A stretch of 64,000 nucleotides of DNA, taken from NCBI GenBank assembly GCA_019694755.1, contig JAIBBI010000004.1, positions 1-64,000 on the forward strand. The letters are read 5' to 3'. Each line of letters opens with the position of its first letter. Position 1 is the first letter of the stretch. Positions 1 through 64,000 of this stretch are shown here, in pieces. The notes under the pieces are model-generated. The model worked only from the letters and a program-made list of their open reading frames with translations. It did no database searches and was not told the DNA's origin. The DNA comes from Gemmataceae bacterium (GTDB lineage: Bacteria > Planctomycetota > Planctomycetia > Gemmatales > Gemmataceae). The position numbers were made by a program, and so were the translations under genes.

Positions 1-25
1 GTCCCCCGGCGTGGTGCCGGGGGAC
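1..25 (-). terminator. Hairpin downstream of the beta-helix protein gene
   Basis: A perfect 10-bp inverted repeat (arms 1-10 and 16-25, 5-nt loop) lies 13 bp past the stop codon of the minus-strand gene at 39-3521. Stem strength and position fit an intrinsic terminator. The window edge hides any T-run, so this is an inference. Confidence 0.6.
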
Positions 26-38
26 GCCCGATTGATGG

Positions 39-3000
39 TCACACAACCTGTTTGAGGAAGTTCAGTCGGAACTGCAGCAGGTCCGTCGAGCTGTCGACCG
101 AACCGTTGCCATTAAAGTCAAACGTGTCGCTGGTCGACAGAAACGCCAGTCGGAAAGCCAGGAAATCATCGGATTCCACCTTTCCATTGCCACTGGCGTC
201 GCCAAAGATTCGGAAGATCCCGGTCGCCGGCGTGAGCGGCCCGACATACGGTGTCGAGTTGAAGTTGTTGTTGACCAGCACGCCGGCGTTGCCGTTGAGT
301 CCCGCTCCGGTGAACTGTGCGGGGACGGCAGTGAGCGTGTATCTGCCGTCCTGCAGCGACAGATTGCCCGGCGCCCCGTCGACGGCGCCCCCGGTGAACG
401 TGATGGTCACGAACAGCCCGGACACGTCGAGGACCGCGTTGAGCGTTACCGAAGCGCTGTCGCTGACGCGGGTCAGCGTGAAGGCCGCATTGGGAGTGGG
501 GATCGTCACCTTCGAGTCGAAGTTGACCTGCAGGGTCGTAACCCGCGACCGCTGCGCGTTTCCGCCATTAATCCCGACGGACGTAACAATCGACGGAGGC
601 GTCGGATTGGGTTGCAATTCGAACGCGCCCATGTCCGTGCCGTCGGATTCTGTGCCCTGCGGCACTCCCACCTGGTCGAACAGGCGGACGTAGGGGCTAC
701 CGCGTTGGTCGGAGGTGAGCGGGACGGTCGTATTGACGCCTGTGTCGATGGCCGCGCTGCCGGTGAGCAAAGCGTGGGTGAGCGTCGGTCCGCCATTGTT
801 GGCAAGCGGCCCAAGCAGCGGGTCCAGGGGCGTAGCCGCGGTCCCCACGAGGTTGTTCTTCGAGTTGACGCTCTGGAAGAATCCGCCACTATCTTCGACG
901 CCGATCAGCGAGTTGACCGAGGTGATCACGTCGCCGTTGAGGAAGAGGTCGGGTCCGGTACCGGACGACGCTGTGTTCTTGGCGACGATGGTACTTGTCA
1001 TACTAAGAGGCGTGAGAGAAGTACCGCCCGAACGGGAGATGCCGCCACCGTCGACAGCGGAGTTGTTGGTAATAGTGGAGTTGAAAACTTCCAGCACACT
1101 GCCGGGCGTGTTGAAATCCTGGAGGGCGATGCCGCCCCCGGGGCCAGCCGTGGCCGTATTGCCGGAGATGGTGGTATTGGTGATTTTTGCGCTGCCGACA
1201 ACGGTGCCGTAGAAGTAGAGCCCGCCGCCTCCGAGTGTGCCGCTGGCGCGGTTTCCGGTCAAAAGGCTCGACTGCATGTCGAGAGTGCCACTGGTGACGA
1301 AGTAGACGCCGCCGCCCTGGCCGCGGGCGGTGTTGCCCGACACGGTGGTACGTTGCATGACCAACTTGCCGGCAAGGTCGATGGAGATACCGCCTCCGGA
1401 GCCAATCCGGAACCCGAGCGCCGGGTCACCGATGGATGCGTTGTTCTGAACCACTGAATCGACGATGGTTAGCGAGCCGGGATTGGTCGGGAAGGTGTTG
1501 CCGCGGATGTAGATGCCGCCGCCGGTACCGTCGGAAGTGTTGTTCGAAACGGTGACGTTGGTGAGCGTCACGCTTTCGTCTTCAATGAAGATGCCTCCGC
1601 CGCGGTTGCCGGTGCCGGTAATCTTGCCGTTGGTGAAGTTGATGTTGGAGATAGCAACCAAGTTGCCGATGTTCGGCGCGGCAATAGTCATGACCCGTCC
1701 GGTCTGTTTCGCGTCGAGTACCACGCGGTTGGCCGGTCCGGTGATGGTCACCGCATCGGCGACGACGTATTCGCCGTTGACATTGGAAATCGTCTTCTGG
1801 GTCGCGAAGACTGTCGGATCGAAAGTGATCGTATCGGGCGAGCCGTATCCGTTGGATCGGGCGATGGCTTCGCGGAGCGACATGAGACCGTCGGTATCGA
1901 CGACTTCGTCATTCGTCGCATTCACGACAAATGTTGTCGTAATCGAGATGGCGAATGTACCGATCGAGCCAGCCGGGGCCGCGTTAGCGCCGCTGGAATC
2001 GAACACTTGATTCGCGACGAGGGCGACGGTGTAGTTGCCCGAATCTTGTGCATCCCATGCGCCGCCGGGCGGGGTAATCGTGTAAGACGCGATGACGCCG
2101 CCGGCCGTCGGAACGGACGACGCGGCCGTGACGGCGACCGGTTTGCCGACGGGATCGGTCACCGTGATGTCATTGATGTCGATTGATGCGGCCTGCACGC
2201 CATTCGAGCCGACGTAGGTCACCTGCACGACATTGGGGGTTGCGCCGGGAGCGGTCACCGGGCCGAATAGGTTGAGAGTCGGGATTGGGGTTGGGTCGCT
2301 GGATTCGACCGATCCAATATCAATGTTGCCGTCGAGAACCCGAGGCAGTCCACGCTGGTCGAGTGTGAGTGCAGACGGATTCGACCCTTTGTTCCGAACC
2401 GGGCTGCCCGACAGCGGCAGGTGAGTGAATGTCGGGCCACCGTTGTTGGACAACACGCCGAGTTTAGCGTTAGCGGGTGTAGCCAGCGTTCCAACGGTAC
2501 TGTTGGTGTTGACCAACGTGGTCATACCGGCGCTGGTGCCGATGAAACTGTTGGTGGCGTTTGTTGTGCCGGCGTGAACGATGTCCGGGAAGGAATTGGT
2601 GTTGTTGGCGTTCTGGGCAACGATTGAGCTCACGAGGTTGAGCGGTGCGACAGCCGAGGCCGCGGAGAAATTCATGCCGCCGCCACCACCCGTGCCGCCG
2701 GCCGAGTTGTTGGTGATGGTGGAATTCTGGATCTCCACAGTACCGACGAGGCCGCGGAACTGGATGCCTGCGCCGACGGACGAGGCAAAGTTGCCGGAAA
2801 TCGTGGAGTTGCGGATCGAGAAGCCGCCGGCATTAATGTAGCCGTAGAAATAAATGCCGCCGCCGCCGTTGGTGCTGCCGGTCTGGGTGTTCCCGGTGAT
2901 GGAGGAGTTGTTGACGACGAGACTGCCACTGTCGAAGAAGTAGACTCCGCCCCCACGACGACCGGTATTGCCTGATACAGTCGTATTGGTCATGGTCAGC

Positions 3001-3521
3001 GACGAGTTGCCGGCCATATAGATGCCGCCTCCCGAGCCGCCCGCTCCGGTCCCGCCGAAGTTATTGCTGATGATGCAGTCGGTGACAGTCAACGAACTTC
3101 CTGCCAGTCCCATCCGAATGCCGCCGCCGCTCGTGGTCAGCGAGCCATTGGTCAGGGTCATGCCGGAGATGGTCACGGGTGCCGTGCTGTCGACGGTAAT
3201 CAGTCGACCCGTCTTATTAGCATTGATGACAGTGTTGGTCGCCCCGTTGCCGGTCATCGAAAAGCCGACCGTTACCGTCGGAAGCTGCGACGTCAGAGTG
3301 ATGGTCCCGTTGCCGATGAAGCTGACAGTGTTGGTCGGATCCGGCGAGGCGTTGAGTTGGGTGAGGACATACCGCAGGTCGCCGTTGTTTCCGGTTCCGT
3401 TTCCCAGGTCGCCGAAATCGTTGACCAGGAAAGCCGCCGGTACCGTCCGGTCTTCGAGGGGTCTGACCCACAGTCGTCGGCGTTTGGCGGGGAGGTGGCG
3501 GGAAGTCGCGTGACACTTCAT
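39..3521 (-). CDS. Secreted duplicated right-handed beta-helix protein with EF-hand/dockerin-like C-terminus
   Basis: 1160 aa. The ATG at 3521 is chosen over the one at 3560 because GGGAG sits 8 nt upstream of it. A short basic N-terminus leads to the planctomycetal motif LEDRTVPAAF. Two homologous halves (roughly residues 30-410 and 535-960) each hold Ser/Thr/Asn/Gly-rich parallel beta-helix rungs such as NSTITNNSA and GGGIYF, and each ends in an NNGGPT..H..L.GS....DQRG block like the choice-of-anchor Q type domain. A linker with Ig-like character separates them. The C-terminus carries an INGG..QRSRVT Ig-like domain and two EF-hand/dockerin-like calcium loops (FGDASGNGKV and FDFNGNGSV). It is predicted to be an extracellular or surface protein. 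No catalytic motif was recognised, so adhesion or a structural role is a guess. The same C-terminal cassette occurs in the gene at 30877. Confidence 0.88.
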   Translation of the reverse strand: MKCHATSRHLPAKRRRLWVRPLEDRTVPAAFLVNDFGDLGNGTGNNGDLRYVLTQLNASPDPTNTVSFIGNGTITLTSQLPTVTVGFSMTGNGATNTVINANKTGRLITVDSTAPVTISGMTLTNGSLTTSGGGIRMGLAGSSLTVTDCIISNNFGGTGAGGSGGGIYMAGNSSLTMTNTTVSGNTGRRGGGVYFFDSGSLVVNNSSITGNTQTGSTNGGGGIYFYGYINAGGFSIRNSTISGNFASSVGAGIQFRGLVGTVEIQNSTITNNSAGGTGGGGGMNFSAASAVAPLNLVSSIVAQNANNTNSFPDIVHAGTTNATNSFIGTSAGMTTLVNTNSTVGTLATPANAKLGVLSNNGGPTFTHLPLSGSPVRNKGSNPSALTLDQRGLPRVLDGNIDIGSVESSDPTPIPTLNLFGPVTAPGATPNVVQVTYVGSNGVQAASIDINDITVTDPVGKPVAVTAASSVPTAGGVIASYTITPPGGAWDAQDSGNYTVALVANQVFDSSGANAAPAGSIGTFAISITTTFVVNATNDEVVDTDGLMSLREAIARSNGYGSPDTITFDPTVFATQKTISNVNGEYVVADAVTITGPANRVVLDAKQTGRVMTIAAPNIGNLVAISNINFTNGKITGTGNRGGGIFIEDESVTLTNVTVSNNTSDGTGGGIYIRGNTFPTNPGSLTIVDSVVQNNASIGDPALGFRIGSGGGISIDLAGKLVMQRTTVSGNTARGQGGGVYFVTSGTLDMQSSLLTGNRASGTLGGGGLYFYGTVVGSAKITNTTISGNTATAGPGGGIALQDFNTPGSVLEVFNSTITNNSAVDGGGISRSGGTSLTPLSMTSTIVAKNTASSGTGPDLFLNGDVITSVNSLIGVEDSGGFFQSVNSKNNLVGTAATPLDPLLGPLANNGGPTLTHALLTGSAAIDTGVNTTVPLTSDQRGSPYVRLFDQVGVPQGTESDGTDMGAFELQPNPTPPSIVTSVGINGGNAQRSRVTTLQVNFDSKVTIPTPNAAFTLTRVSDSASVTLNAVLDVSGLFVTITFTGGAVDGAPGNLSLQDGRYTLTAVPAQFTGAGLNGNAGVLVNNNFNSTPYVGPLTPATGIFRIFGDASGNGKVESDDFLAFRLAFLSTSDTFDFNGNGSVDSSTDLLQFRLNFLKQVV

Positions 3522-3620
3522 CTGAGTTGCTCCCGGGGTTCTGGAGACGGATCGAATCATGAAACGGACCGGTCGGCCCGACGGAGAAACGACAAGTAAG
3601 TCGCCTCCCCACTGGCGCGC

Positions 3621-3648
3621 AGTCTATCAGAGATTTTTCAGATTACAA
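3621..3648 (-). promoter_or_regulatory. Candidate promoter of the beta-helix protein gene
   Basis: On the minus strand TTGTAA (3643-3648) and TAGACT (3621-3626) are 16 bp apart, and the -10 is preceded by TGA, giving an extended -10 form. Transcription would begin near 3614 and leave a leader of about 90 nt before the chosen ATG. This was found by consensus matching only. Confidence 0.4.
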
Positions 3649-3652
3649 CGGG

Positions 3653-4927
3653 TCAGACGCCGACAAACGGTAACACATAGGGCCCTTTCGGAATCACCGC
3701 GACCCGCGCGGCGGGACCGTATTCTGCCAAGCTGTCGGCCACGGCGCGCTCCACCGTCGGCGCGGCTTCGACATGACACAACTTCAGCCGCTCGGCCGGG
3801 ACGCCGTCGGTGACCACCTTGACCTTGCACCGCGCGACGACCTTCGCAAACTCCTCCAGTTGCCACTGGTCCATCACGAAGTAATCCGAGCCCATGATCC
3901 GACGCTTGAACTCGTCGAGGTCCGGGTTCTCCGTCAGCAACCGTACGAACTCCGGGCTGCCCAGTCCCTCACTCAGCGACGCGGCCAGCACGATGGTCCC
4001 GCCTTGTTTGACGATCGGCAAAGCGCCGAGCAGGCCCTTCACGGCCTGGTACCACGTGGTATCAAGCGGGTGGCCCGCGGCCGTGGTGACAACGATGTCG
4101 AGCGGTTCCGGGACGCCGACACGGACGACGGTCTCAACGAACCGGACGCCGGCTTCCCACGCAGCCACCATGTCGCCGGCCCCGGCCCACGTCACCCGCC
4201 GGGCCCCGTCGAGGCAGGCGTTCACAATGAAGTCGCAGCCGGCCATCTTCGCGATGCGCGTGTTTTCCTCGTGGACGGGATTGCCCGTGGTGATACCGCA
4301 GTCGGCCAGCGGATGTTCGAGGAAGCGGGGGCCGTGCCAGACTTTGACCGTCTCCAGGGCCGCGAGTCCGGGACAGATGACCTTGCGACCGCCGGAGTAC
4401 CCGGCCATCAGGTGCGGCTCGATAAGTCCCGTGGTGATTTTCAGGTCGGCATTGACGTAGCGGGAGTCGATCCACGCGGGCACGCCGGCCGCAGTCGTGC
4501 CGAGATAAGTGTGTTCTTCGGCGCGCTTGCCAAAGTGGTTTTCGATACGGTAGTTGCTGGCGATCTCCTCGCCGACCATTTCGACGAGTTCCGCGCCCTC
4601 GTTTGGCCGGTGCAACCCCGTAGCGATCAGAATGAGAATCCGCTCGCGGGGGATGCCGGCCGCCTCCAGTGTGCGCAGCATCGGCTTGAGGATCAACTCG
4701 TTGGGCACTGGGCGGGTGATGTCGCAGATGGCGATGCAGGCGTCGCGCCGGCCGCGGGCCAGTTCGGCAAGTGGTGGCGAACTGATGGGTTGTTTCAGGC
4801 ACTGCTCGATCGCACCGGCCGGGTCGTCGAGCGGCGGTGCCTCCCGGATCGCCAGCGGGCCGACGACGCGGTCGTCGGGCAGGTCCACGAGCAGGCCCGT
4901 CCGCCCGTAGTCGAGTTGAATCTTCAT
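3653..4927 (-). CDS. LarA-family nickel-pincer-dependent racemase/epimerase
   Basis: 424 aa, the usual length for LarA. LarA racemises lactate, and relatives act on other 2-hydroxy acids, using a nickel-pincer nucleotide cofactor. All four key residues are present at a constant offset of -2 from Lactobacillus plantarum LarA: H106 (ATGLHR), H172 and K182 ([14 protein letters not shown]182 would hold the cofactor), and H198 (VWHGP; nickel ligand). The N-terminal DUF2088-like Rossmann domain begins at residue 1, and the C-terminal half has the [10 protein letters not shown] block. No signal peptide is seen, so it should be cytoplasmic. The cofactor genes larB, larC and larE are not in the window. 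The substrate cannot be told from sequence; many planctomycete homologues are of unknown specificity. Confidence 0.85.
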
Positions 4928-4951
4928 GCCGACAGTCTAGCGGCCGGCCGG

Positions 4952-5509
4952 CTACTGGTCCGCGAACCTCCAGATCGGCAGGTAGGGCGGCAACTGGCCC
5001 GTTGCATAATCGTCCGGGCCGAGCATTGTCAGTAGCCGCCGTAACGCCTGTCGGCGAACGACGACATAGTAGTACTCGCACCGAGCGTCGCGCACGGCAT
5101 CCCAGACCTGGTACAACTCGTCGGTCTCTTTCATCGCGGCACGGAGGCACTCGAGGCGGTCGTGCTCGACCGACTGTCGACCCTCCAGGTGCTTGCGGTA
5201 TGACCGATTCTGGCTCAGATAGTCGTTAACCAGCCGGTGATCGGGAAATCGGATTCCGTCTGCGAGTTTCGGTGCGCCACGGAGGTCGCGGTGCCGGCGG
5301 CGCATCAGGTTGATGTTGTCGTCGAAGTCTTCGAGCCGGGCAAAGACGTAGCGGGTCTCGCGCGGGTCGAGGATTTCCCACTCGATTGCCAGAGTGACAA
5401 GAGCCTCCTGCAACTCCGCCCAGGTTTCCGGGTCGGGAAGTGGCTCGGGAATGTCCGGTGGCAGAGTCAGCAGTGTGACGGCCAGCAGATACGTAACCGA
5501 TGACGGCAT
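4952..5509 (-). CDS. Small exported protein of unknown function
   Basis: 185 aa. The ATG at 5509 is chosen because GGGAGG lies 5 nt upstream; the open frame runs on to 5686 but that extension is Arg/Pro-rich and has no start signal. The N-terminus (PSSVTYLLAVTLLTLPP) looks like a short signal peptide or signal anchor. The rest is charged and largely helical (about residues 40-160), with many Arg, Asp and Glu and a RCEYYYVVVRRQALRRLL stretch. No known domain or catalytic motif was recognised. It lies 24 bp upstream of the LarA-like gene on the same strand, so the two may be co-transcribed, but no functional link can be read from the sequence. Confidence 0.65.
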   Translation of the reverse strand: MPSSVTYLLAVTLLTLPPDIPEPLPDPETWAELQEALVTLAIEWEILDPRETRYVFARLEDFDDNINLMRRRHRDLRGAPKLADGIRFPDHRLVNDYLSQNRSYRKHLEGRQSVEHDRLECLRAAMKETDELYQVWDAVRDARCEYYYVVVRRQALRRLLTMLGPDDYATGQLPPYLPIWRFADQ

Positions 5510-5718
5510 GGCAGCCTCCCGGTTGGTCGGGGGCGCGGGCGCGCACGGTGTGCGCGGGGCCGCGCCGCAGACGGCGGAGCCTCCAAGCAGAGGTCGGGTC
5601 AGAGAGGGCAGGCGTCGGAGAGAACCGAAGTTGCGAAAGCGAAACGGACGGCGCCTGTCGAGGGTGGCTCGACTTCTACGATACACGACGCGGTCAATAC
5701 CCCGCGCCGACTATTGGG

Positions 5719-5748
5719 CATATATCACATCGGCCGACGCGGTGCCAA
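5719..5748 (-). promoter_or_regulatory. Weak candidate promoter upstream of the small exported protein
   Basis: The minus strand has TTGGCA (5743-5748) and TATATG (5719-5724) separated by 18 bp, in the most AT-rich part of the 289-bp gap between 5510 and 5798. The leader would be about 200 nt, which is long. Nothing else could be identified in that gap apart from a run of seven T at 5770-5776 with no stem beside it. Confidence 0.25.
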
Positions 5749-5798
5749 TTCCAAACTCGGAATGCAACTTTTTTTGGGATGTGGAACTTCCGGACGCA

Positions 5799-6386
5799 TC
5801 AATCCCGGGGCGTTTCATGCCCGATGTCGCCGTGATACTCGCGGTCGCGGATCGGCCGGGCAGGGTGCCCGACGCAGATTTTCCACGCGGGCAGGTCGTC
5901 GAAGACGCTGGCCCGCGCACCGACCACCGCCCCGGTGCCGATTGTGACTCCGGGCCCGACGAACGCGTCGGCCGCGATCCACACGTCGTCGGCCACAACG
6001 ATCGGTGGGCGGACCAGCGGGAGGTCGGGCCGGGTGAAGTCGTGCGTGCCCGCACAGAGATGGGAATACTGGCTGATCAAGACTCGGGAGCCGATCGCCA
6101 CGCGGCCGAGACAATACAGGATCACGTGATCGCCGATCACGCTGTCGGCACCGACAGCCAGGTTCCATGGCACCTCGATGGAGACGGTTCGCCGAATGCG
6201 GGCCGAGGGGTGGACCTGCGCGCCGAACCGGCGGAGCAGCCAGCCGCGCCAGCCGTACATCGTCCGCCAGCTAAGGCGAAAGAGCGTCGCCTGGGCGATG
6301 TACCAGAACAGTCGGCCAAATTTCTCCCGCGTCGTCCACGGTGAAACGTGTCGGGCGCGCGGGTCGATCGGAGCGGCGGCAGTCAC
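5799..6386 (-). CDS. WcaF-like hexapeptide-repeat O-acetyltransferase
   Basis: 195 aa with a GTG start whose first bases overlap the TGA of the upstream glycosyltransferase gene. From about residue 60 it shows left-handed beta-helix hexapeptide character (VIGDHVILYCLG, VAIGSRVLISQYSHLCAGTHDF, VVADDVWIAADAFVGPGVTIGTGAVVGA). H114 in the GTHDF block matches the expected catalytic histidine of xenobiotic/colanic-acid acetyltransferases. It likely transfers acetyl from acetyl-CoA to a sugar of the exopolysaccharide in the cytoplasm. It is the last gene of a three-gene minus-strand unit behind a GT2 and a GT4. The acceptor sugar is not predictable. Confidence 0.85.
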   Translation of the reverse strand: MTAAAPIDPRARHVSPWTTREKFGRLFWYIAQATLFRLSWRTMYGWRGWLLRRFGAQVHPSARIRRTVSIEVPWNLAVGADSVIGDHVILYCLGRVAIGSRVLISQYSHLCAGTHDFTRPDLPLVRPPIVVADDVWIAADAFVGPGVTIGTGAVVGARASVFDDLPAWKICVGHPARPIRDREYHGDIGHETPRD

Positions 6387-7378
6387 GACGAGGACTCCGA
6401 CTGCCGGGCTTGATTCTTCAATTCCCGGAACTTGGCGATCGAGAGGAATTCATACCACGCGAGCATCCAACAGAGGTAATAGCCGGCGACGCCGTCGAGA
6501 AACCCGCCCTGAAACAGATAGGAGTACAAGAACCGCCAGAGCGGCCGGCCGGGCAGCCAACGCGAGCGGACCTTGAGCCAGCGCCGGCGAGCGACCGGGT
6601 CGCCGAACAGGGCCGGCTTGACGCCGCCGGCATACCCTGCGACCATCGCGTGGGCTTCCCAGTTCGAATACCGGTTGTGCTTCTCGACCCACGTCGACAG
6701 GTCCGGGTAAGCGTAGTGGATCAGGTCGTGTTTCAGAAAGTCGAACCTGCGTGTGGGCACTACGACATGTTCGTGAATCTCATTGTCGCCCGACGCAGTA
6801 TCGCCGAGGCTGCCGATCCGCTCGTACCGCCCTTGTGCGTGGCGGAAAAGACGTAGGTTCCAGACAGGATAATAGCCGCAGTGCCGGATCCACCGGCCCA
6901 TGAAATAGAAGCGGCGCTTCAGGAAATACGCGTCGGCTGTCGGGTGCCGAAGGATCCGCTCGACTTCGTGAGCCAGCTCCGGGGTGACTCGTTCGTCTGC
7001 ATCGACGACGAGGACCCAGTCGTGCTTCCATTGAACGGAATCGAGGGCCCAATTCTTCTTTTTGGGCCATCCGGATGCCGAATAGCGGAAATCGTAGACC
7101 TCCGCGCCGAACGCCTGGGAAATCGGAACCGTGCGATCGGCCGAGGTATGGGAATCGACGACGACGACCTGCCCGGCCCAGCGGAGCAGGCGGAGGCAGT
7201 CGGGTAAATTGGACTCTTCGTTCTTGACCGGAACGAGAATGGAGACCGGGACGCTCCCCGGTTCGGGCCATTGACCGGGCGGGAGAGTCTCCGCCGCCAA
7301 CTCGCCGCACAGAGCGTCGGCAAGCGGATGGCGGTCGAGGGGGCGGGTCGTCGGCCGGGTGGTCGGCGGTGCAGTCAC
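6383..7378 (-). CDS. Family 2 glycosyltransferase (WcaA/KdtX-like)
   Basis: 331 aa, GTG start. The GT-A fold is recognised by VSILVPVKNEE near residue 45, VVVDSHTSADRT, and the metal/nucleotide-binding VVDADERV (DxD-type). A YFLKRRFYFMGRWIRHCGYYP block follows, typical of the LPS-core/colanic GT2 group. The C-terminal third is hydrophobic (RFLYSYLFQGGFLDGVAGYYLCWMLAWYEF), consistent with membrane association. It overlaps the acetyltransferase gene by 4 nt and starts 25 nt after the upstream GT4. It is predicted to add one sugar of the surface polysaccharide repeat; donor and acceptor are unknown. Confidence 0.88.
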   Translation of the reverse strand: MTAPPTTRPTTRPLDRHPLADALCGELAAETLPPGQWPEPGSVPVSILVPVKNEESNLPDCLRLLRWAGQVVVVDSHTSADRTVPISQAFGAEVYDFRYSASGWPKKKNWALDSVQWKHDWVLVVDADERVTPELAHEVERILRHPTADAYFLKRRFYFMGRWIRHCGYYPVWNLRLFRHAQGRYERIGSLGDTASGDNEIHEHVVVPTRRFDFLKHDLIHYAYPDLSTWVEKHNRYSNWEAHAMVAGYAGGVKPALFGDPVARRRWLKVRSRWLPGRPLWRFLYSYLFQGGFLDGVAGYYLCWMLAWYEFLSIAKFRELKNQARQSESSS

Positions 7379-7403
7379 TCTCAGTGGCCCTGGGAAAGTC
7401 TCT

Positions 7404-8537
7404 CTAATTTACCACGCCGGGGCCCGGTTGACCCAGTTGCACGTACCAGCGAATCGTCTGTTCGGCAATTCGAGGCCATGTAAACCGACCTTCCACCAGA
7501 GCCCGACCCGCCCGGGCCGCCGAATTCCGCTCCTCCGGACTGGAAAGCAATCCGTCGAGCGCGTCGGCAATCGCGTCGGGGGAAAGCGAGGTCACCCTTC
7601 CGGCTCCCTCCGCCGCCACCTCCGGAAAGTGGCAGTCTTTGGTAATTACCACCGGTAGTTGGCATGCGAGGGCCTCAAGAATGGCCATGCTGAACCCTTC
7701 CTGGCGACTCGGAAGGCAGAATAGCCGGGCCGCGGACAGTGCGGAGAGTTTCTCGGGGCCGTACAGCGGGCCAGTCAGCCAGACGCGGTGGTTGAGCCCG
7801 GCCCCGGCAATGCGGTTGCGGAAGTCAGTTTCCGCTCCGCCGTCGGGCCCGGCGACCACCAGGTCAACATCCGGGTGCCGGGGTGCGACTTTCGAGAACG
7901 CTTCGGCCAGTAGGTCGAGGCCCTTCTTGTAGTGCAGCCGGCTCAGAAACAGAATGAACGGACGATCACCCGGACCCGGCCGTCGATCGCGAAATCTTTG
8001 CGGGTCCGGGGGCGGGTCGAACTCGGCCAGAAAAATCCCGTTGGGTATCACGAAGCAGGGGGACGTCAGCCTGAGCGGGGCAAGCAAGTCACGCTCATCA
8101 GAGTTAAGAACGTGAAGCCCGGCGGCACGGTTGAGCATCCTTCGGAAGCCGAGCGTGAGAGCCAGCCGCTTTTTCCACTTCTTTTGCGAGAGGCTCCACG
8201 GGTCGAGCATGCCGTGCGGCGCGATTACGTAAGGCACCCCGGCTGACCGTGCCGCCCTAGCGACGGTGAGTAGAACCGGCTCCCAAATACCATGTAAATG
8301 CAACACGTCGGCATTGCGGACAAGGTCAAGGGCCGCTGCCGTCGGCTGCTGCCAGAGGACACTCGCGGTGTGCCGGGGCAGGGTGATCGTCGGCACCGAA
8401 CTCGTGCCGACGACGACCTCGGCGGCGAGACGAACATCGTGCCCAAGGCCGGCCTGAGCGGCCGCCAGATTGCGCGCGACTACCGGCGGGCCCCCTTGGG
8501 CCGGGTCGAGAGACGCAATTACATGCACGATCCGCAT
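7404..8537 (-). CDS. Family 4 glycosyltransferase
   Basis: 377 aa, ATG start with AAGG 5 nt upstream. It has a GT-B fold with the N-terminal acceptor domain MRIVHVIASLDPAQGG, a central PNGIFLAEFDPPP hinge, and the C-terminal donor-binding signature RQEGFSMAILEALACQLPVV (E-x7-E) of retaining GT4 enzymes. FILFLSRLHYKKG is the typical GT4 phosphate-loop strand. It is cytoplasmic or membrane-peripheral and is first in the minus-strand trio with GT2 and WcaF. The divergent GT4 at 8580 starts only 42 bp away, so both promoters would have to lie in or near these coding ends. Confidence 0.9.
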   Translation of the reverse strand: MRIVHVIASLDPAQGGPPVVARNLAAAQAGLGHDVRLAAEVVVGTSSVPTITLPRHTASVLWQQPTAAALDLVRNADVLHLHGIWEPVLLTVARAARSAGVPYVIAPHGMLDPWSLSQKKWKKRLALTLGFRRMLNRAAGLHVLNSDERDLLAPLRLTSPCFVIPNGIFLAEFDPPPDPQRFRDRRPGPGDRPFILFLSRLHYKKGLDLLAEAFSKVAPRHPDVDLVVAGPDGGAETDFRNRIAGAGLNHRVWLTGPLYGPEKLSALSAARLFCLPSRQEGFSMAILEALACQLPVVITKDCHFPEVAAEGAGRVTSLSPDAIADALDGLLSSPEERNSAARAGRALVEGRFTWPRIAEQTIRWYVQLGQPGPGVVN

Positions 8538-8579
8538 ATGGCCTTACAGTGTGGAATTTGCTAGCAAGCGATAAAGACC

Positions 8580-9782
8580 ATGTCCGCTCCCGTCGTCGCG
8601 ATCGTCAGCAACGCGCTGACCCCGTACCGTTTGCACTATCACCGCAGGCTGGTGCGGGAAGTCCCCGGTATCCGGTGGGCCAGTCTGTTCACGCATGATG
8701 TGTCGAATGCGCCGTGGGGAATGGTCGCCGAAGCCGAGATTAACCCCGTCCGGTTCGGCCCGGGCGAATCGTCCGACGACCAATCGAAGCCGACCCGGGC
8801 CCTGCACGAATTCCGGAAAGGCGGGCGGGTCATCCGCTGGCTGAAGGCTCACGAGGTCGCAGCCGTCGTTCTGCTCGGGTACAACGATCCGGGCCGGATT
8901 CGAATCCTGTCATGGTGCCGGTCGCGATCAATCCCGTGTTTCATCTTTGGCGACAGTAACATCCGCGGCGATGGCGACCACGGCATGAAGTCGCTTGTGA
9001 AACGTCGCGTCCTGTCCAGCGTCTTGCGAAAATCCTCCGGAGTGCTCGCCTGCGGGTCGATGGGCCGGGAGTACTTTCGGCGGTATGGCGTCCCCGACTC
9101 GCGTATTCACTACACGCCATACGAACCCGATTACGCCATGATTGCCTCGATCACCGATGTGGAAATCGAGAGTGCCTTGACGAAGCGGGGGCTGCCGACC
9201 GGTCGGAGATTCCTGATGTACTGCGGTCGCCTGGTGCCGGTCAAACGTGTCGATCTGGTGATCGATGCCTTCGCAGCCTGTGCTCGCGACCGCCCGGAAT
9301 GGGATCTGCTGATTATCGGCGACGGGCCGCTGCGGCCGGAGTTGGAGTCTCGAGTCCCGGAATTGCTACGACCACGTGTGCATTGGACGGGCTTTTCAGG
9401 CGACCAGAGGGAAGTTGCCGCCTTGCAACGCTCGGCGGCCGCGCTCGCGCTCCTAAGCGAAGTCGAACCTTGGGGCGTTGTCATCAACGAGGCGGTTGCG
9501 GCAGGTCTGGCGGTCATCGCGAGCGACACCGTCGGGGCGGCCGCAGAACTTGTCCGGGACGGGGTCAACGGCCGGGTGATTCCCGCGAAAAACGTGGCGG
9601 CCGCCAATGAGGCTGTCCGGGACGTAACCGACCCAGAAAATCTCGCCCGGTATCGAGCGGCTTCCGCCGGCGTTCTCGACTGCTGGCGGAAGGCGGCGGA
9701 TCCCGTTGCGGGAATGTTGGCTGCTCTCGCAGGTGTCGGCATCACGCCATCGGCGCAAATCGTGTCGATCCCATCGAACTGA
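8580..9782 (+). CDS. Family 4 glycosyltransferase
   Basis: 400 aa, ATG start. It has the GT-B fold: N-terminal VVAIVSNALTPYRLHYHRRL, then FLMYCGRLVPVKRVDLVIDAF and the E-x7-E donor site SEVEPWGVVINEAVAAGLAVIAS. It is the only plus-strand gene inside an otherwise minus-strand polysaccharide locus. Its last 41 bp overlap tail-to-tail with the 3' end of the Wzy-like gene (9742-11049), so the two messages are antisense to one another there. Sugar specificity is unknown. Confidence 0.9.
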   Translation: MSAPVVAIVSNALTPYRLHYHRRLVREVPGIRWASLFTHDVSNAPWGMVAEAEINPVRFGPGESSDDQSKPTRALHEFRKGGRVIRWLKAHEVAAVVLLGYNDPGRIRILSWCRSRSIPCFIFGDSNIRGDGDHGMKSLVKRRVLSSVLRKSSGVLACGSMGREYFRRYGVPDSRIHYTPYEPDYAMIASITDVEIESALTKRGLPTGRRFLMYCGRLVPVKRVDLVIDAFAACARDRPEWDLLIIGDGPLRPELESRVPELLRPRVHWTGFSGDQREVAALQRSAAALALLSEVEPWGVVINEAVAAGLAVIASDTVGAAAELVRDGVNGRVIPAKNVAAANEAVRDVTDPENLARYRAASAGVLDCWRKAADPVAGMLAALAGVGITPSAQIVSIPSN

Positions 9783-11049
9783 CCGGTGCCGATTTGGGTA
9801 CCCTGCACCAGTACATCGGGAAGTACGAGAAGATGAACATGTGCAGGTACGAGTTCAGAATCCAGTGCGTACCGTGCGAAACGGTATGCAACGCGGACAC
9901 CATGAGTGACGTGTAAGCGAGTTGCGACCACAGGTCGCCTTTGTTGGCACGATACCACCACCGGCCCATGACGTATGCAATGACAAAAAACTTGATGCAA
10001 CCGAAGTACCAGAAGGAGCGGAACGCGTCGCACATCCCGGTGCAGGTGGCGCCAGGCGGGCCACGGAACCCCAACACTTCGAGGGCGTGATCCCGGGCCG
10101 GGAGCATCAGCATTCGCTTCAGGTCGTATCCGAAAATCTGCCCTGGGAAGTAGGCGTGAACGAGTTGAGTCCAGTAATAAGTGCCGTAGTCATAGTCGCC
10201 CTCCCACTCGACGCACCAACTGATGACCGCGGCGTTGACCAGTTCGTGCCCGCCGTTCTCGAGTGTCCAGCCGAACTGGGTGAGGATCTCGGCTCGCTCA
10301 AAACGCTCCAGAAAGGACAAATCGCTTTTGCCGCGGAACGAACCGATCGAATTACTGGTAATCGTGCCGACTACGAAGACGAGTCCGAGCAACCAGGCCG
10401 GCAGGACCAGGCGGCGCCCAAAGTAGGTGCCGAGGATGAGGATGAACACCAGGTCGGCCGTGGTCCCGCGGCGAGCCGTGAAGAGGAACGATACAAACTG
10501 CGACGCTACAACGGCGATTACGGCCATGAGGGCAACAGGTGAACGGTATCGGAAATAACAGAGTACGCTGAGTGCGAGGCCGTATCGCTGCATCATCTGA
10601 AAGAAGTAGAGCAGCGTAATCGGACCGCTCGTCTGTGTGCTGAGGTTTTCCAGATATTCACGATCGAGCATTGAGTACCCGATCTGAAAGATGATGAACC
10701 CTGAAACCGTGAGACCGACAGCGACGCGAATGAGGCGGATGGGGTCGTACTGGTCATATCCGACGATGGGCTTGTTGCCCGGGTGATTTACTCCGCGAAT
10801 GTCGCCGAGGATCACCGCGAACAGACACAGGATGCTGACAAGGATGACAATATCGAGCGAACCCTCAGGCAGAACATTGGTGGCGAGCACACTCGTTTCA
10901 TTGCTTAGTCCGATCAATTGGGGCAAGGCGAAGCCGGCGAACGCCGCTGCGAACATCGTGGTGAACCGGTAGATCCACGACGGATTGAGCGCGGCCCAAC
11001 CGAAGATCGCCACAAGTACGCAGCTCAGGATGATCAGAAGAATATTCAT
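9742..11049 (-). CDS. Polytopic membrane protein, probable O-antigen/EPS polymerase (Wzy-like)
   Basis: 435 aa. The ATG at 11049 is chosen: the frame extends to 11277 but that part is Arg/Gly-rich and overlaps the upstream glycosyltransferase. At least ten hydrophobic segments can be seen, the first at residues 3-22 and the last near 400-420, with a large polar loop around residues 225-300 (EFGWT..GGHELVNAA, DYDYGTYYW). Length, topology and position as the last gene of a Wzx-containing operon fit an oligosaccharide repeat-unit polymerase. Wzy proteins have little sequence conservation, so the call rests on context. An O-antigen ligase-like protein is the main alternative. Confidence 0.65.
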   Translation of the reverse strand: MNILLIILSCVLVAIFGWAALNPSWIYRFTTMFAAAFAGFALPQLIGLSNETSVLATNVLPEGSLDIVILVSILCLFAVILGDIRGVNHPGNKPIVGYDQYDPIRLIRVAVGLTVSGFIIFQIGYSMLDREYLENLSTQTSGPITLLYFFQMMQRYGLALSVLCYFRYRSPVALMAVIAVVASQFVSFLFTARRGTTADLVFILILGTYFGRRLVLPAWLLGLVFVVGTITSNSIGSFRGKSDLSFLERFERAEILTQFGWTLENGGHELVNAAVISWCVEWEGDYDYGTYYWTQLVHAYFPGQIFGYDLKRMLMLPARDHALEVLGFRGPPGATCTGMCDAFRSFWYFGCIKFFVIAYVMGRWWYRANKGDLWSQLAYTSLMVSALHTVSHGTHWILNSYLHMFIFSYFPMYWCRVPKSAPVSSMGSTRFAPMA

Positions 11050-11066
11050 CGTTCGAGTTCGATCCT

Positions 11067-12302
11067 TCAGGCGTCCAGTGCTTCGATCAGTCCCCGAGCG
11101 TAGGCGTTGTAGTCCATCTCGGCGGCTCGCCGCCTTGCCGCTTCGCCCATGGCCATCCGCAGGTCCGCATCGTCGGCCAACCGCTCGAGTCGCGCCACGA
11201 TCGCATCCACGTCCCGGATCGGGACGATGTACCCTTCCACCCCGTCGCGGATTACGCTTCCGCAGTTGGGTGTACAAATGACCGGTCGTGCTGCCGTCAG
11301 GGCCTCATAGGTCGATGTCGCAGACCCCTCGACCAGCGACGGAAGCAGATACACGTCCGCCCAGTCAAACTGGGCGAAGATCTCCGACCGGGGAACCGGA
11401 CCGACGAAATTCACGTCGGTACCCAGATCCTGCCGGGCGGCCGGGTTCATTTTGAACGCTCCGACCCAACGGAACTCCGCTCTCCCCTTCATGCGCCGGG
11501 CGGCCTCGACAGCATACATCGCGCCTTTCCGGAGTCCCACGACACCCACTGTCAGTACCCGCAAAGGGCCGCTGTGCCTTTGGGGGGGGCGGGAGTCAAT
11601 TCGAGAATCGACACCGTACGGCACGACCCGAGTCTTCAGAGGATCTCCGCCTTCGGCCACAACGCCGTCACGAACGAAATCCGACCCGCAGAGGATCACG
11701 TCGGCGTCGGCCCATTCCCGGCGTTCGCGGGCGATGAACTCATCGAATTCCGGCGCGGTGCCGAATTCGTCTTCAGATTCCCAATGAGGAAAACGTCGGC
11801 GTTCTTCGGTCAGGATGCCACGCTCAATCGGGTATGGCGCGATGGTTTGCTCGACCGCACCGCGCATACCTCGACGACGGGCTTCGCGCAGTATTCGCGA
11901 CCCCGCCGAATTATACACGAAAACGCCCTGCGACGGGCCCCAATCCTGCCGGATCACCCAATCCTCAAACTCGTCGCCGATTGACAGGAACAGCCGCACC
12001 CGATCGAGCGCGACTTTCGTCTTGGCGTAGTCCCGGGCAAAGCGCAGGCCCAACGCATTATTAGACCGGATCAGTCGCGCGGGGATGTCACGCGGGCTGC
12101 GGTTCAGAAATCTCTGCAGCGTGCCAGGCCGGAACCGCTTCGGCCAGGCATAAAGCAGACGCGGCCAACCTTTGGCCGCGCAAGCGTCCGTGCAAAGTCT
12201 CCCCAATCGACCGGCCGAGTGCAGAATTCGCGGCACGGCATAGTGCATACGCGCGCCCAGTTGGGCGACCATGTACGATGACTTGCCGGGATCATTTCCC
12301 AT
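11067..12302 (-). CDS. Family 4-type glycosyltransferase
   Basis: 411 aa, ATG start 4 nt after the upstream stop codon. The N-terminus HYAVPRILHSAGRLGRLCTD resembles acceptor domains of GT4 enzymes. The C-terminal donor domain has VLTVGVVGLRKG, VNFVGPVPRSEI and LLPSLVEGSATSTYEALTAARPVI, in which the glutamate pair is spaced as in GT4. The middle has AVEQTIAPYPIERGIL and a CGSDFVRDGV hinge. Soluble or membrane-peripheral and part of the 12-gene operon. Sugar specificity is unknown. Confidence 0.85.
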   Translation of the reverse strand: MGNDPGKSSYMVAQLGARMHYAVPRILHSAGRLGRLCTDACAAKGWPRLLYAWPKRFRPGTLQRFLNRSPRDIPARLIRSNNALGLRFARDYAKTKVALDRVRLFLSIGDEFEDWVIRQDWGPSQGVFVYNSAGSRILREARRRGMRGAVEQTIAPYPIERGILTEERRRFPHWESEDEFGTAPEFDEFIARERREWADADVILCGSDFVRDGVVAEGGDPLKTRVVPYGVDSRIDSRPPQRHSGPLRVLTVGVVGLRKGAMYAVEAARRMKGRAEFRWVGAFKMNPAARQDLGTDVNFVGPVPRSEIFAQFDWADVYLLPSLVEGSATSTYEALTAARPVICTPNCGSVIRDGVEGYIVPIRDVDAIVARLERLADDADLRMAMGEAARRRAAEMDYNAYARGLIEALDA

Positions 12303-12306
12303 AGGG

Positions 12307-13398
12307 TCAATTACCTAAGGCGGAGCCAATTTTGTAGGCCGTACTCGACCAACGGAACTCGTGGGCACGCGTTCGTGCTCGAGCGATCAGGGCTGCTCGC
12401 TGTTCCGGATGTCGGGTCAGGTTGTCCAATTCTGCCACAATCTCGTCCGGCTGGTCACCTTGCACAACAATTCCACCGTCCGCTACGACTTCGGGAAGCG
12501 CGCCAGCGCTCGACACAAGTACCGGGACGCCGGCGGCCATCGCTTCCGCCGCGGAAAGTCCAAACGTCTCGTAGCGAGACAGGACCAGAACCGCCAGAGC
12601 GCCAGCGTACCAGGCCGGCAGATGTTCGTGAACTGAAACGTACCCGAGGCAGATCACGTTGGGTGGAATCGGGCCGGCCGGCGGTTCATCGCCCAATGCT
12701 ACAAACGTTCGATCCGGCATTTTTGTGGCAACGGCCAATGCCCTGTCTCCACCCTTATAGCTGCTAAGTCCCCCTGCAATCAACACATACGGGACATGCC
12801 GCTGTATGTGCTCTGGCGTCGGGCATTCCGGTGCGGAAAAGAACGCGCTTTCGACCCCGTGGCCGACCACGCGCACTTCCTCGGCAGGGAGATTCAGCCG
12901 CTCGAGCAGCCTGCCACGCAAGAACTCCGATACGGCCAGGATCCGCGCGCGACGGCGCCGAACGGCGCGGTAGTATAAATTCCACCGACATCTCAGTCGG
13001 GCGTAACGCGGTTCATGGGACCAGGGAAGGTCGTCTTCCAGCCAATCACCGGTGTGTGCCGTCACGGCGACTCGGACATTCTTCACTGCGACGAAGCTGT
13101 CAGCCGGGTTCCAGAGCCAATCGGCCCCGGCGGCATGTTCGTCGACACATGGCCTTCCCAGTAAAGCGCCTCCCCACTCCAAAGTTCGAGCGTTCCATGG
13201 CAGTATGGTCTGATTCAGCGCGCTGAGGGGGCTATCGGCCGTCCACTGGTCTCGAGCACAAATCAACCGGACATCCCAGCCGGCCCTCGCCATTTCCACC
13301 GGTGCGGACCCCACGAACCGACCGACACCGGTAACGCGGCCCACAGTGCGTTTCATTTGCACATAGGCGATCAGCCGGCCTCGCGGTTCCGGGGGCAA
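12307..13398 (-). CDS. Family 4 glycosyltransferase
   Basis: 363 aa, probably from the TTG at 13398: the first beta strand RLIAYVQMKR and the TGVGRF loop lie before or at any later ATG, so a downstream start would remove the fold core. AAGGGCGG about 9 nt upstream may serve as ribosome site. C-terminal signature VLSRYETFGLSAAEAMAAGVPVLVSS is the GT4 E-x7-E region. It starts 3 nt after the flippase stop codon, so translation is probably coupled. Confidence 0.85.
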   Translation of the reverse strand: MPPEPRGRLIAYVQMKRTVGRVTGVGRFVGSAPVEMARAGWDVRLICARDQWTADSPLSALNQTILPWNARTLEWGGALLGRPCVDEHAAGADWLWNPADSFVAVKNVRVAVTAHTGDWLEDDLPWSHEPRYARLRCRWNLYYRAVRRRRARILAVSEFLRGRLLERLNLPAEEVRVVGHGVESAFFSAPECPTPEHIQRHVPYVLIAGGLSSYKGGDRALAVATKMPDRTFVALGDEPPAGPIPPNVICLGYVSVHEHLPAWYAGALAVLVLSRYETFGLSAAEAMAAGVPVLVSSAGALPEVVADGGIVVQGDQPDEIVAELDNLTRHPEQRAALIARARTRAHEFRWSSTAYKIGSALGN

Positions 13399-13401
13399 GG
13401 A

Positions 13402-14886
13402 TCAAGCCGCCCTTTTCCGAACGACGAGGCCGCGCAACTCCTGTAACGTGGGTCGATCAAACGACAGTAGCCCGAGTATGCCGACGGCCAAGCCCACTGT
13501 CCCACAAACGGCGAGTCGCACCACTGCGGGAATGAACCGGCCAGGCTCAGCGTCCCAGGTCAGCAGGCCGCGCCGTGTCAGGTACATCGCCAGCCCCGAA
13601 CCGATCAAAACGAATACGAGTGGAGCAAGCCGGGAAAACAAAGCAGATGCCGGAATCCGGAGTCGACGCAAAGTGTATAGCAGGAACATCAATGTCACCG
13701 AAGCCTGAGCGATGGCCAGCGCGAGGCAGTAGTACAGATCACCGTACTGAAGATAAACCCACCCGGCCGGTGCGACGAGCAGTACCTGAAGAAGGCAGAA
13801 AGCCGCGGGAACGAGTGGTCGGCCCTCAATCATTGCTGCCGACGTGCTCAACCGCATGAAGCCGACAAACCACAGCCCGAGCGAAAGGACCGTCATGAGC
13901 CGCGCCGAAGGCAACCAGGCCGGCCCCATCGCCGCGATCACGAGATCGGCACCAATCGACGGCAACACTACGGCACCCGCGCCGCCTACGGCGATGAAGA
14001 TAGCCGCGCCGCGGACGAACAGGCTGGCGAATCGCTCACGGTCATTCTGGGCGTTGCAGAGCAGGGGATAGACGACTTTGTCTACTGCCAGAGTGAGGTT
14101 GAATCCGAAGAGACTGCACACGTTGACCGCGCGCCCCAACACACCGACGGCAGCGGCCCGCTGCTCCTTGCCGACCACGCCGGGCGCGTCGACATAGCCG
14201 ACGAGCAGAAAGTACAAGTTCCATTGAAGCGTGTTGAGGTACTCGAAGACGGCGTTGCGCCAACCAAAGTTGAACAGTTGCTTCAACACATGGCCGCCCC
14301 AACTTCGCGGCCAACGCACTCCCGTATGCCGGCAAACGAGAAAAACCGCTGCCGTCTGGGCGGCGAGGGGAGGAATTGCCAGAGCGAAGTACCCGGCCCC
14401 CGCAGCCGCCAGGCCGATTGCCGCCGATGCCGTCAGGATGATGGTCAGCGCCTCGGCGCCAGCCATGCGGGCGAATCGCATGTCACGGGCCAGCACGGCC
14501 GACTGCAGTCCGTAAAGCCCGGTGGCGATAAAGAACGCGGCATTGCACAGCCCGACAAAGAACAACTGCGGGTCGTCGTAATAGCCCCAGCAGTACAGAC
14601 CACTCAACGAAGCAACGACTGCGTATGTGCTGTAAACGACGAGTGTCACGGACCCGGCCGCATCGAGTTGGTCTTCGAGACTGAGATCCTGCCGGCTGGT
14701 GAGGAATCGGTAGACACCGAAATCGCCGAAGGCACTGACCATCCCGGCCAACGAGACAACCATCTGGTATCGGCCATAATCTTCTTTCGTCAGCAAGCGG
14801 GCGAGGACGATGCCGCTGAAAATCCTCGCCCCCTGTGCGACTGCGGAGCCGCCGACGAACAGCGCTCGGTCCGAGATGCGGAACAT
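13402..14886 (-). CDS. Wzx-type polysaccharide flippase
   Basis: 494 aa. The ATG at 14886 shares a base with the TGA of the upstream GT2 gene (TGATG), which decides the start against the longer frame to 15006. About 12-14 hydrophobic segments are visible, and the N-terminus SAVAQGARIFSGIVLARLLTKEDYGRYQMV is typical of the MATE/MVF polysaccharide transporter group (RfbX/Wzx). It should flip the undecaprenyl-linked repeat unit to the periplasmic side, where the Wzy-like protein would polymerise it. Confidence 0.88.
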   Translation of the reverse strand: MFRISDRALFVGGSAVAQGARIFSGIVLARLLTKEDYGRYQMVVSLAGMVSAFGDFGVYRFLTSRQDLSLEDQLDAAGSVTLVVYSTYAVVASLSGLYCWGYYDDPQLFFVGLCNAAFFIATGLYGLQSAVLARDMRFARMAGAEALTIILTASAAIGLAAAGAGYFALAIPPLAAQTAAVFLVCRHTGVRWPRSWGGHVLKQLFNFGWRNAVFEYLNTLQWNLYFLLVGYVDAPGVVGKEQRAAAVGVLGRAVNVCSLFGFNLTLAVDKVVYPLLCNAQNDRERFASLFVRGAAIFIAVGGAGAVVLPSIGADLVIAAMGPAWLPSARLMTVLSLGLWFVGFMRLSTSAAMIEGRPLVPAAFCLLQVLLVAPAGWVYLQYGDLYYCLALAIAQASVTLMFLLYTLRRLRIPASALFSRLAPLVFVLIGSGLAMYLTRRGLLTWDAEPGRFIPAVVRLAVCGTVGLAVGILGLLSFDRPTLQELRGLVVRKRAA

Positions 14887-15875
14887 CAGCGCGGGTGCCT
14901 CGAGACTTTTCGGAGTGCTGCGCGCAACAGCGGCAGGGGGCACGAGCGGGCACAGGCGTAAAGCAGCCCGGCCGCGAACCTCGCCCGCCGGCATTGCCGA
15001 TAGCACGAGCGCACGTTTACGTGCGTCAACTCGGCGAACGGGTTACCGGCCCTGGAAAGGCACCGACCCGTCCGCTCCAGATAAACTGCCGTCGGAATCA
15101 TCTGCATGAGGTAAGAATACGTACGCCAGCGCAAATCGCGACATCGCGGGTCGCCCAGGGTGAAATCCGATTGCAAGCGGGCCATGTCTATCGCCGCCAG
15201 CAGGGGCTGTTCGCCGGTGTCGGGCGGTAAGGTCACGTTCACCAGTCGGCCCGGCAGGAAGATCGCCGGCCGGTCACGGAGTAGTTTCAGCGCGACCATC
15301 GTATGCGGATACCGCGTCCGCGCAACGTCCGCCGGCCAATCTGTAAGCGCGGCTTCGCGATGAAACATCAGGTTCGAGACGAACGACGCATGGAAAATGC
15401 CGAGCGTCGAGAGAAGTGAGTCCGGCCCGTCGATCGTCGTCTCCACTGTCGGCCTGATGATACCTCGGCGAACCGCATCCGCCCCGGGCAGAGTGTCGAA
15501 CATGACCAGTGGGGAATCCACGTTGATTCGCGCGGCCCCAAGTAGCAACCAGTCGAGGGCGTCCGGACGGAGCGTGTCATCGTCGGCGAGGATCACGAAA
15601 CTCTCGCCGGTCGCCATCCGGGCGACGGCCTCGAAATTACCGGCGAAGCCGAGGTTGGTGGTTTGTCGTGCGTGGATCATCCGCACGGACGCAAATTGGC
15701 CTTGGGCCTGCTCAATGACGTGAGCCGTGTCATCGGGTGAGCCATTGTCGCTGATGCAGACTTCGAATCGATCGGCTTGCGGGTGTCGGACGACGGCTGC
15801 GAGCAGCGCGGGAAGCATCCCGGAGAGCTTCTCGGCCCGATTGTAGGTCGGCACGCACAGGCTGATCGTGGTCAT
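14886..15875 (-). CDS. Family 2 glycosyltransferase
   Basis: 329 aa, ATG start overlapping the transketolase C-half stop by 4 nt. GT-A fold: ISLCVPTYNRAEKL at the N-terminus, VCISDNGSPDDT, and VILADDDTL as the DxD-type motif near residue 98. The RfbF-like arrangement of the N-terminal domain resembles abequosyl- and dideoxyhexosyl-transferases, but that is only general similarity. It sits directly between the sugar-nucleotide genes and the flippase, which makes it a candidate for transferring the special deoxysugar made by the upstream genes. Confidence 0.85.
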   Translation of the reverse strand: MTTISLCVPTYNRAEKLSGMLPALLAAVVRHPQADRFEVCISDNGSPDDTAHVIEQAQGQFASVRMIHARQTTNLGFAGNFEAVARMATGESFVILADDDTLRPDALDWLLLGAARINVDSPLVMFDTLPGADAVRRGIIRPTVETTIDGPDSLLSTLGIFHASFVSNLMFHREAALTDWPADVARTRYPHTMVALKLLRDRPAIFLPGRLVNVTLPPDTGEQPLLAAIDMARLQSDFTLGDPRCRDLRWRTYSYLMQMIPTAVYLERTGRCLSRAGNPFAELTHVNVRSCYRQCRRARFAAGLLYACARSCPLPLLRAALRKVSRHPR

Positions 15876-16768
15876 CGCCCGGTCGCCGCCCGCACAATGC
15901 CTTCAAGATTGACTCCGTGCAACCCACTGAGATAGGCAGGCGAACCGGCAACTTCGACCGGCTCGCGACCGAAGCGGACGGGCCGCAGCTCGATTCCGTG
16001 TGGTACTAGTGCCAGCGTTTCGGCAATGATAGTGCCCAGCCCACCGCCCGCATGATCTTCGATGGAGACGATCCGTCCTGCCGAGCGAGCCGCGTCGAGA
16101 ATCGCCGTCGGGTCGAGAGGCTCCAGTGTGGGTACGCTGAACAGGGTTGCGTCCAGTTGCTCCGCCGCCCGAAGCGAAAGTGCAAGCGTCGCTCCTGTGC
16201 AGGCCAGCACCGCACCAGGCCCCGAGCGCAACAGAATTGGCTGGCCCACCTGCCAGTTCGGACCGATGCCACCGTGGACGGCAGGCTCATCGCCGCGGCC
16301 CAGGCGAAGGTAGCCGGGACCCGATCGCTTGGCCAGTTCCGCAGTCGCCCAAGCCGTCTCGTATTCATCGCCAGGCGCAAACACCGAGATGTTGGGCAGG
16401 AGTCTGACGATTCCGATGTCCTCGACGGCATGGTGGCTGTAGCCGTGGCCGCCGTAAGAGAGTCCGCCACCGACGGCGACGATCGTGACATCGAGCCGGT
16501 GATAGGCGACATCGTTCCGCAGTTGTTCCAAGCAGCGCAACGTGGGGAAGTTGGCAAGCGAATAGACGAAGACCTTGCGCCCGGCCAGCGCGAGCCCTGC
16601 CGCGACGCCGAGCATGTTCTGCTCAGCCACGCCAGCATTGACAAACCGGTCTGGGAACTTCATCTGGAACGGTTCGAGAACGGAATAGCCCACATCGCCG
16701 GTGAGGAGCCAGATTCGCGGATCCCGTTCGGCGGCAGCGAACAGTGTGGAGGCAAACGCTGCCCTCAT
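15872..16768 (-). CDS. Split transketolase, C-terminal subunit
   Basis: 298 aa, close to the usual length of the C-terminal half of split transketolases. It holds the pyrimidine-binding domain: NAGVAEQNMLGVAAGLAL with the conserved glutamate E49, which activates thiamine diphosphate, then GGGLSYGGHGYSHHAVEDIGIVRLLPNI and a C-terminal transketolase-type domain. It must pair with the N-terminal half encoded immediately upstream (4-nt overlap). Within an rfbFGH operon it may transfer a two-carbon unit to a sugar nucleotide instead of serving the pentose phosphate pathway. That role is inference. Confidence 0.88.
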   Translation of the reverse strand: MRAAFASTLFAAAERDPRIWLLTGDVGYSVLEPFQMKFPDRFVNAGVAEQNMLGVAAGLALAGRKVFVYSLANFPTLRCLEQLRNDVAYHRLDVTIVAVGGGLSYGGHGYSHHAVEDIGIVRLLPNISVFAPGDEYETAWATAELAKRSGPGYLRLGRGDEPAVHGGIGPNWQVGQPILLRSGPGAVLACTGATLALSLRAAEQLDATLFSVPTLEPLDPTAILDAARSAGRIVSIEDHAGGGLGTIIAETLALVPHGIELRPVRFGREPVEVAGSPAYLSGLHGVNLEGIVRAATGR

Positions 16769-17568
16769 GGCCCGCCCTCCAATTCCGCCAGTGCGGTCTT
16801 CAACATTGCGGCGTCCGGCGAGCGGTAATGCCAGGCGAGCGAGTCCTCCATGAACGACACGCCTTTACCCTTCACGGTCTTCGCAAGCAGAATCGAAGGC
16901 CGACCGGCTGAGAACGGAAGGGTATTCAAAGCCGCGATCAGGGCCGGGGTGTCGTGTCCATCGACCTGCCGGACCGCCCAGCCGAAAGCCGTCCACTTGT
17001 CCGCTAGTGGTTCCAAATTGAGCACATCGCTGGTTCGGCCAAAGCTCTGCCAACCGTTGACGTCGACAATTGCCAACAACGATTCCAATCGATGGTGCCC
17101 TGCAAACATCGCCGCCTCCCAGACGGATCCTTCATTCAGCTCACCATCGGAAAGCAGGACTATGGCCCGAGACGGGGAGCCAGTCTGTCGGGCAGCGAGA
17201 GCAAGACCGCAACCCACGGACAGCCCGTGCCCCAGCGAGCCCGTCGAAAGTTCAACTCCCGGTACGAGATGACTCGCATGGCCGAGCAGACGTGAGCCGT
17301 CAGAGAGGTACTGGTCCAATTCGGCAATCGGAATGTACCCGCACTCGGCGAGCGTCGCATACAGGGCCGCCGCCGCGTGACCCTTTGAGAGGATGAAACG
17401 GTCGCGATCGGCCTCGTCTGGCGAGCCGCGGAGCCAGTCGCCGAACACCACCGCCAGAATGTCGGCCACCGACATGCACCCGCCGACGTGCGAAGCTCTC
17501 GCCATTGACACCATCCGCAGGACATGCCTGCGAATCCGTCGGGCCAGTTGCGGAACATCGACACTCAT
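16765..17568 (-). CDS. Split transketolase, N-terminal subunit
   Basis: 267 aa. It holds the diphosphate-binding domain: FILSKGHAAAALYATLAECGYIP, GSLGHGLSVGCGLALAAR and the thiamine diphosphate/metal signature SDGELNEGSVWEA (residues 140-152) followed by DVNGWQ. The first residue of the usual GDG is Ser here (S140-D141-G142), while the metal-binding Asp and the downstream Asn are kept. It overlaps the next gene by 4 nt, consistent with equal production of both halves of the enzyme. Confidence 0.88.
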   Translation of the reverse strand: MSVDVPQLARRIRRHVLRMVSMARASHVGGCMSVADILAVVFGDWLRGSPDEADRDRFILSKGHAAAALYATLAECGYIPIAELDQYLSDGSRLLGHASHLVPGVELSTGSLGHGLSVGCGLALAARQTGSPSRAIVLLSDGELNEGSVWEAAMFAGHHRLESLLAIVDVNGWQSFGRTSDVLNLEPLADKWTAFGWAVRQVDGHDTPALIAALNTLPFSAGRPSILLAKTVKGKGVSFMEDSLAWHYRSPDAAMLKTALAELEGGP

Positions 17569-18461
17569 CGAATTCGTGGCTGCCAGGTAAGAGCAATTTG
17601 AATGGCTGAATCGAGGTCGACCGTCGCTCGGAGCCCCAATTCTTGCCCGGCTCGCGTCGTGGCCGGCACATATCGCTCAGCAGGCGAGTTGTCGGCGATG
17701 GCACAAGATACCCCCGCGATCCGTGCGATTCGCGACGCCAGTTCCGCAAGCGAAACAGCTTCCTCGCTTCCCACGTTGTACACCCGACCGGGCGCGCCGG
17801 ATTCAAGAATCGTCGTCAGCCAGCGCACGAGATCGACATGATCGAGGTACGAACGAATCGCACCGCCACGCTCGACGCGGACCGGTTGATGGCGTCGGGC
17901 GGCCGCGAGAAACTGCCCGGCGGCAAGCGGGCCATCGGCTGACATGTCCGGGCCTATTACCGCAAATACTCGCGCAATCACAGTCGGGACCGGTGACAAG
18001 CCCACCAACTGCTCGGCCCGTCGTCGCGATCGAGCGTACTGGGCCCGCGTTTCAGACGATTCGTCGCTGGTGCGATCATCTTCCGTGATCGGACCGTCGT
18101 GTGGTCCCGCGACCGCTCCGGAGCTGACGAGCAAAGCACGAGCGATTCCCGCCTTCTCGGCTTGCCGCCAGGTGTTTTCGACTCCGCGCACATACTCCTC
18201 GGCTTTCGCTGCATTGAATGTCGCCGAGGCAGGATCGCCTGCCAGGTGTATCAACGAGTGGTATTGACGGTCGATGCGAAAATCAGCCGCTGTGCCATCG
18301 AGGTAACTCACGCTTGCCGGGTCGATCCATCGGGAGATCCGGGTCCGAGCCCGGGCGGGGTCGCGGGTCAGTACGGCGATATCACGCAAGTCCCTTCCGA
18401 GGGCGATCAGCCATCGGCCGATCATGCCGCTTCCGCCCGTGATCAGCACGGGGCCCATCAT
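17565..18461 (-). CDS. NAD(P)-dependent SDR epimerase/reductase of the deoxysugar pathway, with Y-x3-R
   Basis: 298 aa, extended short-chain dehydrogenase. N-terminal [14 protein letters not shown] is the Rossmann glycine motif, [10 protein letters not shown] carries the catalytic serine, and Y142 is the catalytic tyrosine. The fourth residue after it is R146 (YARSR), where the family normally has Lys. The C-terminal [14 protein letters not shown] and [17 protein letters not shown] blocks are typical of sugar-nucleotide SDRs. Directly after rfbH it is placed like CDP-paratose/abequose synthases or the YerF-type reductase, so it is likely to reduce the 4-keto group of a CDP-dideoxyhexose. Substrate and stereochemistry are not predictable. 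Confidence 0.78.
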
Positions 18462-19768
18462 TGTTGCCGGACCAGATCGTGCAGCGATTCGACAATGTAG
18501 TCACGCATTGCCGGTGTCAGCCCCGGGTAGACGCCCACCCAGAAAACGTTGTTCATTGCGAAGTCGGTGTTCGTCATCGGGCCGATCATTCGGAAAGGCA
18601 CGTCGGCGTATGCGGGCTGGCGGGTCAGGTTTCCGGCAAACAAAAGCCGGGTCGCGATCTTTCTCTTTTCAAGGAACCGCACAGCTTCATTGCGTGTGAA
18701 CGGTGCGGTCTGGCGGACCGCCAGCGGATAGCCGAACCAGCTTGGCTCGCTTTCGGGTGTCGCCTGCGGGCGGATGAAATACTCGTCAAGGTCCGCCAGT
18801 CCCGCATGCAGTGCGGAAAAGTTGGCCCGGCGAGCAGAGATAAAGTTCGGTAGCTTCCGCATCTGGGCGACGCCGATTGCCGCCTGCGGGTCGGTCATCT
18901 TCAGGTTGTATCCGCGGTGGGTGTAAGTGTATTTGTGGTCGTAGCCGGCCGGGAGCGAACCCAGTTGTTGCTCGAACCGCTTGCCGCAGGTATTGTCCCG
19001 GCCCGGCTCACACCAGCAATCCCGGCCCCAGTCTCGAAATGATTCGAGCAACTTCGCCAAGGCGGGTCGATCTGTCAGCACCGCGCCGCCCTCGCCGGTC
19101 GTAATGTGGTGTGCCGGGTAAAAGCTCACGGTGGCCAGGTCGCCGAACCTGCCTACGTGCTCGCCGCGATAAGTCGAACCGAGTGCATCGCAGCAGTCCT
19201 CGATCAGCCAGAGATCGTGCTTTCGGCAAAAGTAGGACACGGCAGACAGGTTGAACGGATTACCCAGCGTATGCGCGAGGACGATCGCCTTCGTCCGCGG
19301 CGATAGAGCCTTTTCGAGTTGGGCTGCGTCGACGTTGTATGTCGGGATCGAGATATCGAGAAAAACTGGAATGAGTCCGTTCTGCACGATCGGGTTGACC
19401 GTCGTGGGGAACCCGGCTGCGACCGTTATTACTTCGTCGCCCGGTCGAAGGCGACGATCACCGAGGGTGGGCGAAGTCAGCGCGGAAACGGCCAGCAGAT
19501 TGGCCGAAGAGCCGGAATTGCATAGCTTGGCCGACCGCAACTCGAACCAGCGCTCAAGTTCCTGTTCGAATTCGCGGGCATGAGTCCCAGCCGTCAGCCA
19601 GAATTCCAGGGACGCGTCGACCGCAGCCACCAATTCTTCGTCGTCGAAAACTCGCCCGGCATAAGCAACGGGCGACTCGCCCGGCTTGAAAGGCCCCGGG
19701 GTCGGCCGGGCCGCGTGATAGTCGCGGACCAGGTCGAGAATCTCGTTGCGGAGTCGGTCGGCTGTCAT
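18458..19768 (-). CDS. rfbH: CDP-4-dehydro-6-deoxyglucose 3-dehydratase (E1)
   Basis: 436 aa, DegT/DnrJ/EryC1 fold. Unlike the aminotransferases, the PLP lysine is replaced by His in [16 protein letters not shown] (H220/H221), the hallmark of the PMP-dependent 3-dehydratases RfbH, AscC and ColD. The [2Fe-2S] cysteine pattern of E1 (C-x57-C-x1-C-x7-C) is exactly present: C193, C251, C253 and C261. Together with an E3-type reductase it removes the 3-OH of CDP-4-keto-6-deoxyglucose. No E3 ferredoxin reductase (RfbI/AscD) is in the window and would have to be supplied from elsewhere. It overlaps both neighbours by 4 nt. Confidence 0.95.
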
Positions 19769-20751
19769 GCCAGGTACTCCGCGATGGTCCGAGCCGGATC
19801 GCCCTCAGTGACGGCTCGTCGCACGGCGTCGGCCGAGGTAAACCTGGGCTTCCAACCCAGTCGGACTCGCACCTTGCTGGAATCGAGGCGCAGGATTTTG
19901 GTTTCGGTCACACCCTTGGGATCGGCGACGTGTTCCCAACTCCCACGCCCCTGGCTCTGAATTACAAGTTCGGCCACCTCGTGAACGGCCAATGCGGGGC
20001 GGGGCGGGGGCCCGAAATTGAACGCTTCCGAGAACCCGGCCGGGTCGCGGAGCTGAGCGTCTATGAGTAGGCGGTATCCGTGAATGACATCGATGACATG
20101 CTGCCAGGGTCGAATGGCATCGGGATGCCGCAGAGGAATTGGCCGGCCGCGGCGAATGGCCCGCAGGCAATCGGGGATAAGCCGGTCTTCGCCCGAGTCA
20201 CCCCAGCCGACGACATTGCCGGCCCGCGCGGTGGCTACACTGACATCGCGAAAATAGGTATTGCGATAGGCCTCGACCGCGTGCTCGGCAGCTGCCTTGC
20301 TGGCCGAGTAGGGGTCAGCCCCTCCGAGGGGATGGTCTTCATTCATCGGCCGGCTGACACCAGAATTGGCATAGCATTTGTCCGACGTGACTACCAGGAC
20401 GGCCCGAATGCTCGGTGTCCGCCGGGCTGCTTCCAGGACGTTGACGGTGCCCTGCACATTCGTCTGCCAGGTTCGCACGGGATGTCGCGCTGCACGCCGG
20501 ACGATTGACTCGGCCGCCAGGTGAACCACGACATCGGGCTTCGTTGCTTTCATTGCGGCAGCCACGCCGGACAAATCGCAGATGTCACCTTGGCGATCGT
20601 AACTGGCCCGACGAAGTGAACGCGTCGAAGAAACAAAGAACGGTCGCGTGTCGATACTGTAGCCGTGGGTCTCGATCCCAAGGTGGGCGAGATAGAGCGT
20701 CAGCCAGGTGCCCTTGAATCCGGTGTGCCCGGTGACGAACCAGCGGTTCAT
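19765..20751 (-). CDS. rfbG: CDP-glucose 4,6-dehydratase
   Basis: 328 aa. The ATG at 20751 overlaps the TGA of rfbF, with GGAAGG 7 nt upstream. A GTG at 20766 is in frame but less likely. Extended [17 protein letters not shown] is the NAD-binding motif in the form typical of Rfb[11 protein letters not shown] carries the active-site Thr/Asp region, and [10 protein letters not shown] is the Y-x3-K pair. It converts CDP-glucose to CDP-4-keto-6-deoxyglucose, the substrate of RfbH encoded next. Confidence 0.93.
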
Positions 20752-21521
20752 GGCCACACCTTCCACGGGGCCGCTCCGGACGACCAGAGGTCGTTGAGCG
20801 CGAGGTATTCGCGGTAGGTGTCCATGGCCTGAAAGTAGCCGTCGTGGCGAAATGCTACCAGTTGTTTGTCAGCGGCGAGGCGTTCAAGCGGTTCTTTCTC
20901 AAGCACGCACGAATCGCCGGCCAGATAGTCGAGGACCGCCGGCTCAAAAACGAAGTATCCGCCCGACGCCCAGCCGTCGAGCGTGGGCTTCTCTGCAAAC
21001 GTGCGCACCCGACCATCGGTTTCGAGGTCGAGTACGCCGAACCGGGAAGGCAATCGAACCGCACAAACGGTCGCGATTTTGCCATGGCTCCGGTGAAAGC
21101 GGACCAGCGTGCGGATGTCCAGATCGCTGACCCCGTCGCCATAAGTTACGCAGAAGGAGTCGCCATCGAGGTATCGCGCGGCCCGCGCGATCCGGCCGCC
21201 CGTCATCGTGCTTTCCCCTGTCTCGGCCAGAGTAACGGTAAACGGTGTCGGCTCTTCGCCGTGAAACTGGATGCTCGAGGGTGTGCCCGGCCGGATTGTG
21301 AAATCGCGTGTGAGGGCCTGATAATTGAGGAAATACTCGCGGATCATCCTGCCACGATGACCCAGCGTCAGCACGAATTCGCTGAGCCCGTGATGGCAGT
21401 AATGTTGCATGATGTGCCAGAGGATCGGTCGGCCACCGATCTCGACGAGTGGCTTTGGACGGTACTCCGTCTCCTCCCGCAACCGGGTACCGAGTCCGCC
21501 GCACAAGATGACAACTTTCAT
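20748..21521 (-). CDS. rfbF: Glucose-1-phosphate cytidylyltransferase
   Basis: 257 aa, matching the usual 256-260 aa. The ATG at 21521 overlaps the upstream stop codon; the frame extends to 21578 but the added residues are not RfbF-like. The nucleotidyltransferase signature MKVVILCGGLGTRLREETEYRPKPLVEIG opens the protein, followed by GRPILWHIM, FCVTYGDGVSD (metal-binding Asp) and GGYFVFEPAVLDYL. It makes CDP-glucose from CTP and glucose 1-phosphate. pgm (57490-59127) and pyrG (55731-57368) elsewhere in the window could feed it with both substrates. Confidence 0.94.
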   Translation of the reverse strand: MKVVILCGGLGTRLREETEYRPKPLVEIGGRPILWHIMQHYCHHGLSEFVLTLGHRGRMIREYFLNYQALTRDFTIRPGTPSSIQFHGEEPTPFTVTLAETGESTMTGGRIARAARYLDGDSFCVTYGDGVSDLDIRTLVRFHRSHGKIATVCAVRLPSRFGVLDLETDGRVRTFAEKPTLDGWASGGYFVFEPAVLDYLAGDSCVLEKEPLERLAADKQLVAFRHDGYFQAMDTYREYLALNDLWSSGAAPWKVWP

Positions 21522-22777
21522 GGCATCACCGGGGCCGGTGCCCGGGCGGGCAGAAGTGCCCGCAGTTCGGCGTCCCACGCGTCGATCATTCGCTCGCGTG
21601 CAAAGTAGCTTTGATATACCGCCTGGCAGTGCGACTGCATTTCTTTGAGTCGAGCCGGATTCTCGGCGAGGGCCTTCAATTCCTGAGCAACTTCATTAAC
21701 CGATTTGGAATTCAATAGCCAGCCGACGCGGTGCTCCTTGACCCAGCGAGCGATACCACATTCGGCCGAACCTGAAAATACGACTGGCCGGCCGATCGCC
21801 AGCGACCCAAAGAATTTGGAGGGTACTACCGTGCCGGTCCAGGACGGCTGAAGACTGACGAGGTGGACATCTGCCGCACCCAGTCGTTGCTCCAACTCGT
21901 CGGCCGACGCGAATCCGGCGAATCGGACGTTAGTGTCGTCGGGAGTGACGGCGGCCCGCAACTGTTCGGTACGGTTGCCCCGGCCGGCGAAACAGAACGA
22001 CGCGGTCGAACCGCGCATCGCCCGTGCCAGCGCGAGCAAGTCTTCGTGAGAATGTGCGCGGCCAAATGTGCCGGAATAAAGAAGTCCGAGCGACGCATCC
22101 CCGAACAGACCAGCGCGTATGGCAGGGTCGGCCGTCACCGGGCCGGCTGGCTCGACGAGAGCCCATGGCGTGATGGTCTCAGTTCGGGCCGGGCTGCCGT
22201 ACCTGCGGATCAGATCGCGCATGCACGGGCCGATGTCGACAATGAGATGACACGCTCTGTACGCCCGACGAAGGAAGAAACGGAGGAAGCGGACGGGCAG
22301 GGCAGAGTCGCTGGTCATTCCGTCTGCAATCGCGGCTTCCGGGTAAATGTCGAAGGCCCAGTGAACGACCCGCGTGCCGGTCAAACGCCAAGGCACGGCC
22401 GCACACACACTGAGAACCGGGTCAGTTCCAATCACAACGATGTCGGGTCGCCGACGGCCGGGGACGAGCGATTGCAGGCCCCAAGCGGTGATCATCCAGG
22501 CGGCATTGGCGAGCCGGCCGAAGTTGCGGGCCTGATCCCAGTTCGGCCGCCAGACCCGCCGGACGGCGACGCCGTTCCAGTCCTCCCGGCGAGGGTAAGT
22601 ACGAGAACCTTCGGGAAAATCGCGATTGGCAGGACAGGCTGTCACGTCCCACCCGCGTTCGGCCAGGCCCGCGGCCAGATCGGCAAACTGTCGGGCGCTC
22701 ACGTTATCGCTGGGATGGAAAACGTGGTAATACAGCCGGACTCGTGGTCGGCGTGTGACGGAATGGGAAGCGTGCAC
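21518..22777 (-). CDS. Family 4 glycosyltransferase (WbuB-like), first gene of the EPS operon
   Basis: About 419 aa from a GTG at 22777. The open frame reaches 22906, but a TTGACA-17-TACAAA promoter lies inside that extension (22859-22887), so translation must start further down; the exact codon is uncertain. Features: YYHVFHPSDNVSARQFADLAAGLAERGWDV, a hallmark of WbuB/WcaI-type enzymes, FDIYPEAAIADG, and the donor domain LLYSGTFGRAHSHEDLLALARA with VPSKFFGSLAIGRPVVFSG. In this family the donor-site block reads PSKxxxxLA instead of the classical E-x7-E. It leads the 12-gene operon; the sugar transferred is unknown. Confidence 0.85.
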   Translation of the reverse strand: MHASHSVTRRPRVRLYYHVFHPSDNVSARQFADLAAGLAERGWDVTACPANRDFPEGSRTYPRREDWNGVAVRRVWRPNWDQARNFGRLANAAWMITAWGLQSLVPGRRRPDIVVIGTDPVLSVCAAVPWRLTGTRVVHWAFDIYPEAAIADGMTSDSALPVRFLRFFLRRAYRACHLIVDIGPCMRDLIRRYGSPARTETITPWALVEPAGPVTADPAIRAGLFGDASLGLLYSGTFGRAHSHEDLLALARAMRGSTASFCFAGRGNRTEQLRAAVTPDDTNVRFAGFASADELEQRLGAADVHLVSLQPSWTGTVVPSKFFGSLAIGRPVVFSGSAECGIARWVKEHRVGWLLNSKSVNEVAQELKALAENPARLKEMQSHCQAVYQSYFARERMIDAWDAELRALLPARAPAPVMP

Positions 22778-22858
22778 CAAATCCGGAACTCGTGCCGGGT
22801 ACCGCGCCCGGTAGATTGGCCGGGGGAGACTGTCGCCCGTGCCGATGTCGCAACTCCA

Positions 22859-22887
22859 TTTGTAAAGCCGGCTTCCGACCGTGTCAA
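22859..22887 (-). promoter_or_regulatory. Promoter of the 12-gene polysaccharide operon
   Basis: The minus strand has a perfect TTGACA (22882-22887), a 17-bp spacer and TACAAA (22859-22864). A start near 22852 gives a leader of about 75 nt before the GTG at 22777. It lies inside the longest open frame of the first glycosyltransferase and so helps place that gene's start. Confidence 0.6.
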
Positions 22888-22937
22888 TCGGCCCGACGGG
22901 GTCCATCGGGCGGATCCCGGAACCCGGGTTCGATCAC

Positions 22938-22956
22938 GCGGACCCTGCGGGTCCGC
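22938..22956. repeat. Inverted repeat between divergent promoters
   Basis: Perfect 8-bp arms (GCGGACCC and GGGTCCGC) around a TGC loop. It lies about 50 bp upstream of the minus-strand -35 and about 65 bp upstream of the plus-strand -10. The location suits an operator shared by both units, but a chance hairpin in GC-rich DNA cannot be excluded. Confidence 0.4.
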
Positions 22957-23020
22957 CCGACAATCCGATCCCGTGCCTGCACGAGTTGCGGCCAGACCGA
23001 TGGTAACGATTTCCCGCCCC

Positions 23021-23029
23021 TGATAGAAT
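23021..23029 (+). promoter_or_regulatory. Extended -10 promoter of the exosortase/TPR operon
   Basis: TGATAGAAT is an extended -10 (TGn followed by TAGAAT). The -35 region at 23001-23006 (TGGTAA) is weak, as is common for extended -10 promoters. The leader before the ATG at 23084 would be about 48 nt. Confidence 0.4.
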
Positions 23030-23083
23030 GTGAAGCTGCCCCATGCTGTTCCCCTACCGCGCCACCAACTGGTTCTTCGCACC

Positions 23084-24979
23084 ATGAGTACAGCCGTCGT
23101 GGAGCCCCCGACACACGCCGCGACCAAGTCCGTCTCGCGCGGATTGGTGATCGGAATTGGATTGGTGCTGTTGGCCGCCCATGTCCCGCTGCTGTTTGCC
23201 CACTTTCGCGGGCTCTGGCTGAAGCCGCACTATCAACTGTTCCCGATCGTGCTGGTCGGCGCGTTCCTTCTGCTCTGGCCGACGGCCAGTATGGCTCCGG
23301 CCAAGGCCGGTGTGCTGTTCCCTGCAATTGCCCTTCTGGGTGCGGGGGCGGGGCTGATAGGACTGGGTGCGTTGGCGGAAGCCGGCGAGTGGACCGTACT
23401 CGGTGCTGCTCCTAACTGGATCGCAGCCGGCGGCATCGTGATGTTCGCCTCCATTCCGCTCGTGATATTCCTGGGCACGGCCGCGCCATACCTGCCGAAC
23501 GCGCAGCCGGCCAAGGGACGCACGTGGGTGATTATCGATATCGTGCTTTTCGCCGGCGTCGTATTCTTCGGCTCGTTGCCCGGTGCTGCGTTCTCCGTTC
23601 TCGTGTTGATTGCGGCACTGGCGTACACACTCGGTGGAACTTCGCTTCTTCGAAGGTGCTTGCCCGCTCTGGCGTTTCTCCTGCTCGTTGTCGGTCCGCC
23701 GCTCAGCCTCGATACGAAACTTGTGCAGAAGCTCCAGGAACTCGCGGCCGGAGTGTCCAGCAAACTGCTCGACCAGATGGGGGTGTACCACATCCTCAAT
23801 GGCGTCGTGATTCAAGTCGGAGAAAAGAAGTATGAAGTGGAAGGAGCGTGCAGCGGTATCAGTTCTTTGCTCAGTACACTTGCGTGCGTCTTGTTTTACG
23901 TGCTCTACTTCCGGATCCACTGGTTCCGGGCCACGCTCCTGACGCTTTCGGCGATGCTTTGGGTGATGGTCAACAACATCCTTCGGATCATCGGAATCAC
24001 GGCGGCGGGGACGTGGTGGAAGATCGACCTGGCCAATGGTCTGCCGCACCAACTTTTCGGGATTCTGCTATTCGCGCTGACACTCGTGCTGTTGTGGAGT
24101 ACGGATCGACTTCTGATGTTCTTCGGTCGGTCCGACGAGCCACGGCGAAGGTTCGAGCCCGCGACGATCGCACCTTCTGAACCCGCGGTAGAATCCGCGT
24201 TCGGGGTAACTGGCGCGTTTTACAGATCGTTGGCGGTAGCCGGCGTCTTTGCAGCATTTACAGGGATTCAAGGCGCGGAGATTGCCGCGATCGCCAGTCA
24301 GGCACCTTATTCAGGTTCGGCATTATCGGGGCTTTACAAGAAGGTCACCGTCGACACTCTGCCGGAACGATTGGGCCGATGGACCCGACCCGCGAAGTTG
24401 GAGGAATTCGCCAGGCCGACGGGAAGCCCGCTTGGCGAGTTTTCGCAGACATGGCGGTATGGACTGGATCGAACGCAGACCAACCTGAAGTCGGAGATCT
24501 TCATCTCTTTCGATTACCCTTATCCCGAGTTTCACGACATCCGCGTCTGTTACCGCAACATCGGCTGGTATGACACCAAGACCGAGTTGTTCAAGGCTGC
24601 CACGGGCGACAATCGGCCGGATCTGGAGTGTGTCCGGGTCAAACTTTACAAGCCCTATGAACAGTATGGCAATCTGTGGTTCTGCCAGTTCGATCAGGAC
24701 GGATTGCCGATCGAGCCCACAGACATGTTTCCCAAGCCGCTCATGGAGAAGTTCACCGACCGTATCGTTCACGGTGCGACCCGTTGGCAGCGATTGCTGA
24801 GTCCGGGTCGGGCGGAAAAACTCGCGAGCGGCTCCGGTTCGATCGTCCAGGTGCAAATGCTATTCGAGACCAAACACGAACTTCCCGAAACCGAGAGTGC
24901 GAAATTCGAGGCAATGTTTGTGGAAGCGGCAAAGAGGCTCCGGGCCCGGGCCGCCGACCTCAAGTTGAAGCCCCAGTAA
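23084..24979 (+). CDS. Exosortase fused to an EpsI-like domain (exosortase A of this locus)
   Basis: 631 aa from the ATG at 23084; a GTG at 23030 in frame overlaps the likely -10 and is rejected. About eight to ten membrane segments fill residues 20-345. The exosortase catalytic triad is present: C256 (VEGACSGISSLLS), R301 (NNILRIIGI) and H322 (GLPHQLFG). After a last membrane segment near residue 350 comes a polar domain that should lie outside the cytoplasmic membrane, with the EpsI-like block EFHDIRVCYRNIGW. Exosortases cut C-terminal sorting signals and attach proteins to envelope material, usually in organisms with EPS loci. It is followed after 21 bp by a TPR gene. Confidence 0.85.
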   Translation: MSTAVVEPPTHAATKSVSRGLVIGIGLVLLAAHVPLLFAHFRGLWLKPHYQLFPIVLVGAFLLLWPTASMAPAKAGVLFPAIALLGAGAGLIGLGALAEAGEWTVLGAAPNWIAAGGIVMFASIPLVIFLGTAAPYLPNAQPAKGRTWVIIDIVLFAGVVFFGSLPGAAFSVLVLIAALAYTLGGTSLLRRCLPALAFLLLVVGPPLSLDTKLVQKLQELAAGVSSKLLDQMGVYHILNGVVIQVGEKKYEVEGACSGISSLLSTLACVLFYVLYFRIHWFRATLLTLSAMLWVMVNNILRIIGITAAGTWWKIDLANGLPHQLFGILLFALTLVLLWSTDRLLMFFGRSDEPRRRFEPATIAPSEPAVESAFGVTGAFYRSLAVAGVFAAFTGIQGAEIAAIASQAPYSGSALSGLYKKVTVDTLPERLGRWTRPAKLEEFARPTGSPLGEFSQTWRYGLDRTQTNLKSEIFISFDYPYPEFHDIRVCYRNIGWYDTKTELFKAATGDNRPDLECVRVKLYKPYEQYGNLWFCQFDQDGLPIEPTDMFPKPLMEKFTDRIVHGATRWQRLLSPGRAEKLASGSGSIVQVQMLFETKHELPETESAKFEAMFVEAAKRLRARAADLKLKPQ

Positions 24980-25000
24980 CAGCCAGCCGGAAGCAACACC

Positions 25001-26746
25001 ATGGGATTCATGCCACGACTGCCCCGCCATTGGCACGAGCGCCTCGATCGCTGGCGCGATTCGATTGTGTACTGGTGCGTGTACCCGATTCAGGCCGTCA
25101 TTTCGGGATTCTCCTGGACGGGCCATGCTCTGGTCCATGCGTGGGGCACGCGCAGCTTCCGGATGTTCCTTAAGGGCATACCTGCGCTGCTCGGATTGGT
25201 GGCCGTATGCGTGGGGGGGGCTTTCGCCTTTGCCGGGCGGTCGCAGGAACGCCGGTCCAATCTCGCCATGGACTACATGAACGAGGCGGCGATCTCGCTG
25301 CGCAAGGCCAACGCCGCAAAAGAGAACGATGTCGATACCCGCCGTGCGCGGCTTTCAGAGGCTCGCACTTATGTCGAAAAAGCGATTCGCCTGACGGAAG
25401 GGACCCGCGAAGACTTCACGTTCAGTCTTGCAAACGTGCTTGCGGAGTCGGGTGAATTCGAGCATTGCCGTGCGATTATGGAAAAGCTCGCTCCTGAAGA
25501 GTCGAACGGGTTCGGCCCTGCCCACCTGTGGCGAGGCGACCTCTTGATGCGCGAAATGAGGGCCGATACTCCCGACGTGGAAAAGGCTATCGAACGTCAT
25601 TACGTTCGCGGGTACGAGTCCGCCAAACTGAAGCCGGAGAGTCCCGAGTACCTCCAAGCCGTACTTCGGCTGGGGAATCTATACGCACGGACAGGGCGGA
25701 TCAACGACGCCATCAAGTACATCGAGAAGGTTGAAGAGGCTTTCCCCCAGCAGCGTATGCTCCTGGCCGAGCTTTACAATCGGGCGGGTCGAAAGGACGA
25801 TGCCAGGCGCACATTGGTTTCCATCGAACGATATTTCAAAGCCAAAACCGAGGAACAGGTCGACGACAAGGCCGCACGGTTTCAGTGGGTCGGTTCGCTC
25901 GTCCAGCAGGAAAAGTATGACGAAGCAATTGCGGTGCTCAAGAAAGGTTCCGTACTCTCGACGGACGTCCGCTTTCCGGCTGCCTGTGCCGAGGTCTATG
26001 GGCAGTGGGAGGCGTGGATGTCCCGCCAGCCCGGCAATAATCTCGCAGCGCAAATTGCGCTTATTCAGGCCGGGCTTCAATGCATGCCTTCGAGCAACTA
26101 CCTCCTGACCCGTCTGCTGGAGCTCTCCAACCTGAAAGGGGCCGAAGCAGCCAAAGCCAAGGAGACGCTTCAGAATATGCTGGCTGACGGAAACTCCGCC
26201 CCGATTATTCATCATCTGCTCGCCATGCGGGCATATTCCGAGGGGCGTACAGACGAGGCCAAGTTTCACTGGGAAAAATCACTGACGGTCGATTCGCAGG
26301 TCACGCCCGTCGTCATGAACAACTTAGCTTGGATTTACTGTCATCAGGCGAAACCGGATTATGATCGGGGTCTGGTCATGATAGATCAGGTCATTGCCAA
26401 GTACGGCGGCCAGCCGGCGTTTTACGGAACCCGTGGCGAAATCCTCGCCAAGAAAAAACAATACAAGGAGGCGCTCCCCGACCTCGAAAAAGGCATCAAG
26501 GCGATGCCGATGAGCCTCGAGTTGCACGCCTCACTAGCCGAGTGTTACGAACATCTCGGTATCAAGAGCATGGCGGAAGTACACAGCAAAAGAGCGGATG
26601 AGCTGAGAAAGAAAATGCCGAATCGACCGGGCACTCCGACCGCGCCCGCAGAACCTCCCAAACTCGATGACGGTCTGAAGACGAAGGCCGACGAGAAGCC
26701 CAAAGTGGAAGAAAAGCCCAAGTCGGACGACAAGCCGAAAGGCTGA
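25001..26746 (+). CDS. Membrane-anchored TPR protein (exosortase-associated)
   Basis: 581 aa, ATG start 21 bp after the exosortase gene, so almost certainly co-transcribed. A cytoplasmic segment with Arg/Trp-rich helices (1-55) precedes one membrane helix at about residues 58-79. TPR-like helix pairs fill about residues 80-520 (for example AIKYIEKVEEAFPQQRMLLAELYNRAG and the final block around ALPDLEKGIKAMPMSLELHASLAECYEHLG). The tail (about 535-581) is Pro/Lys-rich and disordered with PK repeats. In proteobacterial PEP-CTERM loci a TPR protein (PrsT) also accompanies the exosortase, which supports a scaffold role in polysaccharide or sorting assembly. No catalytic motif was seen. Confidence 0.82.
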   Translation: MGFMPRLPRHWHERLDRWRDSIVYWCVYPIQAVISGFSWTGHALVHAWGTRSFRMFLKGIPALLGLVAVCVGGAFAFAGRSQERRSNLAMDYMNEAAISLRKANAAKENDVDTRRARLSEARTYVEKAIRLTEGTREDFTFSLANVLAESGEFEHCRAIMEKLAPEESNGFGPAHLWRGDLLMREMRADTPDVEKAIERHYVRGYESAKLKPESPEYLQAVLRLGNLYARTGRINDAIKYIEKVEEAFPQQRMLLAELYNRAGRKDDARRTLVSIERYFKAKTEEQVDDKAARFQWVGSLVQQEKYDEAIAVLKKGSVLSTDVRFPAACAEVYGQWEAWMSRQPGNNLAAQIALIQAGLQCMPSSNYLLTRLLELSNLKGAEAAKAKETLQNMLADGNSAPIIHHLLAMRAYSEGRTDEAKFHWEKSLTVDSQVTPVVMNNLAWIYCHQAKPDYDRGLVMIDQVIAKYGGQPAFYGTRGEILAKKKQYKEALPDLEKGIKAMPMSLELHASLAECYEHLGIKSMAEVHSKRADELRKKMPNRPGTPTAPAEPPKLDDGLKTKADEKPKVEEKPKSDDKPKG

Positions 26747-26758
26747 GTCCAGTCCCCG

Positions 26759-28411
26759 CTACCGGCCCGCATCGATTCCAGTAGGACGGGCCCACGGGCA
26801 AAGCTGATACAATTCGCCGGCAAACTGCTGTGTGAAACCGCGCAGCAGTTTTTCTCCCGCTCCCACCGAGCCTCGCGTAGTCGTACCGATCAAAACGGAG
26901 ATCCGGGCGCCGGAATCCACCGGCCGATGGCCGTATTGAAACAGCTCAAACAGCCACGAGTGGCCCGAGAACATCTCCGCCTTTTCGACGCCGTCTGGCA
27001 AAACAAAGGAGCCATTCTGCGTCCAGAAGAACAGGGCTTGCTGCATCTCGGGCTTGGCGTAGTGGCGCATGGACACTGGAAGTTCTCCGCCACCGATTAG
27101 CTGGATCGGCTGAACTTGGGACGTCGTCACTTTCCAACCACGGAATGGATAGCAGATGTCCGGATGGTGCATGTGCGCGGTGGTTGCCGCGTTACCCCAG
27201 AACATCACCCAGACGTTGACTTCCTCGCCGACGGCGTTGCGGTAGCTGCGATTGACGATCTGATCGCAGAGCAACTCCTCGGCAATGGCCTCGTTGACGG
27301 GCAGGTCCGTTCCGCGCCATGGCCCGATCGTCCGAGACAGTTCCTCCAATCGTACCGTCACCCGGTGGCTTATGCGGAACTGTTCGGCCCACATGCAGGC
27401 AACGAGGGCAGGCGTGAGAACCGCGAGCGCTAACCCGGCACGCGCAAGTGCGGAGTTGCCCGATTGTCGCAGACTGCCGACCGTCTGAATGGGCTCGCAC
27501 GCCACCGGTCGCGGCGACAGGAGAGTCGCCAGCGCAACAATCAGCCCGAGTCCAACGAGGATGACGCCGATCCCGAGGGCTTCATGGGCCCACCCTTCGA
27601 TAGCCGCCCTGCCAAAATGTTCCTGTATCAGCCCGGTGAGGATCACGCGCAGTGCGTTCGTCACGGCAATAACCCCCACTGTCAGACCCACGAGCAGCCC
27701 ACCCCGAAATAGCCCGAATCCGCGTAGGTAAGCAACGAGCACCGCTATGGCGGTCAGTGCGGTGACCGAGCGTACGCCGCTACACGCTTCGACAACACCC
27801 AGTGACCCCGACGGGAGCGTAAGTTCGAATCCGGCCGGGTCGGGCCGTTCGCATGGCACACCCAGCCAAGGCAGAGCGATGTGAGCTGACGACGTCGTGA
27901 ACTGCTTGAGCCGGAGCATGAGCGGGTTGTAAACGCGGCCGGGCGTTGGAAGCGAAAACACTACGAAAAGCACTGGAAACACAAGAAGTCGGGCATGACT
28001 GAACCCGAGGTGGAGGAGTGCGAGTCCCAGAACGAGCAACATGAGTGACGCGGTCAGCCACCAGACCACAATCGGCCTACCGCTGACTTGTACGGCGACA
28101 AACCACCCGACGGCAAACGCGGCGGCGCCAGCGGCGAGCGGCAGCAGGCCCCACGTTTGAGGCCGTGGGCTCATGGAGAGCAATCGCGGGACTGCCCGCC
28201 ATATCAGCCAGGCCGATGCGAGCGGTATCAGAAACCTGTCTGCCAGATCGGGCTTCGAAGACCAGACCGGAATGAGCGTGATAACCCAACCGGCCACGGC
28301 AGCCACCGTAACCGCCCAACTCGCCAGGAACCACCCGTCGGCCGAGCGGTCTCCACATGATGGTGACGCCCGGGAGGAATGGGCCGGGCCAATCGGCAAA
28401 GTCGTCGCCAT
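26759..28411 (-). CDS. Exosortase fused to an EpsI domain (exosortase B of this locus)
   Basis: 550 aa, ATG start. About ten membrane segments cover residues 25-345. Catalytic residues: C210 (VEACSGVRSVTAL), R255 (TNALRVILTG) and H276 (GWAHEALG). A polar EpsI domain follows from about residue 350 with NVWVMFWGN and the classic HMHHPDICYPFRGWKV block. It is distinct in sequence from the plus-strand exosortase, so these are two different paralogues, not a recent duplication. It converges on the first TPR gene (12-bp gap) and diverges from the second (89-bp gap). Confidence 0.9.
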   Translation of the reverse strand: MATTLPIGPAHSSRASPSCGDRSADGWFLASWAVTVAAVAGWVITLIPVWSSKPDLADRFLIPLASAWLIWRAVPRLLSMSPRPQTWGLLPLAAGAAAFAVGWFVAVQVSGRPIVVWWLTASLMLLVLGLALLHLGFSHARLLVFPVLFVVFSLPTPGRVYNPLMLRLKQFTTSSAHIALPWLGVPCERPDPAGFELTLPSGSLGVVEACSGVRSVTALTAIAVLVAYLRGFGLFRGGLLVGLTVGVIAVTNALRVILTGLIQEHFGRAAIEGWAHEALGIGVILVGLGLIVALATLLSPRPVACEPIQTVGSLRQSGNSALARAGLALAVLTPALVACMWAEQFRISHRVTVRLEELSRTIGPWRGTDLPVNEAIAEELLCDQIVNRSYRNAVGEEVNVWVMFWGNAATTAHMHHPDICYPFRGWKVTTSQVQPIQLIGGGELPVSMRHYAKPEMQQALFFWTQNGSFVLPDGVEKAEMFSGHSWLFELFQYGHRPVDSGARISVLIGTTTRGSVGAGEKLLRGFTQQFAGELYQLCPWARPTGIDAGR

Positions 28412-28500
28412 GGAGTCGCCCCGTCGGCAGACGCGGCTACCCGCGTGCGGTAAACTCTATCTATGTTGCCGCATCGGCCGATGACCGACAAGTGAAACCC

Positions 28501-30822
28501 ATGTTCCGCCGAATCCTCCACACACTCGCGGCCGTTTTTTTCGGCATCAGGCACGGTCTGCACGAGATCGGCATTTTCATGGCGGACATGGTCCGCGTGC
28601 TCGATCCACGGCAGCTTCCGGGCATGCTCGTCGGCGGCAGCAAGGAGGCGATTGAGGGTGGCAAGGTCGTGGCGGCGACCACCACCGTGACTCTCGCCGA
28701 GGTACTTTGGCGAATCGTCCGGTCTCCAATTGACCTCGCCCGCCTGCTGTTTACCGCGCCCGGGCGGATCTGGCATTCGCTGCGTACTCAGAGGCCTATC
28801 TACCTACTCATCGGATTGATTGTGTTTCTTGTGTTTGTCGGTGGCGCAGTCTGGCCGGTTATGAACATCTTCCGGGAACGGCGGGTCGATGCCATGCGAC
28901 GTGAACAATACCGACAACTCGACGAGCACTTCATCCGTGGCGACTACGAAGGCGTGAAGCACAATCTCGAAACCCTGGTGAAGTCCGCCCCCGAAGATTC
29001 CAAAGTCGCGACCCGCCTCGCCGCGCTCGAAGCAGGAGTCGCGGTGCCCTCCGACGCCAAGATGGCCCGACTCCTGATGCGGCGGCACCTGTTTCAAGGC
29101 AAGCTGCCCGATTCAGCACGCGAGGCCCGGAAGGTCGTTGCCCTCGAAGACAACGATTGGGAAGCGCTGATTATGGTCGCCCAGGAACGGATATTGGCAG
29201 GCGACCGAGCAGAAGCAGTCGCCGCAGTCGAGAAGCTGCCGCTGCCCGAGAATTCCATCGAGGCGATCCCCTATTACGCGGCGTCGATCGGAGAGCGGAT
29301 CTTTCGAGAGCTGGGACGTGAAGATCGGCTCGATGACCTCATCAAATTTGTTGCCGAGAAGTATGTGCCAGCCGTGCGGCACAGCATCATCAACGCCTAT
29401 GAGCCTTCAACCCGACTGCAATTGGCCTTGATGTACCGCATGGCCTTGAGTCAGTTAGCCCGACGGCCGCAACTCGCCGAGTATTTCGCCAACTATCAGG
29501 ACTTGTGCCACGGCATTGCAAACGCGCCGAACGTTAATGCCCCGATCCTCGCATCGGTCGGCGAGATTCAGGAAGCCATGCGGTATCCCGCACTGCAACA
29601 GATGAGGCAGATGAACCTTATCACGGCCGAGCAGCACGATGAGTTTTCGAAGGAAATCGAAGGTCGGTTGGCAATCGTCTGGTCGCGTGTCCGGGAAATG
29701 GATGCGAAAAACTACCTCGGTTACGTCGGGCCGGCCATGCAACACGTCCGGGCCGGTCGATTCAGCGACGGATTGCGCGAGATTGAGTCCGGCATTGGCG
29801 CATGCGGACCCCTTCCGCCGCTACTCGAGAAGAAGGCCGACATCATGCGAATGATGGACCCGGTCGGCGGACTCGCCTTTCTGGAGAAGTCGATCGCGCC
29901 CGACGAAAAAAACCCGGCCATGTACAAAGTGCTGGCCGAGGCAGCGTTGGCTGCCCAACGGCCAGACAAGGCCATGGAAGCCATTCGCAAGGCTCGGGCC
30001 CTTGCCCCGGAATTGCCGTGGGCGATACGACTGGAGGCGGAAGTGTTGTTGCAGATGGGCAGACCGACCGAAGCGGCCGCAGGCCTGAAATCTGTCCTCG
30101 CCTCGATCGGGCTCGACGGCCCGGCATCCGTGCTCTACGTCCGCGCTTTAGTTGGAGCCGGGAGCCCGCAACTGGCAGAGCAGTTTCTGGTGAATGCAGT
30201 CAATGGCAAGGAATCGCTGGGACCGATTCTGTTGGGTATTGAGGAACTCCTGCGCCTTGGACGAGCGGTCGGAGCAGAAACGTGCAGCCGGCGAGTATTA
30301 CTCGAAGACCCGGGTAACTACGTCGCCCAGATTCTGCTCGGCGATGCATGCCGGATCCAGGCCGAGCAGGCGACTGGCGGATGGGACAAAGGTCTCGCCG
30401 AGGACGCGATGAAGGCCTACCGAGGGGCACTCCGCCGCGATCCCGATCTGCCAGTCGTCCTGGCTCAAGTCGCCTGGCTCCAACTGGCGGCATTTGACCT
30501 GGCGCAGGAAGCTGATATCACAATGAATCCACTGCGCGAGCGGGTCGATGTTCTACCTCCGGTCGCGGTTCAGATGCTTGGAATCGCCGACGTGGTGTCC
30601 GGGCGGTACGAGGCCGGCCGGATCAAGCTCCAGAGGGTGCTCGATCGCCAAGGCCCCGAGGCGCTGACCTTGGCGTATCTCGCATTGGCCTACCACGGGA
30701 TGAATCAATCCGGTGCTGCCGACGATTGCCTGAATCGTGCCTTGGCGGCCCCGAAATCGAGCCCACGTCGGGCCGAACTTGTAGAGAAGATTCGACTCAA
30801 GATCGCTCGTGGAATCAAATAG
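28501..30822 (+). CDS. Large membrane-anchored TPR protein
   Basis: 773 aa. The ATG at 28501 is chosen because the longer frame (from 28357) would overlap the start of the divergent exosortase gene and leave no promoter space. N-terminal part: an amphipathic/hydrophobic region (1-95) and a clear membrane helix at about residues 100-122, followed by RERRVDAMRREQYRQLDEHF. TPR-like helix pairs extend to the C-terminus (KNPAMYKVLAEAALAAQRPDKAMEAIRKARALAP; LPWAIRLEAEVLLQMGRPTEAAAGLKSVLA; ALTLAYLALAYHGMNQSGAADDCLNRALA). The layout matches the other TPR protein of this locus, but without the Pro/Lys tail. It is probably a scaffold or substrate-handling partner of the exosortases. Confidence 0.82.
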   Translation: MFRRILHTLAAVFFGIRHGLHEIGIFMADMVRVLDPRQLPGMLVGGSKEAIEGGKVVAATTTVTLAEVLWRIVRSPIDLARLLFTAPGRIWHSLRTQRPIYLLIGLIVFLVFVGGAVWPVMNIFRERRVDAMRREQYRQLDEHFIRGDYEGVKHNLETLVKSAPEDSKVATRLAALEAGVAVPSDAKMARLLMRRHLFQGKLPDSAREARKVVALEDNDWEALIMVAQERILAGDRAEAVAAVEKLPLPENSIEAIPYYAASIGERIFRELGREDRLDDLIKFVAEKYVPAVRHSIINAYEPSTRLQLALMYRMALSQLARRPQLAEYFANYQDLCHGIANAPNVNAPILASVGEIQEAMRYPALQQMRQMNLITAEQHDEFSKEIEGRLAIVWSRVREMDAKNYLGYVGPAMQHVRAGRFSDGLREIESGIGACGPLPPLLEKKADIMRMMDPVGGLAFLEKSIAPDEKNPAMYKVLAEAALAAQRPDKAMEAIRKARALAPELPWAIRLEAEVLLQMGRPTEAAAGLKSVLASIGLDGPASVLYVRALVGAGSPQLAEQFLVNAVNGKESLGPILLGIEELLRLGRAVGAETCSRRVLLEDPGNYVAQILLGDACRIQAEQATGGWDKGLAEDAMKAYRGALRRDPDLPVVLAQVAWLQLAAFDLAQEADITMNPLRERVDVLPPVAVQMLGIADVVSGRYEAGRIKLQRVLDRQGPEALTLAYLALAYHGMNQSGAADDCLNRALAAPKSSPRRAELVEKIRLKIARGIK

Positions 30823-30876
30823 CCCCGCCAGTCAATTCGCCATTCGACATCGCCGACGGAGTTGCGCAGGATCATC

Positions 30877-32418
30877 ATGGATCATAAAAGTCGGCGAGTT
30901 CGCCTCGCGTTAGTCAGTCTCGAAGATCGGCTGGCCCCGGCCGCCGGTGTGTTCCGTGTCGTCTCTTACAATATCGCGTCGTCCGGCGCGCTGCCCCAGG
31001 CGGGACTGGGCACCATTCTTCAGGGCATCGGCAGCGAGCCGGTGAACAGTAACTCGCAACCGATCGACGTGCTTCTGCTCCAGGAGGTCGCCAGTCAGGC
31101 TGTCACCACGCAGAACGTCGTCGCCACGCTCAACGCGGCTTACGGTGCAGGGACGTATGCACGCGGCTCGCTCGATGGCGCGACTACCGGCGCGGGAACC
31201 CAGGGTATCGTTTACAACGCCCAGAAATTGCAACTCGTCAGTGAAGCTGTGATTGGAACGGCGGGCGGCGCACCGGAACAGCCGCGGCAAGCCCTGCGGT
31301 ACAAGTTGCAGCCGATCGGATACTCCGCGGGGGCGGCGTTCTACGTCTACAACAGCCACTACAAGGCCAACAACGATTCCGCCAGCCTTGCTCGCAGGCT
31401 GGTCGAGGCTAATGCCATTCGGGCCGATGCCGATGCGCTGGGGCAGGGTGTCAACATCATCTATGCGGGCGATTTTAATTCCTACTCCAGTTCCGAGTCT
31501 TTTTATCAGGAGTTACTTTCCGCCGGGAACGGCCAGGCGTTTGACCCTGTGAATCGTCCTGGCAACTGGGACCAGACGGCGAGCTTCACCGATATCTTCA
31601 CACAGGCGCCGGCAGTGAGTCCGCCGAACGGTCTGACCGGCGGTGGACTCGACAGCCGATTTGATTTTCAGCTCCGCAGTGGTGAACTTGCCGACGGTGT
31701 CGGATTGGATTACTGGTCGGGGAGTTACCACACGTTTGGCAATAACGGCAGTGTGCCGATGAACGGCAATATCAACGCCACCACGAGCACTGCATTGCCC
31801 ACACTGAGCAACAGGACAACGATACTCGACTTCCTGACCACGGTGGCCGACCACCTGCCGGTGGTCGCCGACTATCGAATTGTCACCCCCGCTGCTAAAG
31901 TCTCGGCCGTCACGATCAACGGCGGCGCCATACAGCGGTCCCGGGTGACGTCTCTGGCCGTGACCTTCGATTCGGCCGTCTCCTTGCCCGCTAATCCCGC
32001 GACGGCGTTTCAATTGCGACGCCAGTCGGACAATGCCGTGGTGAATCTTGCCGCATCGGTTGCGGGGAACACGGTGACCCTGACGTTTACTGGCGGGGCC
32101 GTGCAATCCGGAAGTCTGGCGGACGGCCGGTATACGCTGACCGCGCTTTCCAACTCGATCGTCAGCCTGGGCGGCACGCTCGACGGCAATGCCGACGGAC
32201 AACCGGGCGGCGACTACACGCTCGTTGGTACGCCGGCCAACAAACTCTTCCGCCTGTTTGGTGACTCTGACGGCGACGGCACGGTCACCAGTACCGACTT
32301 CCTCGCGTTCCGCCTTGCTTTTCTGACGACCGGGTCGACGTTCGATTCTGATGGATCGGGACAGGTTTCTTCCGAGGATTTTCTCCAGTTTCGGCTGCGA
32401 TTTCTCGCGACGATCTGA
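30877..32418 (+). CDS. Secreted endonuclease/exonuclease/phosphatase-fold protein with EF-hand C-terminus
   Basis: 513 aa from the ATG at 30877; the frame opens at a TTG at 30862. The short N-terminus has the LEDRLAPAAG motif seen in the first gene of the window. Residues 20-340 form an EEP hydrolase domain: RVVSYNIASSG, LLLQEV (metal-binding Glu), YNSHYKANND, YAGDFNSYSS (catalytic Asp/Asn) and DHLPVVADY (catalytic His). It is followed by the INGGAIQRSRVT Ig-like domain and two EF-hand/dockerin-like loops (FGDSDGDGTV, FDSDGSGQV). It is likely a calcium-dependent extracellular nuclease or phosphodiesterase; the substrate is unknown. It follows the second TPR gene on the same strand after 54 bp. 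Confidence 0.87.
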   Translation: MDHKSRRVRLALVSLEDRLAPAAGVFRVVSYNIASSGALPQAGLGTILQGIGSEPVNSNSQPIDVLLLQEVASQAVTTQNVVATLNAAYGAGTYARGSLDGATTGAGTQGIVYNAQKLQLVSEAVIGTAGGAPEQPRQALRYKLQPIGYSAGAAFYVYNSHYKANNDSASLARRLVEANAIRADADALGQGVNIIYAGDFNSYSSSESFYQELLSAGNGQAFDPVNRPGNWDQTASFTDIFTQAPAVSPPNGLTGGGLDSRFDFQLRSGELADGVGLDYWSGSYHTFGNNGSVPMNGNINATTSTALPTLSNRTTILDFLTTVADHLPVVADYRIVTPAAKVSAVTINGGAIQRSRVTSLAVTFDSAVSLPANPATAFQLRRQSDNAVVNLAASVAGNTVTLTFTGGAVQSGSLADGRYTLTALSNSIVSLGGTLDGNADGQPGGDYTLVGTPANKLFRLFGDSDGDGTVTSTDFLAFRLAFLTTGSTFDSDGSGQVSSEDFLQFRLRFLATI

Positions 32419-32465
32419 CCGGTTTCTAAAACAGCCCGTGTCGGAATCCTACGGGAGACGCGGGC

Positions 32466-33548
32466 ATGATCGGGCTGACGGTTCGCCGGGACGCATGCGC
32501 ACTGGATTTTCTGGCTCTGGGTTCGCTCGTGCATCGGCTCGATCCCGGAGTTGTGCCGTTTCGCAAGGCTCACTCGTTTGAGGTGCATGTCTCGGGCGGG
32601 GAGTACAACGTCGCGGCGGGTCTCTCCGATTGCTTCGGTATGAAGTCCGGGATCGCCACCGCAATGGTTCGCTACGGCATTGGCGACCTGGTCCAGTCGC
32701 GCGTCCGGGCGGCCGGGGTTGTCCCGCATTACAAGTGGTTCGATCACGACGGCGTTCGCGGGCCGAACATCGCTGCCGTGTACAGCGACCGCGGCATGGG
32801 CGTGCGCCCGCCCGTGGTCTTTTACAACCGCGCCGAGGAGGCCGGCGCGCTGCTACAGCCCGGCGATTTCGATTGGCCGGGCATATTCGACGCGGGAGTC
32901 CGCTGGTTTCATTCGGGCGGGATCTTCGCCGCCCTGTCGGAAACGACATCGCCCCTGATCGTCGAGGCCATGCGGGCGGCCAAGTCGTCAGGTGCGATCG
33001 TTTCGTTTGACCTCAACTACCGGCCCAAACTCTGGGCAACTTCGGGCGGCCCGGAAAAGGCCCGCAAGACGCTTCGCGGCATTGCAGGGATTGTTGATTG
33101 CCTGATTGGCAATGAAGAGGACATGCAGACCGGTCTCGGAATCGCGGGGCCGGACGTTGCAGCGCGGTCGGGACTTGATCCCGATGCGTTCTTCGCAATG
33201 ATCGACCGGGTCGTGGAGCAGTTTCCAAACGTGCGACTCGTTGCAACGACGCTCCGCGACGTCCACTCGGCCAACAGCCACGACTGGGCGGCCGTGCTTT
33301 GGCTCGACGGCAAGAAGTATGTCAGCCCGACGTGTCGGCTCGATGTTCTCGACCGAATCGGAGGCGGCGACGGCTTCGCAGCCGGCCTGATTTACGGAAT
33401 GCTCGCCGGCCGATCGCCAGACGACTCACTTCGTCTCGGCTGGGCCCACGGCGCGCTGCTCACAACCTTCCCCGGCGACGTCAGCATGGCAAAACGGGAA
33501 GAAGTCGAAGCTTTAGCGCACGGCGGCACGGCACGCGTCCAGCGGTGA
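32466..33548 (+). CDS. PfkB-family sugar kinase, KdgK-like
   Basis: 360 aa, ATG start with GGGAG upstream. Ribokinase fold: VSGGEYNVAAGLSDCFG (substrate-binding N-terminal motif), GIVSFDLNYRPKLW-type strand, and the C-terminal anion-hole/base motif DRIGGGDGFAAGLIYG with the catalytic D302. The arrangement ASFDLNYRPKLW...NEED is typical of 2-keto-3-deoxygluconate kinases, which phosphorylate KDG to KDPG, but other hexose substrates are possible. It is cytoplasmic. No other sugar-acid pathway gene is next to it. Confidence 0.85.
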   Translation: MIGLTVRRDACALDFLALGSLVHRLDPGVVPFRKAHSFEVHVSGGEYNVAAGLSDCFGMKSGIATAMVRYGIGDLVQSRVRAAGVVPHYKWFDHDGVRGPNIAAVYSDRGMGVRPPVVFYNRAEEAGALLQPGDFDWPGIFDAGVRWFHSGGIFAALSETTSPLIVEAMRAAKSSGAIVSFDLNYRPKLWATSGGPEKARKTLRGIAGIVDCLIGNEEDMQTGLGIAGPDVAARSGLDPDAFFAMIDRVVEQFPNVRLVATTLRDVHSANSHDWAAVLWLDGKKYVSPTCRLDVLDRIGGGDGFAAGLIYGMLAGRSPDDSLRLGWAHGALLTTFPGDVSMAKREEVEALAHGGTARVQR

Positions 33549-33635
33549 GTGGATTTCAGAATGCAGATTGTAGACGTAGGGAGTTGCCATCGGGCCGATT
33601 TGAAGGATGTATCCTCGCGGATAGCGGATAGCGGT
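33549..33635. repeat. Degenerate heptanucleotide repeats between convergent genes
   Basis: The 87-bp gap between the PfkB kinase and the kinase-WD40 gene has two short 7-bp-periodic stretches: three units at 33557-33577 (CAGAATG, CAGATTG, TAGACGT) and three at 33616-33636 (CGCGGAT, AGCGGAT, AGCGGTC). The second set runs into the stop codon of the minus-strand gene. The same 7-mer, AGCGGAT, recurs in an array at 47431-47479. No terminator hairpin was found here. Confidence 0.55.
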
Positions 33636-35846
33636 CTAGACTCCGGCCATCTTCGCCGTCGGTGTGTTGGCCGCGCCCATGAGTTCGAGGTCGTAGAAGG
33701 AGACCTGACCGTCGCCCTGGCCGACGGCGAGGAAGCGGGCATCGGGGCTGATCGCGACGCTGTGGATCAGGCCCTTTTCAATCTGCCATTCGCGGATCTT
33801 CACTTGCTCGGCCACGTCCCACAGGAACACTTGGCCGCCGTCAGCGACCGAGAGCAGCAGATTTCCCGGAGCGAGAAACCTGACAAGGCGGACGCCGGCC
33901 GAATGGCCCGACAATGTCGCCAGGGCGTCAGTCGATTCCGCGCCGGCATCCCAGAGGCAGATCGAGCCGTCAGCGGACCCGGACGCAAGGACCGTGCCGT
34001 CGGGGATCAGGCAGAGCGATGTCACCGTATCCTTGTGCCCGTCGAATGTGGCCCGCTGAGTATTCCAGAACCGACTGGGCTCCCACATGATGATTCGGCG
34101 GTCTGCGCCCGCAGAGTAAAGCCGCTTCCCGTTCGGGGAGTAACACAACGCCCGGACTTCGTGCGAATGGCCTTTAAGCTGCGTGGGCTTCCGGCCGTTG
34201 GCGTCGTAAAGCAGAACGGCCGCCGCGGACCCGGCCGCGATGGTATGGCCGTCGGGCGAGATCGCGAAGCAACTTGTCCGGTACTGATCATTCTCGAAAC
34301 GACTCCGGACGGTCTGTTGCGGGCCAGTCCATTCCCATCTCCAGTTGTGCCCGTGAATGGCCGAAGAGCCGGCATACAGGACTTTGCCTGTCGGACCAAA
34401 GCAGAGGTGATGGACTTCGCCCAGTCCGTCGTTGGACGCAACCTGACGCTCGACCGGGCGGGCCAGTCCGACATCCCAGAGGCGGACAGTGCCATCGATG
34501 CCGCCGGTAGCAAGGAGCCGGCCATCGGGACCGAAGGCCAACGCCGTGACGTAGCCGCGATGGCCCGTTAGCGAGGCCGCCTTCTTGGCAGGCAAGATCA
34601 GCGAATCGGGAGAGAAGAACTGGGTCGGTGGGGGAGCGGCCGAAGGGAGCGGGCTTTCCGGGGCGGTGTAGGCCGGCATCGGCGCGGCAGAAACCCGGCC
34701 CTGTCCAGTCAGAACTTCGTGAGGAATACCAGATATTGCATCAACCAGGTCCGCAGGAGTCTGAAATCGGCTTTCGGCACGCTTCGACATAAGACGCTGG
34801 ACGATTCCAACAACTTCGGCCGGGAGGCCGGGCCGAATCGTGTCGAGGGCCGTGGGCATTTCGTTCTGATGCGCGAGGAGCTTTTCGACGCTCGACCCGT
34901 TGGGGAACGGAGCCCGCCCGGTCAACAGGTAATAGAAAGTGCAGCCGAGGCTGTAGAGGTCGGAGCGGATATCGACTTTGGTGGCATCCCGTGCCTGCTC
35001 GGGCGAAATGAAGTCCGGCGTACCGATCACGGCGCCCTGCATGGTCAGTGCAGTTAACGTCGAATGATCGTCGATCGTGTCGGTCATCCGGACGAGGCCG
35101 AGATCGAGGATTTTGACCACGCCCCCGGGATTCCCTCGGGGAATCGGCACCCCCGGACGGGGGATCTGTCCGGAAGACCTTGCGTTGGGTCCACGAACAG
35201 TCCGTACCCCTGCGGGCGTGGGTTTGGTTACAAGCAGGTTGGACGGTTTGATGTCGCGGTGGACCATCCCGTATTCAAAGACCTGCTGCAAGCCGAGGGC
35301 CGCCTGACGGATGTAATCGCAGGCCGTGGTCACCGGCACCGCGCCGCCGCGGTCCTGCACGATCTTCATCATGTCATGGCCGTCGACGTACTCCATGGCG
35401 ATGAAGTGGGTGCCGTCGATCTCGTTGCAGTCGAACAGGATGACGATGTTGGGGTGAAGCAGCTGTGAGGCCGCCTGGGCTTCGCGCTGGAATCGCCGGA
35501 TCAGGTCCTTGGGATTCTCGGTATTCTTGAGAGACTGGGGGCGGATGACTTTCAGGGCGACGTGCCGGTTGAGCCGGACGTGTGCGGCTTTATAGACTTC
35601 GCCCATTCCGCCCTGACCGAGCAAGCTCAGTTTCCGGTAATCGCCGAATAAAAGCGAGCGGGCCTGACCCTGAAGAATGGCCTCGAGCTGAAAGTCGGTG
35701 AGCCAGTTCCAGTCAATAAGCTGTTTTGCCAACCCGGCGGCGTCGCGGTACTGCGGGACGAACGGCCCGAGGTCCTCCAATTGACTCGCGTCGAGCAACC
35801 TGTGCTCGGCGAGAATCCGCACGAATTCCAGAGCCGACATGCTCAT
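33636..35846 (-). CDS. Ser/Thr protein kinase with C-terminal WD40 beta-propeller
   Basis: 736 aa from the ATG at 35846 (a second ATG lies at 35840); the frame to 35984 would include the promoter region. Residues 1-65 form a helical domain common in planctomycete kinases (SALEFVRILAEHRLLDASQL). The kinase domain (about 70-380) shows GQGGMGEVY, VALK with K99, HRDIKPSN with catalytic D198, and a metal-binding DLG (D248) in place of the usual DFG. A Gly/Pro/Arg-rich insert precedes the DLG. After a Pro-rich linker come about seven WD40 repeats (LTGHRGYVTALAFGPDGRLLATGG, LKGHSHEVRALCYSPNGKRL, FDGHKDTVTSLCLIPDG). No membrane helix was seen, so it is probably cytoplasmic signalling. Confidence 0.9.
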   Translation of the reverse strand: MSMSALEFVRILAEHRLLDASQLEDLGPFVPQYRDAAGLAKQLIDWNWLTDFQLEAILQGQARSLLFGDYRKLSLLGQGGMGEVYKAAHVRLNRHVALKVIRPQSLKNTENPKDLIRRFQREAQAASQLLHPNIVILFDCNEIDGTHFIAMEYVDGHDMMKIVQDRGGAVPVTTACDYIRQAALGLQQVFEYGMVHRDIKPSNLLVTKPTPAGVRTVRGPNARSSGQIPRPGVPIPRGNPGGVVKILDLGLVRMTDTIDDHSTLTALTMQGAVIGTPDFISPEQARDATKVDIRSDLYSLGCTFYYLLTGRAPFPNGSSVEKLLAHQNEMPTALDTIRPGLPAEVVGIVQRLMSKRAESRFQTPADLVDAISGIPHEVLTGQGRVSAAPMPAYTAPESPLPSAAPPPTQFFSPDSLILPAKKAASLTGHRGYVTALAFGPDGRLLATGGIDGTVRLWDVGLARPVERQVASNDGLGEVHHLCFGPTGKVLYAGSSAIHGHNWRWEWTGPQQTVRSRFENDQYRTSCFAISPDGHTIAAGSAAAVLLYDANGRKPTQLKGHSHEVRALCYSPNGKRLYSAGADRRIIMWEPSRFWNTQRATFDGHKDTVTSLCLIPDGTVLASGSADGSICLWDAGAESTDALATLSGHSAGVRLVRFLAPGNLLLSVADGGQVFLWDVAEQVKIREWQIEKGLIHSVAISPDARFLAVGQGDGQVSFYDLELMGAANTPTAKMAGV

Positions 35847-35987
35847 CAAAGCGTCGCCCGTGGGAGGGGTACGGGGATCCGGTCGGAGAAACCTACCGTG
35901 AATGTAGCATAATGCGGACGACCGAAAAAACGGATTCCGGACAAAAAAACTGTCAGATCGGGGTCGGTCCGAACGGTAGCGCACGAA

Positions 35988-36015
35988 AAAGGCCCCGACG
36001 GTTGTCGGGGCCTTT
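35988..36015 (-). terminator. Intrinsic terminator after fusA
   Basis: A perfect 12-bp stem (35988-35999 with 36004-36015) and a 4-nt loop, followed on the minus strand by T residues before 35985. It starts 25 bp past the fusA stop. It separates fusA from the kinase gene on the same strand. Confidence 0.85.
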
Positions 36016-36040
36016 CCGTTTGTCCGGGTTGCCCGGGAGG

Positions 36041-38161
<2,121 letters not shown>

Positions 38162-38337
38162 AACAGGGTCACTGATTTCGAGGTCGCACGGGGTCAACGC
38201 CACCTCACGGTCCGGCACCATGCCGGACGTTTCGTAGATGACATTTCAAGCGACGTGATCAGGTTCGACGACAACTGCGGCCGAGGCCGCCCGCCGATCA
38301 ATGCCCACGGCGCAGGGAAACCCCTGTGCTAGGCCTA

Positions 38338-38366
38338 ATTCTATACCGATTGCGGAGTTTCGTCCA
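38338..38366 (-). promoter_or_regulatory. Candidate fusA promoter
   Basis: Minus-strand TGGACG (38361-38366), a 17-bp spacer and TAGAAT (38338-38343). Transcription would begin near 38331, about 170 nt before the fusA ATG. Confidence 0.5.
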
Positions 38367-38434
38367 TTGGGGGTGCCGGGGCGGGCCGAACCTGCCGGCA
38401 CCGGCCGATGTCGGTCCCCGGTGGCCGAAGCGAG

Positions 38435-38463
38435 TTGCCCGGGATCGCCCCGGCGGGTATATT
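38435..38463 (+). promoter_or_regulatory. tRNA-Leu promoter
   Basis: TTGCCC (38435-38440), a 17-bp spacer and TATATT (38458-38463). The predicted start near 38470 lies just upstream of the mature tRNA 5' end at 38476. Confidence 0.7.
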
Positions 38464-38475
38464 CCCCAGAACACC

Positions 38476-38558
38476 GGCCTGGTGGCGGAATGGCAGACGC
38501 GCTGGACTCAAAATCCAGTGTCCTCACGGGCGTGTGGGTTCGAGTCCCACCCAGGCCA
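38476..38558 (+). tRNA. tRNA-Leu (anticodon CAA)
   Basis: A class II tRNA of 83 nt. Acceptor arm GGCCTGG pairs with CCAGGCC; anticodon stem CTGGA/TCCAG encloses the loop CTCAAAA with anticodon CAA at positions 34-36, reading UUG. A long variable arm (about 15 nt) and the T arm GTGGG-TTCGAGT-CCCAC are complete. The discriminator is A, and the following bases are CTC, so CCA is not encoded. Confidence 0.96.
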
Positions 38559-38616
38559 CTCAAGTCTCTATTTTGCATTATCTTACGAAGAATTGCTGGG
38601 TCGCGTATCAGTCCTG

Positions 38617-41600
38617 ATGACGGGTCACGGGCCGATTCGGCCGTTATTTCTTGCTTCCCCGGCAAATTCGAGCGAGATTACCACGGAGCCACCAGAACCC
38701 CCTCGGCGGCCGACCGTGAGCCACTCTCCCGATTTACACCCGCCGGCCGACCCGGATTCGCAGCCGACGCTGCCGATTCGCCCACCCGTTGACCCGTCGC
38801 AGGTACCTACCCGAGTTCGACCGGAACCACCGCAGCCGAATAGCCCCAACTCGCCCCGTCACCGAAACGACAAACTGCCGACCATTGCCGGGTTCGAGAT
38901 GATCCGTCGGCTCGGGCACGGCGGCATGGGCATTGTCTACCTCGCTCGCGAAATCGCGCTCGGTCGGCTTGTGGCCCTCAAGATCGTGGCGGGCGGAGTC
39001 TTCGCTGACGAAGAGGTTCTTGACAGGTTTCAGCGTGAGGCCGAGGCCATCGCCTCCCTCCAGCACCCGAACATCATTCAGATCTTTCGCGTCGGGACGA
39101 GCGACGGCGGTGACGCGTCGGTGCCGGCATCGCCATACATCGCCATTGAATATGTGGACAGCGGAACGCTGGCCGCGCATGTCGGCAAGCCGGTGACGCC
39201 GGCGTCGGCCGCCCGGCTGGTGGCGACTTTGGCCCGGGCCATCCAATATGCGCACGACCGCGGGATCATTCACCGCGATTTGAAACCGGGAAACGTGTTG
39301 ATGAATCGCAGTGGTTCAGCCCACTCCTCATCAGAGCTGATTGATCAACTCGATCCGAAAGTATCCGACTTTGGCCTGGCCAAGCGAAGCAAGGCTGGTG
39401 ACTCTCAGACCGTGGCCGGCAGCATGCTCGGAACGCCCGAGTACATGTCGCCCGAGCAGGCGGCCGGCAGCTCAAACGTCGGACCCGCATCCGACATTTA
39501 CTCGCTCGGCGTCATTCTCTACGAGTTGTTGACGGGGCGGGTGCCCTTTCAGGGAGCAGACTCGCTCGACACGTTGCTCTTGGTGCGAACTCACGAGCCC
39601 GTCTCCCCTTGTCGGTTGCAGGCGAGGTTGCCTCGCGACCTCGACACCATTTGCCTTCGGTGTTTAAAGAAGGAACCTGGTCGGCGGTATGCCACCGCGG
39701 CCGCGCTGGCGGACGACCTGGAGGCTTGGCTCGAGCATCGCCCGATCGCGGCTCGTCCAACGGGAATGATGGAACGGGCCATGAAATGGGCTCGTCGGCG
39801 ACCGGCGATCGCCGGGCTGATCGCTGCTGTGATCGCGGCAACGACTCTAGGCTTTGCCGGAGTAGCCTGGCAATGGCGGCGGGCCGAGGCGCGGGCAGAC
39901 GCGGAACGAGCCGCTCTCGATCGGGCTGAGGAATCGCTCTATTTCGGGCGAATTCACGTCGCCCAGCAAGAGTTGCTCGAAGGCCACCGTGAGGACGCGA
40001 CCCGGATTTTGGACGCTTGCCGGCCTCGTCCGGGACAACGCGATCATCGAAGTTGGGAGTGGTATTACCTTCGAAATCAATGTCAGGGAGAGTTCGCTTC
40101 GTTCCAGGCGTCGAATAGTTGGGTTTGGGACATCGCCTGGTCGCCGGACGGAAAGCGACTCGCTGTGGCATCGGGCGCCCCCGCAAAAGTTGAAGTCGTG
40201 GGGACGCAGGGAGAACTCGCGATTTGGGACCTGACCTCTCGTTCCAAGATAGCGGTGATGGTGGGGCATCGGAGCACTGTGCGGCATGTGAAGTTCAACC
40301 GGCAGGGGACGCGCATCGTCTCCACGAGCTACGACCGAACGGCCCGCGTCTGGGACGTGGAATCAAAGGAACAGGTCGGCCGATCGGAGGAATGCGATTA
40401 CCATTACAACCATTACAGCTATCCGTTCGGCAACAGCTCGCTCTGTTGGTTCGCCGAAGACGATCAGTCGTTCTTCGTCCGCAACAAGGGAAACTGGTCA
40501 CGTTGTTTTCCAACTACGGGGCAGTTGACTCCTCTGCCGGAATGGAGCGGTGTCGGCGCCCGCTCACCGGATGGAAGGTTTGTACTTCATCGGGAATCGG
40601 AAGAAGAGTTTCGCGTGACCGACCTCCGAACTGGCCGATCGACAGCAAGTGCGTCTCACCATCGCGGATACGACAGAATGGCTGTTTGCCCGGACGGTAC
40701 CCAACTTGCATTATCCAGCTCGCATTTTCTGACACTAGTCGATCCGTCGAGCGGAAGGATCGTGGATCGATTGTCAGGCCCGACCGACTGGATTGAGGCG
40801 ATGGAGTACGACGCCGCCGGAAGTTGTCTCGCCGTGGCCGCGGGAAAAACCATCTACGTGTTCCGCAAAGACAGGGAAACGGTTGTGTATCACGGCCACG
40901 AAGCCCACGTGCTTTGCGTTTCCATATCCCCGGACGGGCGGCAACTGGCAACCGGCGATCGTTCCGGACAGGTCTTTGTCTGGGATCTTTCACGGAACCC
41001 TCGCCGGGATGTCGTTAACTCCGGTGCCAATTCGGCAAGTAGCTACGCTCTCGGCTTGGACGAAACGGGTGATCACGCAATCTCAGTCAATTCCAGCCAG
41101 GAATTCAGACGGATCAGCTTTGCAGAGCACACCTGGCAGAACAAGCCGGTTGCTGACATGACCAAGGTCATGCGGTATCCGCGGCTCGATGTCCAGATCT
41201 CGGCCGACGGTCAACGCGTGTACTGTCCGATGGAGAGCGGTCCATCGGTGATCGGGTGCTGGGATTTGGTCCGATCGGAGAAGATTCACGAGTATCGCGG
41301 CCACACGCAATCGGTCGGTGGAATCGCTTTGAGTTCCAACGGCCGACGCATGGCCTCCCGGGCCTTCAATCCCAAGAAACTGGACGAACCGGGGGAGTTA
41401 TTGTTCTGGGATCTGGAGACCAACCGCCTGATTCGGCAAATCACGAACGAACCGGTAATCGGGCTGGCGCTTTCGGCCGACGGATCACGACTCGTTGCGT
41501 CCAACACCAGGAGCGAATTGATCGCCTGGGACACCTCGGACGGCCGCGAATTGTGGCGTCAGCCGGCCCACCGGGTCGAGGACGAGATGAGTCCGTTCAC

Positions 41601-42003
41601 AATTTTCGGGATCGCGGTCTCTCCGGACGGGCGGCTGGTCGGTTCAGCCGGGTTCCGGGATGGACACGCTCGCGTCTGGGACGCTGCAACGGGTCGCCCC
41701 GTCACCCCTCCGTTGCCCGCCCGCCCTTCGCTCACCGGTGTGGTTTTCTCGCCGGACAGTCGGCGAATGGCGGCCGCAGGCTACGACAGCGAACTTCGAA
41801 TGTGGGATGCGGCCACAGGGCAGTTGGCGATCGTGCTCCATCCCTCGTCCGGTGCTCGCCGGGGGGATACGGCATACACAGCACGCCCGGTGTTCAGTCA
41901 GAAAAACGGGCGACTAATACTGATGGACCACCACGGTCGCATCTGCCGATGGGACGGCCGGGAAGCCCCTTCGGCCGATTCGTCGGCGGATTCGGACAGG
42001 TAA
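38617..42003 (+). CDS. Membrane Ser/Thr protein kinase with large WD40 region
   Basis: 1128 aa from the ATG at 38617. The open frame begins at 38326 but that part runs through the tRNA gene and is rejected. A Pro-rich N-terminus (about 1-85) precedes the kinase domain: GHGGMGIVY, VALK with K122, HRDLKPGN with D221, DFG with D251, and GTPEYMSPEQAAG. A single membrane helix follows at about residues 395-415 (IAGLIAAVIAATTLGFAGVAW). The extracytoplasmic part, about 700 residues, has many WD40 repeats (MVGHRSTVRHVKFNRQGTRI, YRGHTQSVGGIALSSNGRRM, ITNEPVIGLALSADGSRL). The layout is typical of planctomycete sensory kinases, with the propeller as possible ligand or protein binder. Confidence 0.9.
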   Translation: MTGHGPIRPLFLASPANSSEITTEPPEPPRRPTVSHSPDLHPPADPDSQPTLPIRPPVDPSQVPTRVRPEPPQPNSPNSPRHRNDKLPTIAGFEMIRRLGHGGMGIVYLAREIALGRLVALKIVAGGVFADEEVLDRFQREAEAIASLQHPNIIQIFRVGTSDGGDASVPASPYIAIEYVDSGTLAAHVGKPVTPASAARLVATLARAIQYAHDRGIIHRDLKPGNVLMNRSGSAHSSSELIDQLDPKVSDFGLAKRSKAGDSQTVAGSMLGTPEYMSPEQAAGSSNVGPASDIYSLGVILYELLTGRVPFQGADSLDTLLLVRTHEPVSPCRLQARLPRDLDTICLRCLKKEPGRRYATAAALADDLEAWLEHRPIAARPTGMMERAMKWARRRPAIAGLIAAVIAATTLGFAGVAWQWRRAEARADAERAALDRAEESLYFGRIHVAQQELLEGHREDATRILDACRPRPGQRDHRSWEWYYLRNQCQGEFASFQASNSWVWDIAWSPDGKRLAVASGAPAKVEVVGTQGELAIWDLTSRSKIAVMVGHRSTVRHVKFNRQGTRIVSTSYDRTARVWDVESKEQVGRSEECDYHYNHYSYPFGNSSLCWFAEDDQSFFVRNKGNWSRCFPTTGQLTPLPEWSGVGARSPDGRFVLHRESEEEFRVTDLRTGRSTASASHHRGYDRMAVCPDGTQLALSSSHFLTLVDPSSGRIVDRLSGPTDWIEAMEYDAAGSCLAVAAGKTIYVFRKDRETVVYHGHEAHVLCVSISPDGRQLATGDRSGQVFVWDLSRNPRRDVVNSGANSASSYALGLDETGDHAISVNSSQEFRRISFAEHTWQNKPVADMTKVMRYPRLDVQISADGQRVYCPMESGPSVIGCWDLVRSEKIHEYRGHTQSVGGIALSSNGRRMASRAFNPKKLDEPGELLFWDLETNRLIRQITNEPVIGLALSADGSRLVASNTRSELIAWDTSDGRELWRQPAHRVEDEMSPFTIFGIAVSPDGRLVGSAGFRDGHARVWDAATGRPVTPPLPARPSLTGVVFSPDSRRMAAAGYDSELRMWDAATGQLAIVLHPSSGARRGDTAYTARPVFSQKNGRLILMDHHGRICRWDGREAPSADSSADSDR

Positions 42004-42010
42004 TCGCCGT

Positions 42011-42325
42011 TCACGATTCGGGCAACGCTGGCGACGCCGCCAGGATCGAATGGATGTTGTTGGCTTCGAATTGGAGAGTGGCATCCGCGCCGAGCCTTCG
42101 GAGCGATGCCATCAACGGTCGGGATGCGAACGAGCCCACAAACTCTCCGCCGACGATTTGCACGACACGCACTGTCACCGTCTCGCTGAGGCGGGCCGAG
42201 TTTCGAATCGTCACCGTCACGCGGTCCCCCGGCCGCAATCGCGGGATTGCGTTACGAAGTTCCGAATCGTCGATCCCGGCTTCCGCCCGTCGGCGTTCGA
42301 TGTTTTCCACCTGATAAAGACTCAC
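42011..42325 (-). CDS. Small protein of unknown function
   Basis: 104 aa. A GTG at 42325 is chosen because GGAGG lies 7 nt upstream; a TTG two codons earlier would be too close to it. The sequence is VSLYQVENIERRRAE at the N-terminus, then IPRLRPGDRVTVTIRN and VTVRVVQIVGGEFVG, suggesting a small beta-barrel or OB-like domain, with no catalytic motif. It lies 25 bp downstream of the methyltransferase gene on the same strand and ends 7 bp from the stop of the kinase gene opposite. No family was recognised. Confidence 0.6.
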   Translation of the reverse strand: MSLYQVENIERRRAEAGIDDSELRNAIPRLRPGDRVTVTIRNSARLSETVTVRVVQIVGGEFVGSFASRPLMASLRRLGADATLQFEANNIHSILAASPALPES

Positions 42326-42350
42326 GGTCAATCCTCCGCGGGTTCGCTGT

Positions 42351-43070
42351 TTAGAGGCTTCGTCGTGATTTCAGGCGACGTTTGGATTTTCGGGCAAGGG
42401 GTCCGGGGACCTTTCGGCGGAGGCGCACGCCGTCGCAGCCGTGGTAGGTGAGCAGGAGCGCGCCTTCGCCGGCGTGGCGGTTGAAGAGGTCCGGGATCAA
42501 CCCCTCTTCGTCCGTCCAGGGGAAGGCAAAAACGACGTCTGTCTCGTCCGGGTTGACGAAGTTTTCCGAGGCGGGTACGTGCCGCTGACTGAGCCACGCG
42601 AAGGTCCCGCCACGATCCAGCAGTTCATCGCTCCCTTCGGGGACGAAACTGCCGTGAATGAACTCGGAGTCGATGTGATGGTCGGCGGCCAACTGTCGGG
42701 CCTGCTCGACGAGTTCGAGTTCGATCTCGATGCCCGTTGCGTCGAAGCCGAGTAGCGATGCGATGCAGACGTTCGGCCCGAGGCCGCATCCCCACTCGCA
42801 GAACCGTTGGCCCGTTGCCAGGTGCTCGTCGGTGATGGCTTCGAGGGCTTTGGCGACAAGTTCGAAGTCGCTGGGAATGAACGCGGGGAACCGCCGACTG
42901 CGGATGAGTTCGGCAATTCGCCGATCCGCATCGCCAATAAGGGTTTGGATCTCGGAGGAAACATTGCCGGCCAAGGCCGGCAGGGCCACGTCTACGACCG
43001 CAATGATTGCACTTCTTTCACCGCAGACCGGCACGGAATCATTGTTCAGAGGCAATTCCAACACCATCAT
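42351..43070 (-). CDS. Class I SAM-dependent methyltransferase-like protein
   Basis: About 239 aa from ATG at 43070 or 43067; the frame to 43187 adds a hydrophobic extension that is less likely. The motif FCEWGCGLGPNVCIASLLGFDATGIEIE is SAM-binding motif I with the acidic end of beta-2 (EIE). SDELLDRGGTFAWLS and ETDVVFAFPWTDEEGLIPDLFNRH may be motifs IV/V. The C-terminus is strongly basic (RKVPGPLARKSKRRLKSRRSL). The substrate is unknown. Probably co-transcribed with the 104-aa protein downstream. Confidence 0.7.
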   Translation of the reverse strand: MMVLELPLNNDSVPVCGERSAIIAVVDVALPALAGNVSSEIQTLIGDADRRIAELIRSRRFPAFIPSDFELVAKALEAITDEHLATGQRFCEWGCGLGPNVCIASLLGFDATGIEIELELVEQARQLAADHHIDSEFIHGSFVPEGSDELLDRGGTFAWLSQRHVPASENFVNPDETDVVFAFPWTDEEGLIPDLFNRHAGEGALLLTYHGCDGVRLRRKVPGPLARKSKRRLKSRRSL

Positions 43071-43202
43071 CCTATCAACTGCCGGACGGGGCCGGAGTAT
43101 TGGGCGAACAATGGCAATAAACGCCCATTTCCGTAGGATGACTAAGAAGGCGATGCAAGTTCGTGGCAATTCTGCCGGAAGCATCATCAGACAGAAGGGC
43201 TA

Positions 43203-43619
43203 ATGACAAGTACTCAAATCGTCAGTTTCGGTGGATTGGTCGCAATTTCGGTTACCTTTCTCGTATTTCTGTGTGACAGGTGGCTCACGGCACGGCGGGT
43301 CGGCAAGATTCGCCGGTGGGTCAACCATTACGTTCGCGTCCACTACGGTCGAGTCGGCGAGCTGTCCGTGAAATGCACCGAAAATCAAAAGTTGCCGATC
43401 TTCGCGAGATTTGAAGACGACTTTACCGGTACAACCCACTTGCTCGAGTTTGCCTACTCGGGCGGCCCGGTCGTCTGCTCATTCGTCTCCGAGCACCGCG
43501 AGTTAACGGGCCTGAACGGGCTGGAATCGCTGGAAGCCACGGCATTCCGGAAGCAGTCGCGAGCAGCACGGTTCGACCGCCGAAGCTATTGCCGGGAAAA
43601 CGCCGGCCGGTCGTTCTAG
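43203..43619 (+). CDS. Small membrane-anchored protein of unknown function
   Basis: 138 aa, ATG with GAAGGG 4 nt upstream. One membrane helix at about residues 5-25 (VSFGGLVAISVTFLVFLCDRW) is followed by a basic region and a beta-rich segment (LPIFARFEDDFTGTTHLLEFAYSGG). No family was recognised. It is transcribed divergently from the methyltransferase across a 132-bp gap, which probably carries both promoters. Confidence 0.55.
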   Translation: MTSTQIVSFGGLVAISVTFLVFLCDRWLTARRVGKIRRWVNHYVRVHYGRVGELSVKCTENQKLPIFARFEDDFTGTTHLLEFAYSGGPVVCSFVSEHRELTGLNGLESLEATAFRKQSRAARFDRRSYCRENAGRSF

Positions 43620-43668
43620 TAACGATCAAGAGTTTGAAATATCTCGACACTACTGCGTGCAGTGACGG

Positions 43669-44718
43669 TCAGCGGCTGCGCGCGACCGTCCCCAGGACCT
43701 GTAAGCCCAGAAACAGCAAGATCGCGGGCAAGATCAGCCAGCCGAGCCACGGTTGCCACGCGGACAGGATCAAAAGCAGGATCACCATCCAGAGCATTCC
43801 GCATCCGATCAATGTCATCGTGCCCTTGAAGCCGACTTCCTCGCTCGCCTCCTGATACTCCAGAAGCACGGCCCGACGTTTGTGAATGCTCCGCGCTGCG
43901 GCCTCATCAAGTTCTGCGGCACGCACGGCATCGCGCCAGCTTACTTTGGCGTCGGCCGCGGCGGTCGCCCCGGCGGCAGGTTCAGCCCGAGGCTGCGAGC
44001 GCATGGCCGAGACCGCCCGCACCAGTTCCTCCACGAGTCGGGGCCATGCGGTTTTGCAATCCAGCAAATCGTGCGGCGAAGTGCCGTGTTCCGTCACAAT
44101 GCTCAACTGATACTGGCGGGGACCAGCCGCACGTTGATACCTTGCCCGGAAGGTAGCGGTGGCTCCTCTACCGTCGATGGAGATCGGCTGTGCCGGATCG
44201 ATCTTTTCGGCAAACGCCCAGCCGTTAACTTCGACAATCTCGCCCAGCAGTCGGCGGAACAGCGACCACCCGGGAAACGCCGCATGCCGACCCGATTCGT
44301 CCGCGTAGAGCAGGGGATTGACCGGGTCGCTGACGTGCAGTTCGACCCAACCGCCGTCGGGCAGCGTCGGCAGATCGATGACCGAGTCGGCGAACAGCGG
44401 CAGCAGTACCTGATGGGTGTCGCCGGCCAGCATCGCCAGTTCGTACGCCCCGTCGGGCTTCACGTCGACGGGGTGGACCACGGCCCCACTGCGTTCGGAT
44501 TGCAGGACTCGGCGGGTGACGTCCAACCGGCGGCTAATCTCGACGGCGACAATCACCGCATCAACGCCAGGGTCGGCGAGAAGCTCCTCTAAGTCGCCGG
44601 TCGTGCGAACGTTCGGGAACTGTGTATCGCAGCAGACGGCGAGTTCATGGCCCGCGGCCAGGGCCGCCTCCGCGAACGCCCGGCCGTCGGGGTGACCTCC
44701 GACGAGTGCAAACCGCAT
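43669..44718 (-). CDS. Gfo/Idh/MocA-like protein with two C-terminal membrane helices
   Basis: 349 aa. The N-terminal Rossmann-like fold (MRFALVGGHPDGRAFAEAALAAGHELAVCCD) with DPGVDAVIVAV and VHPVDVKPDG resembles the NAD-binding part of Gfo/Idh/MocA oxidoreductases. The VGGHPDG loop differs from the usual GxGxxG, so dinucleotide binding is uncertain. A central domain (about 100-240) follows, then a linker rich in Ala (AEPAAGATAAADA), and two hydrophobic helices at about 297-320 and 323-345. It may be a membrane-tethered sensor or degenerate enzyme. Divergent from the IMPase-family gene across 51 bp. Confidence 0.65.
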   Translation of the reverse strand: MRFALVGGHPDGRAFAEAALAAGHELAVCCDTQFPNVRTTGDLEELLADPGVDAVIVAVEISRRLDVTRRVLQSERSGAVVHPVDVKPDGAYELAMLAGDTHQVLLPLFADSVIDLPTLPDGGWVELHVSDPVNPLLYADESGRHAAFPGWSLFRRLLGEIVEVNGWAFAEKIDPAQPISIDGRGATATFRARYQRAAGPRQYQLSIVTEHGTSPHDLLDCKTAWPRLVEELVRAVSAMRSQPRAEPAAGATAAADAKVSWRDAVRAAELDEAAARSIHKRRAVLLEYQEASEEVGFKGTMTLIGCGMLWMVILLLILSAWQPWLGWLILPAILLFLGLQVLGTVARSR

Positions 44719-44769
44719 TCCTACAATTCCTGAACGTTTACCTTCGTATCACCCGCAAAGAGTATATTG

Positions 44770-45564
44770 ATGAACCCCGAAGGGAAGGCCCGATACGAGG
44801 TCGCGGTTACCGCGGCCCGGGAGGCCGGGCGGATCGCCCGGGTTTTTTTTCCCGACTCCACGGCGGCCGAATTCGCGAAGCAGATCGAATTCAAGGCAGA
44901 CGCGAGCCCTGTGACCATCGCCGACCGCGCGGCCGAGACTTGCCTCCGCGAAACGATCCTCGGCAGGTTCCCTCGAGACGGATTTGTCGGCGAAGAGTTC
45001 GGCACTATCGACGGCACGAGCGGATTCCGCTGGATCGTCGACCCGATCGACGGTACCCGCAGTTTTGTCCGCGGCATCCCTCTCTGGGGAACGCTGGTCG
45101 GGTTGGAATCCGATGGAGAGTTGATCGCCGGGGTTGTTGTCGAGCCCGCGCTCGGCAACACCTACCGGGCGATGCGTGGCGACGGTGCGTACAAGAACGA
45201 TCGCCGAATTCGTGTGTCCAACGTCGACCGACTCGCCGACACAATTCTTTGTACCTCGGATTTCAACAGCTTTCACAAGGCCGACCGACTCTCGGCATAC
45301 CTTTCGCTGGCGAAACAGGTGCAGCGGCAGCGCGGCTATGGCGACTACTTCGGCTTTACACTGGTCGCCCAAGGCTCGGCTGACCTGATGCTCGATTTCG
45401 GTGTCCATTCCTGGGACATCGCCGCCGTCATTCCGCTGATCGAAGAAGCCGGGGGCACCTTCACCGACTGGACCGGCCGGCAGTCGCTGGAGCAACCCGA
45501 TGCGTTGGCCACCAACGGCAAGCTTCACCAAGCCGCACTCGACATTCTGAAGAACGCATCATGA
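44770..45564 (+). CDS. Inositol-monophosphatase-family phosphatase (HisN/CysQ-like)
   Basis: 264 aa, ATG at 44770 (a TTG three bases before is also in frame). Li-sensitive Mg-dependent phosphatase motifs: GEEFG, DPIDGTRSFVRG and SWDIAAVIPLIEEAGG. The wording is closest to histidinol-phosphatase (HisN) or inositol-1-monophosphatase groups. It overlaps mtnA by 4 nt, so the pair is coupled; a role in dephosphorylating a metabolite of that pathway is possible but not shown. Confidence 0.88.
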   Translation: MNPEGKARYEVAVTAAREAGRIARVFFPDSTAAEFAKQIEFKADASPVTIADRAAETCLRETILGRFPRDGFVGEEFGTIDGTSGFRWIVDPIDGTRSFVRGIPLWGTLVGLESDGELIAGVVVEPALGNTYRAMRGDGAYKNDRRIRVSNVDRLADTILCTSDFNSFHKADRLSAYLSLAKQVQRQRGYGDYFGFTLVAQGSADLMLDFGVHSWDIAAVIPLIEEAGGTFTDWTGRQSLEQPDALATNGKLHQAALDILKNAS

Positions 45565-46577
45565 AAGCCATCGAGTGGATTGGCGACGGGAGCGGATTCC
45601 TGCGGTTGCTCGACCAGACCCGGTTGCCAGGCGAGGTCGCGTACCGCGATTGCCGGGAGGTCCCTGATGTCGTCGCGGCAATTCGGGAGTTGGCTGTCCG
45701 GGGCGCGCCGGCAATAGGAGTCGCGGCGGCGTACGGCGTGGTCGTCGGGGCCGGGCAAGGGGCCGACTGGCAAGACCTCGGCCGAAAGGCCGCCGTCGCT
45801 CTTCGGCAATCCCGCCCCACGGCGGTCAACTTGATGTGGGCCTGCGACCGCATGCTGCGGTTGCTCGATTCGCCAGACGCGACGCGAGACCGACTCCTGC
45901 GGGAAGCCGACCTGATCCGCGCGGAGAATGCCGAAATGTGCCGGGCGATCAGCCTGCACGGTGCGCCCCTGATGCCGATGTCAGGCGGGGTGTTGACGCA
46001 CTGTAACACCGGCCCGCTGGCCACTGCGGACTTCGGAACTGCACTGGGAGTCATCGCGGCCAGTTGGGAGTCCGGAGCCAGGTTCACGGTGTTCGTCGAC
46101 GAGACGCGGCCGTTGCTTCAGGGCGCCCGGCTGACCGTCTGGGAGTTGGCCCAGGCCGGGATCGACCATTCGCTGATCTGCGACAACATGGCCGGCCTGC
46201 TCATGCAACAGGGGAAGGTGCAGGCCGTCGTCGTAGGAGCCGACCGAATAGCCCGTAACGGCGATACTGCGAACAAGATCGGGACGTATTCCGTGGCCGT
46301 GCTGGCCCGGTACCATGGCATTCCGTTCTACGTGGCCGCGCCTTCGACGACGTTTGACATGGGCATTGGTGCGGGCACCGACATTCCCATCGAGGAACGC
46401 GATCCTCGCGAGATCACGCACGGATTCGGCCGATCGACCGCCCCGGCCGGTGTTCGAGCGTACAACCCGGCCTTCGACGTGACACCGGCTGGGCTTATCA
46501 CAGCCATCGTGACAGAGCGAGGCGTTATTGATCCTGTGAAAGAGGACAAAATTAGAGCGGTTCTCGGTGGGGATTAG
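45561..46577 (+). CDS. mtnA: S-methyl-5-thioribose-1-phosphate isomerase
   Basis: 338 aa, ATG start. It belongs to the eIF2B-alpha-like isomerases: VRGAPAIGVAAAYG, the catalytic Cys in LTHCNTG, the catalytic Asp in VGADRIARNGDTANKIGTY, and ITHGFGRSTAPAGVRAYNPAFDVTP, which is specific for MtnA. It converts methylthioribose 1-phosphate to methylthioribulose 1-phosphate in methionine salvage. Other mtn genes are not in the window. Confidence 0.93.
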   Translation: MKAIEWIGDGSGFLRLLDQTRLPGEVAYRDCREVPDVVAAIRELAVRGAPAIGVAAAYGVVVGAGQGADWQDLGRKAAVALRQSRPTAVNLMWACDRMLRLLDSPDATRDRLLREADLIRAENAEMCRAISLHGAPLMPMSGGVLTHCNTGPLATADFGTALGVIAASWESGARFTVFVDETRPLLQGARLTVWELAQAGIDHSLICDNMAGLLMQQGKVQAVVVGADRIARNGDTANKIGTYSVAVLARYHGIPFYVAAPSTTFDMGIGAGTDIPIEERDPREITHGFGRSTAPAGVRAYNPAFDVTPAGLITAIVTERGVIDPVKEDKIRAVLGGD

Positions 46578-46659
46578 TCGGGAGGGCCGGTTTTCCGGCG
46601 GCACGGTTGCCGGTGAACAAAGAAGAATGGAATGGCGAAGAATCTGAGCCCAAATCCAC

Positions 46660-46688
46660 TGGAACCGGGAAAGCTGTTCTACTAGACT
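46660..46688 (+). promoter_or_regulatory. Weak candidate promoter of the cytochrome bc operon
   Basis: TGGAAC (46660-46665), a 17-bp spacer and TAGACT (46683-46688) in the 175-bp gap upstream of the Rieske gene. Both boxes are poor matches. A small GC hairpin near 46590-46604 lies just after mtnA but has no T-run. Confidence 0.25.
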
Positions 46689-46752
46689 CTCCAGACCGAA
46701 TCGGGACTGATCGTTCGCCTGTTCCCGGACTCCGCAGCCGCGAGGTCGCTAC

Positions 46753-47364
46753 ATGTCCGACGCTGTTCCTGGACCCGCCCCTGCCGCCGCACCGGCACCG
46801 GCTGCTGCAGCCGCCCCGGCCGGCCCACCCAAGCCCGCACCTCCCGCCAAACCGGCCCCGGCCAAAGCCACGGAAACCCGTCGTGGCTTCTTCGGCTGGG
46901 TCTTCGATTCCGTCATCATTGGCTGGGCTTCGTTTACCGCGGCCATGGCCGCCATGACGCTCGGCACCACTCGCTTCCTCTTCTACAACGTGTTGGCCGA
47001 GCCGCCGAACAAGGTGAAAATCGGCGACCCGCGAGCGTATGAAGACGGCAAAGTCATCGAGACGTTCAAAGACCGCCAGATCTGGGTCGTCCGGACGCAG
47101 GGTAAGATCTTCGCGCTCAACACCATGTGTACCCACCTCGGCTGCACGCCCAACTGGCTCGAGGCGGACAAGAAGTTCAAGTGCCCCTGTCACGGCTCGG
47201 GATTCTACATCTCGGGAATCAACTTCGAAGGCCCGGCCCCCCGGCCACTCGAACGCTGGGCGCTCGAGCTCGCCGACGACGGCCAGCTCGTCGTCGACAA
47301 GAGCCGAAAGTTCCAGTATGAAATGGGCCAGTGGGACAACAAAGACAGCTACTTTGAGGTTTAG
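46753..47364 (+). CDS. Rieske iron-sulfur protein of a cytochrome bc complex
   Basis: 203 aa. A Pro/Ala-rich N-terminus (1-40) precedes a twin-arginine-like TRRGFFGW and a membrane segment at about 51-71. The [2Fe-2S] motifs are complete: C126-T-H128-L-G-C131 and C144-P-C146-H147-G-S, with C131/C146 as the disulfide pair. It carries electrons from quinol at the Qo site to the high-potential chain on the outer face of the membrane. It is the first gene of a run with cytochrome b, subunit IV-like and multiheme cytochrome genes. Confidence 0.93.
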   Translation: MSDAVPGPAPAAAPAPAAAAAPAGPPKPAPPAKPAPAKATETRRGFFGWVFDSVIIGWASFTAAMAAMTLGTTRFLFYNVLAEPPNKVKIGDPRAYEDGKVIETFKDRQIWVVRTQGKIFALNTMCTHLGCTPNWLEADKKFKCPCHGSGFYISGINFEGPAPRPLERWALELADDGQLVVDKSRKFQYEMGQWDNKDSYFEV

Positions 47365-47430
47365 GCCGGCAGAGTACCGGTGTCGGTGCCAGGGAGCAAA
47401 TAGCATCGGCTTGGCACTACTCATGCCGGC

Positions 47431-47479
47431 AGCCGGGAGCGGATAGCCGATAGCGGGTGGCGGAAGGCAGAAAGCGGAG
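47431..47479 (+). repeat. Seven tandem degenerate heptanucleotides before the cytochrome b gene
   Basis: Seven consecutive 7-mers: AGCCGGG, AGCGGAT, AGCCGAT, AGCGGGT, GGCGGAA, GGCAGAA, AGCGGAG. The last unit gives the GGAG that serves as ribosome-binding site, 6 nt before the ATG at 47486. A related set is at 33616-33636. Confidence 0.7.
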
Positions 47480-47485
47480 ACATAC

Positions 47486-48259
47486 ATGTCTGTCGGCGAT
47501 TGGATCAAGAATAATCAGGTCTGGAAGAGTATCTTCCGCCACCCCGCGCCGCGCGACCGGCGTAACCGCGTGGTGGTGATGCTGACCAACGTCTTCCTGC
47601 ACCTTCATCCGGTGTCGGTGCGGAAGTCGGGCATTGCCCTTTCCTATACCTGGTGCATGGGCGGGTTGACCTTCTTCCTCTTCCTGGTGGAAACGGTCAC
47701 GGGCGTGCTGCTGATGTTCTACTATCGGCCCACGCTCGAACACGCTTACAACGACATCCTCAGCCTGCGGGACGTCACCACCCTCGGTATTCTCCGCGAG
47801 ATTCACCGCTGGGGGGCCCACGCCATGGTGATTGCCATCTGGCTCCACATGTACCGGGTGTTTCTCACCGGCTCGTATAAACCTCCACGCGAATTCAACT
47901 GGTCGGTCGGCGTCATATTGCTGGTGCTGACACTGCTCCTCAGCTTTACCGGCTACCTCCTGCCCTGGGACCAGTTAGCCATCTGGGCCATCACGGTCGG
48001 TAGCAATATGGCCCGCGCGACGCCGTTTCTCGGACACGAAGGGCCAGGTGCCGCCTTGCTCAATGTCGGCGGCGTACCCCTGATCCATTCAGGGTCCGAC
48101 GCGAGATTTCTGTTGCTGGGCGGCAAGTTCGTCAGCGGGGAGACCCTGCTGCGGTTCTATGTGCTGCATTGTGTGGCAATCCCACTCGCGGTGGCGGTTC
48201 TGATCGCCATCCATTTCTGGCGCGTCCGCAAGGACGGCGGCATCAGCGGCGCCCTCTAA
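47486..48259 (+). CDS. Cytochrome b6-like subunit (cytochrome b N-terminal domain)
   Basis: 257 aa with four membrane helices. The heme b ligands are H107/H121 (spacing 14) and H228/H243 (spacing 15). The spacing of 15 in the second pair is the b6f type, not the bc1 type. C57 in [10 protein letters not shown] aligns with Cys35 of b6, the covalent attachment site of heme c(i)/c(n). The GYLLPWDQ loop at the Qo site and the C-terminal [15 protein letters not shown] also match b6. The N-terminal extension of about 25 residues is longer than in b6. It works with the Rieske protein and the subunit IV-like protein encoded 24 bp downstream. Confidence 0.93.
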
Positions 48260-48283
48260 GAGAATCTCGAGGATATCCCGGCA

Positions 48284-49567
48284 ATGGCGCACGGTTCCCT
48301 CACCAGTCCAGTTCAGAATGGACTCGGCGTTTACTACATCCTCTGCGCTCTCATGAGCGTCGGGTTTGGCGTATACCAGGTTCGGCAACGGTCGCGGTTT
48401 GCCGCGCTGCTTGCGTTTGCCTGGGCCGGTCTATTCGGCTTTCACGCGGCCGCCTATCTGGCTCACCAGGGCTGGGTTATTCCGCACTCTGTGACGCACC
48501 TGGTCGACGCCTACACGAATGCCATCAGCTACTTCGTCGTCTCGACCGTTGCGTTTGCGGTTTTGTTGATCTTCCGCAAACCCCTCACTGAGCCGAACGT
48601 CGCGTGGACGTTGATGAACCTCACGCTTCTCGCCTTCGGCTGGTCGCTCACCAACTACGACTTCCGCGACATCGTCGCGAAGCCGGACAATGTGCCGATC
48701 GTGATGCTGCTTGCGGCGGTCGGCTATTTCACCTGGCTGCCGCTCCGCCGGGCCGTGCTCAACGACGACTTGATTGCCGCCGGCAAGCCGGTGCTGGAAA
48801 AGGACGACGAGAAGGTGCTCGTGTGGCCCGATCTCGTGTACACCGAGCTTATCGCGATGATCATTTGCACGGCGATTCTCGTCGTGTGGGGAATCCTGCT
48901 CAAGGCGCCGCTCGAGGCCCCGGCCACTACGGCCCGTGCCCCGAACCCTTCGAAGGCACCGTGGTACTTCCTCGGTCTGCAGGAAATGCTGGTGTACTAC
49001 GACCCGTGGATGGCGGGCGTGGTGCTGCCGACATTCATCGTCATCGGCCTCATGGCGATCCCTTACATCGACTTCAACCAGAAGGGGAACGGATACTACA
49101 CGTTTAAGGAGCGGCCGTTCGCGCTAATCATGTTCCTCTACGGCTTCCTCGTGCTGTGGGTGGTGCTGATCGTGCTCGGCACGTTTCTCCGCGGGCCGAA
49201 CTGGAATTTCTTCGGTCCGTTCGAGACGTGGGACGCGCATAAAGTTGACCCGTTGAACAACGTCAACCTGAGCGACATGTTCTGGCTCGGCCTCGGGTCG
49301 ACGCCCGAGCAGATCGCGAAAGCCTATGGCTGGTTCGTTCGGGAGATTCCCGGCATCATCCTCACGGTGCTGTATTTCGTCGCGATCCCGCCCCTGATGG
49401 CGAAGACCGTCTTCCGCAACTTCTTCGTGAAGATGGGCTTCCTGCGTTACATGACGCTCATGACCCTGATTCTGTTCATGACGTCGCTGCCCCTGAAGAT
49501 GGTGCTGCGATGGACACTGAACCTGAAGTACATCGTGTACATCCCCGAGTACTTCTTCAACATCTGA
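48284..49567 (+). CDS. Expanded subunit IV-like cytochrome b C-terminal protein
   Basis: 427 aa; plant or cyanobacterial subunit IV has about 160. Residues ~175-330 correspond to subunit IV (VWPDLVYTELIAMI, then NPSKAPWYFLGLQEML, then RGPNWNFFGPFETWDAHKV). The Qo motif reads A225-P-W-Y228 in place of PEWY, so the usual Glu is missing. Four or five extra hydrophobic helices lie before it (about 13-155) and two more after it (about 360-425). Part of the quinol-oxidising complex of the operon. The role of the added helices is unknown; related layouts are seen in other menaquinol-using bacteria. Confidence 0.88.
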   Translation: MAHGSLTSPVQNGLGVYYILCALMSVGFGVYQVRQRSRFAALLAFAWAGLFGFHAAAYLAHQGWVIPHSVTHLVDAYTNAISYFVVSTVAFAVLLIFRKPLTEPNVAWTLMNLTLLAFGWSLTNYDFRDIVAKPDNVPIVMLLAAVGYFTWLPLRRAVLNDDLIAAGKPVLEKDDEKVLVWPDLVYTELIAMIICTAILVVWGILLKAPLEAPATTARAPNPSKAPWYFLGLQEMLVYYDPWMAGVVLPTFIVIGLMAIPYIDFNQKGNGYYTFKERPFALIMFLYGFLVLWVVLIVLGTFLRGPNWNFFGPFETWDAHKVDPLNNVNLSDMFWLGLGSTPEQIAKAYGWFVREIPGIILTVLYFVAIPPLMAKTVFRNFFVKMGFLRYMTLMTLILFMTSLPLKMVLRWTLNLKYIVYIPEYFFNI

Positions 49568-49604
49568 CCCGGCGAGCCCGGCCGCGCAAGCGACGGGAAG
49601 ACAT

Positions 49605-52600
49605 ATGGCAGCTACCGACGTCTTCTACCGCGACCAGAAAAAGGTCAACTGGATCTTTGCCGTCAGTTGCCTGGCGATGCTGGTCAGCGTCGTCTGGATG
49701 TTCGCGGACGACTTCAACCGGCCGTACAAGAAGGACCAGAAGGTCTTCCGCGAGGTCGAAGAAGAACTGAACAAGCGTGCGTTGCTCGCGCTCGCACCCG
49801 ACGCGGCAACGCAGAAGCAGATGGTGGAGTCCGAAGCGGCCGTCGTGAAGGCCCGCGAGGTCGTGGCGGAGTTGAAGGCCAAGGTCAACGCTGCCGTGGC
49901 CGACAAGCTTCCGGCAAAGGTCAAGCTGGAAACGAAGGCACAGAACTCCAAGGCCGATTTCGACGCCTTCATCAGCTATTTCAATATCGCCGTCGAGAAA
50001 GACGGACCCGATAGCCCGACCGCCCGGGAATGGAAGGCCAAGGCGGAAGGCCTCGTCGGCCCCATGAACGAGATGCGGGTCGAGATGGAACAGATGAACG
50101 ACTCACTGGCCAAGGTGGCCAAAGAGGAGTTCACCGTCGAAGGGGGCGGCAAGCTCTCGCTCGAAGCGGCCGAGAGCAAGCTCAAGGAAATCGAAGCCAA
50201 CCACAAGAAGCTCACCGGCGACTTCGACCGGTTCGTCAAGCTCACGTCGCAGAAGCGCTGGACGCTGGCCGACTCTTTCCGCGGCCTGCCGGTCATCGAC
50301 GGATTCGCCCCGCCGGTGAAGATCAAGCAGACGTTTCACGAAGACTTGCCAATCGACTACGGCGGATTCAAGTACGTCACGCGGTACGACCGCTGTACGA
50401 CGTGTCACCTCGGCATCGAGAAACAGGGCATGGATAAGACCGTGCTCGCGAAGCTGACGACCGATCCGATGAAGGACGAGACCTTAAAGCAGCAGTTTGA
50501 GAACGCCCGAAAGGCGCTCGAAGAACGGCAGAAGGCCAATCGCGACGGCAGGCAGGATTTGAACTTGCTTTCGGGCAAAGACCTCCAGCCCGATCAGCTT
50601 CCGCTCTCCGAATCTCAAATCAGCATGTTCGCGTCGCATCCGCGGCTGGATCTTTACGTCGACGCGACCAGCAAGCACCCCGTCGAGAAGTTCGGCTGCA
50701 CGAGCTGCCACAACGGCCAGGGCAGCGCAACGGGTTTCGTCGATGCCACGCACACGCCCAACGACCTTCCGACGATGGAGAAGTGGAAGGCAGAGCACCA
50801 TTGGCGCTCGATCCACGACTGGGACACTCCGATGTACCCGCCTCGCTTTGCCCAGGCGGCATGCATCAAGTGCCATCACCAGCCCGAGTCCATGATCACC
50901 GAGAGCGTGAAGGACGAAGCACCGAAGCTGATGAAGGGTTACAACCTGGTTCGTGAGCTCGGCTGCTTCGGGTGCCATGAGATCGCCGGCATGAAGTCGG
51001 GCCGGTGGGTCGGCCCCGACCTTCGGTTGGAGCCGGAACCGCCGCTCGAATCGCTGAGCCCCGCCGAACGGGCCAAGCGACTGGAAGACACCGCGAATCC
51101 GCCGGGCACGCAGCGCAAGGTCGGGCCGAGCCTCTATCGCATCGCGCAGAAGACCAACCCCGAGTGGTCGGCCAAGTGGATGAAGGCCCCTCGTGTCTTC
51201 CGCCCCGACACGAAGATGCCGCACTTCTACCTGCAAGCCAACAACGTGCCTGAAGCGTTGCCGGACGACCAGAAGAAGTTCCCGGACGCCGAAGTCCGCG
51301 CCGTCACGCAGTATTTGTTCTCGAAGAGCCAGGCCTACAGCAAGGATAAGCCGCTCCCGGCCGCCCCGGCCGCCCCGGCGGATGGCGCGGCGAAGACCGC
51401 GCAGATCGAGCGGGGTCGCCACCTGTTCGCCACCAAGGGATGCGTGGCCTGTCACAAACACGAAGGGCTGGAGACGGCCGGCGCGAATGCCGCCGACGGC
51501 AAGCCGCAACCCGCACTGACTGGCGAATCCAACTTCGGACCTGAACTCAGCAAACTGGCCGCGAAGATCGATCCCAAGTCCGGACGCGATTGGCTCGTCC
51601 AGTGGTTGCTCGACCCGACCGTTCACAGCCCCCGGACGCTCATGCCGTCGGTTCACCTGACCCAGGCCGAGGCGGCGGACGTAGCCGGCTGGCTGCTCTC
51701 CAACACGCCGAATCTCGGGGCCGACTGGGACAATCTAGCCGTCGACAAACCCGAGACGGCCACGCTTCAGACCATGGCGAAGATGTACTTGCGGAAGTCC
51801 GGCCTCACGTCCCGGCAGGTGAACGACGTGATCCAGAGCGGGTTCAGCGAGAGTGACCTCGCTGGCCGACCGGCCGACGCCGACGAGCGGGAACTGGCCG
51901 CCCCGGTCAACGACGAAAAGCTGATGAACTACATCGGCAAGAAGGCGATTTCGAACCTCGGTTGTTACGCCTGCCACAACATCCCGGGTTTCGAAGGGGC
52001 CAAGCCGATCGGTGTCGCACTCAACGACTGGGGTCGGAAGGGCGTCGACCGGATCGCGTTCGAGGACTCGGCCAACTATGTGCAGAAGCACTATCACTTG
52101 ATCGATTCGTGGAACCCGGCGGAGAAGGGTGACAAAGCCGACGGCCACGACCACGGCCACGCGGCCGGTGGGAAGCCGCTGCTGCCGCTCGAGAAGTTTG
52201 CGCCCTACGACACTTCGATTCAGACGCCGTACGAAAAGTACTTCGCCGACATGCTCGAGCACGGTCACCAGCACCGCGAGGGCTTCCTGCACCTCAAGCT
52301 GATGTCGCCGCGCAGCTACGACTACAACCGAGTCAAGGATTGGAATGACCGGACGCGGATGCCGCAGTTCAAGTTCGCACGCACGAAGAAGAAGGAAGGC
52401 GAGTCGGACACGGATTACAAGGCCCGCGCGACCCGCGAAGAAGCCGAGGCCCGCGACGCCGTCATGACCTTCGTTCTGGGGCTGATCGCCGAGCCCATCC
52501 CGACGAAGTTTGTCTATCAGCCGACGGGCGACCGAAAGGCGGAGATCGAGGGCTACAAGGTCCTGGAGAAGTACAACTGCAACAGTTGTCACCTGATTCG

Positions 52601-54011
52601 GCCCGGCCAGTTCGAGCTGAACATCAGCGACAGCCCCGTGAAGCTGGCCGACGGCACGACCAAGCCGGCCCGCGAAGTCACGATGGAACAGTTGCTGGCC
52701 GCGCACAAGTTCTACGCCGAGAACGAAGCTTCGGACCCGAAGGATCGGATCTATCCCGAACACGTCGCGTGGGGAGCGAAGATGCCGGTCGAAGGCGCGA
52801 CCAAGCTGACCGCCCGGGCCCTGCCCACGGTCATCGGAGACGGCACTTATCTGCGCCTCAGTGAGGCGCTCGGGTTCCGTTACACCGACCCGGAAACGAA
52901 GAAGCCGATGACGGCGACGATCCCCGCCAACGTGTCGGCTCCGCTTCAGCTCGTTCCGGAGACGATGAAGGCGTCGGCCCCGTCGTACGGCGGGACATTC
53001 GCGCTCCAACTCAAGCGGTATCTCACGGAGTGGGATGCGAAGGTGTATGGCGACGTTCAGCCGCTCAACGGTATCAGCGATGAAACAGGTCAGGGGCCGA
53101 ACGGCTATGCGGCGGTGCCGCCCAGCCTGCTGTACGAAGGCGAGCGAGTCCGGCCCGACTGGCTTTACCAGTTCCTGCTGAACCCCAAGCCGATCCGCAA
53201 GATTCCCGTCCTCCAGATGCCGAAGTTCAACATGTCGGACGAGGAAGCGATGACGCTCGTGAATTACTTCACGGCCGTCAACCGCGCCCACAACCCGGCG
53301 ATCGGGCTGACCGGCCCGTACGAACGCGTTGCCCAGCGTGACGAATCGTACCTGCTGGCCAAGACGAAGGAGTACGTCGCCAAGCTCAAGGCGAATAACC
53401 TGTACGACGAACGCGTCAAGGAATTGAAGCCCGTCTGGGCGACCGCCACACGCGAGGCGTTGGCGGCGGCCGAGCGTCGACAGGCCCAGTTGAAGGCCAT
53501 CGGCGACGAAGCCAAGGTGAAAGAGGTCCAGACCGAGATCGACGGGCTCAAGTCGCAACTCGGGGCCAACGACTTCCCGGCCCTCAAGGCCAAGTGGGAA
53601 GAACGGGAGGCCTATGTGGCCGACGCCTGGAAGCTGATGAACTACAAAGACGCCCAGTGTCTGAGCTGTCACCAGATTGGGCCGGCCACGCCGACGGAAT
53701 ACCGCGCCCCGAATCTGCACGAGGCGGCCGCCCGGCTCCGCCCCGAGTGGAGCGAACGCTGGATTGCCTACCCGCAGCGGCTCATGCCCTACGCCAGCCT
53801 GATGCAGCCGCTTTATAAACCTGCCGAAGCGAAGAAGCATGCCGAGGAAAGCAAGGTGTTCATCGGCACGCCCGATGAGCAGATCCGGGCGACCCGCGAC
53901 CTGCTGATGCTCTTCCCGCAGGTGGCCGACTGGCCGGTGATCAAGTACCGCGTTGGACCGGTCGCCTTCGGCGGAGCTGGGCCGGCCCCGGCCGCGCCGG
54001 CGAAACCCTGA
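49605..54011 (+). CDS. Giant octaheme cytochrome c
   Basis: 1468 aa. One N-terminal membrane helix (about 13-36, WIFAVSCLAMLVSVVWMFA) anchors a long extracytoplasmic chain. A coiled-coil-like charged region (50-210) follows. Eight CxxCH heme motifs begin at residues 264, 365, 420, 454, 613, 787, 992 and 1352. The spacing is very wide and uneven, and large parts between hemes (for example 1000-1340) look like folded or helical linkers. It should receive electrons from the Rieske/b complex in place of a cytochrome f or c1, and pass them outwards. No cytochrome f or c1 gene is in the operon. Confidence 0.9.
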   Translation: MAATDVFYRDQKKVNWIFAVSCLAMLVSVVWMFADDFNRPYKKDQKVFREVEEELNKRALLALAPDAATQKQMVESEAAVVKAREVVAELKAKVNAAVADKLPAKVKLETKAQNSKADFDAFISYFNIAVEKDGPDSPTAREWKAKAEGLVGPMNEMRVEMEQMNDSLAKVAKEEFTVEGGGKLSLEAAESKLKEIEANHKKLTGDFDRFVKLTSQKRWTLADSFRGLPVIDGFAPPVKIKQTFHEDLPIDYGGFKYVTRYDRCTTCHLGIEKQGMDKTVLAKLTTDPMKDETLKQQFENARKALEERQKANRDGRQDLNLLSGKDLQPDQLPLSESQISMFASHPRLDLYVDATSKHPVEKFGCTSCHNGQGSATGFVDATHTPNDLPTMEKWKAEHHWRSIHDWDTPMYPPRFAQAACIKCHHQPESMITESVKDEAPKLMKGYNLVRELGCFGCHEIAGMKSGRWVGPDLRLEPEPPLESLSPAERAKRLEDTANPPGTQRKVGPSLYRIAQKTNPEWSAKWMKAPRVFRPDTKMPHFYLQANNVPEALPDDQKKFPDAEVRAVTQYLFSKSQAYSKDKPLPAAPAAPADGAAKTAQIERGRHLFATKGCVACHKHEGLETAGANAADGKPQPALTGESNFGPELSKLAAKIDPKSGRDWLVQWLLDPTVHSPRTLMPSVHLTQAEAADVAGWLLSNTPNLGADWDNLAVDKPETATLQTMAKMYLRKSGLTSRQVNDVIQSGFSESDLAGRPADADERELAAPVNDEKLMNYIGKKAISNLGCYACHNIPGFEGAKPIGVALNDWGRKGVDRIAFEDSANYVQKHYHLIDSWNPAEKGDKADGHDHGHAAGGKPLLPLEKFAPYDTSIQTPYEKYFADMLEHGHQHREGFLHLKLMSPRSYDYNRVKDWNDRTRMPQFKFARTKKKEGESDTDYKARATREEAEARDAVMTFVLGLIAEPIPTKFVYQPTGDRKAEIEGYKVLEKYNCNSCHLIRPGQFELNISDSPVKLADGTTKPAREVTMEQLLAAHKFYAENEASDPKDRIYPEHVAWGAKMPVEGATKLTARALPTVIGDGTYLRLSEALGFRYTDPETKKPMTATIPANVSAPLQLVPETMKASAPSYGGTFALQLKRYLTEWDAKVYGDVQPLNGISDETGQGPNGYAAVPPSLLYEGERVRPDWLYQFLLNPKPIRKIPVLQMPKFNMSDEEAMTLVNYFTAVNRAHNPAIGLTGPYERVAQRDESYLLAKTKEYVAKLKANNLYDERVKELKPVWATATREALAAAERRQAQLKAIGDEAKVKEVQTEIDGLKSQLGANDFPALKAKWEEREAYVADAWKLMNYKDAQCLSCHQIGPATPTEYRAPNLHEAAARLRPEWSERWIAYPQRLMPYASLMQPLYKPAEAKKHAEESKVFIGTPDEQIRATRDLLMLFPQVADWPVIKYRVGPVAFGGAGPAPAAPAKP

Positions 54012-54016
54012 TTCGA

Positions 54017-54058
54017 TGCGGGCCGCGACCGGATGCCGGGTGCGGCCCGCACTCTTTT
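54017..54058 (+). terminator. Hairpin terminator after the octaheme cytochrome gene
   Basis: Arms TGCGGGCCGC (54017-54026) and GCGGCCCGCA (54042-54051) pair over 10 bp, with a small inner stem in the loop, followed by CTCTTTT. It lies just 14 bp upstream of the next gene's ATG, so it may act as a partial terminator that lowers expression of the cupredoxin genes. Confidence 0.6.
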
Positions 54059-54071
54059 AAGGACGGGCTTC

Positions 54072-54833
54072 ATGTTCCGCGTCTGGGCTTTGGCTGGGAT
54101 GCTGTTTTGTGCCGGCGCAGGCCTCGCTCAGGAAAAATGGGTCACGATCAAGGGGCGGGTGGTGTTTGACGGGAACCCCCCGGCCGCGGGTGAAGTGAAC
54201 GTCACGGCCGACCAGGCCCATTGCCTCGAAAAGGGCAAATTGCTCAACGAAACCTGGGTGATCGGGCCGAACAAAGGCGTGAAAAACGTCTTCGTATGGC
54301 TGGCCAGCGACGAGAAGACAGCCAGCGGTCAAGGGCTGGCGGTTCATCCGTCCTTGGTCAAACCCGTTACAGAAACTGTCGAGGTGGATCAGCCGCGTTG
54401 TGGCTTCGTGCCGCACGTAGTAGCGGTTCGCGAAGGGCAGCAACTTGTTATCAAGAACTCCTCGCCGGTGACGCACAACGTCCGTTGGGAACCCGCCAAC
54501 ACGATCAAGAACAAGTCCGGAAATGAAACGGTCGTCAGCAGCAAGCAAGTCGTGATCAAAGACCTGAAACAGGACCGATTGGCCATATCCATCGCCTGCT
54601 CCATCCATCCGTGGATGAAGGGTTATTTCCGGGTCTTCGACAGTCCGTACTTCGACGTGACAAAGGACGACGGCTCATTCGAGATCAAACTCGCGCCGGC
54701 GGGCAAGTGTCGGCTCTTCGTCTGGCATGAAGGCTCGGGCTGGAAGGACGGCGTGAAAGGAAAGAACGGCGAGGAAATCACCGTCGGCCCCGGCGCGATG
54801 CAGGACCTGGGCGAACTGAAAATCAAGCCGTGA
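54072..54833 (+). CDS. Exported cupredoxin-like protein (paralogue 1)
   Basis: 253 aa from the ATG at 54072 (a start at 54033 in frame would include the terminator). Signal peptide: MFRVWALAGMLFCAGAGLAQ, cut near residue 20. The C-terminal half has a plastocyanin-like copper set: H135 (THNV), C176, H179 and M182 in ACSIHPWMKGYF. Conserved C51 and C110 may form a disulfide. It is a likely periplasmic blue-copper electron carrier for the upstream respiratory complex. Homologous along its length to the next gene. Confidence 0.82.
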   Translation: MFRVWALAGMLFCAGAGLAQEKWVTIKGRVVFDGNPPAAGEVNVTADQAHCLEKGKLLNETWVIGPNKGVKNVFVWLASDEKTASGQGLAVHPSLVKPVTETVEVDQPRCGFVPHVVAVREGQQLVIKNSSPVTHNVRWEPANTIKNKSGNETVVSSKQVVIKDLKQDRLAISIACSIHPWMKGYFRVFDSPYFDVTKDDGSFEIKLAPAGKCRLFVWHEGSGWKDGVKGKNGEEITVGPGAMQDLGELKIKP

Positions 54834-54880
54834 TCCGTCACGGACTGTCCGAGTTGGCAATTACCACAGGGAGAGCAGAG

Positions 54881-55687
54881 ATGAAATTGTTCCGGAAACT
54901 CCTGGCCGGTGCGGCCGTGGCGGGTGCGCTGGCCGCGATCGCCACCATCGAGCCCGCGGCCGTGCAGGCCCAGGGAAAGAAGGCAATTGAAGGGAAGGGG
55001 ACCGGCACCCTCAAGGGCAAGATCAAGCTGAATGGCACGGCCCCGGCCGGCGCAAAGCTCAAGATCGACCCGGGCAACAAGGACGCCGGCCACTGCGGCA
55101 AGGGCGATACCGAAGACGAGACCTGGGTGAGCAAGGACGGCGGCCTCGGCAACGTGGTCGTGTTCCTGAAGCCCCCGGCCGGCAGCTACTTCAAGGTCGA
55201 CACCTCGAAGAAGGATTGGCCGGAAAAGGTCGAGATCGACCAGCCGTTCTGCGCCTTCAAGCCGCACGTGTCGGTGATGTTCCCGGAGTACGAAGGGAAG
55301 CCGACCGGCCAAAAGCTGATCGTCAAGAACAGCGCGCCGATCCTGCACAATAGCCGCGTGGCCGGCAGCTCGTTCAAGAACCCGGCCAAGGGCGAGACCC
55401 TCGCCGCCGGCTCGACCAAGGAATTCGCGCTGAAGGCCGATACCCAGGCCATCAAGATCAACTGTGACGCCCACAAGTGGATGGAAGCCTACATCTGGGC
55501 CTTTGACCACCCGTTCGCCGCGGTCACCAAGGCCGACGGTTCCTTCGAAATCAAGAACGTCCCGCTCGGCGTTGACCTGGCCGTCATGGCCTGGCACGAG
55601 GTCGGCACCCCGGCCGCCGGCGTCGAAGTGAAGAAGGGGCAGCTCAAGGACGGCGATACGATCGACTTCTCGATCCAGAAGAAGTAA
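54881..55687 (+). CDS. Exported cupredoxin-like protein (paralogue 2)
   Basis: 268 aa. The ATG at 54881 has GGGAGAG upstream and opens a clean signal peptide (LAGAAVAGALAAIATIEPAAVQA). It aligns with the preceding protein: H156 (LHNS), C195, H198 and M201 in NCDAHKWMEAYIW, and paired cysteines C72 and C124. The Lys-rich surface suggests docking to acidic partners. It ends the respiratory gene run at a bidirectional terminator. Whether both paralogues bind copper is inferred from the ligand set only. Confidence 0.82.
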   Translation: MKLFRKLLAGAAVAGALAAIATIEPAAVQAQGKKAIEGKGTGTLKGKIKLNGTAPAGAKLKIDPGNKDAGHCGKGDTEDETWVSKDGGLGNVVVFLKPPAGSYFKVDTSKKDWPEKVEIDQPFCAFKPHVSVMFPEYEGKPTGQKLIVKNSAPILHNSRVAGSSFKNPAKGETLAAGSTKEFALKADTQAIKINCDAHKWMEAYIWAFDHPFAAVTKADGSFEIKNVPLGVDLAVMAWHEVGTPAAGVEVKKGQLKDGDTIDFSIQKK

Positions 55688-55699
55688 ACGACTTCTTCA

Positions 55700-55729
55700 A
55701 AAGCCCAGCGGTTGCATCCGCTGGGCTTT
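55700..55729. terminator. Bidirectional terminator between the cupredoxin gene and pyrG
   Basis: A 12-bp stem (55700-55711 with 55718-55729), 6-nt loop, with A-run before and T-run after, so it can work on both strands. It separates convergent genes and lies directly next to the pyrG stop codon at 55731. Confidence 0.88.
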
Positions 55730-55730
55730 C

Positions 55731-59127
<3,397 letters not shown>

Positions 59128-59165
59128 GCACATCTCCGATATGGGGCGGCGGATCACCGATGATC

Positions 59166-59654
59166 TTATTCCACCAACGGAACGACTTCGAGGCGCCCGG
59201 ACGGGACATCGAGCACGGCCACGCTCGGCACCTTCACGCGGTGGAGTGCGCCGGGATTGACCACACGCGTCCGCCCCGTGGTGTGTTGCTCGGCGACGTG
59301 GGTATGGCCATAAAAAAGCCAGTCGTAATGGTCCGCGACTTCGAGTGACTGGAACAGATCGGCATCGTCGCTGTGAATCCAGGCGACCCTGACGCTATCC
59401 AACTCCAAGTCGCCGTAAGGACGGTGGAGCGTGCCGCCGATCGCGTCGATGGCGGCCGCGAGAGTGACGGGGTCCCAGTCGCAATTGCCCAGGACGAAGT
59501 CGATCATCCACCCGGCAAACTGGCTCACGACCTTGGGCGAAGTGATGTCGCCACAATGGATGAGGCGGTTGACGTCGTGGGTGCGGAAGAGGTCCAAAGC
59601 GGCCTCAACCCGCTCGGTCCGGTCGTGAGAATCGCTGAGAATTCCGAGTCGCAT
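59166..59654 (-). CDS. YfcE/MJ0936-type metallophosphoesterase
   Basis: 162 aa from the ATG at 59654, giving the standard [11 protein letters not shown] start (longer frame to 59687 rejected). Calcineurin-like motifs in order: SDSHD, HCGDI, LGNCDWD, HSDD and YGHTHV, with NPGALH at the end. It is a small phosphodiesterase using two metal ions. The physiological substrate of this family is not established. Divergent from glmS across 113 bp. Confidence 0.9.
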
Positions 59655-59767
59655 GGTGGGGGTCTGCCGGGCCTGTTCGGCTTGCACAGTCGCCGAAGTT
59701 CAAGGACACTGTATGAGGTCGCGGGGGCTCCCGGGCAAGGAAGTGCGACCGGCAGAGGAGGCTGCAA

Positions 59768-61612
59768 ATGTGCGGCATTGTGGGTTACATCGGCGGGCGT
59801 GAAGCGGAACCGATCCTGATCGAGGGGCTGCGCCGACTCGAGTACCGCGGCTACGACAGCGCGGGGATCGCCACCGTCACCGGTACGCGCCTGCACGTCC
59901 GCAAGCGGGCCGGGCGCGTGGGCCAACTCGCTGACCTCGTCCGGCTCAAACCCGCGCCGGGTTGTATCGGCATCAGCCACACGCGCTGGGCGACGCATGG
60001 GCCTGCCAACGACGAAAACGCTCACCCCCACGTCGCGGGAGTGGGCCAGCGGCAGATCGCCGTCGTACACAACGGCGTGATCGAGAACTATGCCGGGCTC
60101 AAGCGGCACCTCCAGGCCGAGGGCGCGGTTTTCCACAGCGACACCGATACCGAGGTGATCGCGCAACTGCTTTCGCACCACTTCGACGGCGATCTCGCAT
60201 CCACGATGCGGACCGTTCTTCCGTTACTGAAGGGCACATATGGGCTGGCGGCGGTGTGTGCCGGCAACCCCGATCAGATCGTCGCGGCCCGGCTCGGCAG
60301 TCCGCTGGTGCTCGGCATCGGGCAGGGGGAGCATTATCTGGCCAGCGACCCGTCGGCCCTTGTGGGCTTCACCGATAAGGTCGTGTATCTCCACGACCGC
60401 CAACTGGCAGTGATTACGGCCGACGGCTGGCACGTCGAAGACCCCGAAGCCCGAGGCGTGGAGGCCGATGTCCATACCATCGACTGGGACCCCGTCGATT
60501 CCGACAAGGGCGATTTCGACCACTACATGCTCAAAGAGATTTACGAGCAGCCCGACGCACTCCGCAACGCCATGCGGGGCCGACTCGACACCGAGAATTG
60601 CACGGCCCATTTCGGCGGCCTGAACCTCGACCCGCAGCAACTCCGGCGGGCCGAGCGCATCATCCTGACGGCGTGCGGCACGAGTTACCACGCAGCCTTG
60701 GTCGGCGAGTACCTCATCGAGGAATTTGCCCGCATGCCGGTGGAAGTCGAGTATGCCAGCGAGTTCCGGTACCGCAACCCGCCGATCGACAACAACACGA
60801 TCGTCGTTGCCGTGACGCAATCAGGCGAGACGGCCGACACGCTGGCCGCCCTGCGGGAGAGCCTCCGGAAAGGACACCCCGCGCTGGCAGTGTGCAATGT
60901 CGTCAGCAGCACGATCGCCCGCGAGGCGACCGGCGGCGTGTACCTGCATGCCGGGCCGGAGGTCGGCGTCGCCAGCACCAAGGCGTTTACTTCACAAGTG
61001 ACCGTACTCACGATGCTCGCGCTGCTGTTCGGCCGATTGCGGCACCTCTCCAGCGTGCAAGGCGCGCGAATGATCGAGGAACTGGAAGCCGTGCCGGATG
61101 CAGTCGAGCGGGCTCTACGCTGCCACGATGCCGTGCACACGATCGCGCGAAAGTACCAGCACGTCAGCAACTTCCTGTACCTGGGTCGGCAGTACCTGTA
61201 CCCCGTTGCCCTCGAAGGCGCATTGAAGCTCAAGGAGATCAGTTACATTCATGCCGAGGGCTATCCGGCCGCGGAGATGAAGCACGGGCCGATCGCGCTG
61301 GTGGACCGCGAGACGCCGTCGGTATTCTTGCTCTCACGCGGGCCGATTTTCGAAAAGGTAATGAGCAATCTGGAAGAGGTGAGAGCCCGGGGCGGCCCCA
61401 TCATCGGCATCATCGGTGAGGGGGACGATGCTGCGGTCGAGCGGGCAGCGGAGAAATGCGATGATCTGATTTTCGTGCCGGACGTGCCTGAGTATTTGCA
61501 GCCGCTCGTGACATCGATTCCGCTTCAACTGCTGGCGTATCACGTCGCCCTGCTGCGGGGTTGCGATGTCGATAAACCCCGCAACCTGGCCAAGAGCGTG
61601 ACGGTCGAGTGA
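59768..61612 (+). CDS. glmS: Glutamine--fructose-6-phosphate aminotransferase (isomerising)
   Basis: 614 aa, ATG start with GAGGAGG upstream. Ntn-type glutaminase domain with nucleophile Cys directly after Met (MCGIVGYIGG), THGPANDENAHPH and the RLEYRGYDSAG block. Two SIS sugar-isomerase domains follow (TACGTSYHAALVGEYLIEE; SQSGETADTLAALRES-like; and LKEISYIHAEGYPAAEMKHGPIALV). It makes glucosamine 6-phosphate for amino sugars of the envelope. The 113-bp leader has no glmS ribozyme core that could be recognised. The C-terminus is DKPRNLAKSVTVE as in the family. Confidence 0.97.
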   Translation: MCGIVGYIGGREAEPILIEGLRRLEYRGYDSAGIATVTGTRLHVRKRAGRVGQLADLVRLKPAPGCIGISHTRWATHGPANDENAHPHVAGVGQRQIAVVHNGVIENYAGLKRHLQAEGAVFHSDTDTEVIAQLLSHHFDGDLASTMRTVLPLLKGTYGLAAVCAGNPDQIVAARLGSPLVLGIGQGEHYLASDPSALVGFTDKVVYLHDRQLAVITADGWHVEDPEARGVEADVHTIDWDPVDSDKGDFDHYMLKEIYEQPDALRNAMRGRLDTENCTAHFGGLNLDPQQLRRAERIILTACGTSYHAALVGEYLIEEFARMPVEVEYASEFRYRNPPIDNNTIVVAVTQSGETADTLAALRESLRKGHPALAVCNVVSSTIAREATGGVYLHAGPEVGVASTKAFTSQVTVLTMLALLFGRLRHLSSVQGARMIEELEAVPDAVERALRCHDAVHTIARKYQHVSNFLYLGRQYLYPVALEGALKLKEISYIHAEGYPAAEMKHGPIALVDRETPSVFLLSRGPIFEKVMSNLEEVRARGGPIIGIIGEGDDAAVERAAEKCDDLIFVPDVPEYLQPLVTSIPLQLLAYHVALLRGCDVDKPRNLAKSVTVE

Positions 61613-61625
61613 GACCGTCACGCTC
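61594..61625 (+). terminator. Hairpin enclosing the glmS stop codon
   Basis: A perfect 13-bp stem (61594-61606 with 61613-61625) with loop GAGTGA that contains the TGA stop. There is no T-run after it. It stands between convergent genes (the minus-strand stop is at 61640) and may stop transcription or protect the mRNA end. Confidence 0.5.
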
Positions 61626-61639
61626 CTGGCTCGCTGCGT

Positions 61640-62953
61640 TTACTTCTTGAATTCCAGCCCTTCGATGACGGCCAGGTCGCGTGCCCCGAGTTTGGACAGC
61701 GACTGCTGCCGTGTCTGGAACGTGACGACTGCCTGGTCGCCATTCGGACCCGCAATCAGGAAGAACGACTGCACGACCTTGATGCCGTCGGTCTCGCCCG
61801 TCGCGGTGACGCGGTAGGCAAACCGGCCCGTGATGGCTTTCACTTCCCCCTCGTCGAGCACACTCTCGGCATTCCAGCCCGGTGAAGCCAGCGCGTCGGC
61901 CTTGAACTTCGCCACGTCGGAATGCTGCCCGGGGGCCACCTTTTCGAACGGCGTAATTGTCGCCTGCGTCAGAAATTCGCCGCGATCGAGCAGGCGGAAC
62001 GTGGTCTGCTGGGCGGTCGCGCCGGTCAGTCGCCAGTCGCGCGGGTGGTTGAGCGTGAACCGACCCTGCGGGTCGCGGTACTCGACGACCATCAGGGCGG
62101 CCGGGATGTCGAATCCAGTCGGGACCGATTCCAGTGCGGCGTCGACGAGTGATTTCGGCTCGTCGACCGGTTCGCGATTCAGATTAACCGTGACTGAACC
62201 CTTAAACTCTGGACTGACGGGGCCGAGGCCGCGGACATCGGTCTGTTTCCATTCCATCGCCGTGATCTTTCGGCGGGTCAGGTCGAAGGTGACGTTAGCT
62301 GATACGGTCAGAACAACTGAAGCGCCAGCGTCGATGCCTTTGGCGGTACCGGTGATGCTGATCTTTGCCTGTTCGCCGGCAACGGCATCGAGTTTACCGG
62401 TGAGGTCCTGAACTTCGAGGGCTTCGAACATCCCCAAGCCGATGGCCGCGGGGTTGCCGACTTTCCATGTGTCGCCGACGGAGACTTCCTTGCCCGGCAG
62501 GAGCCCCGTGAGTGAGAGCGTGTCGAAGTGATCGCCCACGAGGTCGAGTTCGTCGCGGGTCAGCGGGCCGCCGAGGCTGTAGGCGGTGAACCCCTCGTCC
62601 GACCGCTGGGCAACGACGATACCCCGATCTGCCCGGAGGCCGGTGGTAGGCACCTGGGTGCCGGACAGGCTGAGCTGCGACTGGATTGACTCGTATTGCC
62701 GGGCGGTCTTGGCAGCGAGGCCCGTTTTGTCGTGCGTGGCGATCACCTTTTCGAAGAATCGGTGCTCGGCCGTGAGTTTAACGGGTTGCGACTTCTTCTC
62801 CCCGTCCTGCGGGAAGATGCGTTCGCCTTGTACGACCGTTCGCAGCGTAACCCGCGTGCAGTCACGGGCCGGGAGAAGTTCGGTAAGATTCGCCGTCTGG
62901 GCTTGGGCGAATTGGGTGGTCAGCAGCAGGGCAATTGCAGTCGTGTAGCGCAT
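61640..62953 (-). CDS. Exported protein of unknown function
   Basis: 437 aa. The ATG at 62953 has GGAGG 6-7 nt upstream and begins a signal peptide (RYTTAIALLLTTQFAQAQ). A promoter at 63000-63028 excludes the longer frame to 63067. The mature part is beta-rich without known catalytic motif: DELDLVGDHFDTLSLTGLLPGKEVSVGDTWKV and repeated TFDLTRRKITAMEWKQTDVRG suggest a YceI/lipoprotein-type barrel, and the C-terminal half (about 290-437) has a domain like those that absorb oxidised or lipidic ligands (DPQGRFTLNHPRDWRLTGA). This similarity is loose and no function is claimed. Confidence 0.8.
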   Translation of the reverse strand: MRYTTAIALLLTTQFAQAQTANLTELLPARDCTRVTLRTVVQGERIFPQDGEKKSQPVKLTAEHRFFEKVIATHDKTGLAAKTARQYESIQSQLSLSGTQVPTTGLRADRGIVVAQRSDEGFTAYSLGGPLTRDELDLVGDHFDTLSLTGLLPGKEVSVGDTWKVGNPAAIGLGMFEALEVQDLTGKLDAVAGEQAKISITGTAKGIDAGASVVLTVSANVTFDLTRRKITAMEWKQTDVRGLGPVSPEFKGSVTVNLNREPVDEPKSLVDAALESVPTGFDIPAALMVVEYRDPQGRFTLNHPRDWRLTGATAQQTTFRLLDRGEFLTQATITPFEKVAPGQHSDVAKFKADALASPGWNAESVLDEGEVKAITGRFAYRVTATGETDGIKVVQSFFLIAGPNGDQAVVTFQTRQQSLSKLGARDLAVIEGLEFKK

Positions 62954-62999
62954 GTCGATCCTCCGCGGGCGGCGGGTGGCTTCCCTCGCCGCGCGGCGG

Positions 63000-63028
63000 A
63001 ACATAATGCGGGGGCGTGGAACGGTCAA
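63000..63028 (-). promoter_or_regulatory. Promoter of the exported protein gene
   Basis: Minus-strand TTGACC (63023-63028), a 17-bp spacer and TATGTT (63000-63005). Transcription from about 62993 gives a 40-nt leader carrying the GGAGG ribosome site. Confidence 0.6.
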
Positions 63029-63070
63029 GGCGGGGTGCGGACGCCGCAAGGGGCAGGGGCGCAACAAAAA

Positions 63071-63092
63071 AGCCGGGCGGACTCGCCCGGCT
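63071..63092 (-). terminator. Terminator after rplQ
   Basis: A 9-bp stem (63071-63079 with 63084-63092) and a 4-nt loop, followed on the minus strand by six T (63065-63070). It lies 25 bp past the rplQ stop and ends the ribosomal/rpoA operon. Confidence 0.88.
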
Positions 63093-63117
63093 CTGAGGTT
63101 TTCTGGGTTTTGCGTGG

Positions 63118-63537
63118 TTACTCGGCAACCTTCGGTGCGACCGGTTCCGGCTTGGTTTCCCGGCGTTCCTTGGTCTCACCCGCCTTGAGAAGCTGGATGA
63201 TCGCCTTCTGGCCGGCGTCGCCGAGGCGGACGCCGGAGAGACGCAGGACGCGCGTGTATCCGCCGTTGCGGTCGGCAAATCGCGGGGCGATGTCCTGGAA
63301 CAGGACCCGCACGGCATCCTTGTCCGCGAGGCGGGAGATGGCCCGCCGACGGGCGTGCAGGGTGCCTTCCTTCGCCAGCGTGATCAGCTTTTCGACGAAC
63401 GGACGCAGTTCCTTCGCCTTAGGCAGGGTCGTAGTGATCTGGCCGTGTTCGAGCAGCGAGCGCGTCATGTTCCGGAACATCGCGAGGCGATGCGTGGCTG
63501 TCCGGCTGAGGGTGCGCCCGGCTTTAAGGTGTCGCAT
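63118..63537 (-). CDS. rplQ: 50S ribosomal protein L17
   Basis: 139 aa, slightly longer than the usual 116-130 because of a Lys/Glu/Pro tail. Start [24 protein letters not shown] is the conserved rRNA-binding N-terminus, with [25 protein letters not shown] and [25 protein letters not shown]. Ribosome large-subunit protein at the exit-tunnel region. It follows rpoA by 12 bp, the usual bacterial order. Confidence 0.97.
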
Positions 63538-63549
63538 GTCTGACTCCGA

Positions 63550-64000
63550 TTACCGTCGAGCCGGCGAACGCATGCCGAGCGTCAGGCCGCGTTCTTCGAG
63601 CTTCTGTTGCACTTCTTTCAGGGTCGTCTCACCGAAGTTGCGCACTTCGAGGAGTTCTTCTTCGCTGCGGATCACAAGGTCGCGGACCGTGGTGATTCCT
63701 TCCGATTCCAGGCAGTTGGTCGCCCGGACGGACAGTTCCAGTTCGGCGAGGCTCATGTTGAGCTTCCGCTCGAGATCGTGATCGACCGCGTCGCCGCCGT
63801 GATGGACCACGTCGCCGCGGTCGTCGATCGGCAACTCCGGACCCGGTTCGGCGTACTGCACGAACGGATTCAGGTGCTTGCGGAGGATCTTGGCCCCTTC
63901 CACCAGCGCCATGTTCGGCCGGATGGTGCCGTTGGTCCACACCTCGAGGATGAGCTTGTCGTAGTTGGTCCGCTGGCCGACGCGGGTTTCCTCGATCTCG
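63550..64000 (-). CDS. rpoA: RNA polymerase alpha subunit, C-terminal part (5' end beyond the window)
   Basis: The visible 150 codons run off the right edge; reading continues upstream of the GTG at 63942 with [24 protein letters not shown], which is alpha-NTD sequence, so the gene is truncated by the window only. The alpha-CTD (about the last 80 residues) has [14 protein letters not shown], whose Arg corresponds to E. coli R265 in UP-element binding, and [22 protein letters not shown]. It assembles the RNA polymerase core and contacts promoter DNA and activators. Confidence 0.96.

Follow-up and report, generated by a model that had tools for sequence, protein, structure and literature searches.

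Two exosortases of different type, each with its own TPR partners, beside a polysaccharide locus in a Gemmataceae bacterium

The window analyzed here, a stretch of 64,000 nt at the start of contig JAIBBI010000004.1 from a Gemmataceae bacterium, carries a block of four genes in the strand order +,+,-,+: exosortase A, TPR1, exosortase B and TPR2. Gene calls bear out this order and these strands, which an earlier note had read from the DNA, as well as its claim of a single locus, next to polysaccharide genes, that holds two different sorting enzymes. Exosortase A (23030..24979, +; alternative start at 23084) and exosortase B (26759..28411, -) both contain multiple hydrophobic helices, indicating a multi-pass membrane core by hydropathy. 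TPR1 (25001..26746, +) and TPR2 (28501..30822, +) each have one strong hydrophobic helix, at approximately residues 60-78 in TPR1, followed by TPR repeats (Pfam, hydropathy). Exosortase B is inverted relative to TPR2 and is separated from it by a divergent intergenic stretch of 89 bases (28412..28500), a probable promoter region shared by the two genes. The TPR2 start is probably the ATG at 28501 and not 28357, because the latter would overlap the divergent exosortase gene; this choice, which also sets the intergenic boundary, was made from the sequence and from the point where homologues begin aligning. An Rfam scan returned a single tRNA, outside the four-gene block, and nothing else, and no repeats able to explain the junction were seen. 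The polysaccharide genes (13402..22906, -) encode a flippase, transketolase halves, a sugar epimerase/dehydratase, a DegT aminotransferase, a nucleotidyltransferase and a glycosyltransferase (Pfam). The transketolase is split into two genes (15872-17568, -) within a sugar-nucleotide cluster (nucleotidyltransferase, dehydratase, DegT), and the split together with these neighbours suggests a branched or unusual sugar.

By its profile matches, exosortase A is XrtU, a type already named in NCBIfam. It scores 126.9 bits against the Pfam exosortase model (PF09721, cut-off 25.7) and 105 bits against the C-terminal XrtU_C model (NF033780, cut-off 40), and it falls under the cut-off of 42.8 for EpsI (TIGR02914), to which its similarity is remote at most. 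The Cys, Arg and His residues are invariant in 13/13 XrtU sequences; they are C256/R301/H322 when counted from the ATG at 23084, as the earlier note correctly gave them, and C274/R319/H340 when counted from the GTG at 23030. While exosortase A resembles XrtU in these residues and in an XrtU_C domain over the cut-off, it differs in forming a deep branch with the enzymes of G004 and G011, with a best identity of 37%. A search of one literature library found no published study of XrtU, and a PDB sequence search found a relative of neither exosortase.

Exosortase B, hereafter Xrt-EpsI, scores 141.9 bits against PF09721 and is fused to an EpsI/DUF3485 domain (TIGR02914, 55.7 bits; DUF3485, 73.2 bits), whereas its match to XrtU_C, at 14 bits, lies well below the cut-off. 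Its best-scoring models are XrtD (TIGR04152, 162.9 bits) and XrtW (NF038142, 156.7 bits), and it shares the architecture of these EpsH-EpsI fusions. However, scores of 157-163 bits are far from the curated full-length cut-offs of 400 and 425 bits, five relatives of the enzyme also fall under them, and its partners are TPR2 and TPR3. Xrt-EpsI is an EpsH-EpsI fusion of a different clade, below every typed cut-off tested. The earlier proposal that both exosortases carry an EpsI-like domain consequently stands for Xrt-EpsI and has to be qualified for XrtU, which has the separate XrtU_C. An hhalign comparison of these C-terminal domains gave only a weak alignment (E 5e-4, probability 30%), but they have in common an H-x4-C-[YW]-x3-G-[WF] motif. 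The residues previously given for exosortase B, C210/R255/H276, are exact, and the Cys/Arg/His triad is invariant in 12/12 EpsI-fusion sequences.

A tree of 54 exosortase cores separated XrtU, the EpsI fusions and the family's stand-alone exosortases into groups of their own, each with support of at least 97, the XrtU and Xrt-EpsI clades reaching 100/100 each; the two enzymes thus did not arise by a recent duplication. The earlier note had held that its proposal would fail if both enzymes fell in one characterized type, and this came half true, with exosortase A in the named XrtU and exosortase B in no typed family. The source genome has a third exosortase, a stand-alone enzyme encoded in a different polysaccharide locus, on contig C13, with a sugar-transferase gene and a gene labeled Wzz-like by sequence look only. 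Exosortases number from 0 to 5 per genome among the 95 family genomes, making three ordinary.

The pairing of each enzyme with TPR genes was followed across these 95 Gemmataceae genomes, whose named members include Fimbriiglobus and Limnoglobus. XrtU_C was found in 13 of the 95, and a TPR1 homologue adjoins XrtU in 12/12 family relatives. The EpsI fusion was found in 13 genomes (strong matches) and TPR2 in 12, nearly the same ones (Fisher p 1.7e-9). This is the phyletic comparison that the earlier note had called for; it had reasoned that homologues of the exosortases never occurring with the TPR genes would count against it, and strong co-occurrence, the opposite, was found. Most of the relatives examined carry TPR2, TPR3 and Xrt-EpsI in that order on a single strand of one contig, the exceptions being G023 and G019 with approximately 25 kb between TPR2 and Xrt-EpsI. 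The window has Xrt-EpsI in inverted orientation, and TPR3 of the source genome is on contig C268 (E 2.7e-130), which ruled out its loss; a related-locus search over the genome contigs with TPR2 as query gave no matches. The block is consequently not interleaved, as first described, and instead consists of two abutting separate modules, each tied to its own TPR genes in relatives: module U would comprise XrtU and TPR1, and module E would comprise Xrt-EpsI and TPR2, with TPR3 as a displaced third member.

Both modules occur together only in the source genome. This overlap of one genome, where 1.8 are expected (p 0.44), is no rarer than chance, and mutual exclusion of the modules was dropped as an idea. 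The same set of Glycos_transf_4, Wzz/kinase and CpsB/CapC genes adjoins the EpsI fusion in G034 and XrtU-TPR1 in G011; thus the modules seem to replace one another at one kind of locus, and either may be able to fill a given position within a polysaccharide operon.

The earlier note had seen no PEP-CTERM protein nearby, which is true of the whole 94-kb contig, and had proposed a substrate signal not yet described. The source genome, however, encodes 22 PEP-CTERM proteins (TIGR02595, E ≤ 0.05), their tails composed of VPEP, a membrane helix and RRR, as expected of a genome with PEP-CTERM sorting. There were matches in 0/14 control genomes, and within the family PEP-CTERM proteins tracked exosortases, occurring in 74 of 82 exosortase-bearing genomes vs. 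1 of 13 without an exosortase (p 2.7e-9). An undescribed signal is not needed to explain the enzymes, although tails were located by profile only and such a search would miss a tail type unlike PEP-CTERM.

Exosortase types are usually distinguished by tail signals. XrtU is the sole exosortase in 10 genomes, eight of which have PEP-CTERM matches, and the tails in XrtU-only genomes consist of VPEPGT and a longer membrane segment. Two proteins encoded near XrtU (L056:11521-12162 and L058:1-336) have a VPEPGT tail without the usual arginine cluster. A second, E-type tail, PVPEPATxLG...GGxxRRRxRK, stands at the end of long proteins in genomes that have module E, and the source genome has three open frames with this tail (422, 1656 and 1860 aa), one of them with PATR repeats. 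At E ≤ 1e-7, E-type tails are found mainly in module-E genomes (p 1.1e-4 without the profile-seeding genomes, for a profile seeded from module-E genomes and with genomes within a genus not being independent). G070, which has XrtU only, also has an E-type match (1.9e-8). For XrtU-type tails the best match in the source genome, 1.2e-7, was no better than those in genomes without XrtU. Additionally, two tails of the source genome, VPAPASLGLVGIAGLVAGRRRR and VPTPGAAALVGLGGLLAARRRR (L015 and L032, on contigs C135 and C78), are unlike its others and may be contamination. The secreted proteins at 39-3560 (-) and 30862-32418 (+) have in common a LEDR motif at the N-terminus and, at the C-terminus, a dockerin-like repeat (DFLAFRLAFL...DxLQFRLxFL), and a third protein (L226:1895-6934) has the same C-terminal ending; the repeat is possibly a second C-terminal surface signal, distinct from PEP-CTERM.

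EpsI fusions, two EpsH genes per genome, and PEP-CTERM proteins in Planctomycetes have already been reported (Haft 2006; PMC1569441). The present locus is like the PEP-CTERM/EpsH system with PrsT in placing an exosortase beside polysaccharide genes, in its TPR proteins and in having PEP-CTERM substrates in the genome (PMC1569441). Its TPR proteins differ from PrsT (TIGR02917): full-length scores of 76.4 bits for TPR1, 46.0 for TPR2 and 108.5 for TPR3 all fall under the cut-off of 312 bits, placing none of them in that family.

We favor, with a probability of approximately 0.6, a reading in which two independent PEP-CTERM sorting modules with different tail variants have been brought together beside a polysaccharide locus. 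The genes, their residues, the conserved pairings, the PEP-CTERM proteins and the co-occurrence of tails with modules can be read directly from the sequence; from these we infer cleavage, scaffolding, a division of substrates and delivery to the surface. By analogy with the known system (PMC1569441), both enzymes would process PEP-CTERM proteins as these are exported together with polysaccharide. The PEP-CTERM helix and basic tail would hold secreted proteins in the inner membrane, the exosortase would cut near the PEP motif via Cys/Arg/His, and the mature protein would be delivered along with polysaccharide to the matrix or the cell surface, with the TPR proteins acting as putative membrane-tethered scaffolds. 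Co-occurrence among related genomes suggests a division of labor between tails and modules, in which module E would serve long beta-repeat-type proteins ending in PVPEPATxLG...GGxxRRRxRK and XrtU would serve VPEPGT tails whose membrane segment is longer.

Alternatively, the modules could be redundant, either enzyme or the C13 exosortase processing any tail, with their adjacency reflecting accidental clustering in a polysaccharide island. Such redundancy would fit a family in which up to five exosortases per genome are ordinary and module overlap is at chance level, and a genome in which most tails are generic VPEP, assignable to neither enzyme. Third-codon-position base composition, which is similar across the two modules and the neighboring polysaccharide genes, is likewise consistent with it. 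However, the distribution of E-type tails follows that of module E in different genera, and each enzyme retains its own TPR partners, and we regard redundancy as unlikely, if far from negligible. Another possibility, raised by the earlier note, is that one of the enzymes recognizes a signal different from PEP-CTERM, and XrtU-only genomes bear on it. G070 and G068 encode 17 and 7 PEP-CTERM proteins, respectively, with no other exosortase, and G055 and G056 each have, downstream of TPR1 and near XrtU, a gene for a protein with a VPEPGT tail, though one lacking the usual basic cluster. A different signal is improbable in light of these genomes, despite the failure to detect PEP-CTERM in G057 (93% complete), where XrtU is present, the lack of a substrate encoded on the window's contig and the lack of clear XrtU-type tails in the source genome. 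Finally, the assembly comprises 335 contigs, and both modules occur together in no other of the family genomes, as might be seen if an assembly error had joined two loci. The window contains no N, only 12 bases lie between the reading frames of TPR1 and Xrt-EpsI, which converge, codon composition is similar and the block lies inside a 94-kb contig, all of which makes such an error very improbable. The arrangement exists as described. Enzymes of both kinds were known before, and what sets this locus apart is only that they are found together.

To return to the reading of two independent modules, a more specific form of it would have Xrt-EpsI, TPR2 and TPR3 constitute an unnamed exosortase type dedicated to a separate variant of the PEP-CTERM tail, carried by long surface proteins of beta-repeat type, so that this module and XrtU would run as two sorting lines in parallel at a single polysaccharide locus; we hold this tentatively, at somewhat less than even odds. 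The family includes genomes that have only XrtU, others that have the EpsI-fusion module and a single one that has both, as well as tail variants tracking the modules, and enzyme-substrate pairing is therefore testable by deletion and proteomics. In the wider phylum, XrtU_C was found at E ≤ 0.001 in 14 of 392 genomes, eight of them over the cut-off, and two or three copies were present in G401, G368, G181 and G314.
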